A stretch of DNA of 64,000 nucleotides from Mesorhizobium sp. (GTDB taxonomy: Bacteria; Pseudomonadota; Alphaproteobacteria; Rhizobiales; Rhizobiaceae). Positions 1 through 64,000 of this stretch are shown here, piece by piece (within the stretch, counting starts at the first letter, position 1; each line of letters begins with the position of its first letter). The notes beneath the pieces were generated by a model. That model was given only the letters and a program-made list of their open reading frames with translations. It made no database searches and was not told the origin of the DNA. A program made the translations under genes and the position numbers. The stretch spans positions 62,001 through 126,000 of the forward strand of contig NZ_JAEULZ010000003.1 of assembly GCF_016793485.1 (NCBI RefSeq), written 5' to 3'.

Positions 1-1528
1 ACATGCCGGGATAGACCTTTTCAACGCCGGACTCGATGACCGAGACCTGATAGTTCTGGCCGATCTTGCCGCCGTTTACGCCATAGCAGCCGAGTATCGA
101 TCGGTCAGCGTTGGAAATGAGCTTGCAGTCATCCAGCGCACGAATGCGCTTGTCATAGCCGAAGCCACCGCGGCGGAAACCTGCGCCGCCGGAGTCCACC
201 TTGAGCGCAAGCTGCTCGACCATGATCGGGTAGCGCGTCTCGGAGAATTCCGCGGGAAGGTTGCGTGAATTCGGGACGATGTGGACGACGTCGGAGCCGT
301 CGGCCCAAGGCCGGCCTGGTCCACCACCGCCCAGCACTTCACGGAACAGGAAGAAGTCGTCGCGATTGCGACCGCCGGTAAGACCCCAGATGCGGATGGT
401 TTCGTGGTCGGCTGGCATGCGGCCGTCGGTCGCCTTCGAGAGACATGCTGCGAAGACGCCGAGCGAACGCAGCATGAGGAAGAAGCGCATGCCGGTCGGC
501 TTGCCGAAGGTGGGGGTAATCAGCGTTCCCTTCTTTGGGAACACAACGTCGATGACGTCGAGCACGCCTTCGTTGGAGTCGATCTCCGCGGCACGTTCGG
601 GAGAAGCGGCCAGCGACCGCAGAACCGGCGCGAGCCACTTCCTGAAATAGCGTCCCTCGGCCTCGTCCAGCGACCAGTTGATCGGGCCCTTGGCCTCGGG
701 ATCGGTACCGTTGAAATCAAGCACGATCTTGTCGGGCGTCTTGGTCATGGTGACGCGCAGCGCGTGGATCTTGCCTTCCTCGACGCCGTCGGCCTCGATG
801 TAATCCTCGTAGTGATAGACGCCGTCCTTGATCTTTGGCAGGATTTCGCGCCGGAAGATTTCCGCGGCATTCTTCAGTATCTGCTCGAAGGCGGCTTCCA
901 GCGTCTCGACGCCATAACGTTCGGCGAGCGAAACGATACGGCGCGAGCCGAGCTTGCAGGCACCGATCTCGGCATCGAGATCGCCGGCAAGATGGTCTTC
1001 CAGCCGTGAGTTGCGTGTGATGATGCGGAACGCCGCCTCGTTCAGGACGCCCTTGTCGTATAGCTTGATCGGCGGAATGATCACCCCTTCCATCCAGCTG
1101 TCAGTCGCATGGACCGGCAAGCTGCCTGGAACCGCGCCACCGATGTCGTCATGGTGGCCGAAGACCTGGCTGAAACCGATGAGCTTGTTCTCGTGGAAGA
1201 TCGGCACGGTCGTGCAGAGGTCCGGAACGTGGCCGATACCTCCGCAGGAATTGTAGGGATCGTTCCAGAAGAAGACGTCGCCGGGGAAGATGTTGTCTTC
1301 GCCGAAATACTCGAACACCGGCTCGACGATGGCCGAATAGGAGCGGCCGGTAAGCTTGCGGCCCTTGGCGTCGAATAGCGCGACACGGTAGTCGTGCTGG
1401 TCTCGTATCATCGGCGAGCGAGCGGTTCGCTCGACGGCGGCCTCGATCTCCAGTTCCGCGGCGCGGATGGTGCCGTGAATGACTTCCAGCTCGATCGGGC
1501 CGAGCTTCATATTCTTCTTGCTGCTCAC
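1..1528 (-). CDS. hyuB: Hydantoinase B/oxoprolinase family subunit (partial, 3' end outside window)
   Basis: Reading leftward from a GTG at 1528, a single open frame runs off the window edge (509 codons visible). The protein has the HyuB signature: an N-terminal GPIELEVIHGTI, then a PGDVFFWNDPY segment, a VPGSLPVHATD segment and a glycine-rich FFLFREVLGGGGPGRP stretch. HyuB forms the second subunit of ATP-dependent amidohydrolases and carboxylases (N-methylhydantoinase, 5-oxoprolinase, acetone carboxylase); the exact substrate cannot be read from sequence. The GTG start overlaps the hyuA stop by 4 bases (GTGA), so the two subunits are translationally coupled. An in-frame ATG at 1510 is an alternative start. 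Confidence 0.9.
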   Translation of the reverse strand, partial: MSSKKNMKLGPIELEVIHGTIRAAELEIEAAVERTARSPMIRDQHDYRVALFDAKGRKLTGRSYSAIVEPVFEYFGEDNIFPGDVFFWNDPYNSCGGIGHVPDLCTTVPIFHENKLIGFSQVFGHHDDIGGAVPGSLPVHATDSWMEGVIIPPIKLYDKGVLNEAAFRIITRNSRLEDHLAGDLDAEIGACKLGSRRIVSLAERYGVETLEAAFEQILKNAAEIFRREILPKIKDGVYHYEDYIEADGVEEGKIHALRVTMTKTPDKIVLDFNGTDPEAKGPINWSLDEAEGRYFRKWLAPVLRSLAASPERAAEIDSNEGVLDVIDVVFPKKGTLITPTFGKPTGMRFFLMLRSLGVFAACLSKATDGRMPADHETIRIWGLTGGRNRDDFFLFREVLGGGGPGRPWADGSDVVHIVPNSRNLPAEFSETRYPIMVEQLALKVDSGGAGFRRGGFGYDKRIRALDDCKLISNADRSILGCYGVNGGKIGQNYQVSVIESGVEKVYPGM

Positions 1529-3585
1529 GACTGCGTCTCCCTCGCGGTCAAAATCAGGTTCCTGTAGCGGTCTGCGGTGCAGGTCCATCCGCCGGGCACG
1601 ACGACGGTGGAGCCATATTCCTGAACGATGGCCGGCCCTTCTATCACCTGGCCGGCGGCAAGCTCGGTGCGTTCATAGAGCGGGCTCTCGATCCAGCCGG
1701 CACCCTTCCAATAGACGTTGCGCGAACCGAAGGGCTTGGCGTGGGCACCGACCTTTTCCGTGGAGTTGATTTGCGGGCGGCTTTGGATGCCAACTGCGCG
1801 GACACGCAGGTTGACCAGTTCGACATCCTGCTCGCCTTCATAGTGGAAGCCGAAGGACTCGTCGTGCACGCGGTGGAAGTCCTTCCACATATGCGCGACT
1901 GCGGCATCACCGGCGGCGCCTTCGGGGGCCGTCACCTGAACCTCGTGTCCTTCGCCGAAATAGCGGACGTCGGCGACATATTCGATCTTGATGTCCGAGT
2001 CTGCGATGCCTTCGGCGCGGATGTCGCGGCGGCCTTCATCGGCGAGCGCTGTCCAGGCAGAAACGATTTCGGAAATGTCCGCCACCGACTGGCGGCGCAC
2101 CATGGTTCGGATGTAGTCGCGGCGAACGTCCGAGACGTGCAGGCCAAGCGCGCAGAGATTGCCCGGATCGGGCGGCGAGATGACCGTCTTCATGCCGAGG
2201 AAATCGGCAACTTCGGTTGCGAACAAGCCACCCGCACCGCCGAACGCAACCATCGCGTAGTTTCCGGGATCGCGGCCGCGCGATGTCGTCACCTTGCGAA
2301 TACCGAAAACCTGGTTGACGGCGGCGATCTCGAGCACGCCCGACGCAACCTCTTCCGGCTTCATGTCATGCTGGCGACCAAGGGCCTCGTAGGCCTTGCG
2401 GGCGGCATCGAGATCCAGCTTGATCTCGCCGCCGATGAGCGAGGTCGGCAGCCGGCCAAGCACGATCGCAGCATCGGTGACGGTCGGCTGCGTGCCGCCG
2501 CGCCCGTAGCAGATCGGGCCGGGATCGGCGCCGGCGCTCTGCGGGCCCACCTTCAGGCTGCCGTAGGGATCGGTCCAGGCGATCGAGCCGCCACCGGAGC
2601 CGACGGTGACGATGTCGAGCATCGGCGTCTTGACGGGATAGTGCTCGATCATCGATTCCGACGTGTACATCGGCGTCTGCTTCTCGATGATGGCGATGTC
2701 CGTGGACGTGCCGCCGACATCCGAAGTCAGGATGTTGTCGTAGCCGGCAAGCGTCGCCATGTGGATCGCACCGAGAATGCCCGCAGCCGGACCGGACAGC
2801 AGCATCGTCACGGGCTTTTCACCGGCGGTCGAATGCTTCACCACGCCGCCGTTCGACTGCATGATGAGGAACGGAATGTCCCCTGACTGCTCGCGCAGCC
2901 GGTCTGCGGCGCTCTGCAGGTAAGTCTTGCAGTAAGGCTTTACCAGCACATCCACCAGCGTCGTCATGGCGCGCTCGTATTCGCGGTATTCCGGCAGGAC
3001 GACGGAGGACAGCGACACGAAAACGCCTGGGAAATTCTTCTCGATCAGGTCGCCAATGCGGCGCTCATGCTCGCCATTGGCATAGGAGTGGAGCAGGCAG
3101 ACGCCGATGCATTTCACACCGTCCTCGACGAGTTCTCGCACTGCCTGGAGTGTCTCTTCCTCGTCGATGGCCTCAAGTTCGCTGCCATCGAATTTCATTC
3201 GGCCGGGAACCTCGCGAACGAGATGCAGCGGAACCAGCCTGGGCGGCTTCACCCAGAAGAAGGAGTTGCCATAGCCGTCAGGGACAGACTGGCGGGCGAT
3301 CTCGATCATGTGGCGGAAGCCCCGCGTCACGATGAGGCCGAGACCGGCGAACTTGTGCTCCAGCACGGCGTTGGTGGCGACAGTCGAACCATGCAGCAGC
3401 ATGGCGAGGTCCTTCGGCTCCGCGCCTACCTTCTCCAGAACCTTGCGGACGCCATCGAGCAAACCGACGCTCGGGTCGCTTGGCGTCGACGGCGTCTTGA
3501 TTGCCGTGATCGCCCCGCTTTGCTGGTTGATGGCCACCACGTCGGTGAATGTGCCGCCGGTGTCGATGGCTACCGTGACGTTCAT
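1525..3585 (-). CDS. hyuA: Hydantoinase A/oxoprolinase family subunit
   Basis: 686 aa, the normal length for HyuA. The N-terminus carries the ATP-binding DTGGTFTD motif (residues 8-15) of the acetate/sugar kinase-Hsp70 fold, and a second phosphate loop TSDVGGTSTDIA lies mid-protein. HyuA phosphorylates or activates an amide, lactam or ketone substrate while HyuB completes the hydrolysis or carboxylation. It is the first gene of the hyuAB pair and is preceded by a strong palindrome (3600-3617) that matches the sites upstream of matA. Possible activities include N-methylhydantoinase, oxoprolinase, or a ring-opening enzyme that feeds malonate to the neighbouring mat genes; the last is inference from context. 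Confidence 0.92.
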   Translation of the reverse strand: MNVTVAIDTGGTFTDVVAINQQSGAITAIKTPSTPSDPSVGLLDGVRKVLEKVGAEPKDLAMLLHGSTVATNAVLEHKFAGLGLIVTRGFRHMIEIARQSVPDGYGNSFFWVKPPRLVPLHLVREVPGRMKFDGSELEAIDEEETLQAVRELVEDGVKCIGVCLLHSYANGEHERRIGDLIEKNFPGVFVSLSSVVLPEYREYERAMTTLVDVLVKPYCKTYLQSAADRLREQSGDIPFLIMQSNGGVVKHSTAGEKPVTMLLSGPAAGILGAIHMATLAGYDNILTSDVGGTSTDIAIIEKQTPMYTSESMIEHYPVKTPMLDIVTVGSGGGSIAWTDPYGSLKVGPQSAGADPGPICYGRGGTQPTVTDAAIVLGRLPTSLIGGEIKLDLDAARKAYEALGRQHDMKPEEVASGVLEIAAVNQVFGIRKVTTSRGRDPGNYAMVAFGGAGGLFATEVADFLGMKTVISPPDPGNLCALGLHVSDVRRDYIRTMVRRQSVADISEIVSAWTALADEGRRDIRAEGIADSDIKIEYVADVRYFGEGHEVQVTAPEGAAGDAAVAHMWKDFHRVHDESFGFHYEGEQDVELVNLRVRAVGIQSRPQINSTEKVGAHAKPFGSRNVYWKGAGWIESPLYERTELAAGQVIEGPAIVQEYGSTVVVPGGWTCTADRYRNLILTARETQS

Positions 3586-3599
3586 TTTCGCCCTCCAAA

Positions 3600-3617
3600 A
3601 TATCCACTATACGGATA
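3600..3617. promoter_or_regulatory. Operator-like palindrome upstream of hyuA
   Basis: ATATCCACTATACGGATA contains inverted arms TATCC/GGATA. It lies 15 bp upstream of the hyuA ATG, where a repressor would block transcription. The half-site ATATCCA and the spacing match the two sites upstream of matA (6782-6814). Confidence 0.6.
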
Positions 3618-3778
3618 CATCGTTCATTTAACGCACATTCTGTGAAAGCTGGCAACCCACTTTCTCAACCCCGTCGACAGGTTCTCGGCACAGTCCGAAA
3701 AACGGTGGAAGCATGCGCGCGCATGCCATTGTAACGAGGCGACAGGGTCGGACTGAAAGCGACGCATCGCGCGAAAAT

Positions 3779-3807
3779 CACCGCCTCCGGTCAATGCGGA
3801 AGCGGTG
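3779..3807 (-). terminator. Probable intrinsic terminator of matAB
   Basis: On the minus strand an 11-bp stem (CACCGCTTCCG with CGGAGGCGGTG, one G-U pair, 7-nt loop) is followed by ATTTTC. It lies about 50 bp past the matB stop and would end the mat transcript before hyuA. Confidence 0.6.
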
Positions 3808-3854
3808 GGGAAGCCGCGCTGCTGAATGTTGGCTGGTCGGGTAAGGCCTATCGA

Positions 3855-5369
3855 TCAGATCGAGTAGAGCTTCGCATATTCCTCGCGAAGCGCGTTCTTC
3901 TGGACCTTGCCCATGGCATTTCTGGGTAATGAATCCTTGACCAGGACACGCTTGGGTATCTTGAATTTCGCCAGGGCGGATTCCAGTTGCGCGCGGACAG
4001 CGCTCTCGTCGACCTCAGATCCGCCGCGGGCGGTGACGACGGCCGTGACTGCCTCGCCAAAGTCCGCATGCGGCAGGCCTATGACGGCCGATTCTCCGAT
4101 CATCGGGAGCGCGTCCAGCGCATTCTCGACTTCTGCGGGGTAAACGTTGAAGCCGCCGGATATGATGAGATCCTTGGCCCGGCCGGAGATGGTGACATAC
4201 CCGTCAGGGTCGATGTAGCCAAGGTCACCGGTAATGAACCAGCCGTCGGCGCGGAACTCCTGTGCGGTCTTTTCGGGCATCCGCCAGTATCCCTTGAACA
4301 CATTCGGCCCCTTCAACTCGATCACGCCGATGCCGCCTTCCGGCAACGCCTTGCCGGTTTCGGGATCAGCGATCCGCACGGACACGCCGGGCAGCGGGAA
4401 ACCTACCGCGCCCGGACGTCGCTCGCCATCATGGGGGTTCGACGTAATCATGTTCGTCTCTGTCATGCCGTAGCGCTCGAGGATCGCGTGGCCCGTGCGC
4501 GCGGTGAACGCGCGGTGCGTCTCGGCCGAAAGCGGCGCCGAGCCCGACACGAAAAGGCGCATGTGACTGGCTGCATCGCGGTCAAAACGCGCATCCGACA
4601 GAAGCCGAGTATAGAAGGTCGGAACCCCCATCATGGTCGTTGCAGCCGGCAACGCCGCCATAACGGCCTCAAGATCGAACCTGGGCATGAAGATCATGGA
4701 CGAGCCCGACAGCATGACCGTGTTCATTGCGACGAAGAGGCCGTGCGTGTGGAAGATCGGCAAGGCGTGAAGAAGGACATCGCCTGCCGTGAACTGCCAT
4801 ATGTCGGCAAGAGCGAGCGCGTTCGACCGCAGGTTTTCGTGCGTGATCATCGCGCCCTTGGAACGCCCCGTCGTGCCGGACGTGTAGAGAATTGCGGCGA
4901 GATCGTCCGCGCCTGCATCTACGGTCTCGAATTGCGAGGGCATGGTTTTGGCCAGCGTCTGCAACGAGCCGTCACCGGCACCATCCAGCGTCTCGATCCG
5001 GGAAGACGAGCCTCCGATAATGGCGCGAAGCGTATCTACAGACCTGGATTCGCAAACCAGTAGCGCTGGCTCGGCATCGGACACGAAATAGGCAACCTCA
5101 GCGGGCGTGTAGGCAGGATTGAGGGGCAGGTAGACCGCTCCTTTGCGCAAGCAGGCGAGATAGAGCCACACGCTGTCGACATGCTTCTCCGTCTGGACTG
5201 CGACGCGGTCGCCCGCCTTGACGCCGAGCGAAGCAAGCGCATTGGCATAGCGTGCCGAAGCATCGAGCATGTCGCCATAACTGAAAACGGCTCCACCTTG
5301 GGTGAACAGGAAGGGGCGCGATGCATCGGTGATGCGATCCGCAATGGTTGCGAACAAATTGCCCTTCAT
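3855..5369 (-). CDS. matB: Malonyl-CoA synthetase (malonate-CoA ligase)
   Basis: 504 aa member of the ANL acyl-CoA synthetase superfamily. It has the AMP-binding loop YTSGTTGRSKG (162-172), the RYGMTETN motif, and the C-terminal PRNAMGKVQK with the adenylation lysine. MatB makes malonyl-CoA from malonate, ATP and CoA in the cytoplasm. The assignment rests on family features plus its place immediately downstream of malonyl-CoA decarboxylase, with which it overlaps by 4 bases (ATGA). This is the rhizobial matAB arrangement. No matC-type dicarboxylate carrier or matR-type regulator sits directly beside it; the divergent exporter at 6878 is of another family. Confidence 0.9.
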   Translation of the reverse strand: MKGNLFATIADRITDASRPFLFTQGGAVFSYGDMLDASARYANALASLGVKAGDRVAVQTEKHVDSVWLYLACLRKGAVYLPLNPAYTPAEVAYFVSDAEPALLVCESRSVDTLRAIIGGSSSRIETLDGAGDGSLQTLAKTMPSQFETVDAGADDLAAILYTSGTTGRSKGAMITHENLRSNALALADIWQFTAGDVLLHALPIFHTHGLFVAMNTVMLSGSSMIFMPRFDLEAVMAALPAATTMMGVPTFYTRLLSDARFDRDAASHMRLFVSGSAPLSAETHRAFTARTGHAILERYGMTETNMITSNPHDGERRPGAVGFPLPGVSVRIADPETGKALPEGGIGVIELKGPNVFKGYWRMPEKTAQEFRADGWFITGDLGYIDPDGYVTISGRAKDLIISGGFNVYPAEVENALDALPMIGESAVIGLPHADFGEAVTAVVTARGGSEVDESAVRAQLESALAKFKIPKRVLVKDSLPRNAMGKVQKNALREEYAKLYSI

Positions 5370-6703
5370 GATTTCCCCCCGGTTGTGTGCGTCGTCTCCA
5401 GCAGCCGCGCGCCGCCAGTTGCCAGGCGACGAACGGATGCCGACACAGCTACAGGCTGGCCTGACGCATAGGCTTCGTGATTACGCTCGATTTCGTCGAG
5501 CTTGTAGAGATAGTTGACCATGATCCCGTGCGACGAAGCCATGCCCGCGTTCCCGGTATTGGCCAGCCAGTTTATGCGCTCCAGACGCGCCCCGTTGCCA
5601 AGATGGAAACGCGCCACGGGATCCAGCAGCCGACCAGCGGCGTCGCGTGGACCGGTCAGATACCATGCAGCCAGGGCCGGAAGCTTTTTCTCCAGGACAG
5701 GCGCGGCCTTCGCATCATGCCACCAGTCCGGCTGAGACAGGGCGTCCATCTCGGAATCTTCGATCTGATGGCGCGACAGCCATCGTGCGAACAGAGGAAC
5801 CGGCGAGAGAGTAACGAAACGGTTGAGCTGCGGCAGGTTGGTGCGCAACTCCTCGACAACCTGCTTGATAAGGAAGTTCCCGAAAGAGATTCCGCGTAGC
5901 CCCGGCTGGCAATCCGAGATCGAATAGAAGATGGCGGTATCGGCTTTTTCGGTCGCTATGATCGTGCGATCGGGGTCGAGAATGGAATCGATCGATGAGG
6001 CCATTTCGCTGGCCAGGGCAACTTCGACGAAGATCAGCGGCTCGTCAGGCAGCCTAGGATGGAAAAAGGCGTAAAGCAGCCTGTCTGACGGATCGATGCG
6101 CCGCCTCAGATCGTCCCAGTCCGCAATCTCGTGCACGGCCTCGTAGCGTATGATCCGTTCGAGGATGGCGGCCGGCGTGCGCCAGTCGATCTTGCGCAAT
6201 TCCAGGAAGCCCCTGTTGAACCACGAGCGGAACAGGTGCTGAAAATCCTTGTCGACAGGATCCAGTTCAGGATGGTCGGGCAGCAGTGCCAGCAGTTCGG
6301 CGCGCATCTGGATAAGTTCCGCGGTTCCCTGCGCCGACTGGTTGAGCATGCGGAAGAGATTCTGCCGACGCGGCTCCGACAGACGATGCAGCGCCTCGGC
6401 TGCGCGTTCGTTCGGGGACGCCACGAACGTGTTTACTGCAGCGACCAGAGGCTTCATGTCCGGACCGAAATCCTGAAGCAGCATGCGAAAGAATGCCAGC
6501 TTTCCCCCGCTGTCCATTGCACGATACCGAAGAAGAATCTCGGATGCTGTGGCAAGCGCGCTCGCCTCGCCGCGGGAGGAAAGCAGGCTATGACAGAGTG
6601 CTGCCGTCTGCTCCATGGGAGTGGCCTGAGAAAGGGAAGTGAAATCCACGAGCGACCGTCCACGTTCGGTGATCGCTGCCAACATGTCGCTCAGGAAAGA
6701 CAT
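5366..6703 (-). CDS. matA: Malonyl-CoA decarboxylase
   Basis: 445 aa protein with the full MCD layout: an all-helical N-terminal half, then a GNAT-like catalytic half containing FFHPRLPDEPLIFVEVAL and the C-terminal FHLGNGARLERINWLA followed by SHGIMVNYLYKL. It converts malonyl-CoA to acetyl-CoA and CO2, so with MatB it lets malonate serve as a carbon source. It is the promoter-proximal gene of the leftward matAB operon. The upstream region (6704-6877) is shared with a divergent transporter and carries two tandem operator-like sites. Confidence 0.93.
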   Translation of the reverse strand: MSFLSDMLAAITERGRSLVDFTSLSQATPMEQTAALCHSLLSSRGEASALATASEILLRYRAMDSGGKLAFFRMLLQDFGPDMKPLVAAVNTFVASPNERAAEALHRLSEPRRQNLFRMLNQSAQGTAELIQMRAELLALLPDHPELDPVDKDFQHLFRSWFNRGFLELRKIDWRTPAAILERIIRYEAVHEIADWDDLRRRIDPSDRLLYAFFHPRLPDEPLIFVEVALASEMASSIDSILDPDRTIIATEKADTAIFYSISDCQPGLRGISFGNFLIKQVVEELRTNLPQLNRFVTLSPVPLFARWLSRHQIEDSEMDALSQPDWWHDAKAAPVLEKKLPALAAWYLTGPRDAAGRLLDPVARFHLGNGARLERINWLANTGNAGMASSHGIMVNYLYKLDEIERNHEAYASGQPVAVSASVRRLATGGARLLETTHTTGGKS

Positions 6704-6781
6704 ATCCGGTATTCGTCCCAGTGGCCGCCTCGGTACATCAAGAAGGCGACTGATAGCCAGTTGGCTTGCCGCCTAAAGAAT

Positions 6782-6814
6782 ATCCATATAATGGACTTTA
6801 TATCCACTTAATGG
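6782..6814. promoter_or_regulatory. Tandem operator-like sites between matA and the EamA exporter
   Basis: Two copies of ATATCCA-N3-AATGG start 20 bp apart (6782 and 6802), that is, two helical turns. The first contains a perfect palindrome TCCAT-ATA-ATGGA (6783-6795). The same motif precedes hyuA (3600-3617), so one regulator probably controls both operons. The regulator itself is not identifiable here. Confidence 0.6.
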
Positions 6815-6877
6815 CTGCAGCAACATATCGTAACGAGCGTCAGGATCAAGACTCGCCTTCTCTTTTTCAGGATGTTG

Positions 6878-7822
6878 ATGATGGCCCAAAGCCCCGGGCA
6901 TACGCGCCGCGCGATTTTTCTCGCGCATCTGGCAATGCTTGCCTACGCGCTGTTGATCGCCGGCTCCTTCTCCTTTGGCGCGCTGGCTGCTCCGCACGTT
7001 CCCCCAACCGTTCTAAACGCGCTGCGCTTTCTTGCAGCGAGCGTTCTGATGGGCTTCATGCTGCTCGCGTCACAACGCCGTGTGCAAATGCCATCGTCAC
7101 TCTGGCGGTTCCTGATCCTCGGCGGGCTCATGGCCGTCTATTTCGTCCTTATGTTCGTCGCCCTGCGGATCACCGATCCGGTATCCACCGGCGCAGTCTT
7201 CACGCTGATCCCCTTCATGTCCGCCGTATTCGGTTGGTTCCTCCTGAAACAGAAAACGCGCGCTGCCGTCTGGCTCGGACTGCTGATCGCAGCGATCGGC
7301 GCGCTCTGGGTGATCTTCGGGGGTAACGCTGCACGCGCGATGGACTTCCGTATCGGCAAAGGCGAGGCGATCTTCCTTGTCGGCTGCGCATGTCAGGCCC
7401 TGTACGCACCCATGGTCAGATTGCTGAGCCGCGGCGAAAGCATCCTGGAATTCACCGTGTGGACTCTTGTGGGCTGCACTGTCTGCCTGTTGCCATTCGC
7501 CCTACCTGAGCTTGCCCAGACCGATTGGAGCAGCCTTGGGTGGCAGGTGTGGCTGGCAATCGCCTATTTGGTCGTCGGAGCGACTGCCGTTTCGTTCTAC
7601 CTGTTGCAATACGGCTCGATGCATCTTCCCGCGTCAAAGCTATTCGCTTACGCCTATCTGACGCCGAGCTTTGTCATTCTTCTGGAAATTCTCCTCGGGC
7701 ACGGTTTTCCGCCTTTGGCGATCACCGTGGGCGCTGCCATAACCTGCCTCGGGCTCGTTGTGATCGTATCGACTCCGGACAAAGCGTCGGAGACGTCACG
7801 CCTGTCCGGGACTGCTGAATAA
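6878..7822 (+). CDS. EamA/DMT-family transporter
   Basis: About 314 aa and very hydrophobic, with ten predicted membrane segments arranged as two EamA repeats, for example FLAHLAMLAYALLIAGSFSF near the start and SKLFAYAYLTPSFVILLEIL near the end. The family exports or takes up small metabolites across the inner membrane; the substrate is unknown. Three in-frame ATGs exist (6872, 6878, 6881). AGGA at 6869-6872 favours 6878 or 6881. It is divergent from matAB and shares its control region, so it may move a mat/hyu pathway compound. That link is inference. Confidence 0.85.
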   Translation: MMAQSPGHTRRAIFLAHLAMLAYALLIAGSFSFGALAAPHVPPTVLNALRFLAASVLMGFMLLASQRRVQMPSSLWRFLILGGLMAVYFVLMFVALRITDPVSTGAVFTLIPFMSAVFGWFLLKQKTRAAVWLGLLIAAIGALWVIFGGNAARAMDFRIGKGEAIFLVGCACQALYAPMVRLLSRGESILEFTVWTLVGCTVCLLPFALPELAQTDWSSLGWQVWLAIAYLVVGATAVSFYLLQYGSMHLPASKLFAYAYLTPSFVILLEILLGHGFPPLAITVGAAITCLGLVVIVSTPDKASETSRLSGTAE

Positions 7823-7906
7823 CCGACCGACAGAACCGGAAGTCCCATGGCGGCGCGTGGGTTGCGCGTATCCGCATTCAAGACCGGTACGAGGGCGCCG
7901 GAAGCA

Positions 7907-8602
7907 TTATTCAAACAGAGCGGGATTCTCGCCTTCGATGCTTGGCAGATCGGCGAGTATGCCGCTCAAGTGAGTCTGCATCGCCTTGACTGCGGCATCT
8001 GCGTCGCGGGCGTCGATGGCGTGCACGATCGCTTCGTGCTCGGCGATGAGCGGGCCCATCGAATCCTGCTTGCGCAACTGCAAATTGCAGACTCGGTCGA
8101 TATGCGCCTTGATGTCGGCGATGACGGACCATGCCATGCCGCAGCCCGCCCCGGTAGCGATCGCCATGTGGAATTGCTCGTCTTCACGCCGGAAGCGGTT
8201 GAAGTCCTGTGCCTGCCGCGCTGCTTCCTGCCGCGCCAGGATGCCGGTGATGGACGCCCGCACCCACGGGTCGAACGTCTCGCAGGCACGGCGCACCACG
8301 GCGGTCTCGATCGCCGCGCGAACGAAGCGCGACTCCATCATCTCACGGGCGGAAATCTTCACCACCACCGTGCCGCGCTTCGGCCGCACCTCGACCAGCT
8401 TCGACTTGGCAAGCGCGATCAGCGCTTCTCGAACCGGCTGACGTGAGACGCCGAGGCTGTCGGCAATCTCCTGTTCGGATAGACGGGTGCCCGGCTTCAG
8501 CTCCAGCCGGATGATCGCTTCGCGAAGGTCCCGCTCGACCTGGGCGGCGGTGCTGTCGCCGGTTTCGGCGCCTTTTTCGATCTTCAGCGACTGAATGTTC
8601 AT
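7907..8602 (-). CDS. GntR-family (FadR/FCD subfamily) transcriptional regulator
   Basis: 231 aa. A winged helix-turn-helix spans the first 70 residues or so (LREAIIRLELKPGTRLSEQE then LGVSRQPVREALIALAKSKL), followed by an FCD ligand-binding domain with metal-type histidines (EDEQFHMAIA, AEHEAIVHAI). I chose the ATG at 8602 because AGGAAG lies 4-5 bases upstream; the ATG at 8635 has no ribosome site and falls next to the operator repeats. It is divergent from the aldehyde dehydrogenase/uronate operon and is its likely regulator. Confidence 0.9.
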   Translation of the reverse strand: MNIQSLKIEKGAETGDSTAAQVERDLREAIIRLELKPGTRLSEQEIADSLGVSRQPVREALIALAKSKLVEVRPKRGTVVVKISAREMMESRFVRAAIETAVVRRACETFDPWVRASITGILARQEAARQAQDFNRFRREDEQFHMAIATGAGCGMAWSVIADIKAHIDRVCNLQLRKQDSMGPLIAEHEAIVHAIDARDADAAVKAMQTHLSGILADLPSIEGENPALFE

Positions 8603-8636
8603 ACCGCTTCCTAGCACATTGACACGCTTCGGCAAC

Positions 8637-8670
8637 TACCATACCGTACCATTCTTACATACACTACCAT
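8637..8670. promoter_or_regulatory. Triple TACCAT repeat, probable GntR operator
   Basis: Three direct copies of TACCAT start at 8637, 8647 and 8665 in the 93-bp gap between the GntR gene (start 8602) and the operon start (8696). Some FCD-type GntR proteins (NanR, which uses GGTATA repeats) bind direct rather than inverted repeats. The position fits control of both divergent genes. Confidence 0.55.
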
Positions 8671-8695
8671 ACAATATCAAACGAGCCAGCTTGCC

Positions 8696-10216
8696 ATGAC
8701 CATCGCGAACACATTCATCGTCCCGAAACTCGACGACAGCCGCCTGCGCAGCGCGCGGTACCACATGCTGATCGGCGCTAAGTCGGTTGATGCCGCGAGC
8801 GGCAAGACGATCTTGCGCGAGAGCCCAGGACATCTGGGCAATGTCGTTGGCGAGTGGCCGGATGCCTCCGCTGACGATGTGAAGAATGCCATCGCCGCGG
8901 CACGTGAAGCCTTCGATAAGGGACCTTGGCCGAGGATGGCGGGAGCGGAGCGCTCGCGGCTGCTATACCGCGTATCGGAACTGATCCTCGCCAATCTCGA
9001 CGAACTGGCGCTCGCCGAATGCCTCGAAGTCGGCAAGCCGATCGCCCAGGCGCGCGGCGAGATCGAATATTGCGCTGACCTTTGGGCCTATGCCGCCGGA
9101 CAGGCGCGCGGGCAGGAGGGCGACAGCTTCAACAACATCGGCGACAATCGCCTCGGCCTCGTGCTGCGCGAGCCGGTCGGCGTGGTCGGCATCATTACGC
9201 CCTGGAATTTCCCCTTCATCATCGCCTCTGAGCGCGTGCCATGGGCCATCGGCGCCGGCTGCACGGTCGTGCTGAAGCCGTCCGAGTTCACCTCGGGCAC
9301 GTCGGTGCGGATGGCCGAACTGGCGCGCGAGGCGGGTATTCCGGATGGCGTGTTCAACGTCGTCACCGGCTACGGCAACCCGGCCGGGCAGATCCTCGCC
9401 GAAGACCCCCGCGTCGACATGGTCGCCTTCACCGGCTCGGTGCGTGTCGGCACGCTGCTGGCCGAGATCGCAGCCAAGCAGGTCAAGCGCGTCGGGCTGG
9501 AGCTTGGCGGCAAGGGACCGCAGATCGTGTTCGCCGATGCCGACCTCGACGCGGCCGCCGACGGCATCGCCTATGGCGTCTATCACAATGCCGGACAGTG
9601 CTGCATCTCCGGCAGCCGCCTGCTGGTCGAGGAAAGCATCCGCGACGAGATCATGGACCGGGTGCTGGCGATCTCTGCGAAAGTTCCTTACGGCGATCCG
9701 CTCAACGACCGCACTCGCATCGGCGCGATGATCTCCAAGGCGCATATCGCGAAGGTCGAGGGCTATGTGCGCGCCGGCGAAGCGGCGGGCGCCGAGCTTC
9801 TGACCGGCGGCCACATGGCCGGCGAGGGCGCCGGGCTCTACTACCAGCCAACGGTCTTCCGTAACGTGCGTCCTGACATGTCGATCGCGCGCGAGGAGAT
9901 TTTTGGCCCGGTGCTCTCGACCATCGCGTTCCGTAGCGCCAACGAGGCGGTCGCACTCGCCAACGATTCCGAGTTCGGCCTCTCGGCCACCGTATGGTCG
10001 ACCAATCTCGAAAATGCCATGCAGACAATCCGCCGGGTTCGCGCCGGCCGCTGCTGGGTCAACAGCGTCATCGACGGCACGCCCGAACTGCCGGTCGGCG
10101 GCTACAAGAAGAGCGGACTTGGCCGCGAGCTCGGCCGCTACGGCTTCGACGAGTACAGCCAGGTCAAGGGCATCCACATCACGCTCGGACAACCCGCGCG
10201 CTGGTTCAACGGCTGA
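8696..10216 (+). CDS. NAD(P)-dependent aldehyde dehydrogenase
   Basis: 506 aa, complete ALDH fold. It has the GIITPWNFPF cofactor motif (about 165-174), the general base in LELGGK (E269), and the nucleophile in the NAGQCCISGSR motif (C303). It oxidises an aldehyde to the acid in the cytoplasm. Being first in an operon with a sugar importer and kduI/kduD/kdgF, its substrate is probably a sugar-derived aldehyde, but no family feature shows which one. It could be an alpha-ketoglutarate-semialdehyde or lactaldehyde-type enzyme. Confidence 0.9.
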   Translation: MTIANTFIVPKLDDSRLRSARYHMLIGAKSVDAASGKTILRESPGHLGNVVGEWPDASADDVKNAIAAAREAFDKGPWPRMAGAERSRLLYRVSELILANLDELALAECLEVGKPIAQARGEIEYCADLWAYAAGQARGQEGDSFNNIGDNRLGLVLREPVGVVGIITPWNFPFIIASERVPWAIGAGCTVVLKPSEFTSGTSVRMAELAREAGIPDGVFNVVTGYGNPAGQILAEDPRVDMVAFTGSVRVGTLLAEIAAKQVKRVGLELGGKGPQIVFADADLDAAADGIAYGVYHNAGQCCISGSRLLVEESIRDEIMDRVLAISAKVPYGDPLNDRTRIGAMISKAHIAKVEGYVRAGEAAGAELLTGGHMAGEGAGLYYQPTVFRNVRPDMSIAREEIFGPVLSTIAFRSANEAVALANDSEFGLSATVWSTNLENAMQTIRRVRAGRCWVNSVIDGTPELPVGGYKKSGLGRELGRYGFDEYSQVKGIHITLGQPARWFNG

Positions 10217-10282
10217 CGCCGTTTCACGAAATCCGCCTGGGAGGAGACCCGGCGGGGACTTCATTCAATGGGAGGAAAGTCT

Positions 10283-11233
10283 ATGCGTAACAAAAGCTTC
10301 AGGAAGGTACTGGGCGCAGCGCTTGGCGCGACGCTCCTGTCCACGGCGGCCTATGCTGCCGACGTCAAGGCGACGATGATCATCTATCTCGACCCGAGCG
10401 TGCAGTTCTTCAATCCGGTGGTGAAGGGCGCTCAGGACGCGGCAGCGCAGTTCGGCGTCGACCTCGACGTGCAGTACGCCAACAACGATCCGGTCCGCCA
10501 GAACGACCTGATCGAGGCGGCGACCGCGGCCGGCGTCGATGGCATCGCTGTGGCGATCTCCAGCTCAGATGCCTTCGACAAGAGCATCTGCGACGCAACC
10601 AAGGCAGGCGTCGTTGTCATCGGCTTCAACAATGACGATCTGGAAGGCGCAAAGGGCAACTGCCGCCAGGCCTATGTCGGTATGAACGAGTTCGCATCCG
10701 GATACGAGCTCGGCCAGCGCATGATCGAGAAGTTCGGCCTCAAGGAAGGCGACGTCGTGTTCAACCCGCGCGAGATCCCCGAAGCGAGCTTCGCCGTTGC
10801 GCGTGGCGGTGGCATCGAGAAGGCGATGGGCGAAAAGGGCATCAAGGTCGAGACCGTCAAGACGGGCCTTGATCTGGCGGAAGCCCAGAACATCATGGCG
10901 CAGTTCCTGATCGCCAACCCGAACACCAAGGCGCTGTTCGGAACAGGATCGGTCACCTCGACCGTCGGTGCGGGTGCGATCAAGGACGCCGGCGTCGAAA
11001 TTCCGTTCGGCGGGTTCGACCTGGCGGTGGAAATCGTCAACGCGGTCGAGTCGGGCGCGATGTTCGCGACGATGGACCAGCAGCCCTACCTGCAGGGCTT
11101 CTACCCTATCGCCCAGATCGCTCTGGCCAAGAAGTATGGCCTGACTCCCACCGATGTCGACACCGGCCAGGGCGCATTCCTCGACAAGGATCGCATCGGC
11201 GCCGTCAAGCCGATGATCGGCACGTATCGCTGA
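10283..11233 (+). CDS. Sugar ABC transporter, periplasmic binding protein (RbsB/FrcB-like)
   Basis: 316 aa. An N-terminal signal peptide (MRNKSFRKVLGAALGATLL, cleavage near AYAAD) is followed by a type I periplasmic-binding fold (Peripla_BP_4). The start at 10283 is fixed by GGAGGA six bases upstream; an upstream in-frame ATG at 10268 contains that ribosome site. The protein captures a monosaccharide or uronate for the permease and ATPase encoded downstream. A long stem-loop directly follows the gene, which usually keeps binding-protein mRNA more abundant than the rest. Confidence 0.92.
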   Translation: MRNKSFRKVLGAALGATLLSTAAYAADVKATMIIYLDPSVQFFNPVVKGAQDAAAQFGVDLDVQYANNDPVRQNDLIEAATAAGVDGIAVAISSSDAFDKSICDATKAGVVVIGFNNDDLEGAKGNCRQAYVGMNEFASGYELGQRMIEKFGLKEGDVVFNPREIPEASFAVARGGGIEKAMGEKGIKVETVKTGLDLAEAQNIMAQFLIANPNTKALFGTGSVTSTVGAGAIKDAGVEIPFGGFDLAVEIVNAVESGAMFATMDQQPYLQGFYPIAQIALAKKYGLTPTDVDTGQGAFLDKDRIGAVKPMIGTYR

Positions 11234-11248
11234 TCGAAACCTTCATTG

Positions 11249-11275
11249 GACCTTCCGGCTTCAAGCCGGAAGGTC
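11249..11275 (+). terminator. Stem-loop between binding-protein and permease genes
   Basis: GACCTTCCGGC and GCCGGAAGGTC form an 11-bp perfect stem with a 5-nt loop, followed by a weak pyrimidine run (TCTTCTTTCC). It starts 16 bp after the binding-protein stop. It is better read as an mRNA-stabilising or partial-termination element than a full terminator, because the operon continues. Confidence 0.65.
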
Positions 11276-11291
11276 GCATCTTCTTTCCGGC

Positions 11292-12326
11292 ATGAGGGCT
11301 CCGGCCTTGACCATCTCGTCTACCGACGGCGGCGCCGTCCCATCCCGCACGGCCAGGAGTTCTCTGGCCAGGCAGTTGCTCGCAAAGCCCGCAGGTTCGA
11401 TCTTCGTGGTGTTCGCGTTGATCCAGATTGCCTGCATCGTCGCGGGCCTGCTCTTTCCCGACGATTTTCGTTACCTGTCGCCGCAGAACCTGACCATTCT
11501 GATGAAGGCGGTGCCGGTTCTCGGCTGTCTCGCGCTCGGCGCGGGCGTCCTGATGATCGCCGGTGAGTTCGACCTGTCCATCGGGTCGGTCTACACGCTG
11601 ACGGCAATCATCATGGCGGTTCAGGTGGGCGATGGCATGAGCGCCTTTCTCGCTGCGCCGCTGGCCATCCTGATCGGCGTGGCGATCGGCATGCTCAACG
11701 GCGTCATCACGCTGCGCTTCGGCCTGCCATCCTTCATCGTAACGCTCGGCGGCCTTTTGTTCTGGCGCGGCGCGGTGCTTCTTTACAATGGTGCGGTGCA
11801 GGTACGCTTCGACCCGGGGCCGGCCTTCTCGTCGCTTTTCTCGGGCACATTGTTCGGGCTCAACGCGGCCTTCATCTGGATCATACTGCTGGTCGTCGTC
11901 TTCCACCTGCTCATGCACAATCACTGGTTCGGCAACCATGTCTTCGCGACCGGAGGCAACCGCGCCGCAGCGACTGCGATCGGCATCAATGTGAAACGCA
12001 TAAAGATCGCTGCGTTCGCCATTGCCGGCGGCATGGCGGCTTTCGCTGGCATCCTGGCGACGTCTCGCGTCGGCAGTGTTCAGCCGGGGCAAGGCACCGG
12101 GCTTGAGCTTCAGGCGATTGCGGCCTGCGTCATCGGCGGGCTGTCGCTCAATGGCGGCCGTGGCTCGGTGATCGGCATCTTCCTTGGCGTGCTGCTCATC
12201 CACACGATTACCAATGTGCTGCTGCTCGTCCGTGCGCCGGGCTTCTATCTTGAAATGTTCATCGCGACGCTCATCGTCGGCGCCGCCATCCTCAACCAGT
12301 TCATCGAACGCAAGGGGTCAGCATGA
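11292..12326 (+). CDS. Sugar ABC transporter permease (RbsC/FrcC-like)
   Basis: 344 aa inner-membrane protein of the BPD_transp_2 family, with about ten hydrophobic segments and the family signature GEFDLSIGSVYTL near residue 95. Near the C-terminus lies the GGLSLNGGRGSVIG loop. The single permease gene suggests a homodimeric channel. Its stop overlaps the ATPase start (ATGA, 12323), so the two are co-translated. Confidence 0.92.
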   Translation: MRAPALTISSTDGGAVPSRTARSSLARQLLAKPAGSIFVVFALIQIACIVAGLLFPDDFRYLSPQNLTILMKAVPVLGCLALGAGVLMIAGEFDLSIGSVYTLTAIIMAVQVGDGMSAFLAAPLAILIGVAIGMLNGVITLRFGLPSFIVTLGGLLFWRGAVLLYNGAVQVRFDPGPAFSSLFSGTLFGLNAAFIWIILLVVVFHLLMHNHWFGNHVFATGGNRAAATAIGINVKRIKIAAFAIAGGMAAFAGILATSRVGSVQPGQGTGLELQAIAACVIGGLSLNGGRGSVIGIFLGVLLIHTITNVLLLVRAPGFYLEMFIATLIVGAAILNQFIERKGSA

Positions 12327-13063
12327 CGTCCGCCGCGCCCCTTCTCGGATTGCACGACGTCAGCAAGCGTTTCGGCACCCTGACTGCTCTGAAAAACCTG
12401 TCCTTCCACGTCAACGAGGGCGAGGTGGTTGGGCTGCTCGGCGACAATGGCGCCGGCAAGTCGACGACGGTGAACCTGATCTCCGGCATCCATCAGCCGA
12501 CATCAGGCTATATCTCAGTCGACGGCAAGCAGACGCTGTTCACCTGTCGCACGGACTCGGCCGACGCCGGCGTCGAAACGATCTACCAGAACACCGCGCT
12601 GGTGGATTCGCTGTCGATCACGCGCAACATCTTCATGGGCCGCGAGCGCGTCAACGGCATGGGCTTCCTGAAGCAGTCGGAGATGCGCGAGATCGCGATG
12701 GAGGTGCTGAAGTCTGCTGTCCACATCTCCGGCATCGACTCGCCGGACAAGCTGGTCGGCCAGCTTTCGGGCGGCCAGAAGCAGGCAGTCGCCATCGCCC
12801 GCGCCGTGTTCTTCAAGCGCCGCGTGCTCTTGCTCGACGAGCCTACGTCCGCGCTGTCGGTGCGCGAGACCGAGGCCCTGCTCAACCAGGTGCTGAAACT
12901 GAAGGCCGAGAACGTGTCGAGCGTGCTCGTGACCCACAATCTCTATCACGCCTATCAGGTGTGCGACCGCTTCGTGATCATGAGCCACGGCACGAAAGTG
13001 TTCGACGTGGCCAAGGCGGACACGACCATCGGCCAACTTACGGAATATGTGGTGCTGACATGA
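12323..13063 (+). CDS. Sugar ABC transporter ATPase, single-domain (FrcA-like)
   Basis: 246 aa with one nucleotide-binding domain: Walker A GDNGAGKST (about 40-48), the signature LSGGQKQ and Walker B VLLLDEPTSA. Most sugar ABC ATPases of this class carry two fused domains; FrcA of the Sinorhizobium frcBCA fructose importer is a known half-size exception, and the SBP-permease-ATPase order here is the same. The stop overlaps the kduI start (ATGA). Confidence 0.9.
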   Translation: MTSAAPLLGLHDVSKRFGTLTALKNLSFHVNEGEVVGLLGDNGAGKSTTVNLISGIHQPTSGYISVDGKQTLFTCRTDSADAGVETIYQNTALVDSLSITRNIFMGRERVNGMGFLKQSEMREIAMEVLKSAVHISGIDSPDKLVGQLSGGQKQAVAIARAVFFKRRVLLLDEPTSALSVRETEALLNQVLKLKAENVSSVLVTHNLYHAYQVCDRFVIMSHGTKVFDVAKADTTIGQLTEYVVLT

Positions 13064-13935
13064 CGAACCAGGACAAGAACGCAACCGGCTCCGGAGTAAC
13101 CGAAGTGGAGATCCGCCACGCCATCGATCCGCTGGCGGCCTCGGCGATGGGGACGGACGAACTGCGCGCGAATTTCCTGATGCCGGACCTGTTCCAGCCC
13201 GGGAAGGTTTCGCAGGTCTATACGCATTACGACCGCATGATCGTCGGCGGCGCGGTGCCCGTCTTACAGCCGCTGTCGCTTGAACCGATCAAGCAGACTG
13301 GCACGAAAAACTTCCTCGACCGCCGCGAACTGATCGTCATCAACATCGGCGGTGCCGGCAGTGTTGAAGTGGATGGCGAGGCCTTCGCGACGAATTCGCG
13401 CGACATGGTCTATATCGGCATGGGCACGGCAAGCGTGTCCTTCGCATCCGAGGACGCGACGACGCCTGCGAAGTTCTACCTCCTCTCCGCGCCGGCGCAT
13501 GCGAGCCATCCTGCAAAACTGATCCGCATCGGCGACGCCAAGCGAGTCGATCTCGGCAGCCAGCAGACCTCAAACGAGCGCTCCATCTTCCAGTTCATCC
13601 ATCCGGAAGGGGCGAAGACCTGCCAACTGGTCGTCGGCATGACGCAGCTCGCACCGGGTTCCGTGTGGAACACCATGCCCTGCCACATCCACGACCGGCG
13701 CATGGAGGCCTACCTCTATTTCGATCTCGCCGAAAACGCTCGTGTCTTCCACCTGATGGGCGAACCGGACGAGACCCGTCACATCGTCATGAAGAACGAG
13801 GAGGCGGTGGTGTCGCCTTGCTGGTCGATCCATTCCGGCACTGGCACTTCCAGCTATGCCTTCATCTGGGCTATGGCTGGCGACAATGTCGACTACACCG
13901 ACGTCGACCCCGTGCCGCTGGAAACTTTGCGATGA
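13060..13935 (+). CDS. kduI: 5-dehydro-4-deoxy-D-glucuronate isomerase
   Basis: 291 aa, close to the usual KduI length. The cupin-type zinc site is complete: CHIHDRRMEAYLYFD supplies H209, H211 and E216, and H258 lies in WSIHSG. KduI isomerises 5-keto-4-deoxyuronate (DKI) to 3-deoxy-D-glycero-2,5-hexodiulosonate in the breakdown of unsaturated uronates from pectin or glycosaminoglycans. It overlaps both neighbours by 4 bases, the transporter ATPase before it and kduD after it, which ties import directly to catabolism. Confidence 0.95.
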   Translation: MTNQDKNATGSGVTEVEIRHAIDPLAASAMGTDELRANFLMPDLFQPGKVSQVYTHYDRMIVGGAVPVLQPLSLEPIKQTGTKNFLDRRELIVINIGGAGSVEVDGEAFATNSRDMVYIGMGTASVSFASEDATTPAKFYLLSAPAHASHPAKLIRIGDAKRVDLGSQQTSNERSIFQFIHPEGAKTCQLVVGMTQLAPGSVWNTMPCHIHDRRMEAYLYFDLAENARVFHLMGEPDETRHIVMKNEEAVVSPCWSIHSGTGTSSYAFIWAMAGDNVDYTDVDPVPLETLR

Positions 13936-14696
13936 CTGACTTTTCCGCCTTCAGCCTTGCCGGCAAGCGCGTTGTCGTGACTGGCGCCAACACCGGGATC
14001 GGCCAGGGCATTTGCGTTGCCGTCGCCAAGGCGGGCGGAGCAGTGATCGGCGTCGGCCGCTCGGCGATGGATGAGACGGAGGTGATGGTGCGGGCTGCAG
14101 GCGCAACATTCGCGCCCGTCACCTGCGACCTCGGCGATCATGCCGCGGCAAGTACGATGATCGAGGGCGTATGGGATTCCATCGGCCCAATCGACGGGGT
14201 GGTCAACAATGCCGGCATCATACGCCGCGCCGACGCAGTCGATTTTTCCGAGGCCGACTGGGACGACGTTATCGACGTCAACCTCAAGTCGCTGTTCTTC
14301 CTCAGCCAGGCATTCGCGCGCAAGGTGCTTGCGGCCAGCCGTGAAGGGCGCATCGTCAATGTCGCCTCCGTGCTCTCCTTCCAGGGCGGAATTCGTGTTC
14401 CCTCCTACACCGCCTCAAAACATGGCGTTCTTGGCGTGACGCGGGCGCTTGCATGCGAGTGGGCGGCGAAGGGCATCAACGTTAATGCCATCGCCCCTGG
14501 CTATGTGGTCAGCAACAACACCGAGGCTTTGCGCAATGACGCGGATCGCAGCGCGGCCATCCTCGGCCGCATTCCCGCAGCGCGCTGGGGCAAGCCGGAG
14601 GATATTGGCGGCGCGGCAGTCTTTCTACTCGCGCCTGCATCGGCCTACATGCATGGCGCCGTGGTGCCCGTGGATGGTGGTTGGCTGGCCAGATAG
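13932..14696 (+). CDS. kduD: 2-dehydro-3-deoxy-D-gluconate 5-dehydrogenase (SDR)
   Basis: 254 aa classical short-chain dehydrogenase with TGANTGIG (17-24), NNAG (92-95) and the catalytic Y159-x3-K163. KduD reduces the KduI product to 2-keto-3-deoxygluconate (KDG) with NAD(P)H. The identity rests on the SDR family plus the kduI-kduD overlap (ATGA). No KDG kinase or KDPG aldolase gene is present in the window, so the last two steps must be encoded elsewhere. Confidence 0.93.
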   Translation: MTDFSAFSLAGKRVVVTGANTGIGQGICVAVAKAGGAVIGVGRSAMDETEVMVRAAGATFAPVTCDLGDHAAASTMIEGVWDSIGPIDGVVNNAGIIRRADAVDFSEADWDDVIDVNLKSLFFLSQAFARKVLAASREGRIVNVASVLSFQGGIRVPSYTASKHGVLGVTRALACEWAAKGINVNAIAPGYVVSNNTEALRNDADRSAAILGRIPAARWGKPEDIGGAAVFLLAPASAYMHGAVVPVDGGWLAR

Positions 14697-14706
14697 GAAT
14701 TTCTAG

Positions 14707-15042
14707 GTGACAGATACGACGCTTTTCTCTCAGCCCGACGCGAAGCAATGGATGCCGACGCCTGATGGCAATCGCCGCCGTGTCATCCTGCATACGGACG
14801 AACTCATGATGGTTGAGTTCGGTTTCGAAAAAGATGGCATCGGTGCGCTGCATTCCCATCCGCACGTGCAGTCGAGCTATGTCGCCGAGGGTCGCTTCGA
14901 GGTGACCATCGACGGCAAGAGCGAGATCGTCGAAAAGGGCGGCGCGTTCATCGTGCCGTCGGGTCTGGTGCATGGCGTCAAGGCGCTGGAGGCCGGACGG
15001 CTGGTCGACACCTTCACGCCGCATCGCGCCGACTTCCTTTGA
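14707..15042 (+). CDS. kdgF: KdgF-like cupin, uronate linearisation
   Basis: 111 aa, GTG start. Single cupin barrel with metal ligands HSHPHVQ (H49, H51, Q55) and H89 (GLVHG), which is the KdgF pattern. KdgF opens the ring of 4,5-unsaturated uronate to the linear ketone used by KduI. Ten bases separate it from kduD and it closes the operon. This makes kdgF-kduI-kduD a complete three-step set from unsaturated monouronate to KDG. Confidence 0.88.
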   Translation: MTDTTLFSQPDAKQWMPTPDGNRRRVILHTDELMMVEFGFEKDGIGALHSHPHVQSSYVAEGRFEVTIDGKSEIVEKGGAFIVPSGLVHGVKALEAGRLVDTFTPHRADFL

Positions 15043-15091
15043 CGACTGGCGCATGATTGATCGTCCGAGACGGAGCAGAACTGTGCAGCCC

Positions 15092-15838
15092 TCAGACGAC
15101 AAGATAGCCACCGTCGATAGGCAACGTTACGCCATTCACGAAACTGGCGGCCGGAGAGGCGAGGAAAACGACCGGCCCTGCGACCTCACGTGGAAGGCCG
15201 AAACGCTTCATGGGGCAGTGCCACTTGAGCCACTCGTCGGTGCTGCCGTCGCCCTTGCCGCCCATCTCGGTATCCATGTATCCGGGCGCGACTGCATTGA
15301 CGCGAATTGAGGAAGGCGCCAGTTCGCGGCACATTGCCTGGGTCAGCGTCTTTACCCCACCCTTGGCCGCCACATAGCCGACATGCGCGAAGCCGCTGGT
15401 GAACGCGACAACGGAAGAGACATTGATAATAGTGCCTCGCATCTCCGCCAGGGCTGGCAGGAAGACCCGCGCCATGTTGAATGCGCCCGTCAGGTGTACC
15501 GCGATGTTGTTGTCCCAGGTTGCTTCTGAGTCCACGTCGCCGATGCGCGCGTTACCGGCGACGCCTGCATTGTTGACGAGTATCGAAAGAAGGCCATGTT
15601 CGCGCTCGACCTTCGCGGCAAAGCTTCTAAGTCCTGGTCTGTCGGTGACGTCGAGCTTCTCGCCCCAGGCAGCATGACCATCACTGACCAACGCGGCGGC
15701 GCTTTCCTGAGCAAGCGTCAGGTCGATGTCCGTGACTATTACCTTCGCGCCCGCTTCGGCGAGACCGCGGGCTATCGCAGCCCCGAGCCCGCGCCCGGCG
15801 CCCGTCACCAGGGCAAGTTGATCGGCAAGCACCTTCAT
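15092..15838 (-). CDS. Short-chain dehydrogenase/reductase
   Basis: 248 aa classical SDR: cofactor motif TGAGRGLG (12-19), NNAG (89-92), catalytic S141/S142, Y155 and K159, and the C-terminal FVNGVTLPIDGGY. The substrate is unknown; the best guess is a sugar or hydroxy acid, by family. It is convergent with kdgF and stands alone. Its upstream 281 bp is shared with the divergent alcohol dehydrogenase gene. Confidence 0.88.
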   Translation of the reverse strand: MKVLADQLALVTGAGRGLGAAIARGLAEAGAKVIVTDIDLTLAQESAAALVSDGHAAWGEKLDVTDRPGLRSFAAKVEREHGLLSILVNNAGVAGNARIGDVDSEATWDNNIAVHLTGAFNMARVFLPALAEMRGTIINVSSVVAFTSGFAHVGYVAAKGGVKTLTQAMCRELAPSSIRVNAVAPGYMDTEMGGKGDGSTDEWLKWHCPMKRFGLPREVAGPVVFLASPAASFVNGVTLPIDGGYLVV

Positions 15839-16119
15839 TTTTCATCCTCCAATCAATCATCGGTTATGCCAGCGGCGGCTGCATGCGCCGTCGAGGCAAG
15901 GCAACGTCCGGCGATCCACTATTTTCGACGCCATCATACAGCGGTGGCGCGCCTCCCTCGGGTGTTCGACGAACCAAATTTCTTCGCCTTGAAGTTTTCC
16001 TCCACTTTGTTTGTCGTGTCATGAGGCGTAATGACTCTTGCCCCCTTGAGTTGGGGGCGCGTGCCCTCTTACCGCTTCGATATCGAGCTGGTGCGCAACT
16101 TGCGAGGACCTGACTGCAA
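15839..16119. other. 281-bp gap between divergent SDR and Fe-alcohol dehydrogenase genes
   Basis: No gene found. The only structure seen is a short hairpin, GCCCCC-N7-GGGGGC (16040-16058), upstream of the rightward gene. Promoters for both genes should lie here, but I could not place -35/-10 boxes with confidence. Confidence 0.5.
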
Positions 16120-17247
16120 ATGGCGCTTATTTCCTATCTTACGACGATCGAGTTTGGCCCGGGAACACTGTCCACGGTCGATCAGCATCTTAACCAGACC
16201 GGTATTCGCAAACCGCTTCTCATCAGTGACAGGGGCCTCGAGAGAACCGGCCTAGTGGACAGGGTCTCCGCCATGCTCCCAGGCGGTACGGCGACGTTCC
16301 TGGATGTTCCGTCCAATCCGACGGAAGCCGCAACAATGGCCGCGCTTGCCTCGTACCGGGCAAACAATTGCGACGGCATCGTCGCGCTCGGCGGCGGTTC
16401 GCCTATCGATCTCGCCAAGGGTGTCGCCCTGCTCGCGACGCACGAAGGAAATCTGGAGGCTTATGCGGCCATTTACGGCGGGATTCCCAGGATAACGCAG
16501 GCCGTGGCTCCCGTTATAGCGATCGCCACAACCGCCGGCACTGGCGCCGAGGTGGGTCGTGCGGCATTGATCACCTTGGATGACGGTCGCAAGCTTGGCT
16601 TTATCAGCCCACATCTCTTCCCCAAGCGCGCGATCTGCGACCCCGAACTGACGCTGGGCTTGCCCGCTGGATTGACGGCCGCGACTGGCATGGATGCCTT
16701 GTCGCACTGCATCGAGACCTTTCTGTCGCCGCGCTTCAACCCGCCGGCGGAGGCGATCGCGCTGGACGGTGCAGGACGCATATGGCGCAACCTCGAATCC
16801 GTCGTCTCGGATGGAAGCAGGATCGAGGGGCGCACGGAGCTCATGATGGGCTCCCTCCAAGGGGGACTTACCTTCCAGAAGGGCCTCGGCGCGGTGCATG
16901 CGCTGTCGCACGCATTGGGCGGACTCAAGCAGCCGACGCTTCATCACGGAACGCTGAACGCGATCCTGCTTCCGCCTGTCCTTCGCTTCAACGAAAGCGC
17001 ATGCTCCGAAAAGTACGCTCGCCTGAGGAGTGCGATGGGAATTCCACGGGAAACGGACCTAGCCGACGAAATTGCGGCGCTCAACCGCCAAATTGGCATT
17101 CCTGCCGGACTGGCCTCGCTTGGCGTGAAGCCAGACCAACTGGACTGGGTGATCGAACGCGCCCTCCTCGACCACAGCCATCCGACCAACCCTCGCGAGC
17201 CGACAGCCTCCGACTACCGGGATATGCTGAACGTCGTAATGGTCTGA
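16120..17247 (+). CDS. Iron-containing alcohol dehydrogenase (group III)
   Basis: 375 aa. It has the NAD-binding [10 protein letters not shown] (91-100), the TTAGTGAEV loop, and the metal site [10 protein letters not shown] (D192, H196) with GAVHALSH (H260, H264) and HHG (H276). The family interconverts primary alcohols or hydroxy acids and aldehydes. It lies between uronate and beta-amino acid clusters and belongs to neither by overlap. Candidate reactions include 4-hydroxybutyrate or lactaldehyde oxidation; context does not decide. Confidence 0.88.
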
Positions 17248-17329
17248 GAAGCTTTCAGGCCTCCAGGTCGGATGCGGGCGTCTGGCCTAGGGGGAAGGTA
17301 ACATCTTCACGGCCACCAAAGCCGACCGA

Positions 17330-17755
17330 CTACCTGAGCCCTTCGGACAAGAGCGCGGTGGCCCTCTCCCGGGTCGCCTCATCCAGACCGATCTTGCTGC
17401 GCTCGCGCAGATCGAACCGCACTGTTACCGTACGCATCTGTGCATGGAGCACATCATCGAGCGTGCCGCGCATCTCGTGCAGATAGGTGAGCGAGGATGT
17501 TCCGACCTTTTCGACACGGCTGTAGACCGTGACCAGCGTGCCCACGGCGGTCTCGTGCTTGTAGCCGATCTCCATGTGTACGTCGGCCCAGCCGAGGCCG
17601 CCGCCCACATCCTCCTTGCCGGCGATGCGGCCAAGTATCTGGAAACTGGCATCGTCGAACATCGCCACGTAGTGACGGACATTCAGGTGTCCCATCGCAT
17701 CGCACATCCACGGATGGACGATGCCGGCGTAGGTGACGATGCCCCGTTCGCTCAA
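17330..17755 (-). CDS. Hotdog-fold acyl-CoA thioesterase (4HBT type)
   Basis: 141 aa with the DxxGHxN motif (D19, G22, H23, N25) of 4-hydroxybenzoyl-CoA-type thioesterases. It starts with TTG, overlapping the BKACE stop (TTGA). In carnitine degradation the same pairing releases betaine from betainyl-CoA made by BKACE, so here too it most likely hydrolyses the acyl-CoA product of the adjacent cleavage enzyme. The acyl group is not known. Last gene of the leftward five-gene operon. Confidence 0.85.
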   Translation of the reverse strand: MSERGIVTYAGIVHPWMCDAMGHLNVRHYVAMFDDASFQILGRIAGKEDVGGGLGWADVHMEIGYKHETAVGTLVTVYSRVEKVGTSSLTYLHEMRGTLDDVLHAQMRTVTVRFDLRERSKIGLDEATRERATALLSEGLR

Positions 17756-18687
17756 AACCCGACCTCGTTGCCGCCCTTCAGCTTCAACATGTCGCGCGCT
17801 TCCGCAGGTGTCGCAACCTCAAGCGAGAGCTCGCCAAGGATGCGCTTGATCTTCGCCACCTGGTCGGCATTGCTTTTCGCCAGTTGGCCCTTGCCGACAT
17901 AGAGGCTGTCCTCCAGCCCGACGCGCACATTACCGCCCATGATGGCGCCCATGGTGCAAAGCCCCATCTGGTGCTTTCCGGCGGCAAGGATAGACCACAG
18001 ATAGTCTTTTCCGAAAAGCCGGTCGGCGGTGCGGCGCATGTGCATCATATCCTCCGGATCGGGACCGATGCCGCCAAGGATGCCGAAGACAGTCTGCACG
18101 AAGAGCGGAGGCGTCAGCAACTTGCGATCGAGGAAATGCGCAAGCGCGTAAAGGTGGCCGACGTCGTAGCACTCGCATTCGAACTTGGTGCCATAGGCAT
18201 GGCCGACCTCGACGATGACGCGCTCGATCTGGTCGAATGTGTTGGAGACAATGCCCTGCCGCGTGCCTTCGAGATAGGGCTTCTCCCAATCGTATTTCCA
18301 GTTCGACTGCTTCATCGCCGCCTGGCTGAGCACGAAGTTCATCGAACCCATGTTGAGGGAGCAGAGTTCGGGCTTTGCGGCGTGGGCGGCTTCGAGCCTG
18401 CTCTCCAGCGTCATGCCCAGACCGCCACCCGTGGAGATATTCATGACGGCGTCCGTCTGCTGCTTGATGCGCGGCAGGAAATCCATGAACAGTCTGGGGT
18501 CCGGCGACGGCTTACCGGTCTCGGGGTCCCGTGCATGCAGGTGGATCACCGAAGCGCCTGCCTCGGCAGCCCCCACCGCAGCGTCGACGATCTCGGTCGG
18601 CGTGATCGGCAGGTAGGGACTCATCGTCGGCGTGTGGACGGACCCTGTTACGGCGCAGGTGATGATGACTTTCGGCGACGACTGCAT
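17752..18687 (-). CDS. Beta-keto acid cleavage enzyme (BKACE, DUF849)
   Basis: 311 aa TIM barrel. The ITCAVTGS start, the metal-binding IHLHARD (H49, H51) and the catalytic GGNVRVGLED (R255, E259, D260) define the family, known from 3-keto-5-aminohexanoate and dehydrocarnitine cleavage. BKACE condenses a beta-keto acid with acetyl-CoA, giving acetoacetate and a new acyl-CoA. GGGGAG before the ATG at 18687 decides the start over an upstream TTG. It lies in one operon with a beta-amino-acid-type transaminase (its likely supplier) and a thioesterase (its likely consumer). No carnitine dehydrogenase is nearby. Confidence 0.92.
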   Translation of the reverse strand: MQSSPKVIITCAVTGSVHTPTMSPYLPITPTEIVDAAVGAAEAGASVIHLHARDPETGKPSPDPRLFMDFLPRIKQQTDAVMNISTGGGLGMTLESRLEAAHAAKPELCSLNMGSMNFVLSQAAMKQSNWKYDWEKPYLEGTRQGIVSNTFDQIERVIVEVGHAYGTKFECECYDVGHLYALAHFLDRKLLTPPLFVQTVFGILGGIGPDPEDMMHMRRTADRLFGKDYLWSILAAGKHQMGLCTMGAIMGGNVRVGLEDSLYVGKGQLAKSNADQVAKIKRILGELSLEVATPAEARDMLKLKGGNEVGF

Positions 18688-18717
18688 GGTTCTCCCCAAA
18701 TTCCTTTTTATGAAATG

Positions 18718-19827
18718 CTATGGATCGAGTGCGAGACAATCCTCGCCGCGCCAGCCGAGCCGGATTGCCGCCCCCGGCGCGAGCGCGGGCAGCGACGGCG
18801 TGTTGGCGAGTTTGACCACGAACTGGAAATTGCCGGATGTGCGGGCGACGAGGCGGACATGGTCGCCAACATAGACCGACTGGACGATCGTCGCCGGCAG
18901 TTCGTTCGACATCGTCGAACCTTCCGAAACCAGCATCATGCGTTCCGGGCGAACGGAAAGCGTCACCGGCGTGCCGGGTGAAAGAGTGTGCAGCGGAGAG
19001 ACGGCATTCAGCTTCACGCCCTCCCCGGCAAGCGTAACCGTCAGATCGCCATTGGCGGCGACGGCGTCGACGGTCGCGGGCAGTTTGTTGTTCTCGCCGA
19101 TGAAGCTCGCGACGAAACTCGTCTGCGGCCGCTCGTAGAGTTCGTTCGGCGTGGATAGCTGCTGGACTCGCCCCGCGTTGAACACGGCGATGCGGTCCGA
19201 CATGGTCAGCGCCTCGGTCTGGTCGTGCGTGACATAGACGAAGGTCACCCCGAGCCGCGCGTGAATGTCCTTGATCTCGAACTGCATCTGCTCGCGCAAC
19301 TGCTTGTCCAGCGCTCCCAGCGGCTCATCCATGAGGACGAGTTTGGGCTGGAAGATCAGCGCGCGGGCGACAGCGATGCGCTGCTGCTGGCCGCCGGACA
19401 ACTGGTCCGGGCGTCGATTGCCGAGACCGGGCAACTGCACCATGTCGAGGACGCTTTTGACGCGCTCGGCGATCGCTGCCTTGCCGAGCTTTCGCACTTC
19501 CAGCGGAAAGGCGAGATTTTCGGCGACAGTCATGTGCGGGAAAAGTGCGTAATTCTGAAAGACCATGCCGATGCCGCGGCGGTTCGCCGGCACACGATCT
19601 ATGCGGCGGCCGTCGACAAGTATCTCGCCCTCAGTCGGGTCCTCGAAGCCGGCAAGCATCATCAAGGCCGTGGTCTTGCCGGAGCCGGACGGACCGAGCA
19701 GCGTCAGGAATTCGCCGCGCTGGATTTCGAGATCGAGATTCTGGACCGCGAGGACCGCCTCGCCGTAGCGCTTGCTTACGCCCCGGAATTGGACGTGGGT
19801 CGCGTCTTGCGAAGCGGCGGTCGTCAT
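18718..19827 (-). CDS. ABC transporter ATPase, spermidine/putrescine (PotA) type
   Basis: 369 aa. Nucleotide-binding domain with Walker A GPSGSGKTT, signature LSGGQQQR and Walker B LVLMDEPLGALD, followed by a C-terminal TOBE domain. The start at 19827 overlaps the GntR stop (ATGA). The matching binding protein and permeases sit in the divergent operon from 22020, so the transporter is split over two promoters. Importers of this class carry polyamines, opines, betaines or other amino compounds. Confidence 0.92.
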   Translation of the reverse strand: MTTAASQDATHVQFRGVSKRYGEAVLAVQNLDLEIQRGEFLTLLGPSGSGKTTALMMLAGFEDPTEGEILVDGRRIDRVPANRRGIGMVFQNYALFPHMTVAENLAFPLEVRKLGKAAIAERVKSVLDMVQLPGLGNRRPDQLSGGQQQRIAVARALIFQPKLVLMDEPLGALDKQLREQMQFEIKDIHARLGVTFVYVTHDQTEALTMSDRIAVFNAGRVQQLSTPNELYERPQTSFVASFIGENNKLPATVDAVAANGDLTVTLAGEGVKLNAVSPLHTLSPGTPVTLSVRPERMMLVSEGSTMSNELPATIVQSVYVGDHVRLVARTSGNFQFVVKLANTPSLPALAPGAAIRLGWRGEDCLALDP

Positions 19828-20564
19828 TTGGCGGGCGCCCTGGCGGTGATCGGTATACGCCTGCGCCTGGGAGCCGCTCGTGGTTGAACCTGGAGCCCTT
19901 GCGGCGACGCGGCGGCGCGCAGGATAACGTCGGCCGCCTCGGTCAGGTCGGCGACTAGCGCGCGCCGCGCGGCCTGCCCGTCTCCCCGGCGCAGCGCATC
20001 GATGATCTCGTCGTGATGGACGAGGCCCGAAATGTAGGCCGGGCGCACGACGTTGAGGAACGGCCCCGCCCGCAGCCACAGTTTCTCGATCATCTGTTCA
20101 AGCACGGGCGAACGGGCGGCCCGGTAGACGGAAAAGTGGAACCGGCGGTTGACGGTCAGATAGTCGGCCATCACGTTTTCGCTAACACACTCGTGCATCC
20201 GCTCGTTCAGGCGCACCAGTCCGTCGATTTCAGCCTCGGAGATGGTCGTCGCCGCCCACTCTGCCGCGGTGCCCTCGACGTTGCAGCGCACGCGCACAAG
20301 ATCGGATATGCGCGCCACCGTCGCCTCGGGCACGATCACCCCGCGATTGGGATGGTCGAACAAGGCTTCGTCGCTGACCAGTTGCCGAAACGCCTCGCGC
20401 ACCGGCATGGCGCTGGTGCGGAATTTTTCGGCGATCTGTCGGACAACGAGGCGCTGGCCCGGCAGAAAGTCGCCGTTCATCAGCGCCTCCTTCAACCCCG
20501 CATGGACGCGCACATGCGCGGTCTCCCGCGAGGCGCCTGCAGCTCCTGCCCTGCGATCCAGCAT
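19824..20564 (-). CDS. GntR-family (FCD) transcriptional regulator
   Basis: 246 aa. An N-terminal winged helix (LKEALMNGDFLPGQRLVVRQ, then PVREAFRQLVSDEAL) precedes an FCD domain (NRRFHFSVYRAA, HHDEIIDALRRGD). The C-terminal tail is arginine-rich (PRAAPRRRRIP). It sits second in the operon: its start shares one base with the aminotransferase stop (TGATG) and its stop overlaps the ATPase start. It therefore most likely autoregulates and controls both divergent operons through the TTTGATCAAA-type sites at 21897-21992. Confidence 0.9.
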   Translation of the reverse strand: MLDRRAGAAGASRETAHVRVHAGLKEALMNGDFLPGQRLVVRQIAEKFRTSAMPVREAFRQLVSDEALFDHPNRGVIVPEATVARISDLVRVRCNVEGTAAEWAATTISEAEIDGLVRLNERMHECVSENVMADYLTVNRRFHFSVYRAARSPVLEQMIEKLWLRAGPFLNVVRPAYISGLVHHDEIIDALRRGDGQAARRALVADLTEAADVILRAAASPQGLQVQPRAAPRRRRIPITARAPAK

Positions 20565-21898
20565 CAGGCAGCCCGAGACGGCAGCACCTGCCGATTGCTG
20601 GAAAGGAAATCATCGAAGGCAGCAAGGAAGCCCTCGAGTTCCGCGTCGCCGAAGGGCAGCGAGAGCGCCAGCATTCCGCGCGGCGTAACATAGTATCCGC
20701 GCAGCAGCATCTCGACATGCCAGAGAGCGATCAGCGATGGGTCGGCATCGTCGAGCGGCGCCGGTGTGTCGACCGGTCCCCTGACGAAATGCAGGTTCAT
20801 CAGCGAGCCGCAGCCAAGCACGACGCCCTCGACGCCATGCTTCTCCAGCGCAACATTCATTCCCTCGCGCAGCCTGTCGCCGCGCTGGTTGACGGCCTTG
20901 CTCGCTTCCGGCGTCAGCACCTTGGTGAGGCCGGTGAACCCCGCCGCCATGCTCAGGATGTTGTTGTTGAACGTGCCGCCATGGGAGAAGGCGCCGGGCG
21001 ACGCGGGATCGAAACGGTCGATGAGATCGGAGCGACCGCCGAAGCCGCCGAAGCTGGCGCCGCCACCGATATATTTGCCGAGCGTCACGAGATCGGGATG
21101 GACGCCGTGCGCACCGTGCAGACCGCGATAATCGAGACGCGAGGTCATCACTTCATCGAAGATCAGAAGAACGCCGGCCTCGCGCGTCGCCTCGCGCAGG
21201 GCCTGCAGGAATTCGCGTGTCGCCGGGATGCAGCCACCGCCGCCCATCATCGGCTCGACGATGACCGCCGCGAGGTCGCCGGCGTGCTCCCGGATGAGCG
21301 CAACAGCGCCCTCGATGTCATTGTAATCGCCGAAGACGAAGGGGAACGGAAGGTTGAGCGGCGAACCGCCATGCGCAAAGGTCAGCACGCCGCCATGGTA
21401 GCCTTCCCTGAACGCCAGCATTTTGGAACGCCCGGTAATTGCGCGGGCAGCCGAGATGGCCATGATGTTGGCTTCTGTGCCCGAATTGCAGAAACGCACG
21501 CGCTCGATAGCCGGAAAGCGATCGACCACGGCAGCGGCAAGCCGCGCCTCGTAACGGTTCGGCGCGCCCAGCATGATGCCGCCCTGGATGACCTCCACCA
21601 ACGCCGCCGCGATGGTCTTGTCGGAATGGCCATAGAAGCCGGCGCTGTATTCCGAGACGAGATCGACATAGGTATGACCGTCGAGATCGGTAACCCGACA
21701 GCCATCGCCTGAAACGAACGACACGGGAAATGGCCGGTACCAGAGCACGGCTCTCGTGTTGCCTCCCGGCAGCGAAGCCGATGCCTCCTTGTGGCGCGCG
21801 AGGCTCTTCGGATTTGCATCCGTGAACCGCTGCCGAGCCTCCGCGAGCACGGAGTCCAGATTGGCGTTCCGGCGCGTCTCGGCAATTCCCTGCAACAT
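20564..21898 (-). CDS. Class III aminotransferase, beta-amino acid (beta-phenylalanine) type
   Basis: 444 aa PLP enzyme of the glutamate-1-semialdehyde aminomutase branch. SGT (139-141), the FDEV aspartate D248 and the PLP lysine K275 (LGKYIGGG) are present. From memory of the Variovorax beta-phenylalanine aminotransferase and its Mesorhizobium relative, this protein shares their N-terminal RFTDANP, the carboxylate-binding arginine (R49, in NTRAVLWY), the FSHGGTFNNN stretch and the flipping arginine (R407, in TPRGML). I infer a beta-amino acid:2-oxoacid transaminase that yields beta-keto acids. It is the first gene of the operon that also encodes BKACE. Confidence 0.85.
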   Translation of the reverse strand: MLQGIAETRRNANLDSVLAEARQRFTDANPKSLARHKEASASLPGGNTRAVLWYRPFPVSFVSGDGCRVTDLDGHTYVDLVSEYSAGFYGHSDKTIAAALVEVIQGGIMLGAPNRYEARLAAAVVDRFPAIERVRFCNSGTEANIMAISAARAITGRSKMLAFREGYHGGVLTFAHGGSPLNLPFPFVFGDYNDIEGAVALIREHAGDLAAVIVEPMMGGGGCIPATREFLQALREATREAGVLLIFDEVMTSRLDYRGLHGAHGVHPDLVTLGKYIGGGASFGGFGGRSDLIDRFDPASPGAFSHGGTFNNNILSMAAGFTGLTKVLTPEASKAVNQRGDRLREGMNVALEKHGVEGVVLGCGSLMNLHFVRGPVDTPAPLDDADPSLIALWHVEMLLRGYYVTPRGMLALSLPFGDAELEGFLAAFDDFLSSNRQVLPSRAA

Positions 21899-21992
21899 TC
21901 GATCAAATCCTCGGCATCAGGCGAATTTTTTTCAGCCTATCGCGAATAGCTATTGCTTATCAATCCGTTTCGCGCAACAAATTTGATCAAAT
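21897..21992. promoter_or_regulatory. Divergent control region with two TTTGATCAAA-type sites
   Basis: ATTTGATCAAAT at 21981-21992 is a perfect 12-bp palindrome, 27 bp before the binding-protein ATG. ATTCGATCAAAT at 21897-21908 has one mismatch and touches the aminotransferase start codon. One site at each gene start suggests a single regulator, probably the operon's own GntR protein, controlling both directions. Confidence 0.6.
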
Positions 21993-22019
21993 CTACCACA
22001 ACAGAAAAGGGGAACTGGA

Positions 22020-23075
22020 ATGAAGACATACCTGCGAACCATTTCCGCCATGGCGTTGGCCCTCTCGGCATCGACGCTTGTTGCATCCGCTGCAGACCCC
22101 ATAACGGTGGTCGGATGGGGTGGCACCTGGGACAAGGCCTACAAGGACGGGGTCTGGGACAAATACACCGAACAGACGGGCACCCCGATCATCCAGGAGG
22201 AATGGGCCGGCGAAGTCGCGAAGGTACGCGCGCAGGTTCAGGCCGGCAACGTCACCTATGACGTCGTCTCGGTCGAGGCCCCCGCAATGGAGATTGGCTG
22301 CGCCGAAGGACTGTTCTTGCCGCTGACACCAGATGTGACCGGCGATCCCCAGAACTACCTGCCCGGCACCCTGCATGAATGCGGCGTGGCTTCCGACACC
22401 TGGGCCACGATCATGACCTACAACACCAACGTGTTCAAAGACGGTACCGGGCCGAAGACATGGGCCGACTTCTGGGATGTGGAGAAATTCCCCGGCAAGC
22501 GCGGCCTCTATTCCCAGGCTCAGTTCACGCTTGAGAATGCCCTGATGGCCGACGGCGTGAAGGGCGAGGACATGTACAAGGTGCTGAGTACGCCGGAAGG
22601 CGTCGACCGCGCCTTCGCCATGCTCGACAAGCTCAAGCCGAATGTCGTGTGGTGGTCGACGACCACGCAGGGCATACAGAACCTAGACAGCGGCGAAGTG
22701 GTGATGAGCGACGCCTTCAACGCGCGCATCACCAACGAAGTCGTCCAGGAAAAAAAGCCGTACACCATCGTGTGGGACGCCGGCTTCTTCTACGGCACCG
22801 ATTTCTGGGCGGTGGTCAAGGGCGCGCCCCGCGAGAAGGAGGGTGTTGATCTCCTGAAATGGTTCTCGATCCCGGAAAACCAGGCCGGCTTCTCCAAACT
22901 CTACGCCTACGGCACGGGTCGCAAGGAAGCCGCGGCGCTTATACCCGCCGAATGGGCCGCAAACCTGCCGACGTCTGACGAGCACATCAAGTTTGCCACG
23001 GCATACGACAACGACTTCTGGACCGAGAACAAGGAAGCGCTGGAAGAGCGCTTCAAGGCCTGGCAGGCGAAGTAA
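22020..23075 (+). CDS. ABC transporter substrate-binding protein (PotD type)
   Basis: 351 aa. The signal peptide MKTYLRTISAMALALSASTL ends near VASAAD. The mature part is a type II binding protein of the SBP_bac_8/PotD class, with VVGWGGTWDKAYKDGVW at the start and WFSIPENQAGFSKLYAYG late. It binds the substrate in the periplasm for the permeases encoded downstream. AAGGGGAAC precedes the ATG. It is the first gene of the rightward operon. Confidence 0.9.
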   Translation: MKTYLRTISAMALALSASTLVASAADPITVVGWGGTWDKAYKDGVWDKYTEQTGTPIIQEEWAGEVAKVRAQVQAGNVTYDVVSVEAPAMEIGCAEGLFLPLTPDVTGDPQNYLPGTLHECGVASDTWATIMTYNTNVFKDGTGPKTWADFWDVEKFPGKRGLYSQAQFTLENALMADGVKGEDMYKVLSTPEGVDRAFAMLDKLKPNVVWWSTTTQGIQNLDSGEVVMSDAFNARITNEVVQEKKPYTIVWDAGFFYGTDFWAVVKGAPREKEGVDLLKWFSIPENQAGFSKLYAYGTGRKEAAALIPAEWAANLPTSDEHIKFATAYDNDFWTENKEALEERFKAWQAK

Positions 23076-23084
23076 GTCAGATCG

Positions 23085-24302
23085 ATGCCGGTAAAGGCAT
23101 TACCGGCCGGAAAGCATCGGCAAGGCGTGGTTCTCGCCCTGCTGGTGCTTCCTGTTGTCTTGTTCGTCGTCCTCATCTTCCTGTGGCCGGTGGCGCGCTT
23201 CCTCGCGCTGTCGGTCGACAACTCCGACATGTCAGGCAACCTGCCACGCACCATCGTGGCCTTGTCGCAAGACGTACCCGAGAGCGGGCTCCCTTCCGAA
23301 GCGGTGTTTGTCGCGTTGGTGGAGGATCTGGCCGCAGCCAAACGTGCCGGACGGGAGGGCGTGCTGGCCCAACTCGTCAACCAGCGACTCGTCGGTACGC
23401 GTTTCCTGATCATCAAGACCGCCAAGGATGCCGCCGACGGCAAGCTCGATATGCGGCCCGTGCGCGAAAGCTTGATCGATAGACATTCTGGCTGGAGCAA
23501 CCCGGCGCTCTGGCAGGAGCTTTCACGCCAGAAGGGCGCGTTTACGGACTACTATCTGCTGAACAGCGTAGACCTGATGCGCGGCGAGGATAACGCGATA
23601 GCCAGCGTTCCGCCCGATCGCGCCGTTTTCCTCGACGTGCTTCTGCGAACCATATGGATTAGCGCGGTCGTCACCGTGCTTTGCGCGCTGCTCGCCCTGC
23701 CGCTGGCGCAGGCGATCGTCAGCGCGCCGCCAACCTGGTCGCGCCTTATGTTCGCACTCGTGCTGTTCCCGCTGTGGACCTCGCTGCTGGTGCGGACCGT
23801 CATCTGGATCATCGTGCTGCAAAGGAATGGCCCGGTGAATGCCACCCTGATGGGGCTGGGCATCGTCGGCGAGCCGCTCAATCTCGTCTACACGCGCTTC
23901 TCGCTCTATGTCGCCATGGTGCAGGTCCTGCTGCCGATGATGGTGCTGTCCATCGTCGCGGTGATGCGGCGTGTGCCAGCGACTTACATGCGTGCAGCGC
24001 TCTCGCTCGGAGCGTCCTGGCTGACGGCCTGGCGTCGGGTGCAACTGCCGCTGATCCTGCCCGGCATCCTGTCCGGCGGCGCCATCGTCTTCGTCTTCTC
24101 GCTAGGCTACTACATCACGCCGACACTGGTCGGCGGGCCGACCGACCAGATGGTGTCCAGCTACATCGCCTTCTACACCAACAACACGCTGAACTGGGGG
24201 CTGGGCGCGGCGCTGTCGCTGCAACTGCTGCTGATCCTGCTCATGTTCGCCTTCCTCTTCCTGACGGCAAACGCCATCCTGAAACGGAGGACGGCAGCAT
24301 GA
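23085..24302 (+). CDS. ABC transporter permease (PotB type)
   Basis: 405 aa, longer than the usual 280-300 aa. After the first membrane segment (LALLVLPVVLFVVLIFLWPV) there is a periplasmic insert of about 150 residues, then five more segments with the inner-loop EAA-like motif AALSLGASWLTAWRRVQLPL. Such N-terminal inserts are seen in some opine/polyamine-class permeases. The stop overlaps the next permease start (ATGA). Confidence 0.9.
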   Translation: MPVKALPAGKHRQGVVLALLVLPVVLFVVLIFLWPVARFLALSVDNSDMSGNLPRTIVALSQDVPESGLPSEAVFVALVEDLAAAKRAGREGVLAQLVNQRLVGTRFLIIKTAKDAADGKLDMRPVRESLIDRHSGWSNPALWQELSRQKGAFTDYYLLNSVDLMRGEDNAIASVPPDRAVFLDVLLRTIWISAVVTVLCALLALPLAQAIVSAPPTWSRLMFALVLFPLWTSLLVRTVIWIIVLQRNGPVNATLMGLGIVGEPLNLVYTRFSLYVAMVQVLLPMMVLSIVAVMRRVPATYMRAALSLGASWLTAWRRVQLPLILPGILSGGAIVFVFSLGYYITPTLVGGPTDQMVSSYIAFYTNNTLNWGLGAALSLQLLLILLMFAFLFLTANAILKRRTAA

Positions 24303-25108
24303 ACGCCGACGTCTTCCGCAAGTGGCTGATGTATGGCTACTCCGCGCTTTTGCTATCCTTCATCATCCTGCCGCTGCTGATCGTCGTGCCGATGTCGCTG
24401 ACCAGCAGCAATTCACTGGCATTTCCGACGCCCGGCTATTCGCTGCGCTGGTATGAGGAACTCTGGATCGACCAGCGCTGGCCGAACGCGCTGTGGAACT
24501 CGCTGGTCATCGCCCTGTCGACGACGCTGCTCTCCTGCGTGCTCGGCATTCCGGCGGCAATCGGCCTCGCCTGGGGGAACTTCCCCGGCAAGAAGGTGAT
24601 CTATGCGATTATCGCCGCGCCGCTGGTGGTACCGGTCGTCATTGTCGGCGTGGCTGCCTTCTCCTTCTTCGCGACGCTCGGCCTCGTCGGCAGCAAGCTA
24701 TCGATCATCCTGACCCACACCGCCATGGCCGTGCCTGTCATGCTGACAACGGTGGTCGCCAGCCTCTCGACTTTCGACCGCACGCTCGTTCGCGCCGCCG
24801 CGTCGCTCGGCGCCGGCACCATGCGTACCTTTTTCAAGGTCATCCTGCCGCTGATCGCGCCCGGCGTAGTGACCGGAGCGATCGTCGCCTTCATCATCTC
24901 CTTCGACGAAGTCGTCGTGGCGAGCTTCCTGTCGGTCGGCAACGAGCGGACCCTGCCGCGCATGATTTTCTCAGGCGTGCGCGAATCCGTCAGCCCGGCC
25001 ATCGCCGCGGTCGCGGTGCTGCTCATCCTCTTCTCGGCGATATTGCTTGCGCTGATTGGCTGGCTCCAGGTTCGTTCACAGCGCATGCGCATGCGGGTCG
25101 TGGCATGA
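24299..25108 (+). CDS. ABC transporter permease (PotC type)
   Basis: 269 aa with six membrane segments and the EAA-like loop AAASLGAGTMRTFFKVILPL, the ordinary PotC layout. It forms a heterodimer channel with the preceding permease and should be powered by the ATPase encoded at 18718. The stop overlaps the start of the amidohydrolase (ATGA), which ties hydrolysis to import. Confidence 0.92.
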   Translation: MNADVFRKWLMYGYSALLLSFIILPLLIVVPMSLTSSNSLAFPTPGYSLRWYEELWIDQRWPNALWNSLVIALSTTLLSCVLGIPAAIGLAWGNFPGKKVIYAIIAAPLVVPVVIVGVAAFSFFATLGLVGSKLSIILTHTAMAVPVMLTTVVASLSTFDRTLVRAAASLGAGTMRTFFKVILPLIAPGVVTGAIVAFIISFDEVVVASFLSVGNERTLPRMIFSGVRESVSPAIAAVAVLLILFSAILLALIGWLQVRSQRMRMRVVA

Positions 25109-26283
25109 AACTCGTCCCTTCGGTCCTCCAGCTCGAAGGCGAGATGACGGCATGGCGTCGTCATCTCCACGCCAACCCCGAGCTCGGTTTCGAGGAGTTC
25201 GAAACCGCGCGCTTCGTTGCCGACAAGCTGCGCTCATGGGGCATAGAGACTGTGGAAGGCGTTGGCCGCACCGGTGTTGTCGGCACGCTCAGGGGCAGGC
25301 TCGGACCCGGCGAGAGCATCGGCATCCGCGCCGACATGGACGCGCTGCCGATGATTGAGGCACGCAATCTTCCACATGCTTCGAAAGTCCTCGGCAAGAT
25401 GCACGGTTGCGGTCATGACGGCCATACAACAATGCTGCTCGGCGCCGCCCACGCTTTGGCGCATTCTCCCGATTTCGCCGGAACAGTGCACTTCATCTTC
25501 CAGCCTGCCGAAGAGGGTCAGGGTGGCGCTGTAGCCATGCTCGAAGACGGACTGCTGGAGCGTTTCCCTTGCGACGAGGTTTATGCCCTGCACAATTCAG
25601 AGCGGCAGCTCGGCGAGGTCGTTGTTCATCACACCGTGGTGGCGGCCGCTGCGGACCGCTTCGAGATCGCAGTGCGCGGACGTGGCGGCCACGCGGCGAT
25701 GCCTCATCTTGCGAATGACCCGCTGCCGATCGCGGCTCGAATCCTGCTCGACATCGAGGCCCTGCCCGGCCGCCTGACCAATGTCCATTCGCCGGCGATC
25801 GTCACCGTCGGCAGCTTCAAGGGCGGCGAGGCCTTCAACACGATCCCCGACGTCGCCGTGCTGACGGGCACGGTGCGGACCTTCGACCCCGAAGTTCAGT
25901 CCATGATCGAAACCGCGATCAAGCGCATCGCAACCGCCGCTGCCGAAGGTCGGGGCGCAACGGTGGACATCAACTACGAGCGTCCCTTCGCCCCGACTAT
26001 CAACACGCCTGCTCAGGCCGACATCATGGCGCGTGTCGCGACCGAGGTCATGGGCGAAGAACGCGTCACGATCGATCCGCCGCCGGAAATGGGCTCGGAG
26101 GACTTCTGCTTCATGCTGCAGCAGCGACCGGGCTGCTACTTCCTGCTTGGCCAGATCGACGCCGATCACCAGGCTGCCTGCCACGACACGCTTTACGATT
26201 TCAATGACGCCATCCTGCCGATGGGCGCGAGCCTGTGGGTGCGGATGGTCGAACGGCGGCTTGCGCCACGGGACACAGAATAG
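25105..26283 (+). CDS. M20 family amidohydrolase (hippuricase/N-acyl amino acid hydrolase)
   Basis: 392 aa. It has the M20D layout: RADMDALPM, the metal site MHGCGHDGHTTM (C102, H104), the catalytic QPAEEGQGGA (E136/E137), a dimerisation domain with GRGGHAAMPH, and the late MGSEDFCFML. Relatives hydrolyse N-acyl amino acids such as hippurate and indole-acetyl conjugates. It is co-translated with the permease, so it probably deacylates the imported compound, releasing an amine for the transaminase or oxidase. There is no signal peptide, so it is cytoplasmic. Confidence 0.9.
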   Translation: MKLVPSVLQLEGEMTAWRRHLHANPELGFEEFETARFVADKLRSWGIETVEGVGRTGVVGTLRGRLGPGESIGIRADMDALPMIEARNLPHASKVLGKMHGCGHDGHTTMLLGAAHALAHSPDFAGTVHFIFQPAEEGQGGAVAMLEDGLLERFPCDEVYALHNSERQLGEVVVHHTVVAAAADRFEIAVRGRGGHAAMPHLANDPLPIAARILLDIEALPGRLTNVHSPAIVTVGSFKGGEAFNTIPDVAVLTGTVRTFDPEVQSMIETAIKRIATAAAEGRGATVDINYERPFAPTINTPAQADIMARVATEVMGEERVTIDPPPEMGSEDFCFMLQQRPGCYFLLGQIDADHQAACHDTLYDFNDAILPMGASLWVRMVERRLAPRDTE

Positions 26284-26286
26284 GCC

Positions 26287-27720
26287 ATGCGGCTCGCCGA
26301 AAGTGACATTGTCTGGCGCAGTCACTGGCTCCGGCAGGCGTTGCCCGAGGACCCCGACCTAGCGCCACCGCTTGCGGAGACCACGCACGCCGACATCTGC
26401 ATCGTCGGCGGCGGCTACATGGGCCTCTGGACCGCAATCCGGCTGAAGGAACGCAATCCCTCGCTGGATGTCGTGATCATAGAGCGCGACATTTGCGGCG
26501 GCGGCCCCAGCGGGCGCAATTCGGGCATGGTGCTGTCAGCCTGGACGAAGTTCAGCGCGCTGGCGGCCCTGCGCAACGCCGACGACGCACTCAGGATCAT
26601 CAGGGCTTCGCAGGCAGCGATATCGGGCATTGAAGCATTCTGCCAGAAAGAAGGCATCGACGGCTGGTTCGACCGCGTTGGGTGGATATGGGGCGCGACC
26701 TGCCAGGCGCAGGCCGGCGCATGGGACGACGCCCTCAACAAGCTGGACGCCCACGGCTACGTGCCGGCGCGCCGTGTCTCGCGCGACGAAATCGCTGCGA
26801 TGGCCGGCACCTCAAGTCATCTCGCCGGCGCCTTCGATGCCTCGTCGGCGACGGTCCATCCGGGCTTTCTGGTGCGCGGACTGCGGCGAGCAGCGCTGAA
26901 ACGCGGCGTGCGCATCTACGAAAAATCGCCGATGACGCGCTTTTCCCGCAGCGGCAAGCTCAGGGTGGATACTGCAAAGGGCAGCGTTTCCTGCGGTAAG
27001 ATCGTGCTGGCGATGAACGCATGGTCGGGTGCGATTCCCGAACTCGCGCCGGCGATCTTCAACATATCCAGCGACGACGCCATGTCGAAGCCGATGCCGG
27101 AGACGCTGGAGAAGGTCGGCTACCGCCGCGCGCCGCTGATGATCGATTCCCGCGTCTTCGTCGGCGGCTGGTCGGCGACGCGCGACGGCCGCCTCTCGGT
27201 CGGCGTCAGCGGCGGCATCATCGGGCTCGGCGGCATCGTCGACAAGCGTTTCCACGGTCCCTCGCCCCGCGTCGGCGAAATGCGCCGCGTCCTGCGCGAC
27301 GGTTTTCCGGCGCTGGCAAACTTCGATCTGGAAACCTCCTGGAACGGCCCCATCGATCGCACGGTGAGCGGACTGCCGCTGTTCGGCACCCTGCCCGGCA
27401 ATCGCGACATCGCCTACGGCTACGGCTTCTCCGGCAACGGTACGACGATGGCTTATCTCGGCGGCCAGATCCTCAGCCAGATATTGACGGGCAGCGAGTC
27501 CGACCTGACCGACTCCGCGCTCGTGCGCCCGGTGACCCGCGGCTTCCCGCCGGAGCCGTTCCGCTTCGTCGGCGCTCATTTCGTGCGCGGCGCGGTGCGC
27601 AGGCGCGACGACCTGGAACATGCCGGCCGCAAGCCGGACGGCCTTACCAGATGGCTTGCCGGCCTCGCGCCATCGGGCGTTACCCCATCGAAGGCAAACC
27701 GGCGCGGCGCAAAAGGATGA
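26287..27720 (+). CDS. FAD-dependent amine/amino acid oxidase (DAO family, PuuB-like)
   Basis: 477 aa. The FAD-binding Rossmann motif ADICIVGGGYMGLWTA sits at 36-50, with CGGGPSGRNSGMVL (typical of gamma-glutamylputrescine oxidase relatives) and the C-terminal AYGYGFSGNG. It oxidises a C-N bond with release of aldehyde or keto product, ammonia and peroxide, or passes electrons on. The substrate is unknown. It follows the amidohydrolase by 3 bases. Confidence 0.88.
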   Translation: MRLAESDIVWRSHWLRQALPEDPDLAPPLAETTHADICIVGGGYMGLWTAIRLKERNPSLDVVIIERDICGGGPSGRNSGMVLSAWTKFSALAALRNADDALRIIRASQAAISGIEAFCQKEGIDGWFDRVGWIWGATCQAQAGAWDDALNKLDAHGYVPARRVSRDEIAAMAGTSSHLAGAFDASSATVHPGFLVRGLRRAALKRGVRIYEKSPMTRFSRSGKLRVDTAKGSVSCGKIVLAMNAWSGAIPELAPAIFNISSDDAMSKPMPETLEKVGYRRAPLMIDSRVFVGGWSATRDGRLSVGVSGGIIGLGGIVDKRFHGPSPRVGEMRRVLRDGFPALANFDLETSWNGPIDRTVSGLPLFGTLPGNRDIAYGYGFSGNGTTMAYLGGQILSQILTGSESDLTDSALVRPVTRGFPPEPFRFVGAHFVRGAVRRRDDLEHAGRKPDGLTRWLAGLAPSGVTPSKANRRGAKG

Positions 27721-27722
27721 CC

Positions 27723-28085
27723 ATGTCCAAGGCAAAAATCTTCAAGCACAGTGAACTGACGTTGAAGCCTTCGGTGACGCCGACCGGTACGTCGTCAATC
27801 GCACGCGTCATCAACGGCGAGATCAGCCGGCACATGGGCGGCGGCATCGAATATCTCGAGAACACCACCATCGACTGGACCGTGACCTATGACGAGGTGC
27901 TCTTCATCCACGAGGGCACGCTGACCATCGAACTCGACGGTGTCCAGCACAAGTGCACGCCCGGCGACATCGTCTGGCTGCCAAACGGAACCCACCTGAA
28001 ATACATAGCCAAGGAGCGCACCGGATATTTCTATGCGCTCTACCCCTTCGACTGGGCGGCGCGGCAGGGGACCGTCGAGCCGTAA
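27723..28085 (+). CDS. Cupin-domain protein
   Basis: 120 aa, single cupin barrel (VLFIHEGTLTIELDG, then CTPGDIVWLPNGTHLKY), related to EutQ-like cupins. AAGGA six bases before the ATG at 27723 favours this start over one at 27717 that overlaps the oxidase stop. The function is not known. Small cupins are common helpers at the end of amine-catabolic operons. Metal ligands are partly atypical: the first HxH motif is reduced to a single His. Confidence 0.8.
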   Translation: MSKAKIFKHSELTLKPSVTPTGTSSIARVINGEISRHMGGGIEYLENTTIDWTVTYDEVLFIHEGTLTIELDGVQHKCTPGDIVWLPNGTHLKYIAKERTGYFYALYPFDWAARQGTVEP

Positions 28086-28144
28086 ACCGCCTCTGGCGAC
28101 TCCAAGAAATTCGGGCGACCGGTGCTGCTCGGTGGCAGCGCGTG

Positions 28145-29176
28145 TCACACGCTTTCAGGCAAATAGATGCCGAAGGGCAGGTAAGCGTCGGAGATGCGCG
28201 CCGAGGCGTTTCCCGAGAGGCCTTGCGCCATCAGTCGCACCACCTCGCGGCTGATGGCCTGTATCGGCGTGTCGATCACCATGGTGATCGACTTGTCAGC
28301 CAGTGCGTCGCGCGACAGAGGCGTCAACTCGTTGCAGACCACAACTGGCCGGCGCTCGGGAGCCATGTGGCGAACCGCCTCGATCGCGCCCTCCATGCCT
28401 CCTCCGACGGTATAGCACCCCACGAGATCGGCATGTTGTTCGGACAATTCGAGAAGCGCGTCACGCGTGAAGTGCGAGTCCTCGAAATTGACCAGCGTAT
28501 CGAGGATCGAGAACCCGGGCGCCTCCTCGCGGAAATAGGCCCTGAACCCCATTTCTCGCGCCTCTTGGCCCTGAAAGCGATGGCTACCGATAAACAGCGC
28601 GATCTTTCCTGGCTGGGGTGCCGAGTTTGCGATCATCCACGCAGCGGTCCGTCCGACCTTGCCGTTGTGCACGCCGACATAGGCTTGCCGTGTGCCCGCG
28701 GCAACATCGGTGAGCAGCGCGAACACTGGAATGCCCCGATCCATGCAGCGCGCAATGGCAGCGCTGACCGCAGGATGCTCCGTCGCCACGATCGCGATCG
28801 CCATGCTGCGATCCGCCAACACGGTCAGCTTTTCGGCGATCTGCTCGGGGTCGCGCGGACTTGCATATTCAAACGCAGTGACACCGCGGAAGTCCGTTGC
28901 CTCCGAGACCGCCTCGGCCAGGTATCGCGCGAAATTGACGTAGAAGGCTTGTCCCGTGTCGAGAAGAAGGAAGCCCAATCTATATTCTGGCAGTTCCTCC
29001 ATCAGCCTTCGGCCGATCAGACCGGAAGCGTGGTAGCCCACCTCCAGCGCGGCCTCGTGAACGCGCCTGGCCGTCCTCGGCCGCACATGCGCCCGCGCGT
29101 TCAGCACGCGATCGACTGTCGCGACGCTGACCCCTGCCGCCTTGGCCACCAGCTCGATCGTCGGACGGTTCGCCAT
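28145..29176 (-). CDS. LacI-family transcriptional regulator
   Basis: 343 aa. The N-terminal helix-turn-helix TIELVAKAAGVSVATVDRVLN is followed by a type I periplasmic-binding-like ligand domain, giving a ligand of sugar or cyclitol type by family. VATVDRVLN (in place of the common VSTVSRVLN) marks the subgroup with RhaR/inositol-type regulators. It is divergent from the oxygenase operon; the 165-bp gap holds a clear inverted repeat. Confidence 0.92.
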   Translation of the reverse strand: MANRPTIELVAKAAGVSVATVDRVLNARAHVRPRTARRVHEAALEVGYHASGLIGRRLMEELPEYRLGFLLLDTGQAFYVNFARYLAEAVSEATDFRGVTAFEYASPRDPEQIAEKLTVLADRSMAIAIVATEHPAVSAAIARCMDRGIPVFALLTDVAAGTRQAYVGVHNGKVGRTAAWMIANSAPQPGKIALFIGSHRFQGQEAREMGFRAYFREEAPGFSILDTLVNFEDSHFTRDALLELSEQHADLVGCYTVGGGMEGAIEAVRHMAPERRPVVVCNELTPLSRDALADKSITMVIDTPIQAISREVVRLMAQGLSGNASARISDAYLPFGIYLPESV

Positions 29177-29237
29177 GAGGCCTAGCTTTCCCTATTGGCA
29201 GATCAAGCGCTGCGCCCTGATAGAAATGATAGATTCT

Positions 29238-29256
29238 ACCTCAAAAATATTGAGGT
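29238..29256. promoter_or_regulatory. Inverted repeat in the LacI/oxygenase intergenic region
   Basis: ACCTCAA-N5-TTGAGGT, a perfect 7-bp inverted repeat, lies 62 bp upstream of the LacI-type start and 85 bp upstream of the oxygenase start. It is the only strong dyad in the gap and the likely operator, although it lacks the central CG common to LacI-family sites. Confidence 0.5.
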
Positions 29257-29341
29257 CGTATCTCACAGAATGTATATCTTTGGCAAGATGCGGGCGGCCC
29301 GAAGGAGAGGTTCCGATCGTCCCGCGGCCGAGGAGGAAGGC

Positions 29342-30454
29342 ATGAGCGCTGTTGACGTAGACAGTTTCGGGAAATCTGGCAGGGACTACAGCCTCGTCGG
29401 AGAAAGCAGCAGGCGCGCAATCGAGACCGGTCTCGCGTCGGCCGAATGGTATCACACCGATATCCCTCGCAAGACTATGAAGGAGCTGATGCAGCGCTCC
29501 GATGGCCCCGCGATCCGCGACACCGTCATCTGGATTGCCCTCATCCTCGGCTCGGCTGCCGGCGCAATCTATTTCTGGGGCACTTGGTGGTGCGTGCCGT
29601 TCTTTGCCGTGTATGGCGTTCTCTACGCATCCTCCAGTGACTCACGCTGGCATGAATGCGGCCATGGCACCGCCTTCAAGACCCGCTGGATGAACGACGT
29701 GGTCTATCAGATCGCCTCCTTCATGCAGATGCGCAACCCGGTGCAATGGCGCTGGAGCCATGCGCGTCATCACACCGACACCATCATCGTCGGCCGCGAT
29801 GCCGAGATCGCCGTGATGCGCCCGCCGGACCTTTTGAGGGCGGCACTGAGCTTCACCGGCGTGCTCGACTTCTACTATCTGCTGCCGACCTTGTTTCGGC
29901 AGGCGGGAGGCAGGCTGTCGGAAGATGAAAAGAACTATATTCCCGAGATGGAACGGCAGAAGGCCATAACCGCGGCGCGCTGGCAGGTAGCGATTTATGC
30001 GGCAACCGCAGCGCTTGCCCTCTACACGTGGTCATTCCTGCCACTTATGCTGATCGGCGGGCCGCGCCTCTATGGTACATGGCATATGGTGCTGACCGGG
30101 CTCCTGCAGCACATCGGCCTTGCCGACAACGTCACTGATCACAGGCTGAACACCCGCACCGTCTACATGAATCCGATAAGCCGGTGGATCTACTGGAACA
30201 TGAACTATCACGTGGAGCACCACATGTTTCCGATGGTGCCCTATCACGCACTGCCCAGGCTCCATGAACTCATCAAGCACGACCTGCCTGCGCCAAACCC
30301 TTCAATGTGGCATGCCTACAAGGAGGTATGGCCCGTCGTTCTAAGGCAATTGCGCTATGAGGATTTTTACCTGAAGCGCGAGCTTCCCGCGTCGGCCAAG
30401 CCGTATAAGGAAGAATTCCACAATATCACGGTGCCGGCCGCAGCCGCCGAATAG
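29342..30454 (+). CDS. Membrane di-iron oxygenase/fatty acid desaturase family (MocD-like)
   Basis: 370 aa with the three histidine boxes of membrane di-iron enzymes: HECGH (104-108), HARHH (140-144) and HVEHH (290-294), and about four membrane segments. It activates O2 at the inner membrane. The gene order (desaturase-like, Rieske ferredoxin, ferredoxin reductase) is that of rhizobial mocDEF, implicated in demethylating the rhizopine 3-O-methyl-scyllo-inosamine. The ATG at 29342 is preceded by GAGGAAGG. The substrate here is unknown; fatty acid desaturation cannot be excluded. Confidence 0.88.
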   Translation: MSAVDVDSFGKSGRDYSLVGESSRRAIETGLASAEWYHTDIPRKTMKELMQRSDGPAIRDTVIWIALILGSAAGAIYFWGTWWCVPFFAVYGVLYASSSDSRWHECGHGTAFKTRWMNDVVYQIASFMQMRNPVQWRWSHARHHTDTIIVGRDAEIAVMRPPDLLRAALSFTGVLDFYYLLPTLFRQAGGRLSEDEKNYIPEMERQKAITAARWQVAIYAATAALALYTWSFLPLMLIGGPRLYGTWHMVLTGLLQHIGLADNVTDHRLNTRTVYMNPISRWIYWNMNYHVEHHMFPMVPYHALPRLHELIKHDLPAPNPSMWHAYKEVWPVVLRQLRYEDFYLKRELPASAKPYKEEFHNITVPAAAAE

Positions 30455-30529
30455 CCCTCGCACGAACTGGATTTAGGAACGGCCGCTTGTTGCGCGGCCT
30501 TCCTCGACGAACAACCGGAAATCATCTCC

Positions 30530-30844
30530 ATGACCGACTGGATAGAAGCCTGCGCAGCCGACGACGTGGACGAGGAGGATGTCATCCGCTTCGATCATGA
30601 GGGTCGTACCTTCGCCATATACCGCTCGCCTGACGACGAGTATTTCGCCACCGACGGCCTCTGCACGCACGAGAAGGTGCATCTCGCCGACGGGCTGGTG
30701 ATGGACGATATCATCGAGTGCCCAAAGCACAATGGCCGGTTCAACTACAAGACAGGCGCAGCGAAGGGAGCGCCGGTCTGCGTGAACCTCAAGACCTATC
30801 CGGTGAAAGTGGAAGCCGGCATGGTCATGATCCAATTGAGCTGA
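30530..30844 (+). CDS. Rieske [2Fe-2S] ferredoxin (MocE-like)
   Basis: 104 aa, a complete small Rieske ferredoxin. Cluster ligands are C45-T-H47 and C64-P-K-H67. It carries electrons from the reductase encoded next to the di-iron oxygenase encoded before it. It is five bases from the reductase gene. The name follows the MocE family; the physiological substrate of the chain is not shown. Confidence 0.92.
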   Translation: MTDWIEACAADDVDEEDVIRFDHEGRTFAIYRSPDDEYFATDGLCTHEKVHLADGLVMDDIIECPKHNGRFNYKTGAAKGAPVCVNLKTYPVKVEAGMVMIQLS

Positions 30845-30849
30845 CCGCG

Positions 30850-32082
30850 ATGGGCGACCACGGGGCCGTGATCGTTGGCGCGGGGGAATGTGGCGCCCGC
30901 GCCGCTTTTGCCCTTCGCGAGGAAGGCTATGCAGGCCCCATCACCCTGCTGGGTGCGGAGCGTCACCTGCCCTACGAGCGGCCTCCGCTCTCGAAGGACG
31001 GCATGTCCGCGGACGCGCCGGGCATCAAGACAATAGCGGAAGCATCGCGCTACGAGAGCGCCGCGATCCGCCTGATGCTCTCCACGGAAGTCGCCTCCAT
31101 TGATCGCGCCAGGAAGTCGCTCAATCTCGGTGACGGCACGACGCTGCCCTATGAGACGCTGCTGCTGGCGACCGGTGCGCGACCGCGCCTGCTGTCATTG
31201 GCCGACACGTCGCGACATTGCCTATACCTTCGCACGCATGACGATGCCGGACTGATCGCAGCACGGCTCGGATCAGGTCCGCGCGTCATCATCATCGGTG
31301 GAGGCTTCATCGGCCTCGAACTGGCTGCCTCCGCCCGTGGTCGCGGCTGCGACGTGACAGTCCTGGAAGCTCTGCCGCGCCTGCTCGCGCGCGCGGTGCC
31401 TGAGGGGATAGCGGCCGTCCTTGCCGACGCCCATCTCAGGAACGGCGTGGACATCCGCTTTGGAGCAACCATCGCCGCGATCGAGGATAAGGACAGTGGC
31501 GTCGAAGTACGCCTCGGCGACGGTTCCGTGCTTCAGGCCGATCTTTGCATCATCGGCATTGGCGCGATCCCGAATGTCGAGCTCGCCGAACGCGCGGGGC
31601 TCGCAACCGATAATGGTATCTGCGTTGACGAGACACTTCGGACGAATGACCCGGCCATCTTCGCAGCCGGCGACTGCTGTTCCTTCCCGCTGTCGATCTA
31701 TGGTGGCCGGCGCGTCAGGCTGGAGGCATGGCGCAACGCCCAGGAGCAGGGAACGCTTGCCGCCGGTAACATGCTCGGACGCCACGCCGCGCATGCTTCG
31801 GTTCCATGGTTCTGGTCGGATCAGTATGACCTTACGATTCAGATCGCAGGTCTTGCCGACGAGGGAAGAACGACCATACGCAGGAACATGGGCGAGGACG
31901 CGTTCATCCTGTTCCACCTTGCAGACGATGGCAGGCTGGTTGCCGCGAGCGGCATCGGGCGCGGCAACGCCGTGGCGCGCGATATCCGGCTTGCCGAAAT
32001 GCTGATCGCGCGCAGTGCCAGGCCTGTCGCCGACAAGCTGGCGGATGCCGAAATCAAACTGAAATCACTGCTTGCCGCTTGA
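30850..32082 (+). CDS. FAD-dependent ferredoxin reductase (MocF/rubredoxin-reductase type)
   Basis: 410 aa. Two dinucleotide folds are visible: GAVIVGAGECGARAA at the N-terminus for FAD and VIIIGGGFIGLELA for NAD(P)H, then IFAAGDCCSFP and a reductase C-terminal domain. It passes electrons from NAD(P)H to the Rieske ferredoxin. It completes the three-part oxygenase system. Confidence 0.92.
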   Translation: MGDHGAVIVGAGECGARAAFALREEGYAGPITLLGAERHLPYERPPLSKDGMSADAPGIKTIAEASRYESAAIRLMLSTEVASIDRARKSLNLGDGTTLPYETLLLATGARPRLLSLADTSRHCLYLRTHDDAGLIAARLGSGPRVIIIGGGFIGLELAASARGRGCDVTVLEALPRLLARAVPEGIAAVLADAHLRNGVDIRFGATIAAIEDKDSGVEVRLGDGSVLQADLCIIGIGAIPNVELAERAGLATDNGICVDETLRTNDPAIFAAGDCCSFPLSIYGGRRVRLEAWRNAQEQGTLAAGNMLGRHAAHASVPWFWSDQYDLTIQIAGLADEGRTTIRRNMGEDAFILFHLADDGRLVAASGIGRGNAVARDIRLAEMLIARSARPVADKLADAEIKLKSLLAA

Positions 32083-32094
32083 GGGAGGAAGACC

Positions 32095-32892
32095 ATGGCC
32101 AAGAGAACACGCCCGACCGTCCACGATCTGCGCGCCATGAAGGGCAAGCGCCAGCTCACCATGTTGCGGGTCATGAACCTGGAGGAAGCCGAGGCTGCGG
32201 AACGGGCGGGGGTCGACATCGTCTCCATCCCGCCGGAGCTGCTGCTTGAGCCGCAGTATCGCGACGCGGCTCCGACTTTGTTCTCCATGACCGGCGAGGT
32301 ATTCCTGGGCACCACGGATGATTTTGTTCGCTGGTCGTGCAAGATGTACAGGGCCGACGCGGACGCGATCTACTGCAACGCAAGCTACGCCACCGTGAAG
32401 AGCGCGGCCGACGAGGGCATCCCGATCATCGGCCATGTCGGCCTTGTTCCCTCGAAGCGCACGTGGACCGGCGGCTTCAAGGCAGTCGGCAAGACAGCCG
32501 AGAGCGCGGCGGCTATATGGGACGCCGTAAAGCAGCTCGAATCCGCAGGCGCGATCGGCGCGGAAATCGAGGTTGTGCCTGTCGAGGTCGCCGAGGCGAT
32601 CAGCAAGCGCACCTCGCTGCTGATGTGGTCGATGGGGGCCGGAGCCGGTTGCGACGCTCAGTATCTTTTCGCTGACGACGTCCTCGGCCAGAACCGCGGG
32701 CACATGCCGCGCCATTCCAAGGTCTATCGCAATTTCGCCGCCGAATACGATAGGCTACAGGGCGAGCGCGTTGCGGCGTTCAGCGAATTCGTCGCTGATG
32801 TCCGGAGCGGAGCATTTCCCGAGGACCGTTACGTCTTGCGGATGGATCCCGCGGAACGCGAAAAGTTCATGCGAGACATGGACGGCCGATGA
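32095..32892 (+). CDS. PanB-like (ketopantoate hydroxymethyltransferase family) protein, diverged
   Basis: 265 aa. The fold and several blocks match PanB: IIGHVGLVP, the EVVPVEVA block with the catalytic-type glutamate, and RGHMPRHSKVYRNF. By eye the PanB metal ligands are not kept: the VGDSLG aspartate block reads VSIPPEL and the second aspartate block reads AIYCNAS. It is therefore probably not a true pantothenate enzyme. Lying 12 bases after the oxygenase reductase, it may act on the oxygenase product or on a one-carbon unit. AGGGAGGAAG precedes the ATG. Confidence 0.8.
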   Translation: MAKRTRPTVHDLRAMKGKRQLTMLRVMNLEEAEAAERAGVDIVSIPPELLLEPQYRDAAPTLFSMTGEVFLGTTDDFVRWSCKMYRADADAIYCNASYATVKSAADEGIPIIGHVGLVPSKRTWTGGFKAVGKTAESAAAIWDAVKQLESAGAIGAEIEVVPVEVAEAISKRTSLLMWSMGAGAGCDAQYLFADDVLGQNRGHMPRHSKVYRNFAAEYDRLQGERVAAFSEFVADVRSGAFPEDRYVLRMDPAEREKFMRDMDGR

Positions 32893-33012
32893 TCGCTCAT
32901 CAACTTGCTTCCTCATAGTCCTTAGCGACAAGCCTCCTCTTTCCAGTTCGGGCTATTTGCCGATAGCGCAAAAGAGAGATATCTGCTGCGAACGCAAACG
33001 GAGACCGTACAC

Positions 33013-33366
33013 ATGCGCAGCACCATCCAGAAATTCGGGAAGCTGGAAAATTCTCAGTCGGGGGATTTGGCTGGCTGGAAGGTCGTCGAAGGCAAGCCGA
33101 CGATGACGACGACCGTTCAGCACACCACGGCGGATGGCAAGGTCCTGTCGGGCACCTGGCAGGCCACGCCCGGCACCTACCATGCGACATACACGGACTA
33201 TGAATTCGTCCACATCATCGCCGGCCGCATCATCATCACGCCGGACGGCGGCAAGCCCGTCGAGGTCGGCCCGGGCGACGCGTTCGTCGTGGAAGCAGAC
33301 TTCAAGGGAACCTGGAAGATCGTCGAGCCGGTGACCAAGCACTTCGTCGTAACCGTAGGCTCTTAA
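33013..33366 (+). CDS. Cupin_3 (DUF861/EutQ-like) protein
   Basis: 117 aa single cupin domain: GTWQATPGTYHATYTDYEFVH, then GRIIITPDGGKPVEVGPGDAF. The family (ureidoglycine aminohydrolase-like cupin_3) has members with and without activity. It is 120 bp after the PanB-like gene in the same direction and ends at a strong terminator, so it may be the last gene of the oxygenase operon. Function unknown. Confidence 0.8.
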   Translation: MRSTIQKFGKLENSQSGDLAGWKVVEGKPTMTTTVQHTTADGKVLSGTWQATPGTYHATYTDYEFVHIIAGRIIITPDGGKPVEVGPGDAFVVEADFKGTWKIVEPVTKHFVVTVGS

Positions 33367-33385
33367 GCGGCTACCCCATAGCAGA

Positions 33386-33415
33386 AAGGGCGCCGGCCTT
33401 TCGACCGGCGCCCTT
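33386..33415. terminator. Bidirectional terminator
   Basis: AAGGGCGCCGG and CCGGCGCCCTT form a perfect 11-bp stem with an 8-nt loop. It lies midway between the convergent cupin and binding-protein genes, with T-rich flanks on either strand (TTCT rightward, TTTCTGC leftward). Confidence 0.8.
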
Positions 33416-33430
33416 CTCAGATGTTGAAAC

Positions 33431-34423
33431 TCAGAAGTCAAACTGATCGATGTTCTCGGCGTTGAAAGTGGTCAACGAGGACTGCGTGTTGATCGAATTG
33501 CCTTCGTTGATGGTGATGGTGCCGAGGTTCGGCACTTCGAAGGTGGATCCAACCTCGTTCTTCGCCTTGCCGGCCTTCAGATCGACCGCGAGATGCGCAG
33601 CCAGCCAGCCTTCATTGTAGGGCGACCAGAGCTGGAAAGCCTCGACGGTGCCGTCCTTGACGAAGTCGCGCATTTCGCTCGGCAGGCCGAGACCCGTGAC
33701 CTTCACCTTGTCGGCGATGCCGCGCGACTGCACGACCTGAGCGGCGGCCGCAACGCCGACCGTCGTCGGTGCGATTACGCCCTTGAGGTCCGGATAGTTG
33801 GACAGCAACGCTTCCATCTCGGTGGTCGACTTCTCCGGCTGGTCGTCGCCATAGACCGTCGCGACCAGCTTCATCTTGGCATACTTCGGATCCTTGATCG
33901 CCTCGCTCATGCCCTTGATCCAGAAGTTCTGGTCGGGAGCCTCGGTCGTAGCCGACAGGATGGCGATCTCGCCGTCATAGCCGATCAGCGAGCCGACCAT
34001 CTCGACCTGGTCCGCGCCAACCTTGGTGAAGTCGGTCGGCAGGATGGTCAGGTCACGGTGCGACTCGTTGCCGGTGATGTCGCCGTTCACGGTCATGACG
34101 ATGATGCCCTTGGCGCGGGCGGCGTCGAACACCTGGTTCAGCGCATCCGGGCTGTTGGGCGAGATCGCGATCACGTCAACGCCACGCTGAATTTGGGCTT
34201 CGATGAACGGGATCTGCGAGGTGGCCTCGGCGGTCGCCGGGGCGACGAACTCGAAGTTGCACGCGATCTTCTCGCAAGCCTCGACAAAGCCCTTCGTCAG
34301 CGAATCGAAATACGGATTGCCGGTGTTCTTGCCGATGAAGACGATGTCGATCTTGTCCTGCGCAAACGCGGCCGTCGAAAGGGCGAGGCCCGTTGCCAGG
34401 GCTATCAGTGATTTCTTCAGCAC
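33431..34423 (-). CDS. Sugar ABC transporter binding protein (RhaS-like)
   Basis: 330 aa. The signal peptide MLKKSLIALATGLALSTAAFA precedes a type I binding-protein fold (VFIGKNTGNPYFDSLTKGF), typical of rhamnose/autoinducer-2-type binding proteins. Unusually for such operons it is the last of the five leftward genes, 60 bp after the permease. The ligand is probably a deoxyhexose, judged from the aldo/keto reductase and mutarotase neighbours. Confidence 0.9.
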   Translation of the reverse strand: MLKKSLIALATGLALSTAAFAQDKIDIVFIGKNTGNPYFDSLTKGFVEACEKIACNFEFVAPATAEATSQIPFIEAQIQRGVDVIAISPNSPDALNQVFDAARAKGIIVMTVNGDITGNESHRDLTILPTDFTKVGADQVEMVGSLIGYDGEIAILSATTEAPDQNFWIKGMSEAIKDPKYAKMKLVATVYGDDQPEKSTTEMEALLSNYPDLKGVIAPTTVGVAAAAQVVQSRGIADKVKVTGLGLPSEMRDFVKDGTVEAFQLWSPYNEGWLAAHLAVDLKAGKAKNEVGSTFEVPNLGTITINEGNSINTQSSLTTFNAENIDQFDF

Positions 34424-34483
34424 TTCATTTCCTCCTTACTCAGTCCTGTTGAAATGACCCGGTCGACCCGGGGTTGTTGCCCG

Positions 34484-35488
34484 CTACCTCTGCGTGCGGG
34501 AATAGATGAAATTGGTGGCGATGATGGCGACGATGAGCAGCACGCCCAGCACGGTAAGCTGGATGGCCGGCAACAGGTTGGCGACGGTCATGCCCGTCGA
34601 GACGACGACCAGCAGCCAGGCGGCGAGGAACGTGCCAAGAATGGTGCCGCGGCCGCCAAAGATGTAGGTGCCGCCAAGCATCGCCATGAGAACCATCTGC
34701 AGCTCACCACCGAGGCCAAGATCGTAGCGCACCGAGCCGAGACGCGATGCGGTCATCATCCCCGCCACTGCGGAGACAAGTCCGATCAGCAGGAACAGGG
34801 TGAGCTTGATGCGGCGGGTGCGGATACCGGCATAGCGGGCAGCCACCTCGTTGGTTCCGATCTGGTAGATCTGCCGCCCGAAGATCGTACCGGCGAGGAT
34901 CAGGCCGAGGACCAGAGCGGCCACGATGAAGATCACCACCGGCACCGGAATTCCGAGCACCATCACCTTGTCGATGCCGATGAACCAGTCAGGCACGCGG
35001 ATCGACTTGTCGCCGGCGATGATCTGCGCCAGCCCGCGATAAAGCGTCAGCGTGCCAATGGTCACGATGATGGAGGGGAGTTGCAGGGCGATGACCATGA
35101 ACGCGTTGAGCGCGCCCATGGCGAGGCCCGCGAGAAGGCCGATGGCGATCGCGATCGGCATAGGGATACCGGACGCCTGCGCCCAGGCAAACAGGCAGGC
35201 GGACAGTGCCATGTTGGAGGCCGGCGAAAGGTCGATCTCGCCGGCGATGATCACCATGGTCAGCACAAGCGCCACGAGCGCGAACTCGGCCGAAAGCGTG
35301 AAGCTGCGCAGGATGTATCCGATGTCGAGGAAGTATGGCGACAGGTAGCTCGCCACGATAATGGCGACAATCAGCAGCACCAGCGTCATCGTCTCTGGCC
35401 GCACAAGGGCGACATGCCAGACAGGACGTGCCGGCGCTGCTTCATGCATGGCCGCCGCCGGGGTGGTGGGTGCTCCGGTGGTGCTCAT
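34484..35488 (-). CDS. Sugar ABC transporter permease (RhaQ-like)
   Basis: 334 aa BPD_transp_2 permease with about ten membrane segments, the conserved GEIDLSPASNMAL segment and the GGTYIFGGRGTILG loop. Its N-terminus carries an alanine/proline-rich cytoplasmic tail of about 30 residues. It overlaps the upstream permease by 4 bases (ATGA) and pairs with it as a heterodimer. Confidence 0.9.
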   Translation of the reverse strand: MSTTGAPTTPAAAMHEAAPARPVWHVALVRPETMTLVLLIVAIIVASYLSPYFLDIGYILRSFTLSAEFALVALVLTMVIIAGEIDLSPASNMALSACLFAWAQASGIPMPIAIAIGLLAGLAMGALNAFMVIALQLPSIIVTIGTLTLYRGLAQIIAGDKSIRVPDWFIGIDKVMVLGIPVPVVIFIVAALVLGLILAGTIFGRQIYQIGTNEVAARYAGIRTRRIKLTLFLLIGLVSAVAGMMTASRLGSVRYDLGLGGELQMVLMAMLGGTYIFGGRGTILGTFLAAWLLVVVSTGMTVANLLPAIQLTVLGVLLIVAIIATNFIYSRTQR

Positions 35489-36471
35489 GCGCGCACCATT
35501 TTCAGGCTGGCGATGCCCTGTTGGCGGACAGAACGGTCAATCAGCAGCGCAACGAGAATGATCGCTCCATAGATCGCCCCCTGCGCCGTGCCGGGAATGC
35601 CGAGCAGCGGCAACGCCGCGGCCACGCATCCCAACAGCAGGACGCCGAGCATGACGCCCGGGACGGTGCCGACGCCACCATTGATGGACACGCCGCCGAT
35701 CACGACAGCAGCGATGACCTGGAACTCGAAACCCGCGCCGGTATTGGATGGATTCACGAAGCCCCAGCGGCTCGCGTACATGATGCCGGCAAGCCCGGAA
35801 AGCGCCCCCGATATCGTGAAGACAAGCAGGGTGATCTGATTGACCTTCACGCCCCGCAGTTCAGCAGCTGACGGATTCGAGCCGAGGGCGAAGATCTGCC
35901 GGCCGACGATCGTATGCCTCGTGAACCACCAGGCGAGTAGCACGATCCCGAGGGCCATGAAGATGATCCACGGAATGCCAAAAATGGGGGATGTCTGGCT
36001 CATGGATTTCAACGCGGACGGCACGAACTGCCGGTCAACCTGCCGAGCGTCCGAGACGATGAAGGTGAGACCGCGATAGAGGTTGAGCGTGCCGAGCGTG
36101 ACGATGATCGCAGGCAGCTTGAAAACGGTGACGAGCGCGCCGTTGAGAAGTCCCAGCAGCGCGCCGGCTCCTATCGCGACGACGAAACCCACGGGCCAAG
36201 GAATGTAGGGCATGTCGCGGAACATCATGCCAGCAAGCATGGCCGAAAGACCCAGCATCGAGCCGACCGACAGATCGACATGCCGCGCGACAAGGACGAG
36301 CATCTGGCCCATGGCGACGATCATGATGAGCGGCACCAGAAGCAGGATCACGCGCAACTGGTTGAGCGTCAAAAACTGCGGCTTGTAGAGGCCGACTGCC
36401 AGGCACAGCAGCACGATCATGACGGCAATGCCCGTCTCGCGCCGGACGAGAATGGAGCGAACGATGTTCAT
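35485..36471 (-). CDS. Sugar ABC transporter permease (RhaP-like)
   Basis: 328 aa permease of the same family, with RHVDLSVGSMLGL and GGVSINGGVGTVPG at the expected places. It overlaps both the ATPase upstream and the second permease downstream by 4 bases. Two different permeases and a double-domain ATPase is the rhamnose-type (RhaSTPQ) composition. Confidence 0.9.
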   Translation of the reverse strand: MNIVRSILVRRETGIAVMIVLLCLAVGLYKPQFLTLNQLRVILLLVPLIMIVAMGQMLVLVARHVDLSVGSMLGLSAMLAGMMFRDMPYIPWPVGFVVAIGAGALLGLLNGALVTVFKLPAIIVTLGTLNLYRGLTFIVSDARQVDRQFVPSALKSMSQTSPIFGIPWIIFMALGIVLLAWWFTRHTIVGRQIFALGSNPSAAELRGVKVNQITLLVFTISGALSGLAGIMYASRWGFVNPSNTGAGFEFQVIAAVVIGGVSINGGVGTVPGVMLGVLLLGCVAAALPLLGIPGTAQGAIYGAIILVALLIDRSVRQQGIASLKMVRA

Positions 36472-37985
36472 GCGGCGGCCTGCTGCTGGATGCGCGGCAC
36501 GGCTGCCTGCATGACCTTCTCCTGGGTCGCCTCGGCGCGCGGAATCTCCGCCGTCAGACGTCCCTCGGCCATCACCAGAATGCGGTCGCAGAGCGCCAGC
36601 AATTCCGGCAGCTCTGACGAGATCAGCAGGATGGCCCTGCCCTGCTCCGCAAGCTCGCCAATGATGTCGTAGAACTCCGCTTTCACGCCGATGTCGATCC
36701 CGCGCGTCGGTTCGTCGAGGATGAGAATGTTGGGGTCTGCCAGCAGCCAGCGTGCGAGGATGGCCTTCTGCTGGTTGCCACCCGACAGCTCGCCGATCGG
36801 CTGGCGGACCGAGGCAAGGCGAATGCGAAGCTTTTTGACGGAGTCGGCGGCAAGCAGCTTTTCGATCGCTCGCCGGATGAAGCCGCGCGGCGCGATCTTT
36901 CCGGGAACGGCGGCCGTGATGTTCTGCTCCACCGACAACGTGCGGAAGATCCCGGACACAGCACGGTCCTCCGGCACAAAAGCCAGCCCGTGCGCGATGG
37001 CGTCATGGGGCTGGCGAATATCGACCGGAGCGCCATTCACCCGGACGACGCCACGCTCGGCCGGCTGTATCCCGAAAATCGCGCAGGCCACCTCCGTGCG
37101 CCCCGCCCCGACAAGCCCTCCGAGCCCGACGATCTCGCCGCGCCGCACCTTGAAGCTGATGTCCTGGAAGCGGCCGGGCAGCGTCAGGCCTTCGACCTCG
37201 AGCGCGACCTCTCCGATCGAGGCGTTGTGCTTGTGCATGTATTCCTTGAGCGGCCGGCCAATCATCAGGCGAATGATGTCGGCATCATTCAAGCTGTCGA
37301 TCGGATCGGTGGAAATCTTGTTGCCATCGCGGAAGATCGTGACGCGATCACAGAGCGCGCGCACTTCCTCCAGACGATGCGAAATGAAGATGATCGTTCG
37401 CCCTTCGTCGCGCAGACGGCGCGCGATCCCGAACAGCGTCTCCACCTCCCTCGGCGTCAGCGGCGCGGTCGGCTCGTCCATGATGATGAGCCGGCTGTCG
37501 GATGCGAGCGCGCGTCCGATCTCGACCATCTGCTGGTCCGCGATCGATAGGCCTCGCATCGGCCTTGTGACGTCGATGGCGACGCCGAGTTGGTCCATCT
37601 GCCGGCGCGCCTCGCGGGTCATTTCCGCCCACGGCACGCGATTGAACCAGCCGTCCTCGCCCCGCCCTAGCACCAAATTTTCCGCAACGGACAGATCGGG
37701 GAAGGAGATCGGCTCCTGATGGATAAGTGTGATGCCGAGCCTCTGCGCCGCCAGCGGATTGGGAATCTCGACGGATTGTCCGTTCAGGCTCAGCGTGCCG
37801 CGTGTCGGCCGGTGAACGCCGGCAAGGATTTTGGCGAACGTCGACTTGCCCGCGCCGTTCTCTCCCAGAAGCGCATGAATCTCGCCCTTGTTCAGGTCTA
37901 GATCCACGTCGCGCAGGACCGACACGCCGGCGAAGGATTTTGAGATGCCGCGCGCGGAGATGAGAGGAACGTCGCTGTCGCTCAT
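36468..37985 (-). CDS. Sugar ABC transporter ATPase, double-domain (RhaT-like)
   Basis: 505 aa with two nucleotide-binding halves. The first has Walker A GENGAGKST and LIIMDEPTAPL; the second has a degenerate Walker A (GLVGAGRTE, no K) but an intact LSGGNQQK signature and ILILDEPTRGID. This asymmetry is normal for the MglA/RbsA class. It overlaps the aldo/keto reductase stop by 4 bases. Confidence 0.93.
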   Translation of the reverse strand: MSDSDVPLISARGISKSFAGVSVLRDVDLDLNKGEIHALLGENGAGKSTFAKILAGVHRPTRGTLSLNGQSVEIPNPLAAQRLGITLIHQEPISFPDLSVAENLVLGRGEDGWFNRVPWAEMTREARRQMDQLGVAIDVTRPMRGLSIADQQMVEIGRALASDSRLIIMDEPTAPLTPREVETLFGIARRLRDEGRTIIFISHRLEEVRALCDRVTIFRDGNKISTDPIDSLNDADIIRLMIGRPLKEYMHKHNASIGEVALEVEGLTLPGRFQDISFKVRRGEIVGLGGLVGAGRTEVACAIFGIQPAERGVVRVNGAPVDIRQPHDAIAHGLAFVPEDRAVSGIFRTLSVEQNITAAVPGKIAPRGFIRRAIEKLLAADSVKKLRIRLASVRQPIGELSGGNQQKAILARWLLADPNILILDEPTRGIDIGVKAEFYDIIGELAEQGRAILLISSELPELLALCDRILVMAEGRLTAEIPRAEATQEKVMQAAVPRIQQQAAA

Positions 37986-39007
37986 GCCGGTACCGGCGCC
38001 TCGGGATGGAGAAGCCCGTGCGCCTTCAGGTCCGCCCAGAATGCGGACGGAATTTTCACACTCAGCGCCGCGACATTGGCCTCGACCTCGCTGGGCCTTG
38101 CTGCACCCGGGATGACCGACACCACGGCTGGATGGGCAAGCACGAACTGCAGCGCGGCGACCGGCATGCTGACGTTATGCTTTTTGCATGCCTCCTCGAT
38201 GCCGCGAACGCGGGCCTGCACCTCAGGCGAAGCCGCGCCATAGGCATATTTCGCGCCGGCGCCCGAGCCAGTGACAAGTATGCCGGATGCGAACGGCGCT
38301 CCGATGATCACGGAAACATTCCGGTCATGCAGTGCCTTCATGCCGCGGGTGAGGCTGTCCTGGTCGATCAGCGTGTACGGCATGGCGACAAGGCAGAAGT
38401 CCAGATCGACCTGAGTCGCGATGCTCTCCAGCGCGGCATTGTTGTTGATGCCCATGCCGTAGGCCTGGATGTCGCCGGACTTCTTGAGCTCGACCAGCGC
38501 ATTGATGCCGGACTCGACAAGCTGCTTCTCGTAGCCGGCCTGCTTGTCGCCGTGGAAGCCTGCGTCGAGATCGTGGATGACAAGGGCATCGACGGTGTCG
38601 AGCGCGAGCCGCTGGAGGGCCTGCTCGTAGGATCGCATGACGCCATCATAGCTGTAGTCGAAATTCACTTCGAAGTTCAGCCCGCCCGTCCACGGAGAGC
38701 GATCGAATGTCTTCGGGTCGGCTGGCCGGTGCAGCGTGCGGCCGACCTTGGTCGTTACCTGGAACTCGCCGCGCGGCTTGGTGCGCAGGAAGCCGCCCAG
38801 CCTGTGTTCGGAAAGGCCGCGCCCGTACCACGGAGCGGTGTCGTAGAAGCGGACGCCAGCCGCCCACGCAGCATCCATCGTGGCGCGGGAGTCGGCCTCT
38901 TCGACTTTGGCGTAGAGCTCGCCAATATGAGCCGTGCCAAGCCCGAAGACGGGCAGTTCCAATCCGGTTTTTCCAACACGACGGCGGGTCGAGACGCTGA
39001 CAGTCAC
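37982..39007 (-). CDS. Aldo/keto reductase (D-threo-aldose/L-fucose dehydrogenase type)
   Basis: 341 aa from a GTG at 39007, chosen because GGGAGGAG stands 9 bases upstream; an ATG at 39034 would put that ribosome site inside the gene. The AKR tetrad is visible: D and Y in YDTAPWYGRG, K in VTTKVGR, H in VIHDLD. Relatives oxidise L-fucose, D-arabinose or pyridoxal with NAD(P). As first gene of the importer operon, and facing a lactonase and mutarotase operon, it likely oxidises the imported deoxysugar to its lactone. Confidence 0.88.
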   Translation of the reverse strand: MTVSVSTRRRVGKTGLELPVFGLGTAHIGELYAKVEEADSRATMDAAWAAGVRFYDTAPWYGRGLSEHRLGGFLRTKPRGEFQVTTKVGRTLHRPADPKTFDRSPWTGGLNFEVNFDYSYDGVMRSYEQALQRLALDTVDALVIHDLDAGFHGDKQAGYEKQLVESGINALVELKKSGDIQAYGMGINNNAALESIATQVDLDFCLVAMPYTLIDQDSLTRGMKALHDRNVSVIIGAPFASGILVTGSGAGAKYAYGAASPEVQARVRGIEEACKKHNVSMPVAALQFVLAHPAVVSVIPGAARPSEVEANVAALSVKIPSAFWADLKAHGLLHPEAPVPA

Positions 39008-39066
39008 TGTGATCTGCTCCTCCCAAAGCAACATGGCGGGTAAGGTCCCGCTCTCGGTCGATGTGT

Positions 39067-39098
39067 AACTTGTCAGACAAAAATTAGTTTGACAAGTT
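39067..39098. promoter_or_regulatory. Operator for the divergent deoxysugar operons
   Basis: AACTTGTCA-N14-TGACAAGTT is a perfect 9-bp inverted repeat. Nested in it, TTGTCAGACAA (39070-39080) is itself a palindrome of the kind bound by FCD-type GntR regulators. It lies between the two divergent start codons and is the natural target of the GntR protein encoded at 40065. Confidence 0.75.
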
Positions 39099-39173
39099 CT
39101 TGGCAGATGGCCATTCGTAGGCCACGGAGGGGAACCCGACCAGCAGAGTCAGGCCCCGGGGAGTGGAGTCCGG

Positions 39174-40052
39174 ATGCCTGATTTTCCCATCATCGACACG
39201 CACCTTCACGTCTGGGACCAGACGTGGCTGAAGTACAGCGCATTCGAGGGACATCCGCTTTTCGGCCATCCCTATCATGTCGAGGACTACCGTCGCGACT
39301 GCGGCTCTTTGCAGGTCGAGGCGATGGTGTTTCTCGAATGCTACGCCGATTTCTGGGAGGGCGGCGGCCAGTACATCGAAGAGATCGCGTTCGTGGAGGA
39401 CGAGCAGAGCCGCGACCCGCGCATCAAGGCGATCATCCCGATGGCTCCGGTCGAGTGGGGCAAGAAGGTCCGGCCGCTTCTCGAAAAGATGCGCGACGAG
39501 CATCCGAGCGTGCGCGGTATCCGCCGCATCATGGAATTCGACGAAAACCCTCGCGCGCTGACGATGAGCGAGGGTTTCATCGAGGGCACCAACCTGCTGG
39601 CCGAATTCGGCTGGTCCTTCGACATCAATCCCAACTACACGCAGATGGATTTCATCCGCGAATGGGTGAAGCTCATCCACGACGTTCCCATGATCCTCGA
39701 TCACTGCGGCAAGCCGGGCATCAGGCAGGGCAGGATCGAGCAGTTCCGCGAAGACATGCGAGACCTCGCGAAACACCCGAACATGTGGGTGAAGCTCTCG
39801 GACCTCCCGCCCTACGCCAGCGAGAACTGGACGGAGGAGGAGCTGCGTCCTTACATCGAGGCCACGCTCGACGCCTTCGGGCCCGACCGTACAATCTATG
39901 CCGGCGACTATCCGATCCTTTTGCAGTCGACCAGCATGACGGAGTGGGTTCAGGTTCTCGACAATGCCTTTGCCGATCTAGGGCTTTCGGAAGCCGAGAC
40001 CCGTAAAATCTATCGCGACAACGCAATCGCCTTTTATCGCCTCGACCTCTGA
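39174..40052 (+). CDS. Amidohydrolase-family sugar lactonase (L-fuconolactonase-like)
   Basis: 292 aa TIM-barrel amidohydrolase of the COG3618 group, with the N-terminal metal motif IIDTHLHVWD (HxH) and later ILDHCGKPG and YAGDYPI. Members hydrolyse L-fucono-, L-rhamnono- or related lactones and pyrone dicarboxylate. GGAG precedes the ATG. Taken with the facing sugar dehydrogenase and the mutarotase downstream, a sugar lactone is the likely substrate. No aldonate dehydratase or later-step enzyme is in the window. Confidence 0.88.
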   Translation: MPDFPIIDTHLHVWDQTWLKYSAFEGHPLFGHPYHVEDYRRDCGSLQVEAMVFLECYADFWEGGGQYIEEIAFVEDEQSRDPRIKAIIPMAPVEWGKKVRPLLEKMRDEHPSVRGIRRIMEFDENPRALTMSEGFIEGTNLLAEFGWSFDINPNYTQMDFIREWVKLIHDVPMILDHCGKPGIRQGRIEQFREDMRDLAKHPNMWVKLSDLPPYASENWTEEELRPYIEATLDAFGPDRTIYAGDYPILLQSTSMTEWVQVLDNAFADLGLSEAETRKIYRDNAIAFYRLDL

Positions 40053-40064
40053 GATGGATGTCGC

Positions 40065-40853
40065 GTGAGCAAAGCCGCCATAGATCAGCTCGAAGCTACC
40101 TCGATCGAAGTCGCCGATCGCACGGACAGCTTCGGCGGCGGCGCGCTTGAGCGGCGCTCCATCTCGGAGCAGGTGGCGAACCGCATCCTGAGCATGATCA
40201 AGTCCGGCAACCTCAAGCCGGGTGACCGCTTGCCGACCGAGCAGCAGATGACGATCGCGTTCGGTATCTCGCGTCCGCCACTGCGCGAAGCCTTGAAGGC
40301 CTTGACGCTGATGGGTGTTCTGTCGAGCAGGCAGGGCGGGCGGTACACGATCACCGACCTGTCGCCCAGTCGGCTTGTCGCGCCGTTCAACTCCGTCCTC
40401 GCCGTTGCCGACTACGACGTGAACCAGCAATTCGAAACCCGCGTGGTTGTGGACCTTGAGCTTGTCCGGCTCTGTTGCACGCGCGCCAGTGTCGAGCAGC
40501 GCCAACGCATCCACAAGCTTGCCGTGGACGGCCGCGACTTCGAGCTGGACCCGGTGGCATTTCGTCTACTGGACATCGAATACCACCAGGCAATCAATGC
40601 CGGCGCGAACAACACACTTCTCGCCGCGCTCGCGCAGGTGCTCTATGACCTTGGCCTAGACGTGCGCCGCACCGCCAGCGAAGTACCCGGCGTTATCGAC
40701 AAGAGCGTGAGACAGCACGTCGAGATCGCGGAGGCAATCATGCGCGGCGACGCCCCAGTCGCCGTTGCCGCCTATCGCACGCATCTCGAGCACGTGCGCG
40801 ACACCACCTTCATGGCCATAGCCAAGCGATCACAAGGACCGAAAAATGGCTGA
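40065..40853 (+). CDS. GntR-family (FCD) transcriptional regulator
   Basis: 262 aa, GTG start. The winged helix region includes [20 protein letters not shown] and [19 protein letters not shown]; an FCD domain follows ([30 protein letters not shown]). It lies between the lactonase and mutarotase genes in one operon, overlapping the mutarotase by 8 bases. The adjacent 39067-39098 dyad is the likely binding site, so it autoregulates. Confidence 0.9.
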
Positions 40854-41163
40854 GCGTATCGCCTTTCGCATGAATCTTTTTCCAGGGCAGGCCGCTGAGT
40901 ACGAAAAGCGGCACGACGAGATTTTCCCGGACCTCGTGGTCGCGCTGAAGGAAGCAGGAGTTTCGGACTATACGATCTGGCTGGATCCCGAGACCAACCA
41001 TCTGTTCGGCATCCTGACGCGCAGCGACGACCACACGATGGCTGCCCTGCCCGATACGGAAGTGATGAAGCGCTGGTGGAAGCACATGCGCGACATCATG
41101 GAAACGCATCCGGACAACGTGCCTGTCCAGGTGCCCCTCAAGCGGGTCTTCTATCTGCCGTGA
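40846..41163 (+). CDS. rhaM: L-rhamnose mutarotase family protein
   Basis: 105 aa, full length for RhaM (DUF718). The pattern [12 protein letters not shown], then [17 protein letters not shown] and the C-terminal VFYLP matches the E. coli enzyme block by block. It interconverts alpha and beta anomers of L-rhamnose or a related deoxysugar, so that the dehydrogenase gets its preferred form. The start overlaps the GntR end. Confidence 0.9.
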
Positions 41164-41181
41164 ATACGCCGCACGCGGTCT

Positions 41182-41212
41182 GACCAAGCCAAGCTACGAT
41201 CTTGGCTTGGTC
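41182..41212. terminator. Bidirectional terminator overlapping a stop codon
   Basis: GACCAAGCCAAG and CTTGGCTTGGTC form a perfect 12-bp stem with a 7-nt loop. It serves the convergent rhaM and DUF1989-GcvT genes. The stop codon of the latter (41194-41196) lies in the loop, so one arm is coding sequence. Confidence 0.8.
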
Positions 41213-43575
41213 TTCTGCGGGTCGAAGTGCGGGAAGGCGACAATCTTTGCCGGCAGGCGCTTCTGGTGGCCGTCGAGCTTGCCGATCTCGACTTCGGTGC
41301 CGATGTCCGAATGGGCGATGTCGACGCGGGCAAGCGCGATGTTCCTGCCGAGGGCGGGGGAGCGCATCGACGAGGTGACGACGCCGATCTGCGGCCGCCC
41401 GACATGCACGCAGTCGCCGTGACCGACATTGACGGCGCCATCGATCTCCAGTCCGACCAGTTTCCTGGCCGGGTGTTCCTTGCGGCGGATGAGTGCGTCG
41501 CGGCCGATGAAGTCGTCGGGTTTGGTCTTGAGCGGCACGGTGAAGCCGATGCCCGCCTCGAACGGATCCGTCTCGTCTGAGAATTCATGGCCGGCAAACG
41601 CCAGCCCCGCCTCGATGCGCACCATGTCGAGCGCCGCCATGCCCATCGGCTTCAGCCCATGCGGCTGCCCGGCCTCCCAGACAGCATCGAAGACGGTTTC
41701 GGCGTCGCGCGGATGGCAGAAGATCTCGTAGCCGAGCTCGCCAGTGTAGCCGGTGCGCGATACCACCACCGGCACGCCCTGCGCGTCGCCGATGCGCGCC
41801 ACCGCGAAGCGGAACCATTCGAGTTCGGCGATCGAGGGCTGCTTGGGCGAGGTCCAGATGATCTCGTTGAGGATGTCGCGGCTGTTGGGGCCCTGCACGG
41901 CGATGTTGTGCATCTGGTCGGTGGAGGAGCGCACCATCACCTTCAGCCCGAGCTTCTCCGCCTGCTGGCGCAGCCATGTACCGCCGAAATCGTCGCCGCC
42001 GATCCAGCGGAAATTGTCCTTGCCAAGGCGCAGCAGCGTGCCGTCATCAATGACGCCGCCATGCTCGTAGCACATCGACGAATAGACGACCTGTCCGACC
42101 GACAGCTTCTTCACATCGCGGGTCAGCACATATTGCAGCAGCGCCTCGGAATCCGGGCCAGTCACCTCGAACTTGCGCAGCGGCGACAGGTCCATCACAA
42201 CTGCCTTCTCGCGGCAGGCCCAGTATTCCTCGATCGGCCCCGCCTTGGCGAAGGAGTTGGCCAGCCAGTAGCCCTTGTACTCGATGAAGTCGCGCGTGTG
42301 CTTGGCGAAGCTCGAATGGAAGGCGGTCTCTCGGGTCATGACGGGTTCGGCGTCCGGGCTCATTCTTCTGGCAATCGCTCTGCTAAACTTTTCCGCCCCG
42401 CTATAGGTGCGGACATGGATATCGGTGAGATTCCAGCCATTGGCCGGCGTGGTGTCGTCCGGGCAGGCCGACGAGACGCAGACCAGGTCGATCAGCGCGC
42501 GCATGAGCACATAGTCACCCGGCCGCGACCACGGCTCGTCGGAGACGACGAGGCCGTGCGCGTCGATGGCGGTGTTGAAGAAGAAGTTCGCCGCCATCCA
42601 GCCGGCGCGCGGCGTCACCCCATGCTCGGCCAGCACGGAGTTGAAGTTGGTCGAGCAGTTCGGATGGCCGGGATAGCCGATGTCGTCGTAATATTTGGCG
42701 GCGCAGGCGAGCGCGAAGGCGTCGTGGCGGCCGCAGGTATCCTGCACCACCTCGACCAGCGGCTCCATGTCCTGGTCGTAATACTTCGAGAACAGGCCGG
42801 GCATCGGATAGCTGGACCCCATCAGCGTGCGCGTCGTCGTCACGTCGAGCGGCAGGTCGCGGCCCTTGTCGAGCTTGCGCGCGGAGAAACACTGGAAGTC
42901 GGTGCACTGGCGCCCATCGACATCGATGATCTGGATATAGTCGCCGGCCTTCACGAAATAGGCCTCGGCCGTCATCGACTTGACGCGCCGGTCGAGCACC
43001 GGATCGGCAAGCGGGTCCGGCAGGTCGAAGCTTCGCACCGACTTGACCGTGGCGCGCGCGATGGTCACCGTCAGCGGCGTCAGCGTATCCTGTTCCTCCA
43101 GCGACATCGGTCCGCCGGGTGCCGCCACGATCAGCGAGCCGTCCCGCTGCGCCACGAAATGCTCTTCAGTGCCGGCAGGCGTCGTCGCATCGAAGAAGCG
43201 GATCGCCTCGACGCCGGCGAGATTGATCCCACGGCGTTCGATCTTGCGGCGGAACTGCAGCAGGCTTTCCTCGCCGGACAGCAGCAGCGCCTTTAGGCCC
43301 GCGGCATTGCTGTTGCTCCGCGCCCCAATCACCCCTGGATCGGCGCGTCCGTCAGACCCAAGCGCGACCAGCTCACAGGCCTGTCCGCCTTCCGCATTCA
43401 GCACCGTCACCCGGTCGCCTGCGCCAATCTCCACAAGCAGCGCGCCGCCGCCCGGCACGACGTAGCGCTCCATGCCCGCGGGTAGCGAAAACTTTCCAGG
43501 CCGCACAATCGCGCTCGGCCGCGGCGGACCGGAGAGAACAGTGGGGTAACCAGCCGTCTGCATCTTCGACCTCAT
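41194..43575 (-). CDS. DUF1989-GcvT fusion (aminomethyltransferase-like)
   Basis: 793 aa. The C-terminal part (about 420-785) is a GcvT/dimethylglycine-dehydrogenase-like folate domain (SRTGYTGELGYEIF, VRIEAGLAFAG). Residues about 200-392 form a DUF1989 (urea-carboxylase-associated) domain with IDVDGRQCTDFQCF, DTCGRHDAF and HPNCSTNF. Residues about 30-190 resemble a second, diverged DUF1989 copy (VEIGAGDRVTVLNAEGGQACELVAL). GcvT domains move a one-carbon unit from an aminomethyl or methylamine substrate to tetrahydrofolate. The substrate is unknown. It stands alone, divergent from an aminopeptidase gene. Confidence 0.85.
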   Translation of the reverse strand: MRSKMQTAGYPTVLSGPPRPSAIVRPGKFSLPAGMERYVVPGGGALLVEIGAGDRVTVLNAEGGQACELVALGSDGRADPGVIGARSNSNAAGLKALLLSGEESLLQFRRKIERRGINLAGVEAIRFFDATTPAGTEEHFVAQRDGSLIVAAPGGPMSLEEQDTLTPLTVTIARATVKSVRSFDLPDPLADPVLDRRVKSMTAEAYFVKAGDYIQIIDVDGRQCTDFQCFSARKLDKGRDLPLDVTTTRTLMGSSYPMPGLFSKYYDQDMEPLVEVVQDTCGRHDAFALACAAKYYDDIGYPGHPNCSTNFNSVLAEHGVTPRAGWMAANFFFNTAIDAHGLVVSDEPWSRPGDYVLMRALIDLVCVSSACPDDTTPANGWNLTDIHVRTYSGAEKFSRAIARRMSPDAEPVMTRETAFHSSFAKHTRDFIEYKGYWLANSFAKAGPIEEYWACREKAVVMDLSPLRKFEVTGPDSEALLQYVLTRDVKKLSVGQVVYSSMCYEHGGVIDDGTLLRLGKDNFRWIGGDDFGGTWLRQQAEKLGLKVMVRSSTDQMHNIAVQGPNSRDILNEIIWTSPKQPSIAELEWFRFAVARIGDAQGVPVVVSRTGYTGELGYEIFCHPRDAETVFDAVWEAGQPHGLKPMGMAALDMVRIEAGLAFAGHEFSDETDPFEAGIGFTVPLKTKPDDFIGRDALIRRKEHPARKLVGLEIDGAVNVGHGDCVHVGRPQIGVVTSSMRSPALGRNIALARVDIAHSDIGTEVEIGKLDGHQKRLPAKIVAFPHFDPQKTKPRS

Positions 43576-43626
43576 TGGCTCCCGTAAGATAACGGAAGTC
43601 CTTGCTCCTTTCTGCGCTATCGCGTT

Positions 43627-43649
43627 TGTTCAGACAAGGTCCAGTCTGA
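43627..43649. promoter_or_regulatory. Inverted repeat in the GcvT-fusion/M29 intergenic region
   Basis: TCAGAC-N8-GTCTGA (43630-43649), preceded by TTGT so that TTGTTCAGACAA also reads as a dyad. It resembles the TTGTCAGACAA site at 39070. It lies 52 bp upstream of the leftward start codon in a 216-bp gap with nothing else of note. Confidence 0.4.
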
Positions 43650-43791
43650 TGCCGGACCTGCGACCAGCACGATCGGCGAAGGACGGCAGCAGCAAAATTC
43701 GGAATGCGTGGCGCGGACATGCCTCAAATATGGCTTGTCGATTTGTCGGCAATCAATACATCAGGATACGAACATCCCGGGAGCCACAACC

Positions 43792-45048
43792 ATGACCCTT
43801 GCCGCCGACGCGAATTCATCCTTGATCGACCCTGCGAAGCTTGACCGTCTGGGCGAAGTGGCGGTCCGCGTCGGGCTCAACCTGCAGCCTGGGCAGGATC
43901 TGCTGATGACAGCGCCCACTGCCGCGCTACCGCTCGTGCGCAGCATTGCCAAACACGCCTACAAGGCCGGCGCGGGTCTGGTGACGCCTCTGCTGTCCGA
44001 CGAAGAGGTCACGCTGGCCCGCTACCGGAATGCGCCCGACGCGAGCTTCGACCGCGCAGCGGGATGGCTTTACGAGGGCATGGCAAAAGCCTTCTCGGCG
44101 AACACGGCGCGCCTCGCCATCGTCGGGGACAACCCGCTGCTTCTCGCCGGGGAAGACCCGCAGAAGGTCGCGCGCGCCAACAAGGCGAATTCCACCGCCT
44201 ATCAGCCGGCGCTTGAGAAGATCGTCGGTTTCGACATCAACTGGAACATCGTTGCCTTTCCGGGCGCTGCATGGGCGAAACAGGTGTTTTCGTCAGACGA
44301 CGAAAGCACGGCGGTGAAGAAGCTGGCCGAAGCGATCTTTTCGGCTTCGCGCGTCGATGTCGCCGATCCGATCGCCGCCTGGGCGGAACACAACAAGACC
44401 CTGCGCCAGCGCACCGACTGGCTGAATGGCGAGCGCTTCTCGGCGCTTCACTTCAAGGGACCCGGAACGGACCTCACCATCGGGCTTGCCGACGGCCACG
44501 AATGGCAGGGCGGCGCTTCGACCGCGAAGAACGGCGTCGTCTGCAATGCCAATATCCCGACCGAGGAAGTCTTCACCACGCCGCACGCGCTGCGGGTCGA
44601 TGGACATGTCAGAAGCACCAAGCCTCTCTCCTATCAGGGCACCCTGATCGACGAGATTGCCGTTCGTTTTGAGGCCGGCAGGATCGTCGAAGCCAAGGCC
44701 TCGCGCGGCGAGGAAGTGCTGAACAAGGTGCTGGACACCGACGAAGGCGCACGCCGTCTCGGCGAGGTCGCGCTGGTGCCGCATTCCTCGCCAATTTCGA
44801 AGAGCGGCATCCTGTTCTTCAACACGCTGTTCGACGAGAACGCGTCCTGCCACATAGCGCTCGGCCAGTGCTATTCGAAATGCTTCGTCAATGGCGACAA
44901 GTTGACACCGGAGCAGATCGCTGCTCAGGGCGGCAACAAGAGCCTGATCCATATCGACTGGATGATCGGCTCGGGCCAGATCGACATCGACGGTATCCGC
45001 GCCGACGGAAGCCGTGTTCCGGTCTTCCGCCAGGGCGAGTGGGCGTAG
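43792..45048 (+). CDS. M29 family aminopeptidase
   Basis: 418 aa thermophilic-aminopeptidase family (AmpS/AmpT/PepS). The dinuclear metal ligands appear in order: NIPTEEVFTTP (E), the EVALVPHSSPI histidine, DENASCHIALGQCY, and the late HIDWMIGS (HxD). It removes N-terminal residues from peptides in the cytoplasm; there is no signal peptide. The ATG at 43792 follows CGGGAG; an in-frame upstream extension to 43708 lacks a ribosome site. It converges with the double aldehyde dehydrogenase, leaving only 9 bp. Confidence 0.9.
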   Translation: MTLAADANSSLIDPAKLDRLGEVAVRVGLNLQPGQDLLMTAPTAALPLVRSIAKHAYKAGAGLVTPLLSDEEVTLARYRNAPDASFDRAAGWLYEGMAKAFSANTARLAIVGDNPLLLAGEDPQKVARANKANSTAYQPALEKIVGFDINWNIVAFPGAAWAKQVFSSDDESTAVKKLAEAIFSASRVDVADPIAAWAEHNKTLRQRTDWLNGERFSALHFKGPGTDLTIGLADGHEWQGGASTAKNGVVCNANIPTEEVFTTPHALRVDGHVRSTKPLSYQGTLIDEIAVRFEAGRIVEAKASRGEEVLNKVLDTDEGARRLGEVALVPHSSPISKSGILFFNTLFDENASCHIALGQCYSKCFVNGDKLTPEQIAAQGGNKSLIHIDWMIGSGQIDIDGIRADGSRVPVFRQGEWA

Positions 45049-45057
45049 GAGACTCCG

Positions 45058-47439
45058 TTACTCGCCGTAGGGCACCCAGATATTCTTGACCTGTGTCGAA
45101 CGGCGAAGGAACTCGCGTCCTTGCGCCTCGACGCCGTGCCAGTCGCGGGCACCGGTCCAAACTGGCTTGAGGTTGCCGGCCGACGCCTTGTCGACGAGTG
45201 CCGCGTCGACACCTCCGTTGAAGTTCCAGAGCGCGGAAACCTCGTCATGGTCGGCAAGCGTCTTTGCCAGTTCCGTTGCGTTGCCGGTGACGATGCTGAG
45301 CACGCCGGCCGGCACGTCGCTCGTGTCGACGATCTGGTAGAAATCGGTCGCCGCGAGCGGATAACGCGATGACGGAACCGCTATGACCCGGTTGCCGGTT
45401 GCGAGAGCGGGCATGACAAGCGAAACGAAGCCCAGCAGCGGTGCGTCGTCGGGACACAGCACACCCATGATGCCGTACGGCTCTTTCATCGCAAGCGTCA
45501 CGTGGCGCGACTTTGTCGAATGCACCGCGCCGTCATGCTTGTCGGCGAACCCCGCGTAGAAGAAGGTACGCCGGATCGCAGCCGCGACCTCATCAGTCGC
45601 AGCGCGTTTCGACGCGCCAGTCATCGCGCGCAGTCTTTCTTCGAATTCCCCTGCCCGCGCCGACAGGTTCTCGGCGAGATAGTAGAGTATCTGCGCGCGG
45701 TTGTGGGCCGTGGCGGCACCCCAGCTCTCAGCCTTGGTCGCAGCCTCGACGGCGTTGCGAATGTCCTTGCGGTTGCCGAGGCCGGCGAGCCCTATCTGCT
45801 TTCCCGCCGCATTCGACACGGCATAGCTGTAGCCGCTGTCGGGCCGCGCCTGCTTGCCGCCAATGTAGAGCTTTGCGGTCCGATCCACCTCGTCTGTGGC
45901 AACGATCTGCGCGTCGACCGCAGGCGCGGCAACGAGCGTCGCCTTCGCACTATCCTTGCCCTTCGGCTTCGCTTCGCCGGCGACGAGATACTCGAACAGC
46001 CCTTCGCGGCCGCCTTCGCGGCCATATCCGCTCTCGCGATAACCGCCGAAGCCCGCTGCCGCATCGAAAAGATTGGTCGCGTTGATCCAAATGACCCCGG
46101 CCTTGATCCGTGAAGCTACATCGAGGCTGCGGTTGATGTTTTCCGACCAGATCGAGGCAGCAAGACCGAAGCGCGTGTTGTTGGCGAGTGCCACCGCCTC
46201 GTCTGGCGTGCGGAAGGTCATGGCCACCAGCACCGGCCCGAAAATCTCGACAACCGCCACGGTCGAAGCGGGCTCTACTCCGGTCATGAGCGTAGGGGCA
46301 AAGAAGGTACCGGTACCTGGGATCGAAATGGATGGCTGGAAGACCTCCGCGCCCTCTTTCTTGCCGGTAGCCACCAGCGACGTGATCCGCTCGAGCTGTT
46401 CGGCCGAGACGACAGCGCCGATGTCGGTCGACTTGTCGAGCGGTGAACCGACGCGCAATGTCTCCATGCGGGCACGCACCTTGGCGTAAAGCTTCTCGGC
46501 GATGCCTTCCTGAACGAGCAAGCGCGAACCCGCGCAGCAGACTTCGCCCTGATTGAACCAGATCGCATCGACCAGCCCTTCGACCGCGCTATCGAGATCG
46601 GCGTCGTCGAAGACGATGAAAGGCGACTTGCCGCCGAGTTCCAGCGAGAGCTTCTTGCCCGAGCCGGCGGTGGCCGTGCGGATGATCTTGCCGACATCGG
46701 TCGAGCCCGTGAAGGCAATCTTGGCGACGCCTTCGTGCGCGACGAGAGCGGCGCCTGTATCGCCTTCACCCGTTACGATGTTGACGACGCCGGCGGGCAA
46801 GCCGACCTCGCGGCAGATTTCGGCGAAGGCAAGCGCGGTCAGCGGCGTCTGCTCGGCCGGCTTCAGCACCACGGTGTTTCCGGCCGCGAGCGCCGGCGCG
46901 ATCTTCCACGCAAGCATGAGCAGCGGAAAGTTCCAGGGAATGACCTGTCCGCAGACGCCGACAGGCCGATAGCCGGGAAACTCGCTTTCCAGCAGCTCGG
47001 CCCAGCCAGCGTGATGGTAGAAGTGACGCGCGACCAGCGGGATGTCGATGTCGCGAGTCTCGCGGATCGGCTTGCCGTTGTCCATCGTCTCCAGCACGGC
47101 GAGGAACCGGTCGCGCTTCTGGATGTTGCGGGCGATGGCGTAAAGATATTTCGCGCGCTCGTGGCCGGAGAGCTTCGACCAGTTTCTGAAGGCGCGTGCG
47201 GCCGCTGCCACCGCCTTGTCGACATCGTCGCTGGTGCCGAGCGCAACGCGGGCGAGCGGCTTGCCGTCGGCCGGATTGGAGACCTTGAAGCTCTTGCCCG
47301 CGGCAGGGTCGGTAAACTTGCCGCCTATAAAATGGCCGAAACCCGCCTTGTGCGCCTCCAGCCATGCGACGACATGCTCGTTGCCTTCGGGTGCCGGGCC
47401 GTAATCCATGCTCTTCAGGACGTCCTTCACGTGAACCAT
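45058..47439 (-). CDS. Two-domain aldehyde dehydrogenase with degenerate second domain
   Basis: 793 aa. Residues 1-490 are a complete ALDH: VIPWNFPLLM (167-176), base E267 in LELGGK, nucleophile C301 in NQGEVCCAGSR, and GGYRESGYGREGG. Residues about 535-793 repeat the N-terminal two thirds of the fold (LYIGGKQARPDSG, EPYGIMGVLCPDDAPLLGF) but have neither LELGGK nor a catalytic cysteine loop. It follows deoC by 10 bp. Deoxyribose-phosphate aldolase releases acetaldehyde, which this enzyme would oxidise to acetate. The role of the inactive domain is unclear, possibly oligomerisation. Confidence 0.9.
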   Translation of the reverse strand: MVHVKDVLKSMDYGPAPEGNEHVVAWLEAHKAGFGHFIGGKFTDPAAGKSFKVSNPADGKPLARVALGTSDDVDKAVAAAARAFRNWSKLSGHERAKYLYAIARNIQKRDRFLAVLETMDNGKPIRETRDIDIPLVARHFYHHAGWAELLESEFPGYRPVGVCGQVIPWNFPLLMLAWKIAPALAAGNTVVLKPAEQTPLTALAFAEICREVGLPAGVVNIVTGEGDTGAALVAHEGVAKIAFTGSTDVGKIIRTATAGSGKKLSLELGGKSPFIVFDDADLDSAVEGLVDAIWFNQGEVCCAGSRLLVQEGIAEKLYAKVRARMETLRVGSPLDKSTDIGAVVSAEQLERITSLVATGKKEGAEVFQPSISIPGTGTFFAPTLMTGVEPASTVAVVEIFGPVLVAMTFRTPDEAVALANNTRFGLAASIWSENINRSLDVASRIKAGVIWINATNLFDAAAGFGGYRESGYGREGGREGLFEYLVAGEAKPKGKDSAKATLVAAPAVDAQIVATDEVDRTAKLYIGGKQARPDSGYSYAVSNAAGKQIGLAGLGNRKDIRNAVEAATKAESWGAATAHNRAQILYYLAENLSARAGEFEERLRAMTGASKRAATDEVAAAIRRTFFYAGFADKHDGAVHSTKSRHVTLAMKEPYGIMGVLCPDDAPLLGFVSLVMPALATGNRVIAVPSSRYPLAATDFYQIVDTSDVPAGVLSIVTGNATELAKTLADHDEVSALWNFNGGVDAALVDKASAGNLKPVWTGARDWHGVEAQGREFLRRSTQVKNIWVPYGE

Positions 47440-47449
47440 GCTGCGTTCC

Positions 47450-48445
47450 TCAGGCCATCGGATGGCGGTAGGTGGCCGAATAGCGGCCGGTCACGAAATG
47501 CTCGAGCTGGCGCTCGATGTCGGCAAGCATCGAACTCGCGCCGATACGGAAGAGGTCCGGCTCCAGCCACGGACGACCGAGTTCCTCCTTCATCAGGATC
47601 AGCCAGTTCATCGCGTCCTTGGCGGTCTTCAGTCCACCGGCCGGCTTGAAGCCGACGCGGTAACCCGTTTCCTCGCCATAGTCGCGCAACGCGCGGAGCA
47701 TGACGAGGCTGACCGGCAGCGTCGCGTTGACGTCTTCCTTGCCGGTCGAGGTCTTGATGAAATCGACGCCAGCCTGCATCGACACCATCGAGGCCTTGTA
47801 GACATTGCGCAGCGTCTTCAGGTCGCCGGTCGCGAGGATGGCCTTGAGATGCGCCTCGCCGCAGGCCTCCCGCATCGCCGCGACCTCGTCGTAGAGCGCC
47901 TGCCACTCCTGATCGAAGACCAATGCGCGGTTGATGACAATATCGATCTCGCCCGCCCCTTCGCCGACCGCGTACTTTATCTCTTCGAGCCGTTGCGGCA
48001 GCGGCGTCAGTCCGGTGGGAAAGCCCGTGGCGACGGACGCCACCGGTATGCCGGAGCCCTTCAATGCCTTCACCGCGGCAGGCACCATGGTCGGGTAGAC
48101 GCAAACAGCGCCGACGGTCGGCGGCGCATCCTCCAGGCCGAGCCCCTTGAGCAACGCGTCGCTCAACGGCCGTTTCGCCTTGGCGCAGAGACGCTGCACC
48201 CGGCCCGGCGTGTCGTCGCCTGCAAGCGTCGTCAGATCGATGCAGGTCAGCGCCTTCACCAGCCAGGCTGCCTGATATTCCTTCTTTACGGTCCGACGTG
48301 TCGGCAGGGTCGCCGCCCGTCGTTCGACTGCGCTCAGATTGACCTGGATCGACTCGAAGGCATCCGGACGCAGCGGGATACCTGCGTTTCGATGCGAATT
48401 TCGCAAAGCCTCCGGCTGGGCCAGGGCGACTGCCGTTCCTTGCAT
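47450..48445 (-). CDS. deoC: Deoxyribose-phosphate aldolase
   Basis: 331 aa from the ATG at 48445 (GGAG 9 bases upstream); an upstream start at 48487 would overlap the operator. The Schiff-base lysine is in FIKTSTGK, preceded by GAGEIDIVINRALVF and followed by VGFKPAGGLKT. It splits 2-deoxyribose-5-phosphate to glyceraldehyde-3-phosphate and acetaldehyde in deoxynucleoside breakdown. It is longer than the 220-260 aa bacterial form because of an N-terminal extension of about 80 residues, seen in the eukaryote-like branch. First gene of a two-gene operon. Confidence 0.93.
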   Translation of the reverse strand: MQGTAVALAQPEALRNSHRNAGIPLRPDAFESIQVNLSAVERRAATLPTRRTVKKEYQAAWLVKALTCIDLTTLAGDDTPGRVQRLCAKAKRPLSDALLKGLGLEDAPPTVGAVCVYPTMVPAAVKALKGSGIPVASVATGFPTGLTPLPQRLEEIKYAVGEGAGEIDIVINRALVFDQEWQALYDEVAAMREACGEAHLKAILATGDLKTLRNVYKASMVSMQAGVDFIKTSTGKEDVNATLPVSLVMLRALRDYGEETGYRVGFKPAGGLKTAKDAMNWLILMKEELGRPWLEPDLFRIGASSMLADIERQLEHFVTGRYSATYRHPMA

Positions 48446-48484
48446 GGCTGGTTCTCCAACGCTTGACCTACCCGGCACAAGCCG

Positions 48485-48510
48485 CATAATGTTACATAAG
48501 AAACATTATG
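48485..48510. promoter_or_regulatory. DeoR-type operator between deoC and the divergent regulator
   Basis: CATAATGTT-N8-AACATTATG, a perfect 9-bp inverted repeat, lies 40 bp upstream of the deoC ATG and 94 bp upstream of the regulator ATG. AT-rich dyads of this kind are usual for DeoR-family repressors. Confidence 0.75.
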
Positions 48511-48603
48511 TTCCATTCGTCTCATGCGGACGAAGGGAATGTCAAGGCCGATGTAGTGTTGCGACCGCAGTCGGCAACGTCACCAGATAGTTCCGGAGAC
48601 CCG

Positions 48604-49317
48604 ATGTCCAGAACGAGCCTGAAGAGCGAAAGACTCGAAAAGCTTGCCGTCATGCTTGCCGGGCAAAGTCCGCTCAAGCTCGAGGTGGCGGCCGCCAAAC
48701 TTGGCGTCTCGGAAATGACTGTGCGCCGCGACGTGCTGGACTCCGGCGGTCGCTTCACCTGTCTCGGCGGCCATGTCATCGGCGCGCAGAACGATGTCGC
48801 CGGCGACTATGTCCTCGAACAGGAGATCGATCACCACGCAGCAGCCAAGGCCAAGGCCTGCGCCAGAGCTGCCAATCTGGTCGAAGACGACGACACGATC
48901 TTCATCGACTGCGGAACCACGACACCTCATCTGGCGGCGATGATTCCGCAATACCTGCGCCTGACCGCGGTCTGCTATTCGCTCAACATCGCGGACATCC
49001 TCAGTCGCCGCCAGAACACGCGGCTGATCCTGCTTGGCGGCTTGTTTCACCCTGAAGCGGCTTCGTTCTCCGGCGACGTCGCCTTGCAGGAACTCCAGCG
49101 CCTCAGCATCAACAAGGCCTTCATCTCGGCAGGCGGGGTCGACGAGCAGCGCGGCGTCACCTGTTCCCATTTCCACGAAGTTCCGGTGAAGCAGGCGGCG
49201 ATGGCGCGCTCCGTCCAATCTCATCTGGTCGTGGACGCAAGCAAGTTCGGCAAGGTGAGGCCGGCATTTTTTTCGCGAACCGACGCGTTTGTGTCGATCT
49301 GCTCCGATCGCGGATGA
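48604..49317 (+). CDS. DeoR-family transcriptional repressor
   Basis: 237 aa. The N-terminal helix-turn-helix (SERLEKLAVMLAGQSPLKLE, then LGVSEMTVRRDVLDSGGR) is followed by a sugar-phosphate-binding DeoRC domain (IDCGTTTPHLA, LILLGGLFHPEAASFSG). The family senses phosphorylated sugars; with deoC divergent, the inducer is probably deoxyribose-5-phosphate. CGGAG precedes the ATG at 48604. Confidence 0.9.
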   Translation: MSRTSLKSERLEKLAVMLAGQSPLKLEVAAAKLGVSEMTVRRDVLDSGGRFTCLGGHVIGAQNDVAGDYVLEQEIDHHAAAKAKACARAANLVEDDDTIFIDCGTTTPHLAAMIPQYLRLTAVCYSLNIADILSRRQNTRLILLGGLFHPEAASFSGDVALQELQRLSINKAFISAGGVDEQRGVTCSHFHEVPVKQAAMARSVQSHLVVDASKFGKVRPAFFSRTDAFVSICSDRG

Positions 49318-49410
49318 CCTGACGCGCCATAGCCGGAAACCTGTCCGCAGCCTACGAGTCGCGAAGAAAATCAATGTCGTTTGGATGTTTCGCCGCTGGT
49401 GGCCTTCCAC

Positions 49411-49434
49411 GGTTATATTCATTCGGATATATCG
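49411..49434 (+). promoter_or_regulatory. Probable ModE-binding (Mo-box) site
   Basis: GTTATATTC-N5-GATATATCG approximates the ModE target (arms rich in TATAT separated by 6-8 bases). It lies 37 bp upstream of the modA ATG, where a repressor loaded with molybdate would act. The symmetry is imperfect. Confidence 0.5.
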
Positions 49435-49470
49435 ACTGTCGTCATGCGCAAATCGATACGGGAGAATTTG

Positions 49471-50271
49471 ATGCGTAACCAACGGACGGGAATTGCAACG
49501 ATAATGGCTGCGGGCTTTGCCGCGCTGCTTCTCGCGGGAGGCTCCGGCGCACTGGCGCAGGAGAAGGTCACGGTCTTTGCAGCGGCCAGCCTCAAGAATG
49601 CGCTCGACGCCGTCAACGCCGCCTGCGAGGCCGAAGTCGGCGAACAGGCCACGATCTCCTACGCGGCAAGCTCCGCGCTCGCAAAGCAGATCGAGGAAGG
49701 CGCGCCTGCGGATGTCTTCATGTCTGCTGACCTCGACTGGATGAAATACCTCTCCGACAAGAGCCTCATCAAGGCAGATACCGAAACCAAGCTGCTCGGC
49801 AACAGCATCGTGCTGATCGCGCCGGCGGATTCGGCGGCCTCGCTCGAGATCGGGCCTAACTTCGACCTTGCCGGCGCCCTCGGCGGCGGCAAACTCGCCA
49901 TGGCGAACGTCGAATCCGTGCCAGCCGGCAAATACGGAAAAGCATCGCTCGAAGCGCTGGGCGTCTGGTCGTCCGTCGAGGGCAATGTCGCGCAGGCCGA
50001 GAACGTCCGCGCCGCCCTTGCGCTGGTCTCGACCGGCGAAGCCCCTCTCGGCATCGTCTACAAGACCGACGCCGCAGCCGACCCGAAGGTCAAGATCATC
50101 GGCACCTTCCCGGAAGGCACGCACCCGCCGATCATCTATCCTGTCGCCCAGACGGCTGATTCGAAGGATGCGGAGACCCCGGCGTTCCTGAAATGCCTGC
50201 AGACTGCGAAGGCAAAAGAGCTGTTCGAGGCGCAGGGTTTCACGGTTCTGGCTCCGGTCGCCTCGAACTAG
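49471..50271 (+). CDS. modA: Molybdate ABC transporter, binding protein
   Basis: 266 aa. The signal peptide ends near GALAQ. The mature protein has the ModA ligand loops: FAAASLKNAL (oxyanion-binding serine), YAASSALAKQI, then PADVFMSADLDWM and VPAGKYGKASLEALG. It binds molybdate or tungstate in the periplasm. The ATG at 49471 is preceded by GGGAG; in-frame ATGs at 49381 and 49444 are less likely starts. First gene of modABC. Confidence 0.93.
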   Translation: MRNQRTGIATIMAAGFAALLLAGGSGALAQEKVTVFAAASLKNALDAVNAACEAEVGEQATISYAASSALAKQIEEGAPADVFMSADLDWMKYLSDKSLIKADTETKLLGNSIVLIAPADSAASLEIGPNFDLAGALGGGKLAMANVESVPAGKYGKASLEALGVWSSVEGNVAQAENVRAALALVSTGEAPLGIVYKTDAAADPKVKIIGTFPEGTHPPIIYPVAQTADSKDAETPAFLKCLQTAKAKELFEAQGFTVLAPVASN

Positions 50272-50295
50272 GAAACTTACTGGAGAATGCAATCG

Positions 50296-51000
50296 ATGCA
50301 GTGGCTGCTGGACCTCACTCCGGACGAGTGGGATGCGGTCCGGCTGTCCATAAAGGTCTCGGCGGTGGCGATGGTTTTCAGCCTGCCGCCGGGCATCATT
50401 ATCGCGCTGTTGCTGGCGCGTGGCCGGTTCTGGGGCAAGTCCATCCTTAACGGGATCGTCCACCTGCCCCTGATCCTGCCTCCGGTGGTGACCGGCTACC
50501 TGCTTCTCATCACCTTCGGGCGACGCGGCCCGGTCGGCGCTTTTCTCGACCAACATTTCGGCATCGTCTTTTCGTTTCGCTGGACCGGCGCGGCGCTGGC
50601 CTGCGGCATCATGGCTTTTCCGCTCATGGTTCGCGCGATCCGCCTGTCGATCGAGGCGGTCGACCGCAAGCTGGAAGCCGCTGCCGGCACGCTCGGGGCA
50701 AACCCGCTCTGGGTCTTCGGAACGATCACGCTGCCGCTCATCCTGCCCGGCATCGTCGCGGGCATGATCCTCGCCTTCGCCAAGGCAATGGGCGAGTTCG
50801 GTGCAACGATCACCTTCGTCTCCAACATCCCGGGCGAGACGCAGACGCTGCCGTCCGCCATCTACACCTTCACGCAGGTTCCCGGCGGCAACGCCGGCGC
50901 ACTGCGCCTCACCATCATATCCATAATCATTGCCATGGCGGCGCTTGTCGCCTCCGAGGTGGTGGCGCGTCGGATCAGCCGGCGGATAGATATCGAATGA
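50296..51000 (+). CDS. modB: Molybdate ABC transporter, permease
   Basis: 234 aa with five to six membrane segments and the EAA loop AAAGTLGANPLWVFGTITLPL, the ModB signature. It forms the homodimeric channel for molybdate. GGAG sits 10 bases before the ATG at 50296, which I prefer to the ATG at 50287, too close to that site. The stop overlaps the modC start (ATGA). Confidence 0.93.
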   Translation: MQWLLDLTPDEWDAVRLSIKVSAVAMVFSLPPGIIIALLLARGRFWGKSILNGIVHLPLILPPVVTGYLLLITFGRRGPVGAFLDQHFGIVFSFRWTGAALACGIMAFPLMVRAIRLSIEAVDRKLEAAAGTLGANPLWVFGTITLPLILPGIVAGMILAFAKAMGEFGATITFVSNIPGETQTLPSAIYTFTQVPGGNAGALRLTIISIIIAMAALVASEVVARRISRRIDIE

Positions 51001-52139
51001 GCCTGTCGGTCGCCCTCCGCCATCGCCTCGGCGACTTCAGGCTCGACGTCGCCTTCGAAAGCAACGGCCGGCTGACCGCGCTGTTCGGACCTTCTGGCTC
51101 CGGCAAGACATCGCTGGTCAATCTGCTTGGCGGATTGCTCCGTCCCGATGAAGGCAGGATCGTCGCCGACGACCGTGTGCTGGTCGATACGAGCACCGGC
51201 ATTTTTGTCCCGAAGCACAAGCGGCGCATCGGCTATGTCTTCCAGGACGCGCGGCTCTTTCCGCACATGACCGTCTCGCAGAACCTCCGCTACGGCCGGT
51301 TTTTCGTGCCGAACGCCGAGCGCTACAGCGATCTGGATGGCGTTGTCGACCTGTTGGGAATCGGCCATCTGCTCGACCGCAAGCCCGGCTCGCTTTCTGG
51401 TGGGGAAAAACAACGCGTCGCGATCGGGCGCGCGCTGCTGGCCAGCCCAAGGCTCATCCTGATGGACGAGCCGCTCGCCTCGCTCGACGACAATCGCAAG
51501 GCGGAAATCATGCCTTACATCGAGCGCCTGCGTGACGAGACGAAAATCCCGATCGTCTATGTAAGCCATTCGCTTGGCGAGGTGGCCCGGCTGGCCACCG
51601 ATATTGTCGTCCTCGATGCCGGCAAGGTGGCGGTGTCGGGGCCGGCGCCTGACGTGCTCAGGCGGCTCGACCTCCTGCCGGCCGAGGAACGCAGCGAAGG
51701 CGGCGTTGTGCTGGACATGCGGGTCGCGGGATACGACGCCACTTTCGGAATGACGGCGCTCACGTCCGCAGCCGGCGAAATCCAGGTCACCGGACTGGAT
51801 GCGAAGCCCGGCACGATGGCGCGGATACGGATTCGGGCGCGCGATGTGATCGTCGCCACAGAACGGCCCAAGGGTCTCAGCGCCCTCAACATCCTTCCGG
51901 GCAACGTCGCCAGTATCCGCACAGGCGCCGATCCTTTCGCGGACGTGCTGATCGACTGCAACGGCCAGCACGTCGCTGCCCGCATCACGAGGCAGTCGTC
52001 TGACGCGCTTGGACTGCAACCCGGCCTGCCGGTCTTCGCGATCATAAAGTCGGTGACGTTCGATCGCGCGAACACGACGAGCTTCGCGGCAGGACACCAG
52101 GCGCCGCAGGACAGGACAACGAGCGAAAAGGTCGGCTAG
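50997..52139 (+). CDS. modC: Molybdate ABC transporter, ATPase
   Basis: 380 aa. Nucleotide-binding domain with Walker A GPSGSGKTS, signature LSGGEKQR and LILMDEPLASLD, then a C-terminal MOP/TOBE domain (IRARDVIVATERPKGLSALN), which binds molybdate and senses its level. It powers modAB import. One base separates the stop from the next ATG. Confidence 0.93.
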   Translation: MSLSVALRHRLGDFRLDVAFESNGRLTALFGPSGSGKTSLVNLLGGLLRPDEGRIVADDRVLVDTSTGIFVPKHKRRIGYVFQDARLFPHMTVSQNLRYGRFFVPNAERYSDLDGVVDLLGIGHLLDRKPGSLSGGEKQRVAIGRALLASPRLILMDEPLASLDDNRKAEIMPYIERLRDETKIPIVYVSHSLGEVARLATDIVVLDAGKVAVSGPAPDVLRRLDLLPAEERSEGGVVLDMRVAGYDATFGMTALTSAAGEIQVTGLDAKPGTMARIRIRARDVIVATERPKGLSALNILPGNVASIRTGADPFADVLIDCNGQHVAARITRQSSDALGLQPGLPVFAIIKSVTFDRANTTSFAAGHQAPQDRTTSEKVG

Positions 52140-52140
52140 G

Positions 52141-52530
52141 ATGGTCAGACGACGCAGCCAGAACGCGACCGGAGCGCGGACGATGCCATCGCTGAGCCTC
52201 AGGATAAACCTCGACCCCGAGGGCCGAATCGGACCGGGCAAGATCGAGCTTCTCGAGCAGATTGCCGCCTTCGGCTCGATATCGGCAGCCGCGCGCAACA
52301 TGGACATGTCCTACAAGCGCGCCTGGGATCTGGTCGAGGAAATGAACCGGTTGTTCGGCAAGCCCGTGGTTGCTGCGCAGACGGGCGGGCGCAAAGGCGG
52401 CGGCGCGCAACTTACGGCTGTCGGACTGGCGATCGTCAGCCGTTTCCGCGCGATAGAGCGGGCGGCGGAATCTGCCGCACAGCAGCACATGACGGCGCTG
52501 CAGGCAGAGATCGCTGCCGCCCAGATCTAA
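52141..52530 (+). CDS. modE: Short ModE-like molybdate regulator (DNA-binding domain only)
   Basis: 129 aa. It matches the ModE N-terminal winged helix (GPGKIELLEQIAAFGSISAA, MSYKRAWDLVEEMN, GGRKGGGAQLTAVG) and stops where the two molybdate-binding MOP repeats of full-length ModE (about 260 aa) would begin. Single-domain ModE proteins are known in alphaproteobacteria, so this is probably not a truncation. It is co-transcribed with modABC and may bind the site at 49411. A second in-frame ATG lies at 52183. Confidence 0.88.
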   Translation: MVRRRSQNATGARTMPSLSLRINLDPEGRIGPGKIELLEQIAAFGSISAAARNMDMSYKRAWDLVEEMNRLFGKPVVAAQTGGRKGGGAQLTAVGLAIVSRFRAIERAAESAAQQHMTALQAEIAAAQI

Positions 52531-52552
52531 GGCAGTTCACCCCGGAAAAGAA

Positions 52553-52584
52553 AAGAACCCGCCAGGAAGACCTGACGGGTTCTT
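52553..52584. terminator. Terminator between modE and the DUF1127 gene
   Basis: AAGAACCCGCCAGG pairs with CCTGACGGGTTCTT (14-bp stem, one mismatch, 4-nt loop). A second hairpin, TTCGGCGG-N11-CCGCCGAA (52630-52656), lies just beyond the small gene's stop. Together they separate the convergent genes. Confidence 0.75.
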
Positions 52585-52665
52585 GATGGGTAGGCCAGCG
52601 CTCGGGAGGGGAGGAAGAACGCTGACCTCTTCGGCGGACGGGAGGGAACCGCCGAAATCTCGTCG

Positions 52666-52806
52666 TTAGCGACCGCCGCGGGCGATCGAGTGAATCTCAG
52701 CCCGGGTGATGCCCAGGTCGTTGAGTTCGCGGTTCGAAAGGCGGCTCAGCTCGTTCACGGTATCGCGATAGCGGCGCCAGTTACGGAAGTTACGGATAAG
52801 GCTCAT
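52666..52806 (-). CDS. DUF1127 small arginine-rich protein
   Basis: 46 aa, read directly from sequence. It has the DUF1127 (YjiS-like) layout WRRYRDTVNELSRLSNRELNDLGITRAEI. It is basic, with nine arginines. Such peptides are abundant in alphaproteobacteria and have been linked to RNA turnover and phosphate/carbon homeostasis in Agrobacterium. Monocistronic; the AT-rich stretch at 52810-52900 is the likely promoter. Confidence 0.88.
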   Translation of the reverse strand: MSLIRNFRNWRRYRDTVNELSRLSNRELNDLGITRAEIHSIARGGR

Positions 52807-52954
52807 GATTTCTTCTCTCTATTCTCAGCGTCTTTGGGCTGTTCTCGTTTGCAACGCTCAGATAGTGGTCATTCACTGCCTATAAAATGGACGAGTTTGC
52901 ATAGCATTTATGCAAGCGCCGCATAGCCGGGTTAACGAGATGTGTCTTTGAGCG

Positions 52955-53500
52955 TCAGACGACCGGCGCTTTGGAAAGAGCCGTCACGGCCGAGGCCACA
53001 AGCTCGGTGGGCGGTCTCGATGCTTCCAGCACGACGACATGCTCCTCGCCGGTCGGGGGCTGCAGGTCGGCGAACTGGCTGTCGATCAGGCTGGCAGGCA
53101 TGAAATGGTTCTTGCGCGCTGCGACCCGTTCGGCAGCGGCGTCCCGGGAGATTTCCAGATAGACGAATCGGAGGCGCCTGCTGGCGAGCCGCAGCCGGTC
53201 GCGGTAGATGCGCTTCAGGGCCGAACACGTCACGACCAGCCCCCGGCCTTTCGTATCCGCGTTGGCAATGTCGATGGCGATGGCGTCGAGCCAGCCCCAT
53301 CGATCCTCGTCCCGCAACGGCATGCCAGCGGACATGCGGCTGATATTTTCCGGCGGGTGAAAGCTGTCTCCCTCCGCGAAGTCGGCACCGAGCGCTTTTG
53401 CCAGACGTGATCCGATCACTGTCTTGCCGGAACCGCTCACCCCCATCACGACGACGATAGGCGGCTGACTTCCGGAAACGGCTTGAGTCTCTCTTCCCAT
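52955..53500 (-). CDS. gntK: Gluconokinase
   Basis: 181 aa from the ATG at 53500. P-loop GVSGSGKT near the N-terminus, then GDSFHPPENISRMSAGMPL and the DRWGWLDAI motif, all diagnostic of GntK/IdnK. It phosphorylates D-gluconate to 6-phosphogluconate for the Entner-Doudoroff route. It is the last gene of a five-gene importer operon (7-bp gap), which makes gluconate or a related aldonate the likely cargo. Confidence 0.92.
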   Translation of the reverse strand: MGRETQAVSGSQPPIVVVMGVSGSGKTVIGSRLAKALGADFAEGDSFHPPENISRMSAGMPLRDEDRWGWLDAIAIDIANADTKGRGLVVTCSALKRIYRDRLRLASRRLRFVYLEISRDAAAERVAARKNHFMPASLIDSQFADLQPPTGEEHVVVLEASRPPTELVASAVTALSKAPVV

Positions 53501-53507
53501 TCGACGA

Positions 53508-54497
53508 TCACCGGCTCGCCGGCGCGCGGCCATACAGCAGAAGCATGGAAACGATCACGACACCGTAGATGATCTGACGACCCGCTTCGGGCATCTGCAT
53601 GACCGACAGGATCGATTGCAGGAGCGTGATGAGGATCACACCCGCGACCGTACCAAGATAGGAGCCGCGCCCGCCGAGGATCGACGTGCCACCAAGCACC
53701 ACCGCCGCAATCGCCGGCAGCAGGTAGGCATCGCCCATCGATTGTGCAGCCTTCGACGCGTAGCCGGCCAACAGCACGCCACCGAAAGCGGAGAGTCCAC
53801 CGGCGATGGCGAAGGCGATCAGGACGATGCGCCGCGTATCGACGCCGGAAAGGTAGGCCGCACGCTCACGGTTGCCGATGGCATAGACCGAGCGGCCGAA
53901 GGTCGTGCGGGTGAGCAGGAAAACGGTCGCGGCGCCGATCAGCGCCCAGACGATGACCGCGTTCGGCACGCCGGGAATGAGAGAGCCTGTAGCCAGATAA
54001 CGCATCGCAGCGGTTGCCGAATCCTGTGGCGAGAAACCGCCCGTGTAGACGACCATCAAGCCCTGCGCCACCGCGTTTGTCGCCAGCGTGACGATCATGG
54101 ACGGAATGCGCAGGTAGGCGACTCCGATGCCGTTGACCACGCCGATCATCACGCCGCACAGGATGCCGAACGGGATGGCAAGAGCGACACCGGTCGGTCC
54201 AAACGCCGCTGCGGCAGACGCCATCATTGCGCCGGTGGCAACTGCCCACGGCACGGAAAGATCGATCTGGCCGAGCAGGATGACGAGCATCATGCCGGTC
54301 GCGATCACGCCGAGGAAGGAGGCGACCTTGAGCTGCTGCAGCAGATATTCCGGCGACAGGAAGCTCGGCGAATAGAGGCTGCCGAAAACGAGCAAGGCCA
54401 CGATGCAGGCAAACGCTGTCGCGACGGCCCGATCGGCCCTGCGCAGGAACTTCGGCATGCGGCTCATCGCTCCGCCGGTCGTAACGGTATCGCTCAT
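53508..54497 (-). CDS. Sugar ABC transporter permease
   Basis: 329 aa BPD_transp_2 permease with GQIDLSVPWAVATG and GGTSILGGRGSYLG at the conserved places. It starts with an ATG overlapping the preceding permease stop (ATGA). The second of two non-identical permeases. Confidence 0.9.
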   Translation of the reverse strand: MSDTVTTGGAMSRMPKFLRRADRAVATAFACIVALLVFGSLYSPSFLSPEYLLQQLKVASFLGVIATGMMLVILLGQIDLSVPWAVATGAMMASAAAAFGPTGVALAIPFGILCGVMIGVVNGIGVAYLRIPSMIVTLATNAVAQGLMVVYTGGFSPQDSATAAMRYLATGSLIPGVPNAVIVWALIGAATVFLLTRTTFGRSVYAIGNRERAAYLSGVDTRRIVLIAFAIAGGLSAFGGVLLAGYASKAAQSMGDAYLLPAIAAVVLGGTSILGGRGSYLGTVAGVILITLLQSILSVMQMPEAGRQIIYGVVIVSMLLLYGRAPASR

Positions 54498-55474
54498 CCG
54501 AACCACTCCAGACGGTTCTTGACCCGGAACAGCGCGAACGCGCCAAGGCTCACCGCGAGCAGCAGCACCACGCCCTGGAAGAGCGGCTGCCAAAGCGGAT
54601 CAAGATCGAAGACGAAAAGCAGGTCGCCGATGGTACGGAACGCGAAGGCGCCGAAGATCGCACCGATGACGCTGCCGCGTCCACCGAAGAGCGAGACGCC
54701 GCCGAGCACCACGGCTGCGATCGAGAACAGCGTGTATGCATTGCCGCTCGCATAGGCCGCCTCGCCTGTGTAGGTGAAGAAGGTCAGGAAGAGACCGCCG
54801 ATGGAAGCGAGAAGGCCGGCAAGCGTGTAGGCGAGGAACTTGCCGCGCTTGATCGGAACGCCAGACATGTACGCCGCCACTTCCGACGAGCCGGCGGCAT
54901 AGGCGGCGCGACCATAGACCGAGCGGCTGAACGGCACCCAGATGATGAGGACTGTGGCGAGCAAAGTCACAAGGCTCGCCGGGACAACCCCGAAAATCCT
55001 GCCGGTGAGAGCATCCGCCAGATCCTCATTCACGGAGCCGCCCGGGAAGGGCCTGAGCAGCAGGGCGATTCCGAAATAGACCGCGCCGGTAGCGATCGTC
55101 GCGACGATCGGTTGGAGGCGGCCGTAGATCACGATCGCGCCATTCAGCGCTCCGCAGAGAACGCCGACAAACAGCACAGCGATGACGCCAAGCGTCGTCT
55201 CGACCGGCCCGCCGACGACGAGCCAGGAAGCAAGGCAGTTCGTCAGCAGAAAGATCATGCCGACCGAAAGGTCGATGCCTGCGGTGATGACGACGAGTGT
55301 CTGCGCCATCGCGACGAAGGCAAGCAGCACGCCCTTGTTGGAGGCCGTCTGCACCACATTGGCGGTGAAGCCGGCGGGATGGTTCGACGTGTAGAGGATG
55401 AACATCGCAACGAAGATGCCGAAGGCGAGCAACGTTCCCTTCTGCGCGGCGAACCAGAAACGCCATTCGCTCAT
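54494..55474 (-). CDS. Sugar ABC transporter permease
   Basis: 326 aa permease of the same family (ITAGIDLSVGMIFLL, GGVSLFGGRGSVIG). Overlaps both the ATPase before it and the second permease after it by 4 bases. The first periplasmic loop (TSNHPAGFTANVVQTASN) is typical of the ribose/aldonate group. Confidence 0.9.
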   Translation of the reverse strand: MSEWRFWFAAQKGTLLAFGIFVAMFILYTSNHPAGFTANVVQTASNKGVLLAFVAMAQTLVVITAGIDLSVGMIFLLTNCLASWLVVGGPVETTLGVIAVLFVGVLCGALNGAIVIYGRLQPIVATIATGAVYFGIALLLRPFPGGSVNEDLADALTGRIFGVVPASLVTLLATVLIIWVPFSRSVYGRAAYAAGSSEVAAYMSGVPIKRGKFLAYTLAGLLASIGGLFLTFFTYTGEAAYASGNAYTLFSIAAVVLGGVSLFGGRGSVIGAIFGAFAFRTIGDLLFVFDLDPLWQPLFQGVVLLLAVSLGAFALFRVKNRLEWFG

Positions 55475-57024
55475 GGGTGTGCCCTCGCCATTTTCTCGGC
55501 CTGCGCGACATCGATGTTGAGCGCGCTGGCGATTAGTGCATGCTCGGTGATCTCGTCGCCGGCCAGTTCGCGCTTGATCGCGCCGTCGTAGAGCACCAGC
55601 ACGCGGTCGCAGCAGCCGATCAGTTCGTCATAGTCTGTCGAATAGAAGACGATGGCCGCGCCCGCATCGGCGAGCCGTCGCAGAAGCTGATAAATTTCCT
55701 GCTTGGTGCCGACATCGATGCCGCGCGTCGGATCGTTGAGCAGAATGATGCGGGGATGTCGCATCAGCCATTTCGCGATGACGACCTTCTGCTGGTTGCC
55801 GCCCGATAACGCGCCAACCGGTATGTCGAGGCCGGCGGTCTTGATCGCGAGAAGCTTGACCATTTCGTCGAGCAGCCGGTCTTCCGCCACACGATCGATG
55901 ATGCCGTGCTTCGACACCTTGTCCATGGCGGCAAAGGCGAGGTTCTCGCGCACGCTCATGGGCAGCATAAGGCCTTCGGTCTTGCGGTCTTCGGGGATCA
56001 GCGCCATGCCGATCTCACCGGAGCTCGCCTGCGCGGGACTGCCGAGCCTGACCGGCTTACCATCAATGACGACCTCGCCGCTGCAGCCGCGCAGCACGCC
56101 GAAAAGCGCCAGCAGCAACTCGCGCTGCCCTTGTCCATCCAGCCCTCCAAGGCCGATGACCTCGCCTGGCCGCACCGCGAAGTTGATGTCGGTGAGCCGG
56201 TCCGTCCAGGACAGGCCGCGACATTCGAGGATCGGCTTGGCCGAACTGCTTGTCGTGGACTTTGGCGGGAATACGTTCTGGTATTCGCGCCCGATCATCA
56301 GTTCGATCACTTCGGTGTCGGACTTGGTCCCGGCCTTGTAGGTGGCGATCTTTCGACCGTTGCGGAAGACCGTGCAGTCGTCGGCAAGCTCAGCGATCTC
56401 ATGCATGCGATGCGAGATGTAGAGCAGCGCGAGGCCTTCCTCGCGCAACCGCTTCAACACCTCGAAAACCTTGGAAACGTCGGCCGCAGTCAAGGCGGAT
56501 GTCGCCTCGTCGAGGATCAGGATGCGCGGCTTGCGCGCCAGCGCCTTGGCGATCTCGACCATCTGGCGGCGCGACAGCGGCAGGTCCTTGACCAGCGCCG
56601 AAGGATGGATGTCCGAGGCGCCGGCGCGTGCCAGCGCCTCCACGGCGATCCTGCGCTGCGCCTTGCGGTCGATCATGCCGAATTTCTTCGGCGGATCGGA
56701 AATGACGATGTTGTCGGCGACGCTGAGTTCCGGGATCAGCGACAGCTCCTGGAAGATGCACACAACGCCGGCCCGGTTGGCGGCGGCAGGTGAATCGAAG
56801 GTCACCTCACGACCATCGAGGACGATGCGCCCCTGGTCCGGCGCGACGACGCCCGACATCACCTTGATGAGTGTGGATTTGCCGGCGCCATTCTCGCCGA
56901 GGATCGCGTGGATCCGCCCGGCATGGACGACGAGGTCGGCGTCCTCCAGCGCACGCACGCCACCATACCGCTTGGAGATGCCCTCCATCTGCAGGAGCGG
57001 CGTCTCCCCCGGAGCCGTATCCAT
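55471..57024 (-). CDS. Sugar ABC transporter ATPase, double-domain
   Basis: 517 aa RbsA/MglA-type protein. First half: Walker A GENGAGKST, ILILDEATSAL. Second half: degenerate phosphate loop GLDGQGQRE, signature LSGGNQQK, IILLNDPTRGID (the Walker B glutamate is D in this half). Powers the two permeases that follow. A stem-loop (57054-57077) lies between this gene and the binding-protein gene. Confidence 0.92.
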   Translation of the reverse strand: MDTAPGETPLLQMEGISKRYGGVRALEDADLVVHAGRIHAILGENGAGKSTLIKVMSGVVAPDQGRIVLDGREVTFDSPAAANRAGVVCIFQELSLIPELSVADNIVISDPPKKFGMIDRKAQRRIAVEALARAGASDIHPSALVKDLPLSRRQMVEIAKALARKPRILILDEATSALTAADVSKVFEVLKRLREEGLALLYISHRMHEIAELADDCTVFRNGRKIATYKAGTKSDTEVIELMIGREYQNVFPPKSTTSSSAKPILECRGLSWTDRLTDINFAVRPGEVIGLGGLDGQGQRELLLALFGVLRGCSGEVVIDGKPVRLGSPAQASSGEIGMALIPEDRKTEGLMLPMSVRENLAFAAMDKVSKHGIIDRVAEDRLLDEMVKLLAIKTAGLDIPVGALSGGNQQKVVIAKWLMRHPRIILLNDPTRGIDVGTKQEIYQLLRRLADAGAAIVFYSTDYDELIGCCDRVLVLYDGAIKRELAGDEITEHALIASALNIDVAQAEKMARAHP

Positions 57025-57053
57025 GAAACCTCCCCGTAACCCGACAGGCGACC

Positions 57054-57077
57054 GACGCCGCGATAGTTCGCGGCGTC
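57054..57077 (-). terminator. Stem-loop between binding-protein and ATPase genes
   Basis: GACGCCGCGA and TCGCGGCGTC form a perfect 10-bp stem with a 4-nt loop, 17 bp after the binding-protein stop. There is no T-run, so it more likely protects the upstream mRNA or slows the polymerase than ends transcription. It parallels the element at 11249. Confidence 0.65.
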
Positions 57078-57093
57078 GACCGATATCAACAGA

Positions 57094-58215
57094 CTACTGG
57101 TTTTCCTTAGACTGGCCCATGATTTCCTGGGCAGAGAAGTTGATGCCGCAGGTCGGGAAGGAATTGCCGACGAAGAAGTTGTCGGACTCATTCGGGAAGT
57201 AGTCGGTGCCTTCCTTGAAGTCGGGATCGGAAACGATCGCCAGCGGCAGCTTCACCGTCTGCGGGATGACCTCGCCCTCAAGCGCTGCAATGGCCGTCTT
57301 GATGGCGACTGCAACTTGCGCCGGGCCGGAGCCGGCCGAGGTGCACTTCAGGCCCTCGCCGGAATATTTCGCGCAGAACTTGCGGAAGCCGTTCTCTGTC
57401 TCGCCGCCGAACGGCACGAACGGGTGCTTGGCGTCGATCATCGCCTGCACGACGCCGGTGTCGCCGCCCTGCGCGGTGATGCCGTCGAACTTGCCCTGAA
57501 CCGCGATGGCGTCCGCCGTCGCCTTCTGCGCGGTCGGATCGTCCCACTTGCCAACCACCTCGACGACGTCCCACTTCTTGCCGCTGGCGTCGAGCGTCTC
57601 CTTGATGCCATTGTGCCGGTCGGTGTCGACCGAGGTGCCGGCGACGCCGCGCACTTCGAGGATCTTGCCGCCGTTCGGCACCTTGTCGATGAGCCAGTTA
57701 GCCCACAGCACGCCGAGGCCCTTCTGGTCGACATTGACGTTGATGGCGTCCTCGGTGTCGAGGATGTTGTCGAAGGCCACCAGCACGACGCCGGCATCCT
57801 TGGCGCGCTTGATCACCGGCGCGAAGGCGGTCGGGTTCTGCGCATTGACGACGATCGCATCATAGCCGGAGTCGATGAAGTTGTTGATCGCAGAAATCTG
57901 CGCGGGGACGTCCTCACCGGTTGAGACGACCTTGAACTCCTTCAGCTTCGCGGCCACTTCGGGCTGCGCGGCATAGGCCTTGGCCGTCTGGATCATCTGG
58001 ATTCGCCAGGTGTTGGCGATATATCCGTTGGCGAGCGCGATCCGGTACGGACCTTCCTTCTTCGGATATTTCAGGAACTTTGTTTCCGGCGCCCAGGCAG
58101 CAAAGCATTCCGGGTCCGCGGCTGGGCCGCTGACGACTTCAGGCTCCGCCATGGCGGTTGTGCTGAGCATAGTCATTGCAGCAGCGGCGATAACGCCGCC
58201 CAAAAGCGTCTTCAT
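57094..58215 (-). CDS. Sugar ABC transporter binding protein (gluconate-operon)
   Basis: 373 aa. The signal peptide MKTLLGGVIAAAAMTMLSTT ends near AMAEP. Type I binding fold with an extra N-terminal segment containing PECFAAWAPETKFLKYP and the typical YRIALANGYIANTWRIQM. It carries cysteines in CFAAW, KFCAKY, LKCTS and PTCGIN, enough for disulfides in the periplasm. First gene of the importer/gluconokinase operon, downstream of a LacI-type operator. Confidence 0.9.
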   Translation of the reverse strand: MKTLLGGVIAAAAMTMLSTTAMAEPEVVSGPAADPECFAAWAPETKFLKYPKKEGPYRIALANGYIANTWRIQMIQTAKAYAAQPEVAAKLKEFKVVSTGEDVPAQISAINNFIDSGYDAIVVNAQNPTAFAPVIKRAKDAGVVLVAFDNILDTEDAINVNVDQKGLGVLWANWLIDKVPNGGKILEVRGVAGTSVDTDRHNGIKETLDASGKKWDVVEVVGKWDDPTAQKATADAIAVQGKFDGITAQGGDTGVVQAMIDAKHPFVPFGGETENGFRKFCAKYSGEGLKCTSAGSGPAQVAVAIKTAIAALEGEVIPQTVKLPLAIVSDPDFKEGTDYFPNESDNFFVGNSFPTCGINFSAQEIMGQSKENQ

Positions 58216-58353
58216 GATGCACTCCTCCCTTTATGATTGCGGCAGCCTACGCCGACGCAAAACCTCCCGCGTGGATACGGCCACGCCGCCGACGGCCTTG
58301 CGACCACTTTCCTCCCGCCCAAACCGCCTCCTGCAGCTCGGACGATGCAATGA

Positions 58354-58367
58354 TGGTAGCGCTACCA
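58354..58367. promoter_or_regulatory. LacI-family operator
   Basis: TGGTAGCGCTACCA, a perfect 14-bp palindrome with the central CG expected of LacI-family sites. It lies 139 bp upstream of the binding-protein start and 36 bp past the regulator stop, so it controls the importer/gluconokinase operon. Confidence 0.8.
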
Positions 58368-58402
58368 AAATCCTCTGTAAAGCGAGATTCACGCGTCGGT
58401 GA

Positions 58403-59434
58403 TCAATTCTGGCGATCAGTGCTTTCGCGACGGCGGAGTTCGAAACCGAGGTCAACGATACGATTTTCAGGCCGCGAACCGTCTATCGCGGCCATCGCCA
58501 TGCCGACGGCCTGACGACCGATTTCATAACGGTGAGTCCTGATGCTGGTGACCGACGGATAGGCCACCTGCATCATGTCCAGATCGTTGAAGCCGCAGAC
58601 AGAGATCGTCTGTGGCACCGCGATGGCGGCGCGATGACATTCGAAGATCACGCCGAGCGCAATGTCGTCATTGTTGCAGAAAACGCCGTCCAGGGATGGC
58701 ATTTTGGCGAGGGCGTCGCGGAAGAGATCGCGGCCGAGCGTGACGCTCGAAGGCACCGGCGTCGTCGTCACGAGCCGAGGGTCGAACAGGCCTGCCGCCT
58801 TCATGGCCGCCTTGTAGCCGGCCAGACGGCGTTGCGAGCGCGGATCCATGCGCGCGCCCAGGAACCCGATGCGTCGGCAACCCGCCTCGATCAGGTGGTT
58901 GGTCGCCACGCGACCGCCTTCGAGATGCGAGAATCCCACCATCATGTCGATCGGATCAGGACCGATCTCCATGATCTGGACGACCGGGCAGTCCGCCGTT
59001 TCCAGGAGCCTGCGCGACGTGTCGGTCTGGTCGATGCCGGAGACAATCAGGGCCGCGGGGCGCTGGCTGAGGAAGAGTTGCAGCAGGCGCTCTTCCTCCA
59101 ATCCGGAATAATGCGTGTTGGCGAGCTGAACGCGAAACGGGCCGTCCGACAGGCTGTCATAGATGCCGCGCACGACCTCTGCGAATACGGCGTTGGTGAG
59201 AGAGGGGACCAGCACGCCGAAAACCTCCGCGCGCGCCGAAGCCAGCGCGCGGGCATTGGGGTCCGGCACATAGCCGAGTTCTTCAACGGCCTGCTGAATC
59301 TGCTGGCGCAGGGTTTCCGAGACACGCTCCGGCTCGCGCAGCGCACGCGACACGGTGATCGCCCCGACGCCGGCAAGCCTCGCGACATCGGCGATGGTCG
59401 GCCGTCCGCCTCCCCTGCGCGTACGCGGCTTCAT
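58403..59434 (-). CDS. LacI-family regulator, GntR (gluconate) type
   Basis: 343 aa. Helix-turn-helix TIADVARLAGVGAITVSRALREPERVS, with AITVSRAL and the proline-arginine linker of the gluconate-repressor subgroup, then a periplasmic-binding-like sensor (GFSHLEGGRVATNHLIEAGC, VCGFNDLDMMQVAYPSVTSI). It most likely represses the adjacent importer and gntK until gluconate binds. The gene precedes the operon in the same direction. Confidence 0.92.
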   Translation of the reverse strand: MKPRTRRGGGRPTIADVARLAGVGAITVSRALREPERVSETLRQQIQQAVEELGYVPDPNARALASARAEVFGVLVPSLTNAVFAEVVRGIYDSLSDGPFRVQLANTHYSGLEEERLLQLFLSQRPAALIVSGIDQTDTSRRLLETADCPVVQIMEIGPDPIDMMVGFSHLEGGRVATNHLIEAGCRRIGFLGARMDPRSQRRLAGYKAAMKAAGLFDPRLVTTTPVPSSVTLGRDLFRDALAKMPSLDGVFCNNDDIALGVIFECHRAAIAVPQTISVCGFNDLDMMQVAYPSVTSIRTHRYEIGRQAVGMAMAAIDGSRPENRIVDLGFELRRRESTDRQN

Positions 59435-59518
59435 TCTGTCTGAATTCCTCCCCGGATCTCTCGCTCGGGGCAGTATAGTCCGAACGGTTCCAGTATGGGC
59501 AAGCGCAAACCGAAAATC

Positions 59519-61741
59519 CTATTTGTGCTCGGCGCGGTAGGAGCCGTCCCAGTCCGCCGGTGGCGGCGAGACGAGATAGGTCTCAACGCGCCTGCGATAC
59601 TCGGCGTAGACCTTCTCGAGTTCGGCAGGCGCCGAAGCCTCGAGCCGGGCAAGCTCGGCCGCGGCGTCGGGAAAGCGGCTCGACCTGTAGGCGGCGAGGA
59701 AGCTGTCGTGCAGCGTCTTCAGCTCGGCAAAATCCAGTGAAGCCGCGCGCTCGCGCCCGCCCAGCATCGTATATAGGGAGGTCGCCTCGTCGCGGCCGAC
59801 AACCATCACCTTGTCGACCTCCAGGATGGCAAAGCCCTCGACGCCGCTGGCCGTGCTGTCGGCCATGAGGTTGCTGACTCCATATTGCTTGGTCAGGCCC
59901 TCGATGCGGGAGCCTAGATTGACGCTGTCGCCAATCGCCGAATAGTCGAAGCGCTGGCGGGAGCCGAGGTTGCCGACGCAGCATATGCCAGTGTTCAACC
60001 CAACACCGATCTTGACCGGCTTTTCCAGTGTCCGGTTCAGCTCTTCCAGCGCAGCCATCATGGCGAGCACCCCTTCACAAGCCTTCTGCCGATGATTCGG
60101 AACATCGAGCGGGGCGTTCCAGAACGCCATGATCGCGTCGCCGATATATTTGTCGATGGTCGCGTCACGCTCCATCAGCACATTGGTCATTGGCGTCAGG
60201 AAGTTGTTGAGGAAGACGGTGAGTTGGGTCGGCTCCATCGTCTCGGAAATGCTGGTGAAGGACCGGATGTCGCAGAACAGGATCGTCAGTTCCCGGTTCT
60301 CGCCGCCGAGCACCAGCGCATCCGGATTGTGCACGAGCTGCTCCACCATGTGTGGCGACAGGTAGTGGCTGAAGGCGGAGCGTATGTAGCGGCTTTCGCT
60401 CTCGCTGAGCAGCAGCCTGATGCCGGACGCCATACCAAAGGCCAGCAGGCTGGTCTGCGCCGGCAGGATCGGCGACAGCAGCAGGCTGTTGCTGGCAAAG
60501 GCGAACCAGCCGCCGCCGATGCTGACGGCGATGGCGGTGGCGGCGACCAGGACGTTGGCCCAGGTCGGCAACCAGGGGAGGAAGGCCAGGACGACAAGGC
60601 CAAGCACGATCGCGACGAATATCTCCAATCCATCTGCCCAGTCTGGCCGTGTGAGGAATTCCTGGTTGACGATCTGGTCGATCATCTCGGCATGGACGAG
60701 CACGCCGGGATAGCCTGATCGAAGCGGTGTGGCCACGAGATCGCGCAGACCAACTGCAGACGTGCCGATCAATGCGATCCTGCCCTCGACCTGACTACGA
60801 ATGCTAGCGTCAGCGGGATCCAGCAACCGGTAGGCGGGGATGACGGGCGATGTCTGCTCCGCAGTATAGTAGATCCATATGCGGCCGTCCGGTCCGGTCG
60901 GTATTTCGAGGTCGCCTACCTTCAGCGCCGTCATGCCGGGCTGGCCGGTATTGAATTCGCCGCTCGCACCAGTGCTGCGCGCGACGACGGTCGAGGCGCC
61001 TTGTGCGATCCTCAGCGTCTCGATCGACAGGGCCGGATAAAGGTTTTCGCCAAAGCGCGAAAGCAGCGGAATACGCCGCACCACGCCATCCTCGGCCGGC
61101 GGAAAGCTGAACACGCCGATGCCCGGCGCGGCGTCATCAAGGATCGGCAGGTTGCGGACGGAACCCGGAAAGGCAGGCAGATATTGCGTCGGGTTGTCTC
61201 CGGCGAAGGCGAAACCGGCCCTCGGCTGCGGCGGAGGCGTATCGACGCCTTCCGAAAAGACGAGCCCGGCCACGACCGGCCCGCGCGCGAAACTTGCGGC
61301 GAGCACCTTGTCGTGATCGAGGTCTTCGGTGGGGCCGGGATGGCTGACCTGGAAACCTTGGCTCTGGAGCTGGGCGACCGCAAGCGACGGTGAGGTGCGG
61401 TCCGGCTCCGAAAACACGATGTCGAGGCCGATCGCCGCCACGCCTTCCGCGGTGAGGCGGTCGATGATCGACGCCATGACCGTGCGCGGCCAAGGCCATT
61501 GGCCGAGCCGCCGGATGCTTTCGTCGTCAACGTCGATGACGACGACGGCGCTCTCGGCCGCCGGGCGCGGGCGCAGCTTCTGATAAGTATCGAACACCAG
61601 GAGGTTCAGGCGATCGAGCGGGCTGAACGGCGAATAGGCTGCGGCGATGACGAGCACGATGACCGCCAACCCGGCCGACCAGATGGCGAGATGCCGCCTG
61701 CGGCGCGCCCGGTGCAACAGACGTGTCAGGAAGCCTCGCAT
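59519..61741 (-). CDS. CHASE2-domain adenylate cyclase (class III)
   Basis: About 740 aa. One N-terminal membrane anchor (about 22-40), a periplasmic CHASE2 sensor (about 45-360), three membrane segments (about 376-445), then a class III cyclase domain (about 485-640). Metal aspartates are in FCDIRSFT and YIGDAIMAFW, the adenine-selecting lysine in DKYIGD, and the catalytic NLGSR follows YSAIGDSV. It makes cAMP in response to an unknown periplasmic cue. GAGGGG before the ATG at 61741 favours it over the one at 61753. A C-terminal tail of about 100 residues may be a helical extension. Confidence 0.92.
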   Translation of the reverse strand: MRGFLTRLLHRARRRRHLAIWSAGLAVIVLVIAAAYSPFSPLDRLNLLVFDTYQKLRPRPAAESAVVVIDVDDESIRRLGQWPWPRTVMASIIDRLTAEGVAAIGLDIVFSEPDRTSPSLAVAQLQSQGFQVSHPGPTEDLDHDKVLAASFARGPVVAGLVFSEGVDTPPPQPRAGFAFAGDNPTQYLPAFPGSVRNLPILDDAAPGIGVFSFPPAEDGVVRRIPLLSRFGENLYPALSIETLRIAQGASTVVARSTGASGEFNTGQPGMTALKVGDLEIPTGPDGRIWIYYTAEQTSPVIPAYRLLDPADASIRSQVEGRIALIGTSAVGLRDLVATPLRSGYPGVLVHAEMIDQIVNQEFLTRPDWADGLEIFVAIVLGLVVLAFLPWLPTWANVLVAATAIAVSIGGGWFAFASNSLLLSPILPAQTSLLAFGMASGIRLLLSESESRYIRSAFSHYLSPHMVEQLVHNPDALVLGGENRELTILFCDIRSFTSISETMEPTQLTVFLNNFLTPMTNVLMERDATIDKYIGDAIMAFWNAPLDVPNHRQKACEGVLAMMAALEELNRTLEKPVKIGVGLNTGICCVGNLGSRQRFDYSAIGDSVNLGSRIEGLTKQYGVSNLMADSTASGVEGFAILEVDKVMVVGRDEATSLYTMLGGRERAASLDFAELKTLHDSFLAAYRSSRFPDAAAELARLEASAPAELEKVYAEYRRRVETYLVSPPPADWDGSYRAEHK

Positions 61742-61810
61742 CGATCCCCTCATTTTGCGCGTCTAGACTTGCCGTGGCGGACGCCGCGAAGCAAGGGGGC
61801 TGATATGTTC

Positions 61811-61861
61811 CTCGCCCTGCGAAGCGGGGGAGAGGTGTCCGCGAAGCGGACGGAGAGAGGG
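61811..61861. repeat. Short intergenic palindromic repeat
   Basis: A purine-rich GGGGGAGAGG core is followed by the perfect palindrome GTCCGC-GAA-GCGGAC (61837-61851) and GGAGAGAGG. From memory this layout is repeated many times between genes in Mesorhizobium genomes. It is not mobile by itself as far as can be seen. Confidence 0.6.
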
Positions 61862-61982
61862 CTGCAACGACACGACATCTGCCGGAGGTCTGGAGCGCGC
61901 GAATAAACCGGGCGGACTTTTTTGTCCGCCCAAATGAAATCAATGGGTTAGGCTGAAAGGGTTTCCACACTTACGCGATGAC

Positions 61983-62117
61983 CTTCCTTCTCCCCTTGCG
62001 GGAGAGGGTGGCTGAGCGAAGCGAAGTCGGATGAGGGGTGTCTTAGCGCCAACATACGCTTCATCCGTCTCGGCGCTTTGCGCCGATCCACCTTCTCCCT
62101 CAAGGGGAGAAAGAAGG
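61983..62117. repeat. Inverted pair of RIME-like intergenic mosaic units
   Basis: Left unit 61983-62038 reads CTTCTCCCCTTGCGGGAGAG, then a small dyad (GAGCGAAGCGAAGTC), then CGGATGAGGGG. The right unit (62060-62117) is the same plan on the other strand: CTTTCTCCCCTTGAGGGAGA, a dyad GGCGCAAAGCGCC, then CGGATGAAGC. The two facing copies could fold into one long cruciform or RNA hairpin. Such units are common between genes in rhizobia. Confidence 0.75.
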
Positions 62118-62279
62118 CTTTGTGGCGTAACAGGCCGGATACACGAGGTCCGGCAGGCAGCATCGGCCCGATACAACCTCAGGGCATCCTGCCAGCCATG
62201 AAAAGCGCGAGCCGGAACCGAGCCGGAACCAGGTGACGCGCCATTTCGTTCAAGAACAATCGAAACAGGAACGGCCGTC

Positions 62280-62441
62280 ATGCACGGGAAAAGTTCAAAA
62301 CTCGCCGCAGCCGCTTTGATGGGGCTGCTTTATGCACAGGGCTTGCTTGGTGTCGCCGCAGTAACATTCGTCGTGCTGAAGGACCGGCCGGAACCCACGC
62401 CGGTCGTGATGGCCGCTTCAGCCCAGTCGCTGGTACGCTAA
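62280..62441 (+). CDS. Small membrane or secreted peptide, unknown
   Basis: 53 aa, read directly. A short basic start (MHGKSSKLAA) is followed by one hydrophobic stretch (ALMGLLYAQGLLGVAAVTFV) and a proline-rich tail (KDRPEPTPVV). It looks like a single-pass membrane peptide or a small secreted protein. AGGA lies 9 bases before the ATG. I do not recognise a family. Because it is short and near repeats, it could be spurious. Confidence 0.5.
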   Translation: MHGKSSKLAAAALMGLLYAQGLLGVAAVTFVVLKDRPEPTPVVMAASAQSLVR

Positions 62442-62496
62442 GGCGACCATGCGCGGTGCCCGGATATCTGTTCCGCAGACAACAGCTTTGCGGGCA

Positions 62497-63183
62497 TCAG
62501 ATCTGACCGGGCAATGGCGGATCGAAGCGATATCCGGAGCCGCGGATGGTCGCGATACTCTCCGTGTCGAGCTTGCGCCGCAGCCTCACGATGCGGGAAT
62601 CGATCGAGCGGTCGAAGGCATCCGCGCTTTCGGCAGGCGCGGCCGCCATGATGTCGTCGCGCGTCAGCACCTTGCGCGGATTGGCGAGGAAAAGCTTCAG
62701 CAACGCCACCTGGCCGGGCGAAAGCTGATCCTCGCTGCCGGAGCGATGCATCACCAGCGCCGCCCTCAGGTCGACAGTCGCGTTTTCCAGCACCACGAGT
62801 TCGCGCTGGGACTTGCCGCGCCGTCCGACAATACCGCCTATCCGGGCCGCGAGTTCACGCCACACGACCGGGCTGGCGACGATGTCGGCTGCGCCGAGTT
62901 CGAGCGCAAGGACCTTGTCGACCAGGTCGGCACGGCCCGGCACCATGATGAAGCTCGGGCCACCGCCGCCAGCATGCTTCCGCAAGAGGTCGAGGCCCGC
63001 CCCCGGCGGATAGCGGTCGCCGATGACCGCGACTTCGATGTCGCCGCGCGAAAGCAGCGATTCGACCATCCAGTCCTCGTCGGCCTGGCGAACCTCGTAG
63101 CCTCGACGCTCCAGATAGTCGCCGAGGCTGTCGTCCGGATCCTGCGACAGGCAAATCAGCGCGATGACCGGCCTTGCTCCCAT
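62497..63183 (-). CDS. OmpR-type response regulator with degenerate receiver
   Basis: 228 aa: receiver-like domain (1-120) and a C-terminal winged helix (about 130-222, SPGQVALLKLFLANP, IRGSGYRF). The phospho-acceptor aspartate is kept (D56 in VIGDRYPPG), but the acidic pocket reads SQD instead of EDD (13-15) and the conserved lysine is serine (S104, in IVASP). Phosphorylation control is therefore probably altered or lost. It is divergent from a normal regulator of the same class, with 53 bp between the starts. No kinase gene is visible. Confidence 0.85.
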   Translation of the reverse strand: MGARPVIALICLSQDPDDSLGDYLERRGYEVRQADEDWMVESLLSRGDIEVAVIGDRYPPGAGLDLLRKHAGGGGPSFIMVPGRADLVDKVLALELGAADIVASPVVWRELAARIGGIVGRRGKSQRELVVLENATVDLRAALVMHRSGSEDQLSPGQVALLKLFLANPRKVLTRDDIMAAAPAESADAFDRSIDSRIVRLRRKLDTESIATIRGSGYRFDPPLPGQI

Positions 63184-63236
63184 GCTTCACCCTTGTTTCC
63201 AACAATTCCCGACAACCGCCCAAATCAACGCTGGAC

Positions 63237-64000
63237 ATGATGTTTATACCCAATCTACTTTCCTCCGCCGATAGCGGAGGCACGATTTCCCTGCCTATAC
63301 GGATCGCAATCGTCGAGGACGAGCCCGACCTGCGGGATGCCGTCGCCGAGTATCTCGGCGCGAATGGTTATGATGTGCTGACGGCCGAGAACGCCGACGC
63401 CATGCGCGAGTTGGTGGCGACCGAAAGTTTCGACCTCGCCATCCTCGACATCGCCATGCCGGGCGAGGATGGACTTTCGCTGGGCCGCTGGCTGCGCCAG
63501 CAGGCGCCGATGGGAATCATCTACGCGACCGCCGCCGGCTCCGCGATCGACCGCATTGTCGGGCTGGAACTCGGCGCCGACGATTACGTCGTGAAACCCT
63601 ACGAGTTGCGCGAACTGCTGGCGCGCGTGCGCAGCGTGCTGCGTCGCGTTCCGCGCCCGGGCGAAACACCGGCTTCGACCGGCAAGGCGGCCGAGCCCGA
63701 GCGGCGGATCATCAGTTTCGGCGACTTCAAGGCCGATCTCGATGGCCGCATGGTGACGGGTCGCGGCGGCGCGATCCTCGATCTCGCCAAGAGTGAGTTC
63801 GACGTGCTGGAAATCTTCCTGACGCGCTGCAACAGGCTGCTCAGCCGAGCCACCATCTCGGACGCGATCGGCTTTGCCGAGGATCCGGAATCCTCGCGCG
63901 CCGTCGACATCCGCATCATGCGGCTGCGCAAGAAGATCGAGGACGACCCCGCGAACCCGAAATTCCTGCGCACGGTGCGCGGCGAAGGCTATATTTTCTC
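63237..64000 (+). CDS. OmpR-family response regulator (partial, 3' end outside window)
   Basis: Open from ATG-ATG at 63237/63240 to the window edge, 254 codons seen. A canonical receiver: acidic pair in VEDEP (27-29), phospho-acceptor D71 (AILDIAMPGEDG), lysine K120 (YVVKPYE). The DNA-binding winged helix follows from about 155 to the edge, ending RTVRGEGYIFS, so only a few residues are missing. A sensor kinase may follow outside the window. No clear ribosome site is visible upstream of the start. Confidence 0.9.
   Translation, partial: MMFIPNLLSSADSGGTISLPIRIAIVEDEPDLRDAVAEYLGANGYDVLTAENADAMRELVATESFDLAILDIAMPGEDGLSLGRWLRQQAPMGIIYATAAGSAIDRIVGLELGADDYVVKPYELRELLARVRSVLRRVPRPGETPASTGKAAEPERRIISFGDFKADLDGRMVTGRGGAILDLAKSEFDVLEIFLTRCNRLLSRATISDAIGFAEDPESSRAVDIRIMRLRKKIEDDPANPKFLRTVRGEGYIF

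Follow-up and report, generated by a model that had tools for sequence, protein, structure and literature searches.

A candidate co-regulated module for beta-amino acid catabolism built around an aminotransferase-BKACE pair in Mesorhizobium sp.

Beta-transaminases have been studied for making drug building blocks. How bacteria deal with the beta-keto acid formed, an unstable compound, is called uncertain (PMC6150868). A locus in Mesorhizobium sp. (GCF_016793485.1, contig NZ_JAEULZ010000003.1, 62,001–126,000 of the forward strand; this 64,000 nt stretch is hereafter the window) raises the question of whether such an acid could be passed directly to a BKACE, as an initial annotation had proposed. 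We consider it fairly probable that the genes of this cluster are regulated together and serve to break down beta-amino acids taken up in N-acylated form or as a similar amide, a reading based on gene families, residues, operon layout, the recurrence of the aminotransferase-BKACE pair and conserved palindromic boxes.

Two divergent operons and their gene families

The cluster (17330..28085 of the window) consists of two divergent operons, with the aminotransferase, GntR regulator, PotA, BKACE and thioesterase on the minus strand and the binding protein, PotB, PotC, M20, FAD oxidase and cupin on the plus strand (Table 1). Based on ORF coordinates, there are overlaps of 1 nt between aminotransferase and GntR and of 4 nt for GntR/PotA, BKACE/thioesterase, PotB/PotC and PotC/M20, and because the genes overlap or nearly touch, each set reads as one operon. 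The genes named in the initial annotation were recovered at their positions and in their families by phmmer and by Pfam/NCBIfam profile scans of ten operon proteins (all except PotC, which was assigned by eye); the gene set and overlaps that it described stand, though it had overlooked the GntR/FCD regulator (19824-20564). An identical gene set and order was found in Mesorhizobium mediterraneum (L077) and Mesorhizobium sp. YM1C-6-2 (L075), and the set is present with PotA relocated at a further locus (L035), a recurrence which argues that the gene set is not due to chance.

Table 1. Features of the two operons, in window positions.
Feature	Positions	Strand	Basis or remark
hotdog thioesterase (4HBT_2)	17330..17755	-	TTG start, overlapping BKACE stop by 4 nt; motif D-x-x-G-H-x-N as DAMGHLN
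BKACE (PF05853, NF053538)	17752..18699	-	first TTG 18699, ATG 18687
PotA-type ABC ATPase	18718..19827	-	ATG at 19827; profile scans
GntR/FCD regulator	19824..20564	-	profile scan
class-III beta-amino acid aminotransferase (predicted), MesAT/VpAT group	20564..21898	-	phmmer, residues, identity
palindrome box 1, ATTCGATCAAAT, 1 mismatch	21897..21908	.	overlaps aminotransferase start
palindrome box 2, ATTTGATCAAAT, exact	21981..21992	.	upstream of binding-protein gene
periplasmic binding protein (SBP_bac_8)	22020..23075	+	profile scan
PotB/PotH-type permease	23085..24302	+	profile scans
PotC-type permease	24299..25108	+	start from ORF translation; family by place and by eye
M20 amidohydrolase	25105..26283	+	TIGR01891, profile scans
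DAO-family FAD oxidase	26287..27720	+	TIGR03329-like, profile scan
small EutQ-type cupin	27723..28085	+	profile scan

The M20 protein scores at both the domain and subfamily level as a predicted N-acyl amino acid hydrolase (TIGR01891, 340 bits; cut-off, 154), with the IAA-amino acid hydrolase ILL2 and an N-alpha-acyl-glutamine aminoacylase amongst its solved relatives. The importer is split over the operons, the ATPase PotA being encoded on the minus strand and the binding protein, PotB and PotC on the plus strand; solved relatives of the binding protein include polyamine, GABA and opine/mannopine binders (depositors' names), a set of sequence matches too mixed to name one ligand. The thioesterase scores 50 bits against 4HBT_2 (cut-off, 25.5), and its D-x-x-G-H-x-N motif is presumably catalytic.

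The aminotransferase, the BKACE and their pairing across genomes

The aminotransferase matched the solved beta-transaminases 6iz9, 2yku and 4ao9 at 437–438 bits (phmmer) and is 49% identical to both MesAT and VpAT, a grouping that holds by identity and in the aminotransferase tree. Equivalents of all six VpAT residues checked (R41, V43, E75, Y76, K267 and R398) are present, and we take R398 and the catalytic lysine (K267) to have the roles ascribed to them in VpAT-type aminotransferases. In VpAT, R41 binds the carboxylate and V43 and Y76 bind the ring (PMC9850050). Residues and kinship thus point to a beta-amino acid transaminase of the MesAT/VpAT group.

The BKACE exceeded the cut-offs of both PF05853 (347 bits; cut-off, 24.8) and NF053538 (515 bits; curated cut-off, 430). 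The latter is named for a 3,5-dioxohexanoate:acetyl-CoA acetone transferase, a name treated here as a putative subfamily label and not as the substrate. In an alignment with Kce, the residues H46, H48, S/T82, E143, R226, E230 and D231 are kept, which we take to be metal-binding, carboxylate-binding and catalytic positions, and the same alignment contains the equivalent of the catalytic Tyr145 (PMC12871164). The amine-binding Glu14 of Kce is replaced by a valine (Val21), and the score against the NCBIfam Kce equivalog (226 bits) was below its cut-off (382), so that the protein is not of the Kce type. It is 56% identical to BKACE15, an enzyme confirmed to act on beta-ketohexanoate, beta-ketopentanoate, 3,5-dioxohexanoate and 5-hydroxy-beta-ketohexanoate (PMC11961710). 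The side chain of the substrate is probably uncharged (aliphatic or aromatic). Valine or isoleucine at the Glu14 position was tried as a marker of linkage to the aminotransferase and failed (8 V and 7 I amongst 15 linked BKACEs; 9 V and 61 I amongst 70 unlinked); as this does not separate the two, no substrate claim is drawn from the position. Other columns do separate them, e.g., positions 151, 157 and 217.

These residues also bear on the order in which the two enzymes would act. In a variant of lysine fermentation, a class-III transaminase (Kat) adjoins lysine-fermentation genes including Kce, itself a BKACE, and shares one route with it, but it acts after Kce and requires a CoA thioester (PMC3149608). 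The same order here, with the BKACE acting first and the aminotransferase on a beta-aminoacyl-CoA, is very improbable and was rejected on aminotransferase group and residues: Kat shares only 24% identity with MesAT and does not accept free beta-amino acids (PMC3149608), whereas the window enzyme falls in the MesAT/VpAT group with the carboxylate-binding arginine kept, and the glutamate that binds the amine of KAH is the valine noted above.

A genome-neighbourhood search for transaminase-BKACE pairs, suggested in the initial annotation, scored 104 loci with a homologous aminotransferase, of which 14 have a BKACE at a distance of 5 kb or less (about 0.8 expected) and 90 do not, the latter weighing against the proposed link. 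The order (249 genomes, window included) contributed 6 of 37 matches, against 0.43 expected; BKACEs were accepted there at E up to 0.001, and the inclusion of fragments makes this expectation higher. The class (385 genomes; E up to 1e-40) contributed 8 of another 67 matches, against 0.38 expected. At most six or four first-look aminotransferase candidates per genome were scored, so that matches may be missed. G585 and L080 denote one contig, and one pair separated by 5.2 kb (G308) lies outside the 5-kb count and inside the 21 linked loci discussed below (6-kb limit).

When the search was started from the BKACE, amongst the best 80 of 513 loci the aminotransferase adjoins 10 of the 12 BKACEs at least 71% identical to that of the window and none of the 68 below 71%, several of these 68 being on short contigs and two having a remote (27%) aminotransferase 4–6 kb off that was not counted. 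On the aminotransferase tree as drawn (117 rows less L214, L154, L070 and L061), the pairing falls in five places, and one clade pairs with both window-type and distant BKACEs, a swap of partner. A single origin with later losses would stay compatible with this tree, in which deep forks are weak and for which the count ignored 88 unlabelled rows. In the distant BKACEs paired at four loci (L036, L040, L055 and L156), phenylalanine replaces the catalytic tyrosine, as it does in BsfD, an enzyme of different chemistry (PMC12871164), a point against the proposed route.

A palindrome at the shared promoter and the neighbours of linked pairs

Two boxes of the palindrome ATTTGATCAAAT bracket the promoter common to both operons, and the GntR/FCD regulator is the likely binder of those at 21897 and 21981. 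In nine genomes selected for holding the cluster with boxes, all 10 exact sites precede either this aminotransferase (n = 8) or another BKACE operon (n = 2; HyuB-HyuA-ABC-GntR-BKACE), at a chance expectation of about 0.03 per genome. One genome (G631, locus L073) has no exact palindrome, its boxes having one and two mismatches, and the palindrome is missing at nine scanned loci with a related aminotransferase (L045, L083, L157, L037, L156, L040, L055, L158 and L160). In the window alone, the count (two with ≤2 mismatches) is not above chance (mean of shuffles, 0.96; at least two in 23 of 100), and the argument for co-regulation therefore comes from the place of the boxes, their conservation and their genome-wide exclusiveness. 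A shared promoter bracketed in this way speaks against operons that are "not co-induced", the outcome that had been named as damaging to the proposal.

It was also considered that the genes are neighbours with no common pathway, in which case an omega-amine would be the substrate of the aminotransferase and the BKACE would act on some unrelated beta-keto acid, such as dehydrocarnitine, ketodeoxyribonate or one resembling a polyketide. BKACEs are promiscuous (PMC4922564), the NCBIfam label is 3,5-dioxohexanoate, and genes for an SDR dehydrogenase (15092-15838) and an iron-type alcohol dehydrogenase (16120-17247; families by eye) lie just outside the operon. This is highly unlikely given a pairing well above chance, the partner swap, the shared boxes and the lack of an SDR amongst the profile-scanned operon genes. 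Likewise, a carnitine role for the window BKACE was rejected as first choice: a second BKACE in the same genome (G000:C32) is followed by a carnitine-dehydrogenase-like gene (by eye), and there is no carnitine dehydrogenase amongst the ten profile-scanned operon proteins.

The gene families surrounding the pair were compared between 21 BKACE-linked and 87 unlinked loci, leaving out the four rows absent from the tree along with L082, L159 and L076 (all duplicates, near-copies or truncated). Amide hydrolases occur at 11 linked loci versus 6 unlinked and belong to families with no relation to one another (M20, AAT/C45, penicillin acylase, GGT and amidase); the contrast is biased by the choice of families from linked loci, several of which are close kin. 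Linked loci also possess a thioesterase (10/21) and importer genes (11/21), with the oxidase (10/21 versus 0/87) and cupin (9/21 versus 1/87) about as frequent. Deacylation as envisaged initially thus gains indirect support from recurring, if different, hydrolases, but two loci (L074 and L078) lack both M20 and the Pot importer while keeping the aminotransferase, GntR, BKACE, thioesterase and oxidase, and the missing M20 implies that deacylation is not obligatory.

The oxidase and cupin counts also favor an N-dealkylation route, in which an N-methyl or N-alkyl beta-amino acid or betaine would be dealkylated by the DAO oxidase ahead of the aminotransferase and BKACE, with M20 as an accessory. 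The nearest solved relatives of the oxidase are sarcosine and glycine oxidases, and at L074 and L078, where M20 is missing, it is the oxidase gene that diverges from the aminotransferase. Further, at three loci the pair adjoins MttB and a DAO-GcvT (dimethylglycine-dehydrogenase-like) protein (L158, by Pfam; L160, by tblastn; L159, by eye), with an M24 protein also present in L158, which suggests that N-methylated substrates may be used there. Dealkylation would leave the recurring amide hydrolases unexplained, however, and the oxidase family is broad, with remote solved relatives (E about 1e-9) and a TIGR03329-like score below the cut-off (450 bits; cut-off, 633), such that this route appears unlikely for the window.

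The proposed route beside known systems

For the preferred reading, a module for N-acylated beta-amino acids, the substrate, each reaction in vivo and GntR as the box binder are what we infer from these comparisons. The SBP-PotA-PotB-PotC importer would take up an N-acyl beta-amino acid (or related amide), from which M20 would remove the acyl group, and the aminotransferase, with 2-oxoglutarate or pyruvate as amino acceptor, would convert the beta-amino acid into a free beta-keto acid. Prior to the loss of CO2, the BKACE would cleave this acid with acetyl-CoA, yielding acetoacetate together with an acyl-CoA that has two carbons fewer than the keto acid, and the hotdog thioesterase would free acid and CoA. 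Both operons would be controlled by GntR/FCD on the two ATTTGATCAAAT boxes at the shared promoter. Comparative data, residues and the promoter with its palindrome lend good support to the central idea of a beta-transaminase feeding a BKACE, while the full interpretation, in which the substrate is a prediction, is partly supported.

To our knowledge, the hand-over from a transaminase to a BKACE has so far been known only from an engineered system. L-carnitine degradation includes a thioesterase step. There, as proposed here, the substrate of the BKACE is a free beta-keto acid and the resulting CoA ester is opened afterwards, betaine being released from betainyl-CoA, but the keto acid is made by carnitine dehydrogenase and not by a transaminase (PMC12482172). 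A dehydrogenase-BKACE pair (by eye) is present elsewhere in this genome. Similarly, in oxidative deoxyribonate catabolism, which has genetic support, a BKACE is proposed to cleave a free beta-keto acid to acetoacetate and acyl-CoA with the acid then released, but the substrate is a sugar acid and an SDR dehydrogenase makes the beta-keto acid (PMC6365646). Beta-ketoadipate roles have also been proposed for BKACE (PMC6449761, PMC8963497). In the CORE cycle module, the product of a transaminase does pass to a BKACE and supported growth of an E. coli strain, but this is a synthetic conversion of beta-alanine to formyl-CoA through a different transaminase (beta-alanine:pyruvate) and corresponds to no natural cluster (PMC11961710). 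The initial annotation, which named carnitine and lysine fermentation as the starting points of the BKACE routes known so far, was therefore too narrow (PMC6365646, PMC11961710, PMC6449761, PMC8963497); in one lysine fermentation, moreover, a transaminase follows Kce (PMC3149608). In Paraburkholderia using beta-phenylalanine, a transaminase likewise makes a beta-keto acid, but this decarboxylates to acetophenone, the further metabolism of which is called uncertain, and the available sections mention no BKACE (PMC6150868). A natural transaminase-to-BKACE route was not found in the accessible portions of the open-access PMC literature; the BKACE survey of Bastard et al. (2014) may mention such a neighbourhood.

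The cluster offers a testable answer to the fate of the beta-keto acid, trapping by BKACE as acetoacetate and acyl-CoA before decarboxylation, and would give BKACE a further natural source of substrate. The palindrome together with the pair would provide a genomic marker for beta-amino acid degraders, and the oxidase, cupin and different amide hydrolases would stand out as enzymes in search of substrates. The oxidase and cupin may perform an accessory step, either N-dealkylation or a second, oxidative way to the same beta-keto acid. A more ambitious and quite unlikely version is an Alphaproteobacterial N-acyl-beta-amino acid hub under GntR/ATTTGATCAAAT control, with a beta-transaminase and BKACE core, a deacylase swapped by lineage, and oxidase and cupin as a new beta-amino acid oxidase and an imine/enamine-hydrolysing cupin that would bring the other enantiomer into the same beta-keto acid pool. 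The route first proposed had given these two proteins no role, despite their presence at 10 and 9 of the 21 linked loci.

Composition of the cluster

The window spans positions 62001–126000 of contig 44 in a genome (G000) of 5.2 Mb on 52 contigs, and the cluster has overlaps of 1–4 nt at five gene junctions. The genes named in the initial annotation are present in two divergent operons, though the GntR/FCD regulator had been overlooked.

Genes and palindromic boxes of the cluster (window positions)
Feature	Position	Strand	Remark
4HBT_2 thioesterase	17330–17755	minus	fifth in transcription order
BKACE	17752–18699	minus	fourth
PotA	18718–19827	minus	third
GntR/FCD regulator	19824–20564	minus	second
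Class-III aminotransferase	20564–21898	minus	first
Box 1	21897		ATTCGATCAAAT; palindrome, one edge of aminotransferase/binding-protein gap
Box 2	21981		ATTTGATCAAAT; palindrome, other edge of gap
Binding protein	22020–23075	plus	
PotB	23085–24302	plus	
PotC	24299–25108	plus	
M20 amidohydrolase	25105–26283	plus	
DAO-family oxidase	26287–27720	plus	
EutQ-type cupin	27723–28085	plus	

Just past the thioesterase end lie SDR dehydrogenase and iron-type alcohol dehydrogenase genes (15092–17247, by eye), and at the window edge a further hydantoinase A/B pair (1–3585 and 3855–6703) adjoins apparent malonyl-CoA synthetase and malonyl-CoA decarboxylase genes (by eye).

The aminotransferase is 49.1% and 48.6% identical to the beta-transaminases MesAT and VpAT, and equivalents of VpAT R41, V43, E75, Y76, K267, and R398 were all found by alignment. 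R41 is described as holding the substrate carboxylate with support from E75, while V43 and Y76 hold the ring (PMC9850050). Identity of the BKACE (beta-keto acid cleavage enzyme) is 69% to 3e02 and 56% to BKACE15 of Paracoccus denitrificans (8rio/8rip); the sequence printed for 3e02 agrees with that of the L086 protein from Paraburkholderia xenovorans LB400. Aligned with Kce, the BKACE of lysine fermentation, it keeps the equivalents of H46, H48, S82, E143, R226, E230, and D231, which are metal, carboxylate, and catalytic positions, and has Val at the Glu14 position. Also kept is the equivalent of Tyr145, described as catalytic (PMC12871164); benzoylacetate is reported among the substrates of one BKACE group (PMC4922564).

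Recurrence of the aminotransferase–BKACE pair

Close aminotransferases (E up to 1e-90) occurred in 33 of 249 genomes of the order set (37 matches) and in 61 of 385 of the class set (own genome counted). A BKACE lay within 5 kb of 6/37 matches in the order set (G000, the window's genome, G247, G228, G157, G004, and G230) and, with the window's own match excluded, of 8/67 in the class set (G412, G585, G509, G369, G318, G520 twice, and G425); in G308 the distance was 5.2 kb, outside the limit. Given how many BKACE copies the genomes hold and how large they are, 0.43 pairs were expected in the order set and 0.38 in the class set (Poisson tails 6e-6 and 7e-9, kin loci not being independent; 1e-3 when only the five tree positions are counted). 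The suggested neighbourhood search gave the pair at 14/104 matches; the other 90/104 lack a BKACE at this distance, so these aminotransferases, taken as a family, also stand in other settings. Among the named carriers are Rhodospirillaceae bacterium R-7, Mesorhizobium mediterraneum USDA 3392, Mesorhizobium sp. YM1C-6-2, and Rhizobiaceae and Dongia MAGs. When the BKACE alone was searched against genome contigs, some of them short, and the best 80 of 513 relatives were kept, an aminotransferase adjoined 10 of the 12 with ≥71% identity (exceptions, L081 and L084) and none of the 68 with <71%.

The aminotransferase tree (113 rows) carries the BKACE label in five places as drawn: a 15-row clade (14 labelled), the trios L045/L083/L157 and L158–L160, and the single rows L040 and L055. 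Support is weak at several of its deep forks, and a single origin of the pairing followed by losses is compatible with the test that the tool provides. The 15-row clade has mostly window-type BKACEs, with distant ones (~36% identical to the window's) in L036 and L156; within it a remote family member took over one enzyme's place and the pairing was kept, as a functional link predicts. Counting against this argument, the distant BKACEs paired in L036, L040, L055, and L156 have Phe at the Tyr145 position and their chemistry may differ; BsfD, with the same Phe, is reported not to perform the standard cleavage (PMC12871164).

Palindromic boxes and probable co-regulation

The aminotransferase and binding-protein genes are separated by 121 bp with palindromes on both sides. 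Allowing ≤2 mismatches, the box pair was found in L077 (M. mediterraneum), L075 (YM1C-6-2), L073, L074, L078, L035, L080, L155, and L036, a single box in L153, and no box in L157, L045, L083, L037, L156, L040, L055, L158, or L160. In an alignment of eight box-bearing gaps, 18/22 invariant columns fell inside the boxes. Across nine genomes, picked for carrying the cluster, exact box 2 occurred at 10 sites (chance expectation, ~0.03 per genome), eight of which precede the cluster aminotransferase, one per genome in eight genomes; the ninth, G631, has no exact copy, with one one-mismatch and one two-mismatch box. Judged by these sequences, the module is probably co-regulated, and we infer that the window GntR binds the boxes. 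L036 has extra boxes (1 and 2 mismatches) right upstream of its gamma-glutamyltranspeptidase gene.

The remaining two exact sites lie on G000 contig 46, immediately upstream of a HyuB–HyuA–ABC transporter–GntR–BKACE operon (83191–93502; L222 8692–19003) with a distant-type BKACE and without an aminotransferase (HyuB, HyuA, and the ribose-type importer assigned by eye). The GntR encoded there and that of the cluster share 57% identity, and the operon suggests a second amide-opening route into BKACE under a related regulator.

Accessory enzymes and the proposed route

M20 genes lie near the pair in the window, L035, L073, L075, and L077, and AAT/C45-type genes in L080, L153, and L155 (Pfam AAT was matched by one L153 copy; neither of the two L155 copies matched a Pfam family at E ≤1e-10). 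Gamma-glutamyltranspeptidase genes occur near the distant-type pair in L036, L055, and L156, not L040, with a penicillin acylase immediately 3' of GntR in L036 and an amidase in L156. Amide hydrolases were present in 11/21 BKACE-linked loci versus 6/87 unlinked loci, a contrast biased by the choice of hydrolase families from linked loci. The core is complete in L074 and L078 although M20 is absent, so deacylation forms a front end and is not part of the core itself. In 6/87 unlinked loci the aminotransferase has a phosphotriesterase-family gene next to it, as it does in L158 and L159 (L159 by eye); PTER, a mammalian family member, is reported to hydrolyse N-acetyl-beta-alanine (PMC13311154). 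Those of L041, L042, L046, L058, L192, and L202, 0–767 bp from a beta-aminotransferase with no BKACE near, are candidate bacterial N-acetyl-beta-amino acid hydrolases.

The oxidase (10/21 linked versus 0/87 unlinked loci; nearest solved relatives, remotely, sarcosine and glycine oxidases) and the cupin (9/21 versus 1/87; nearest, EutQ) belong, we think, to the pathway, possibly for either N-alkyl removal or oxidation of beta-amino acids that the transaminase cannot use. The boxes of L074 and L078 have the aminotransferase on one side and, transcribed away from it, the oxidase on the other. In L158–L160 the aminotransferase–BKACE pair is accompanied by MttB and a DAO-GcvT dehydrogenase (plus an M24 protein in L158), possibly for degradation of N-methylated beta-amino acids.

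BKACE is described as acting after a dehydrogenase in the carnitine (PMC12482172) and deoxyribonate (PMC6365646) routes, and beta-ketoadipate is a proposed substrate (PMC6449761, PMC8963497). A synthetic module for beta-alanine, built in E. coli, places BKACE after a transaminase, the order proposed here (PMC11961710). In the Kat system of variant lysine fermentation the transaminase follows BKACE (PMC3149608). In Paraburkholderia strains fed beta-phenylalanine, the beta-keto acid was lost as acetophenone, its later fate being called uncertain (PMC6150868). No natural transaminase-to-BKACE route was found in the open-access literature searched, which covers the 2014 BKACE survey as quoted by others.

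The module is real and conserved, with known families assembled in a new order. Of the route first proposed, from N-acyl-beta-amino acids through beta-keto acids to BKACE cleavage, the transaminase-to-BKACE handover gained support from the recurrent pairing, the partner swap, and the boxes, and an explanation built on it is fairly probable; the deacylation step is held with less confidence, and confidence in any named substrate is low. The genome's third BKACE (L072 2306–4374, contig 32), followed by a carnitine-dehydrogenase-like gene and with a GlxA/AraC-type regulator upstream (by eye), likely serves a carnitine pathway.
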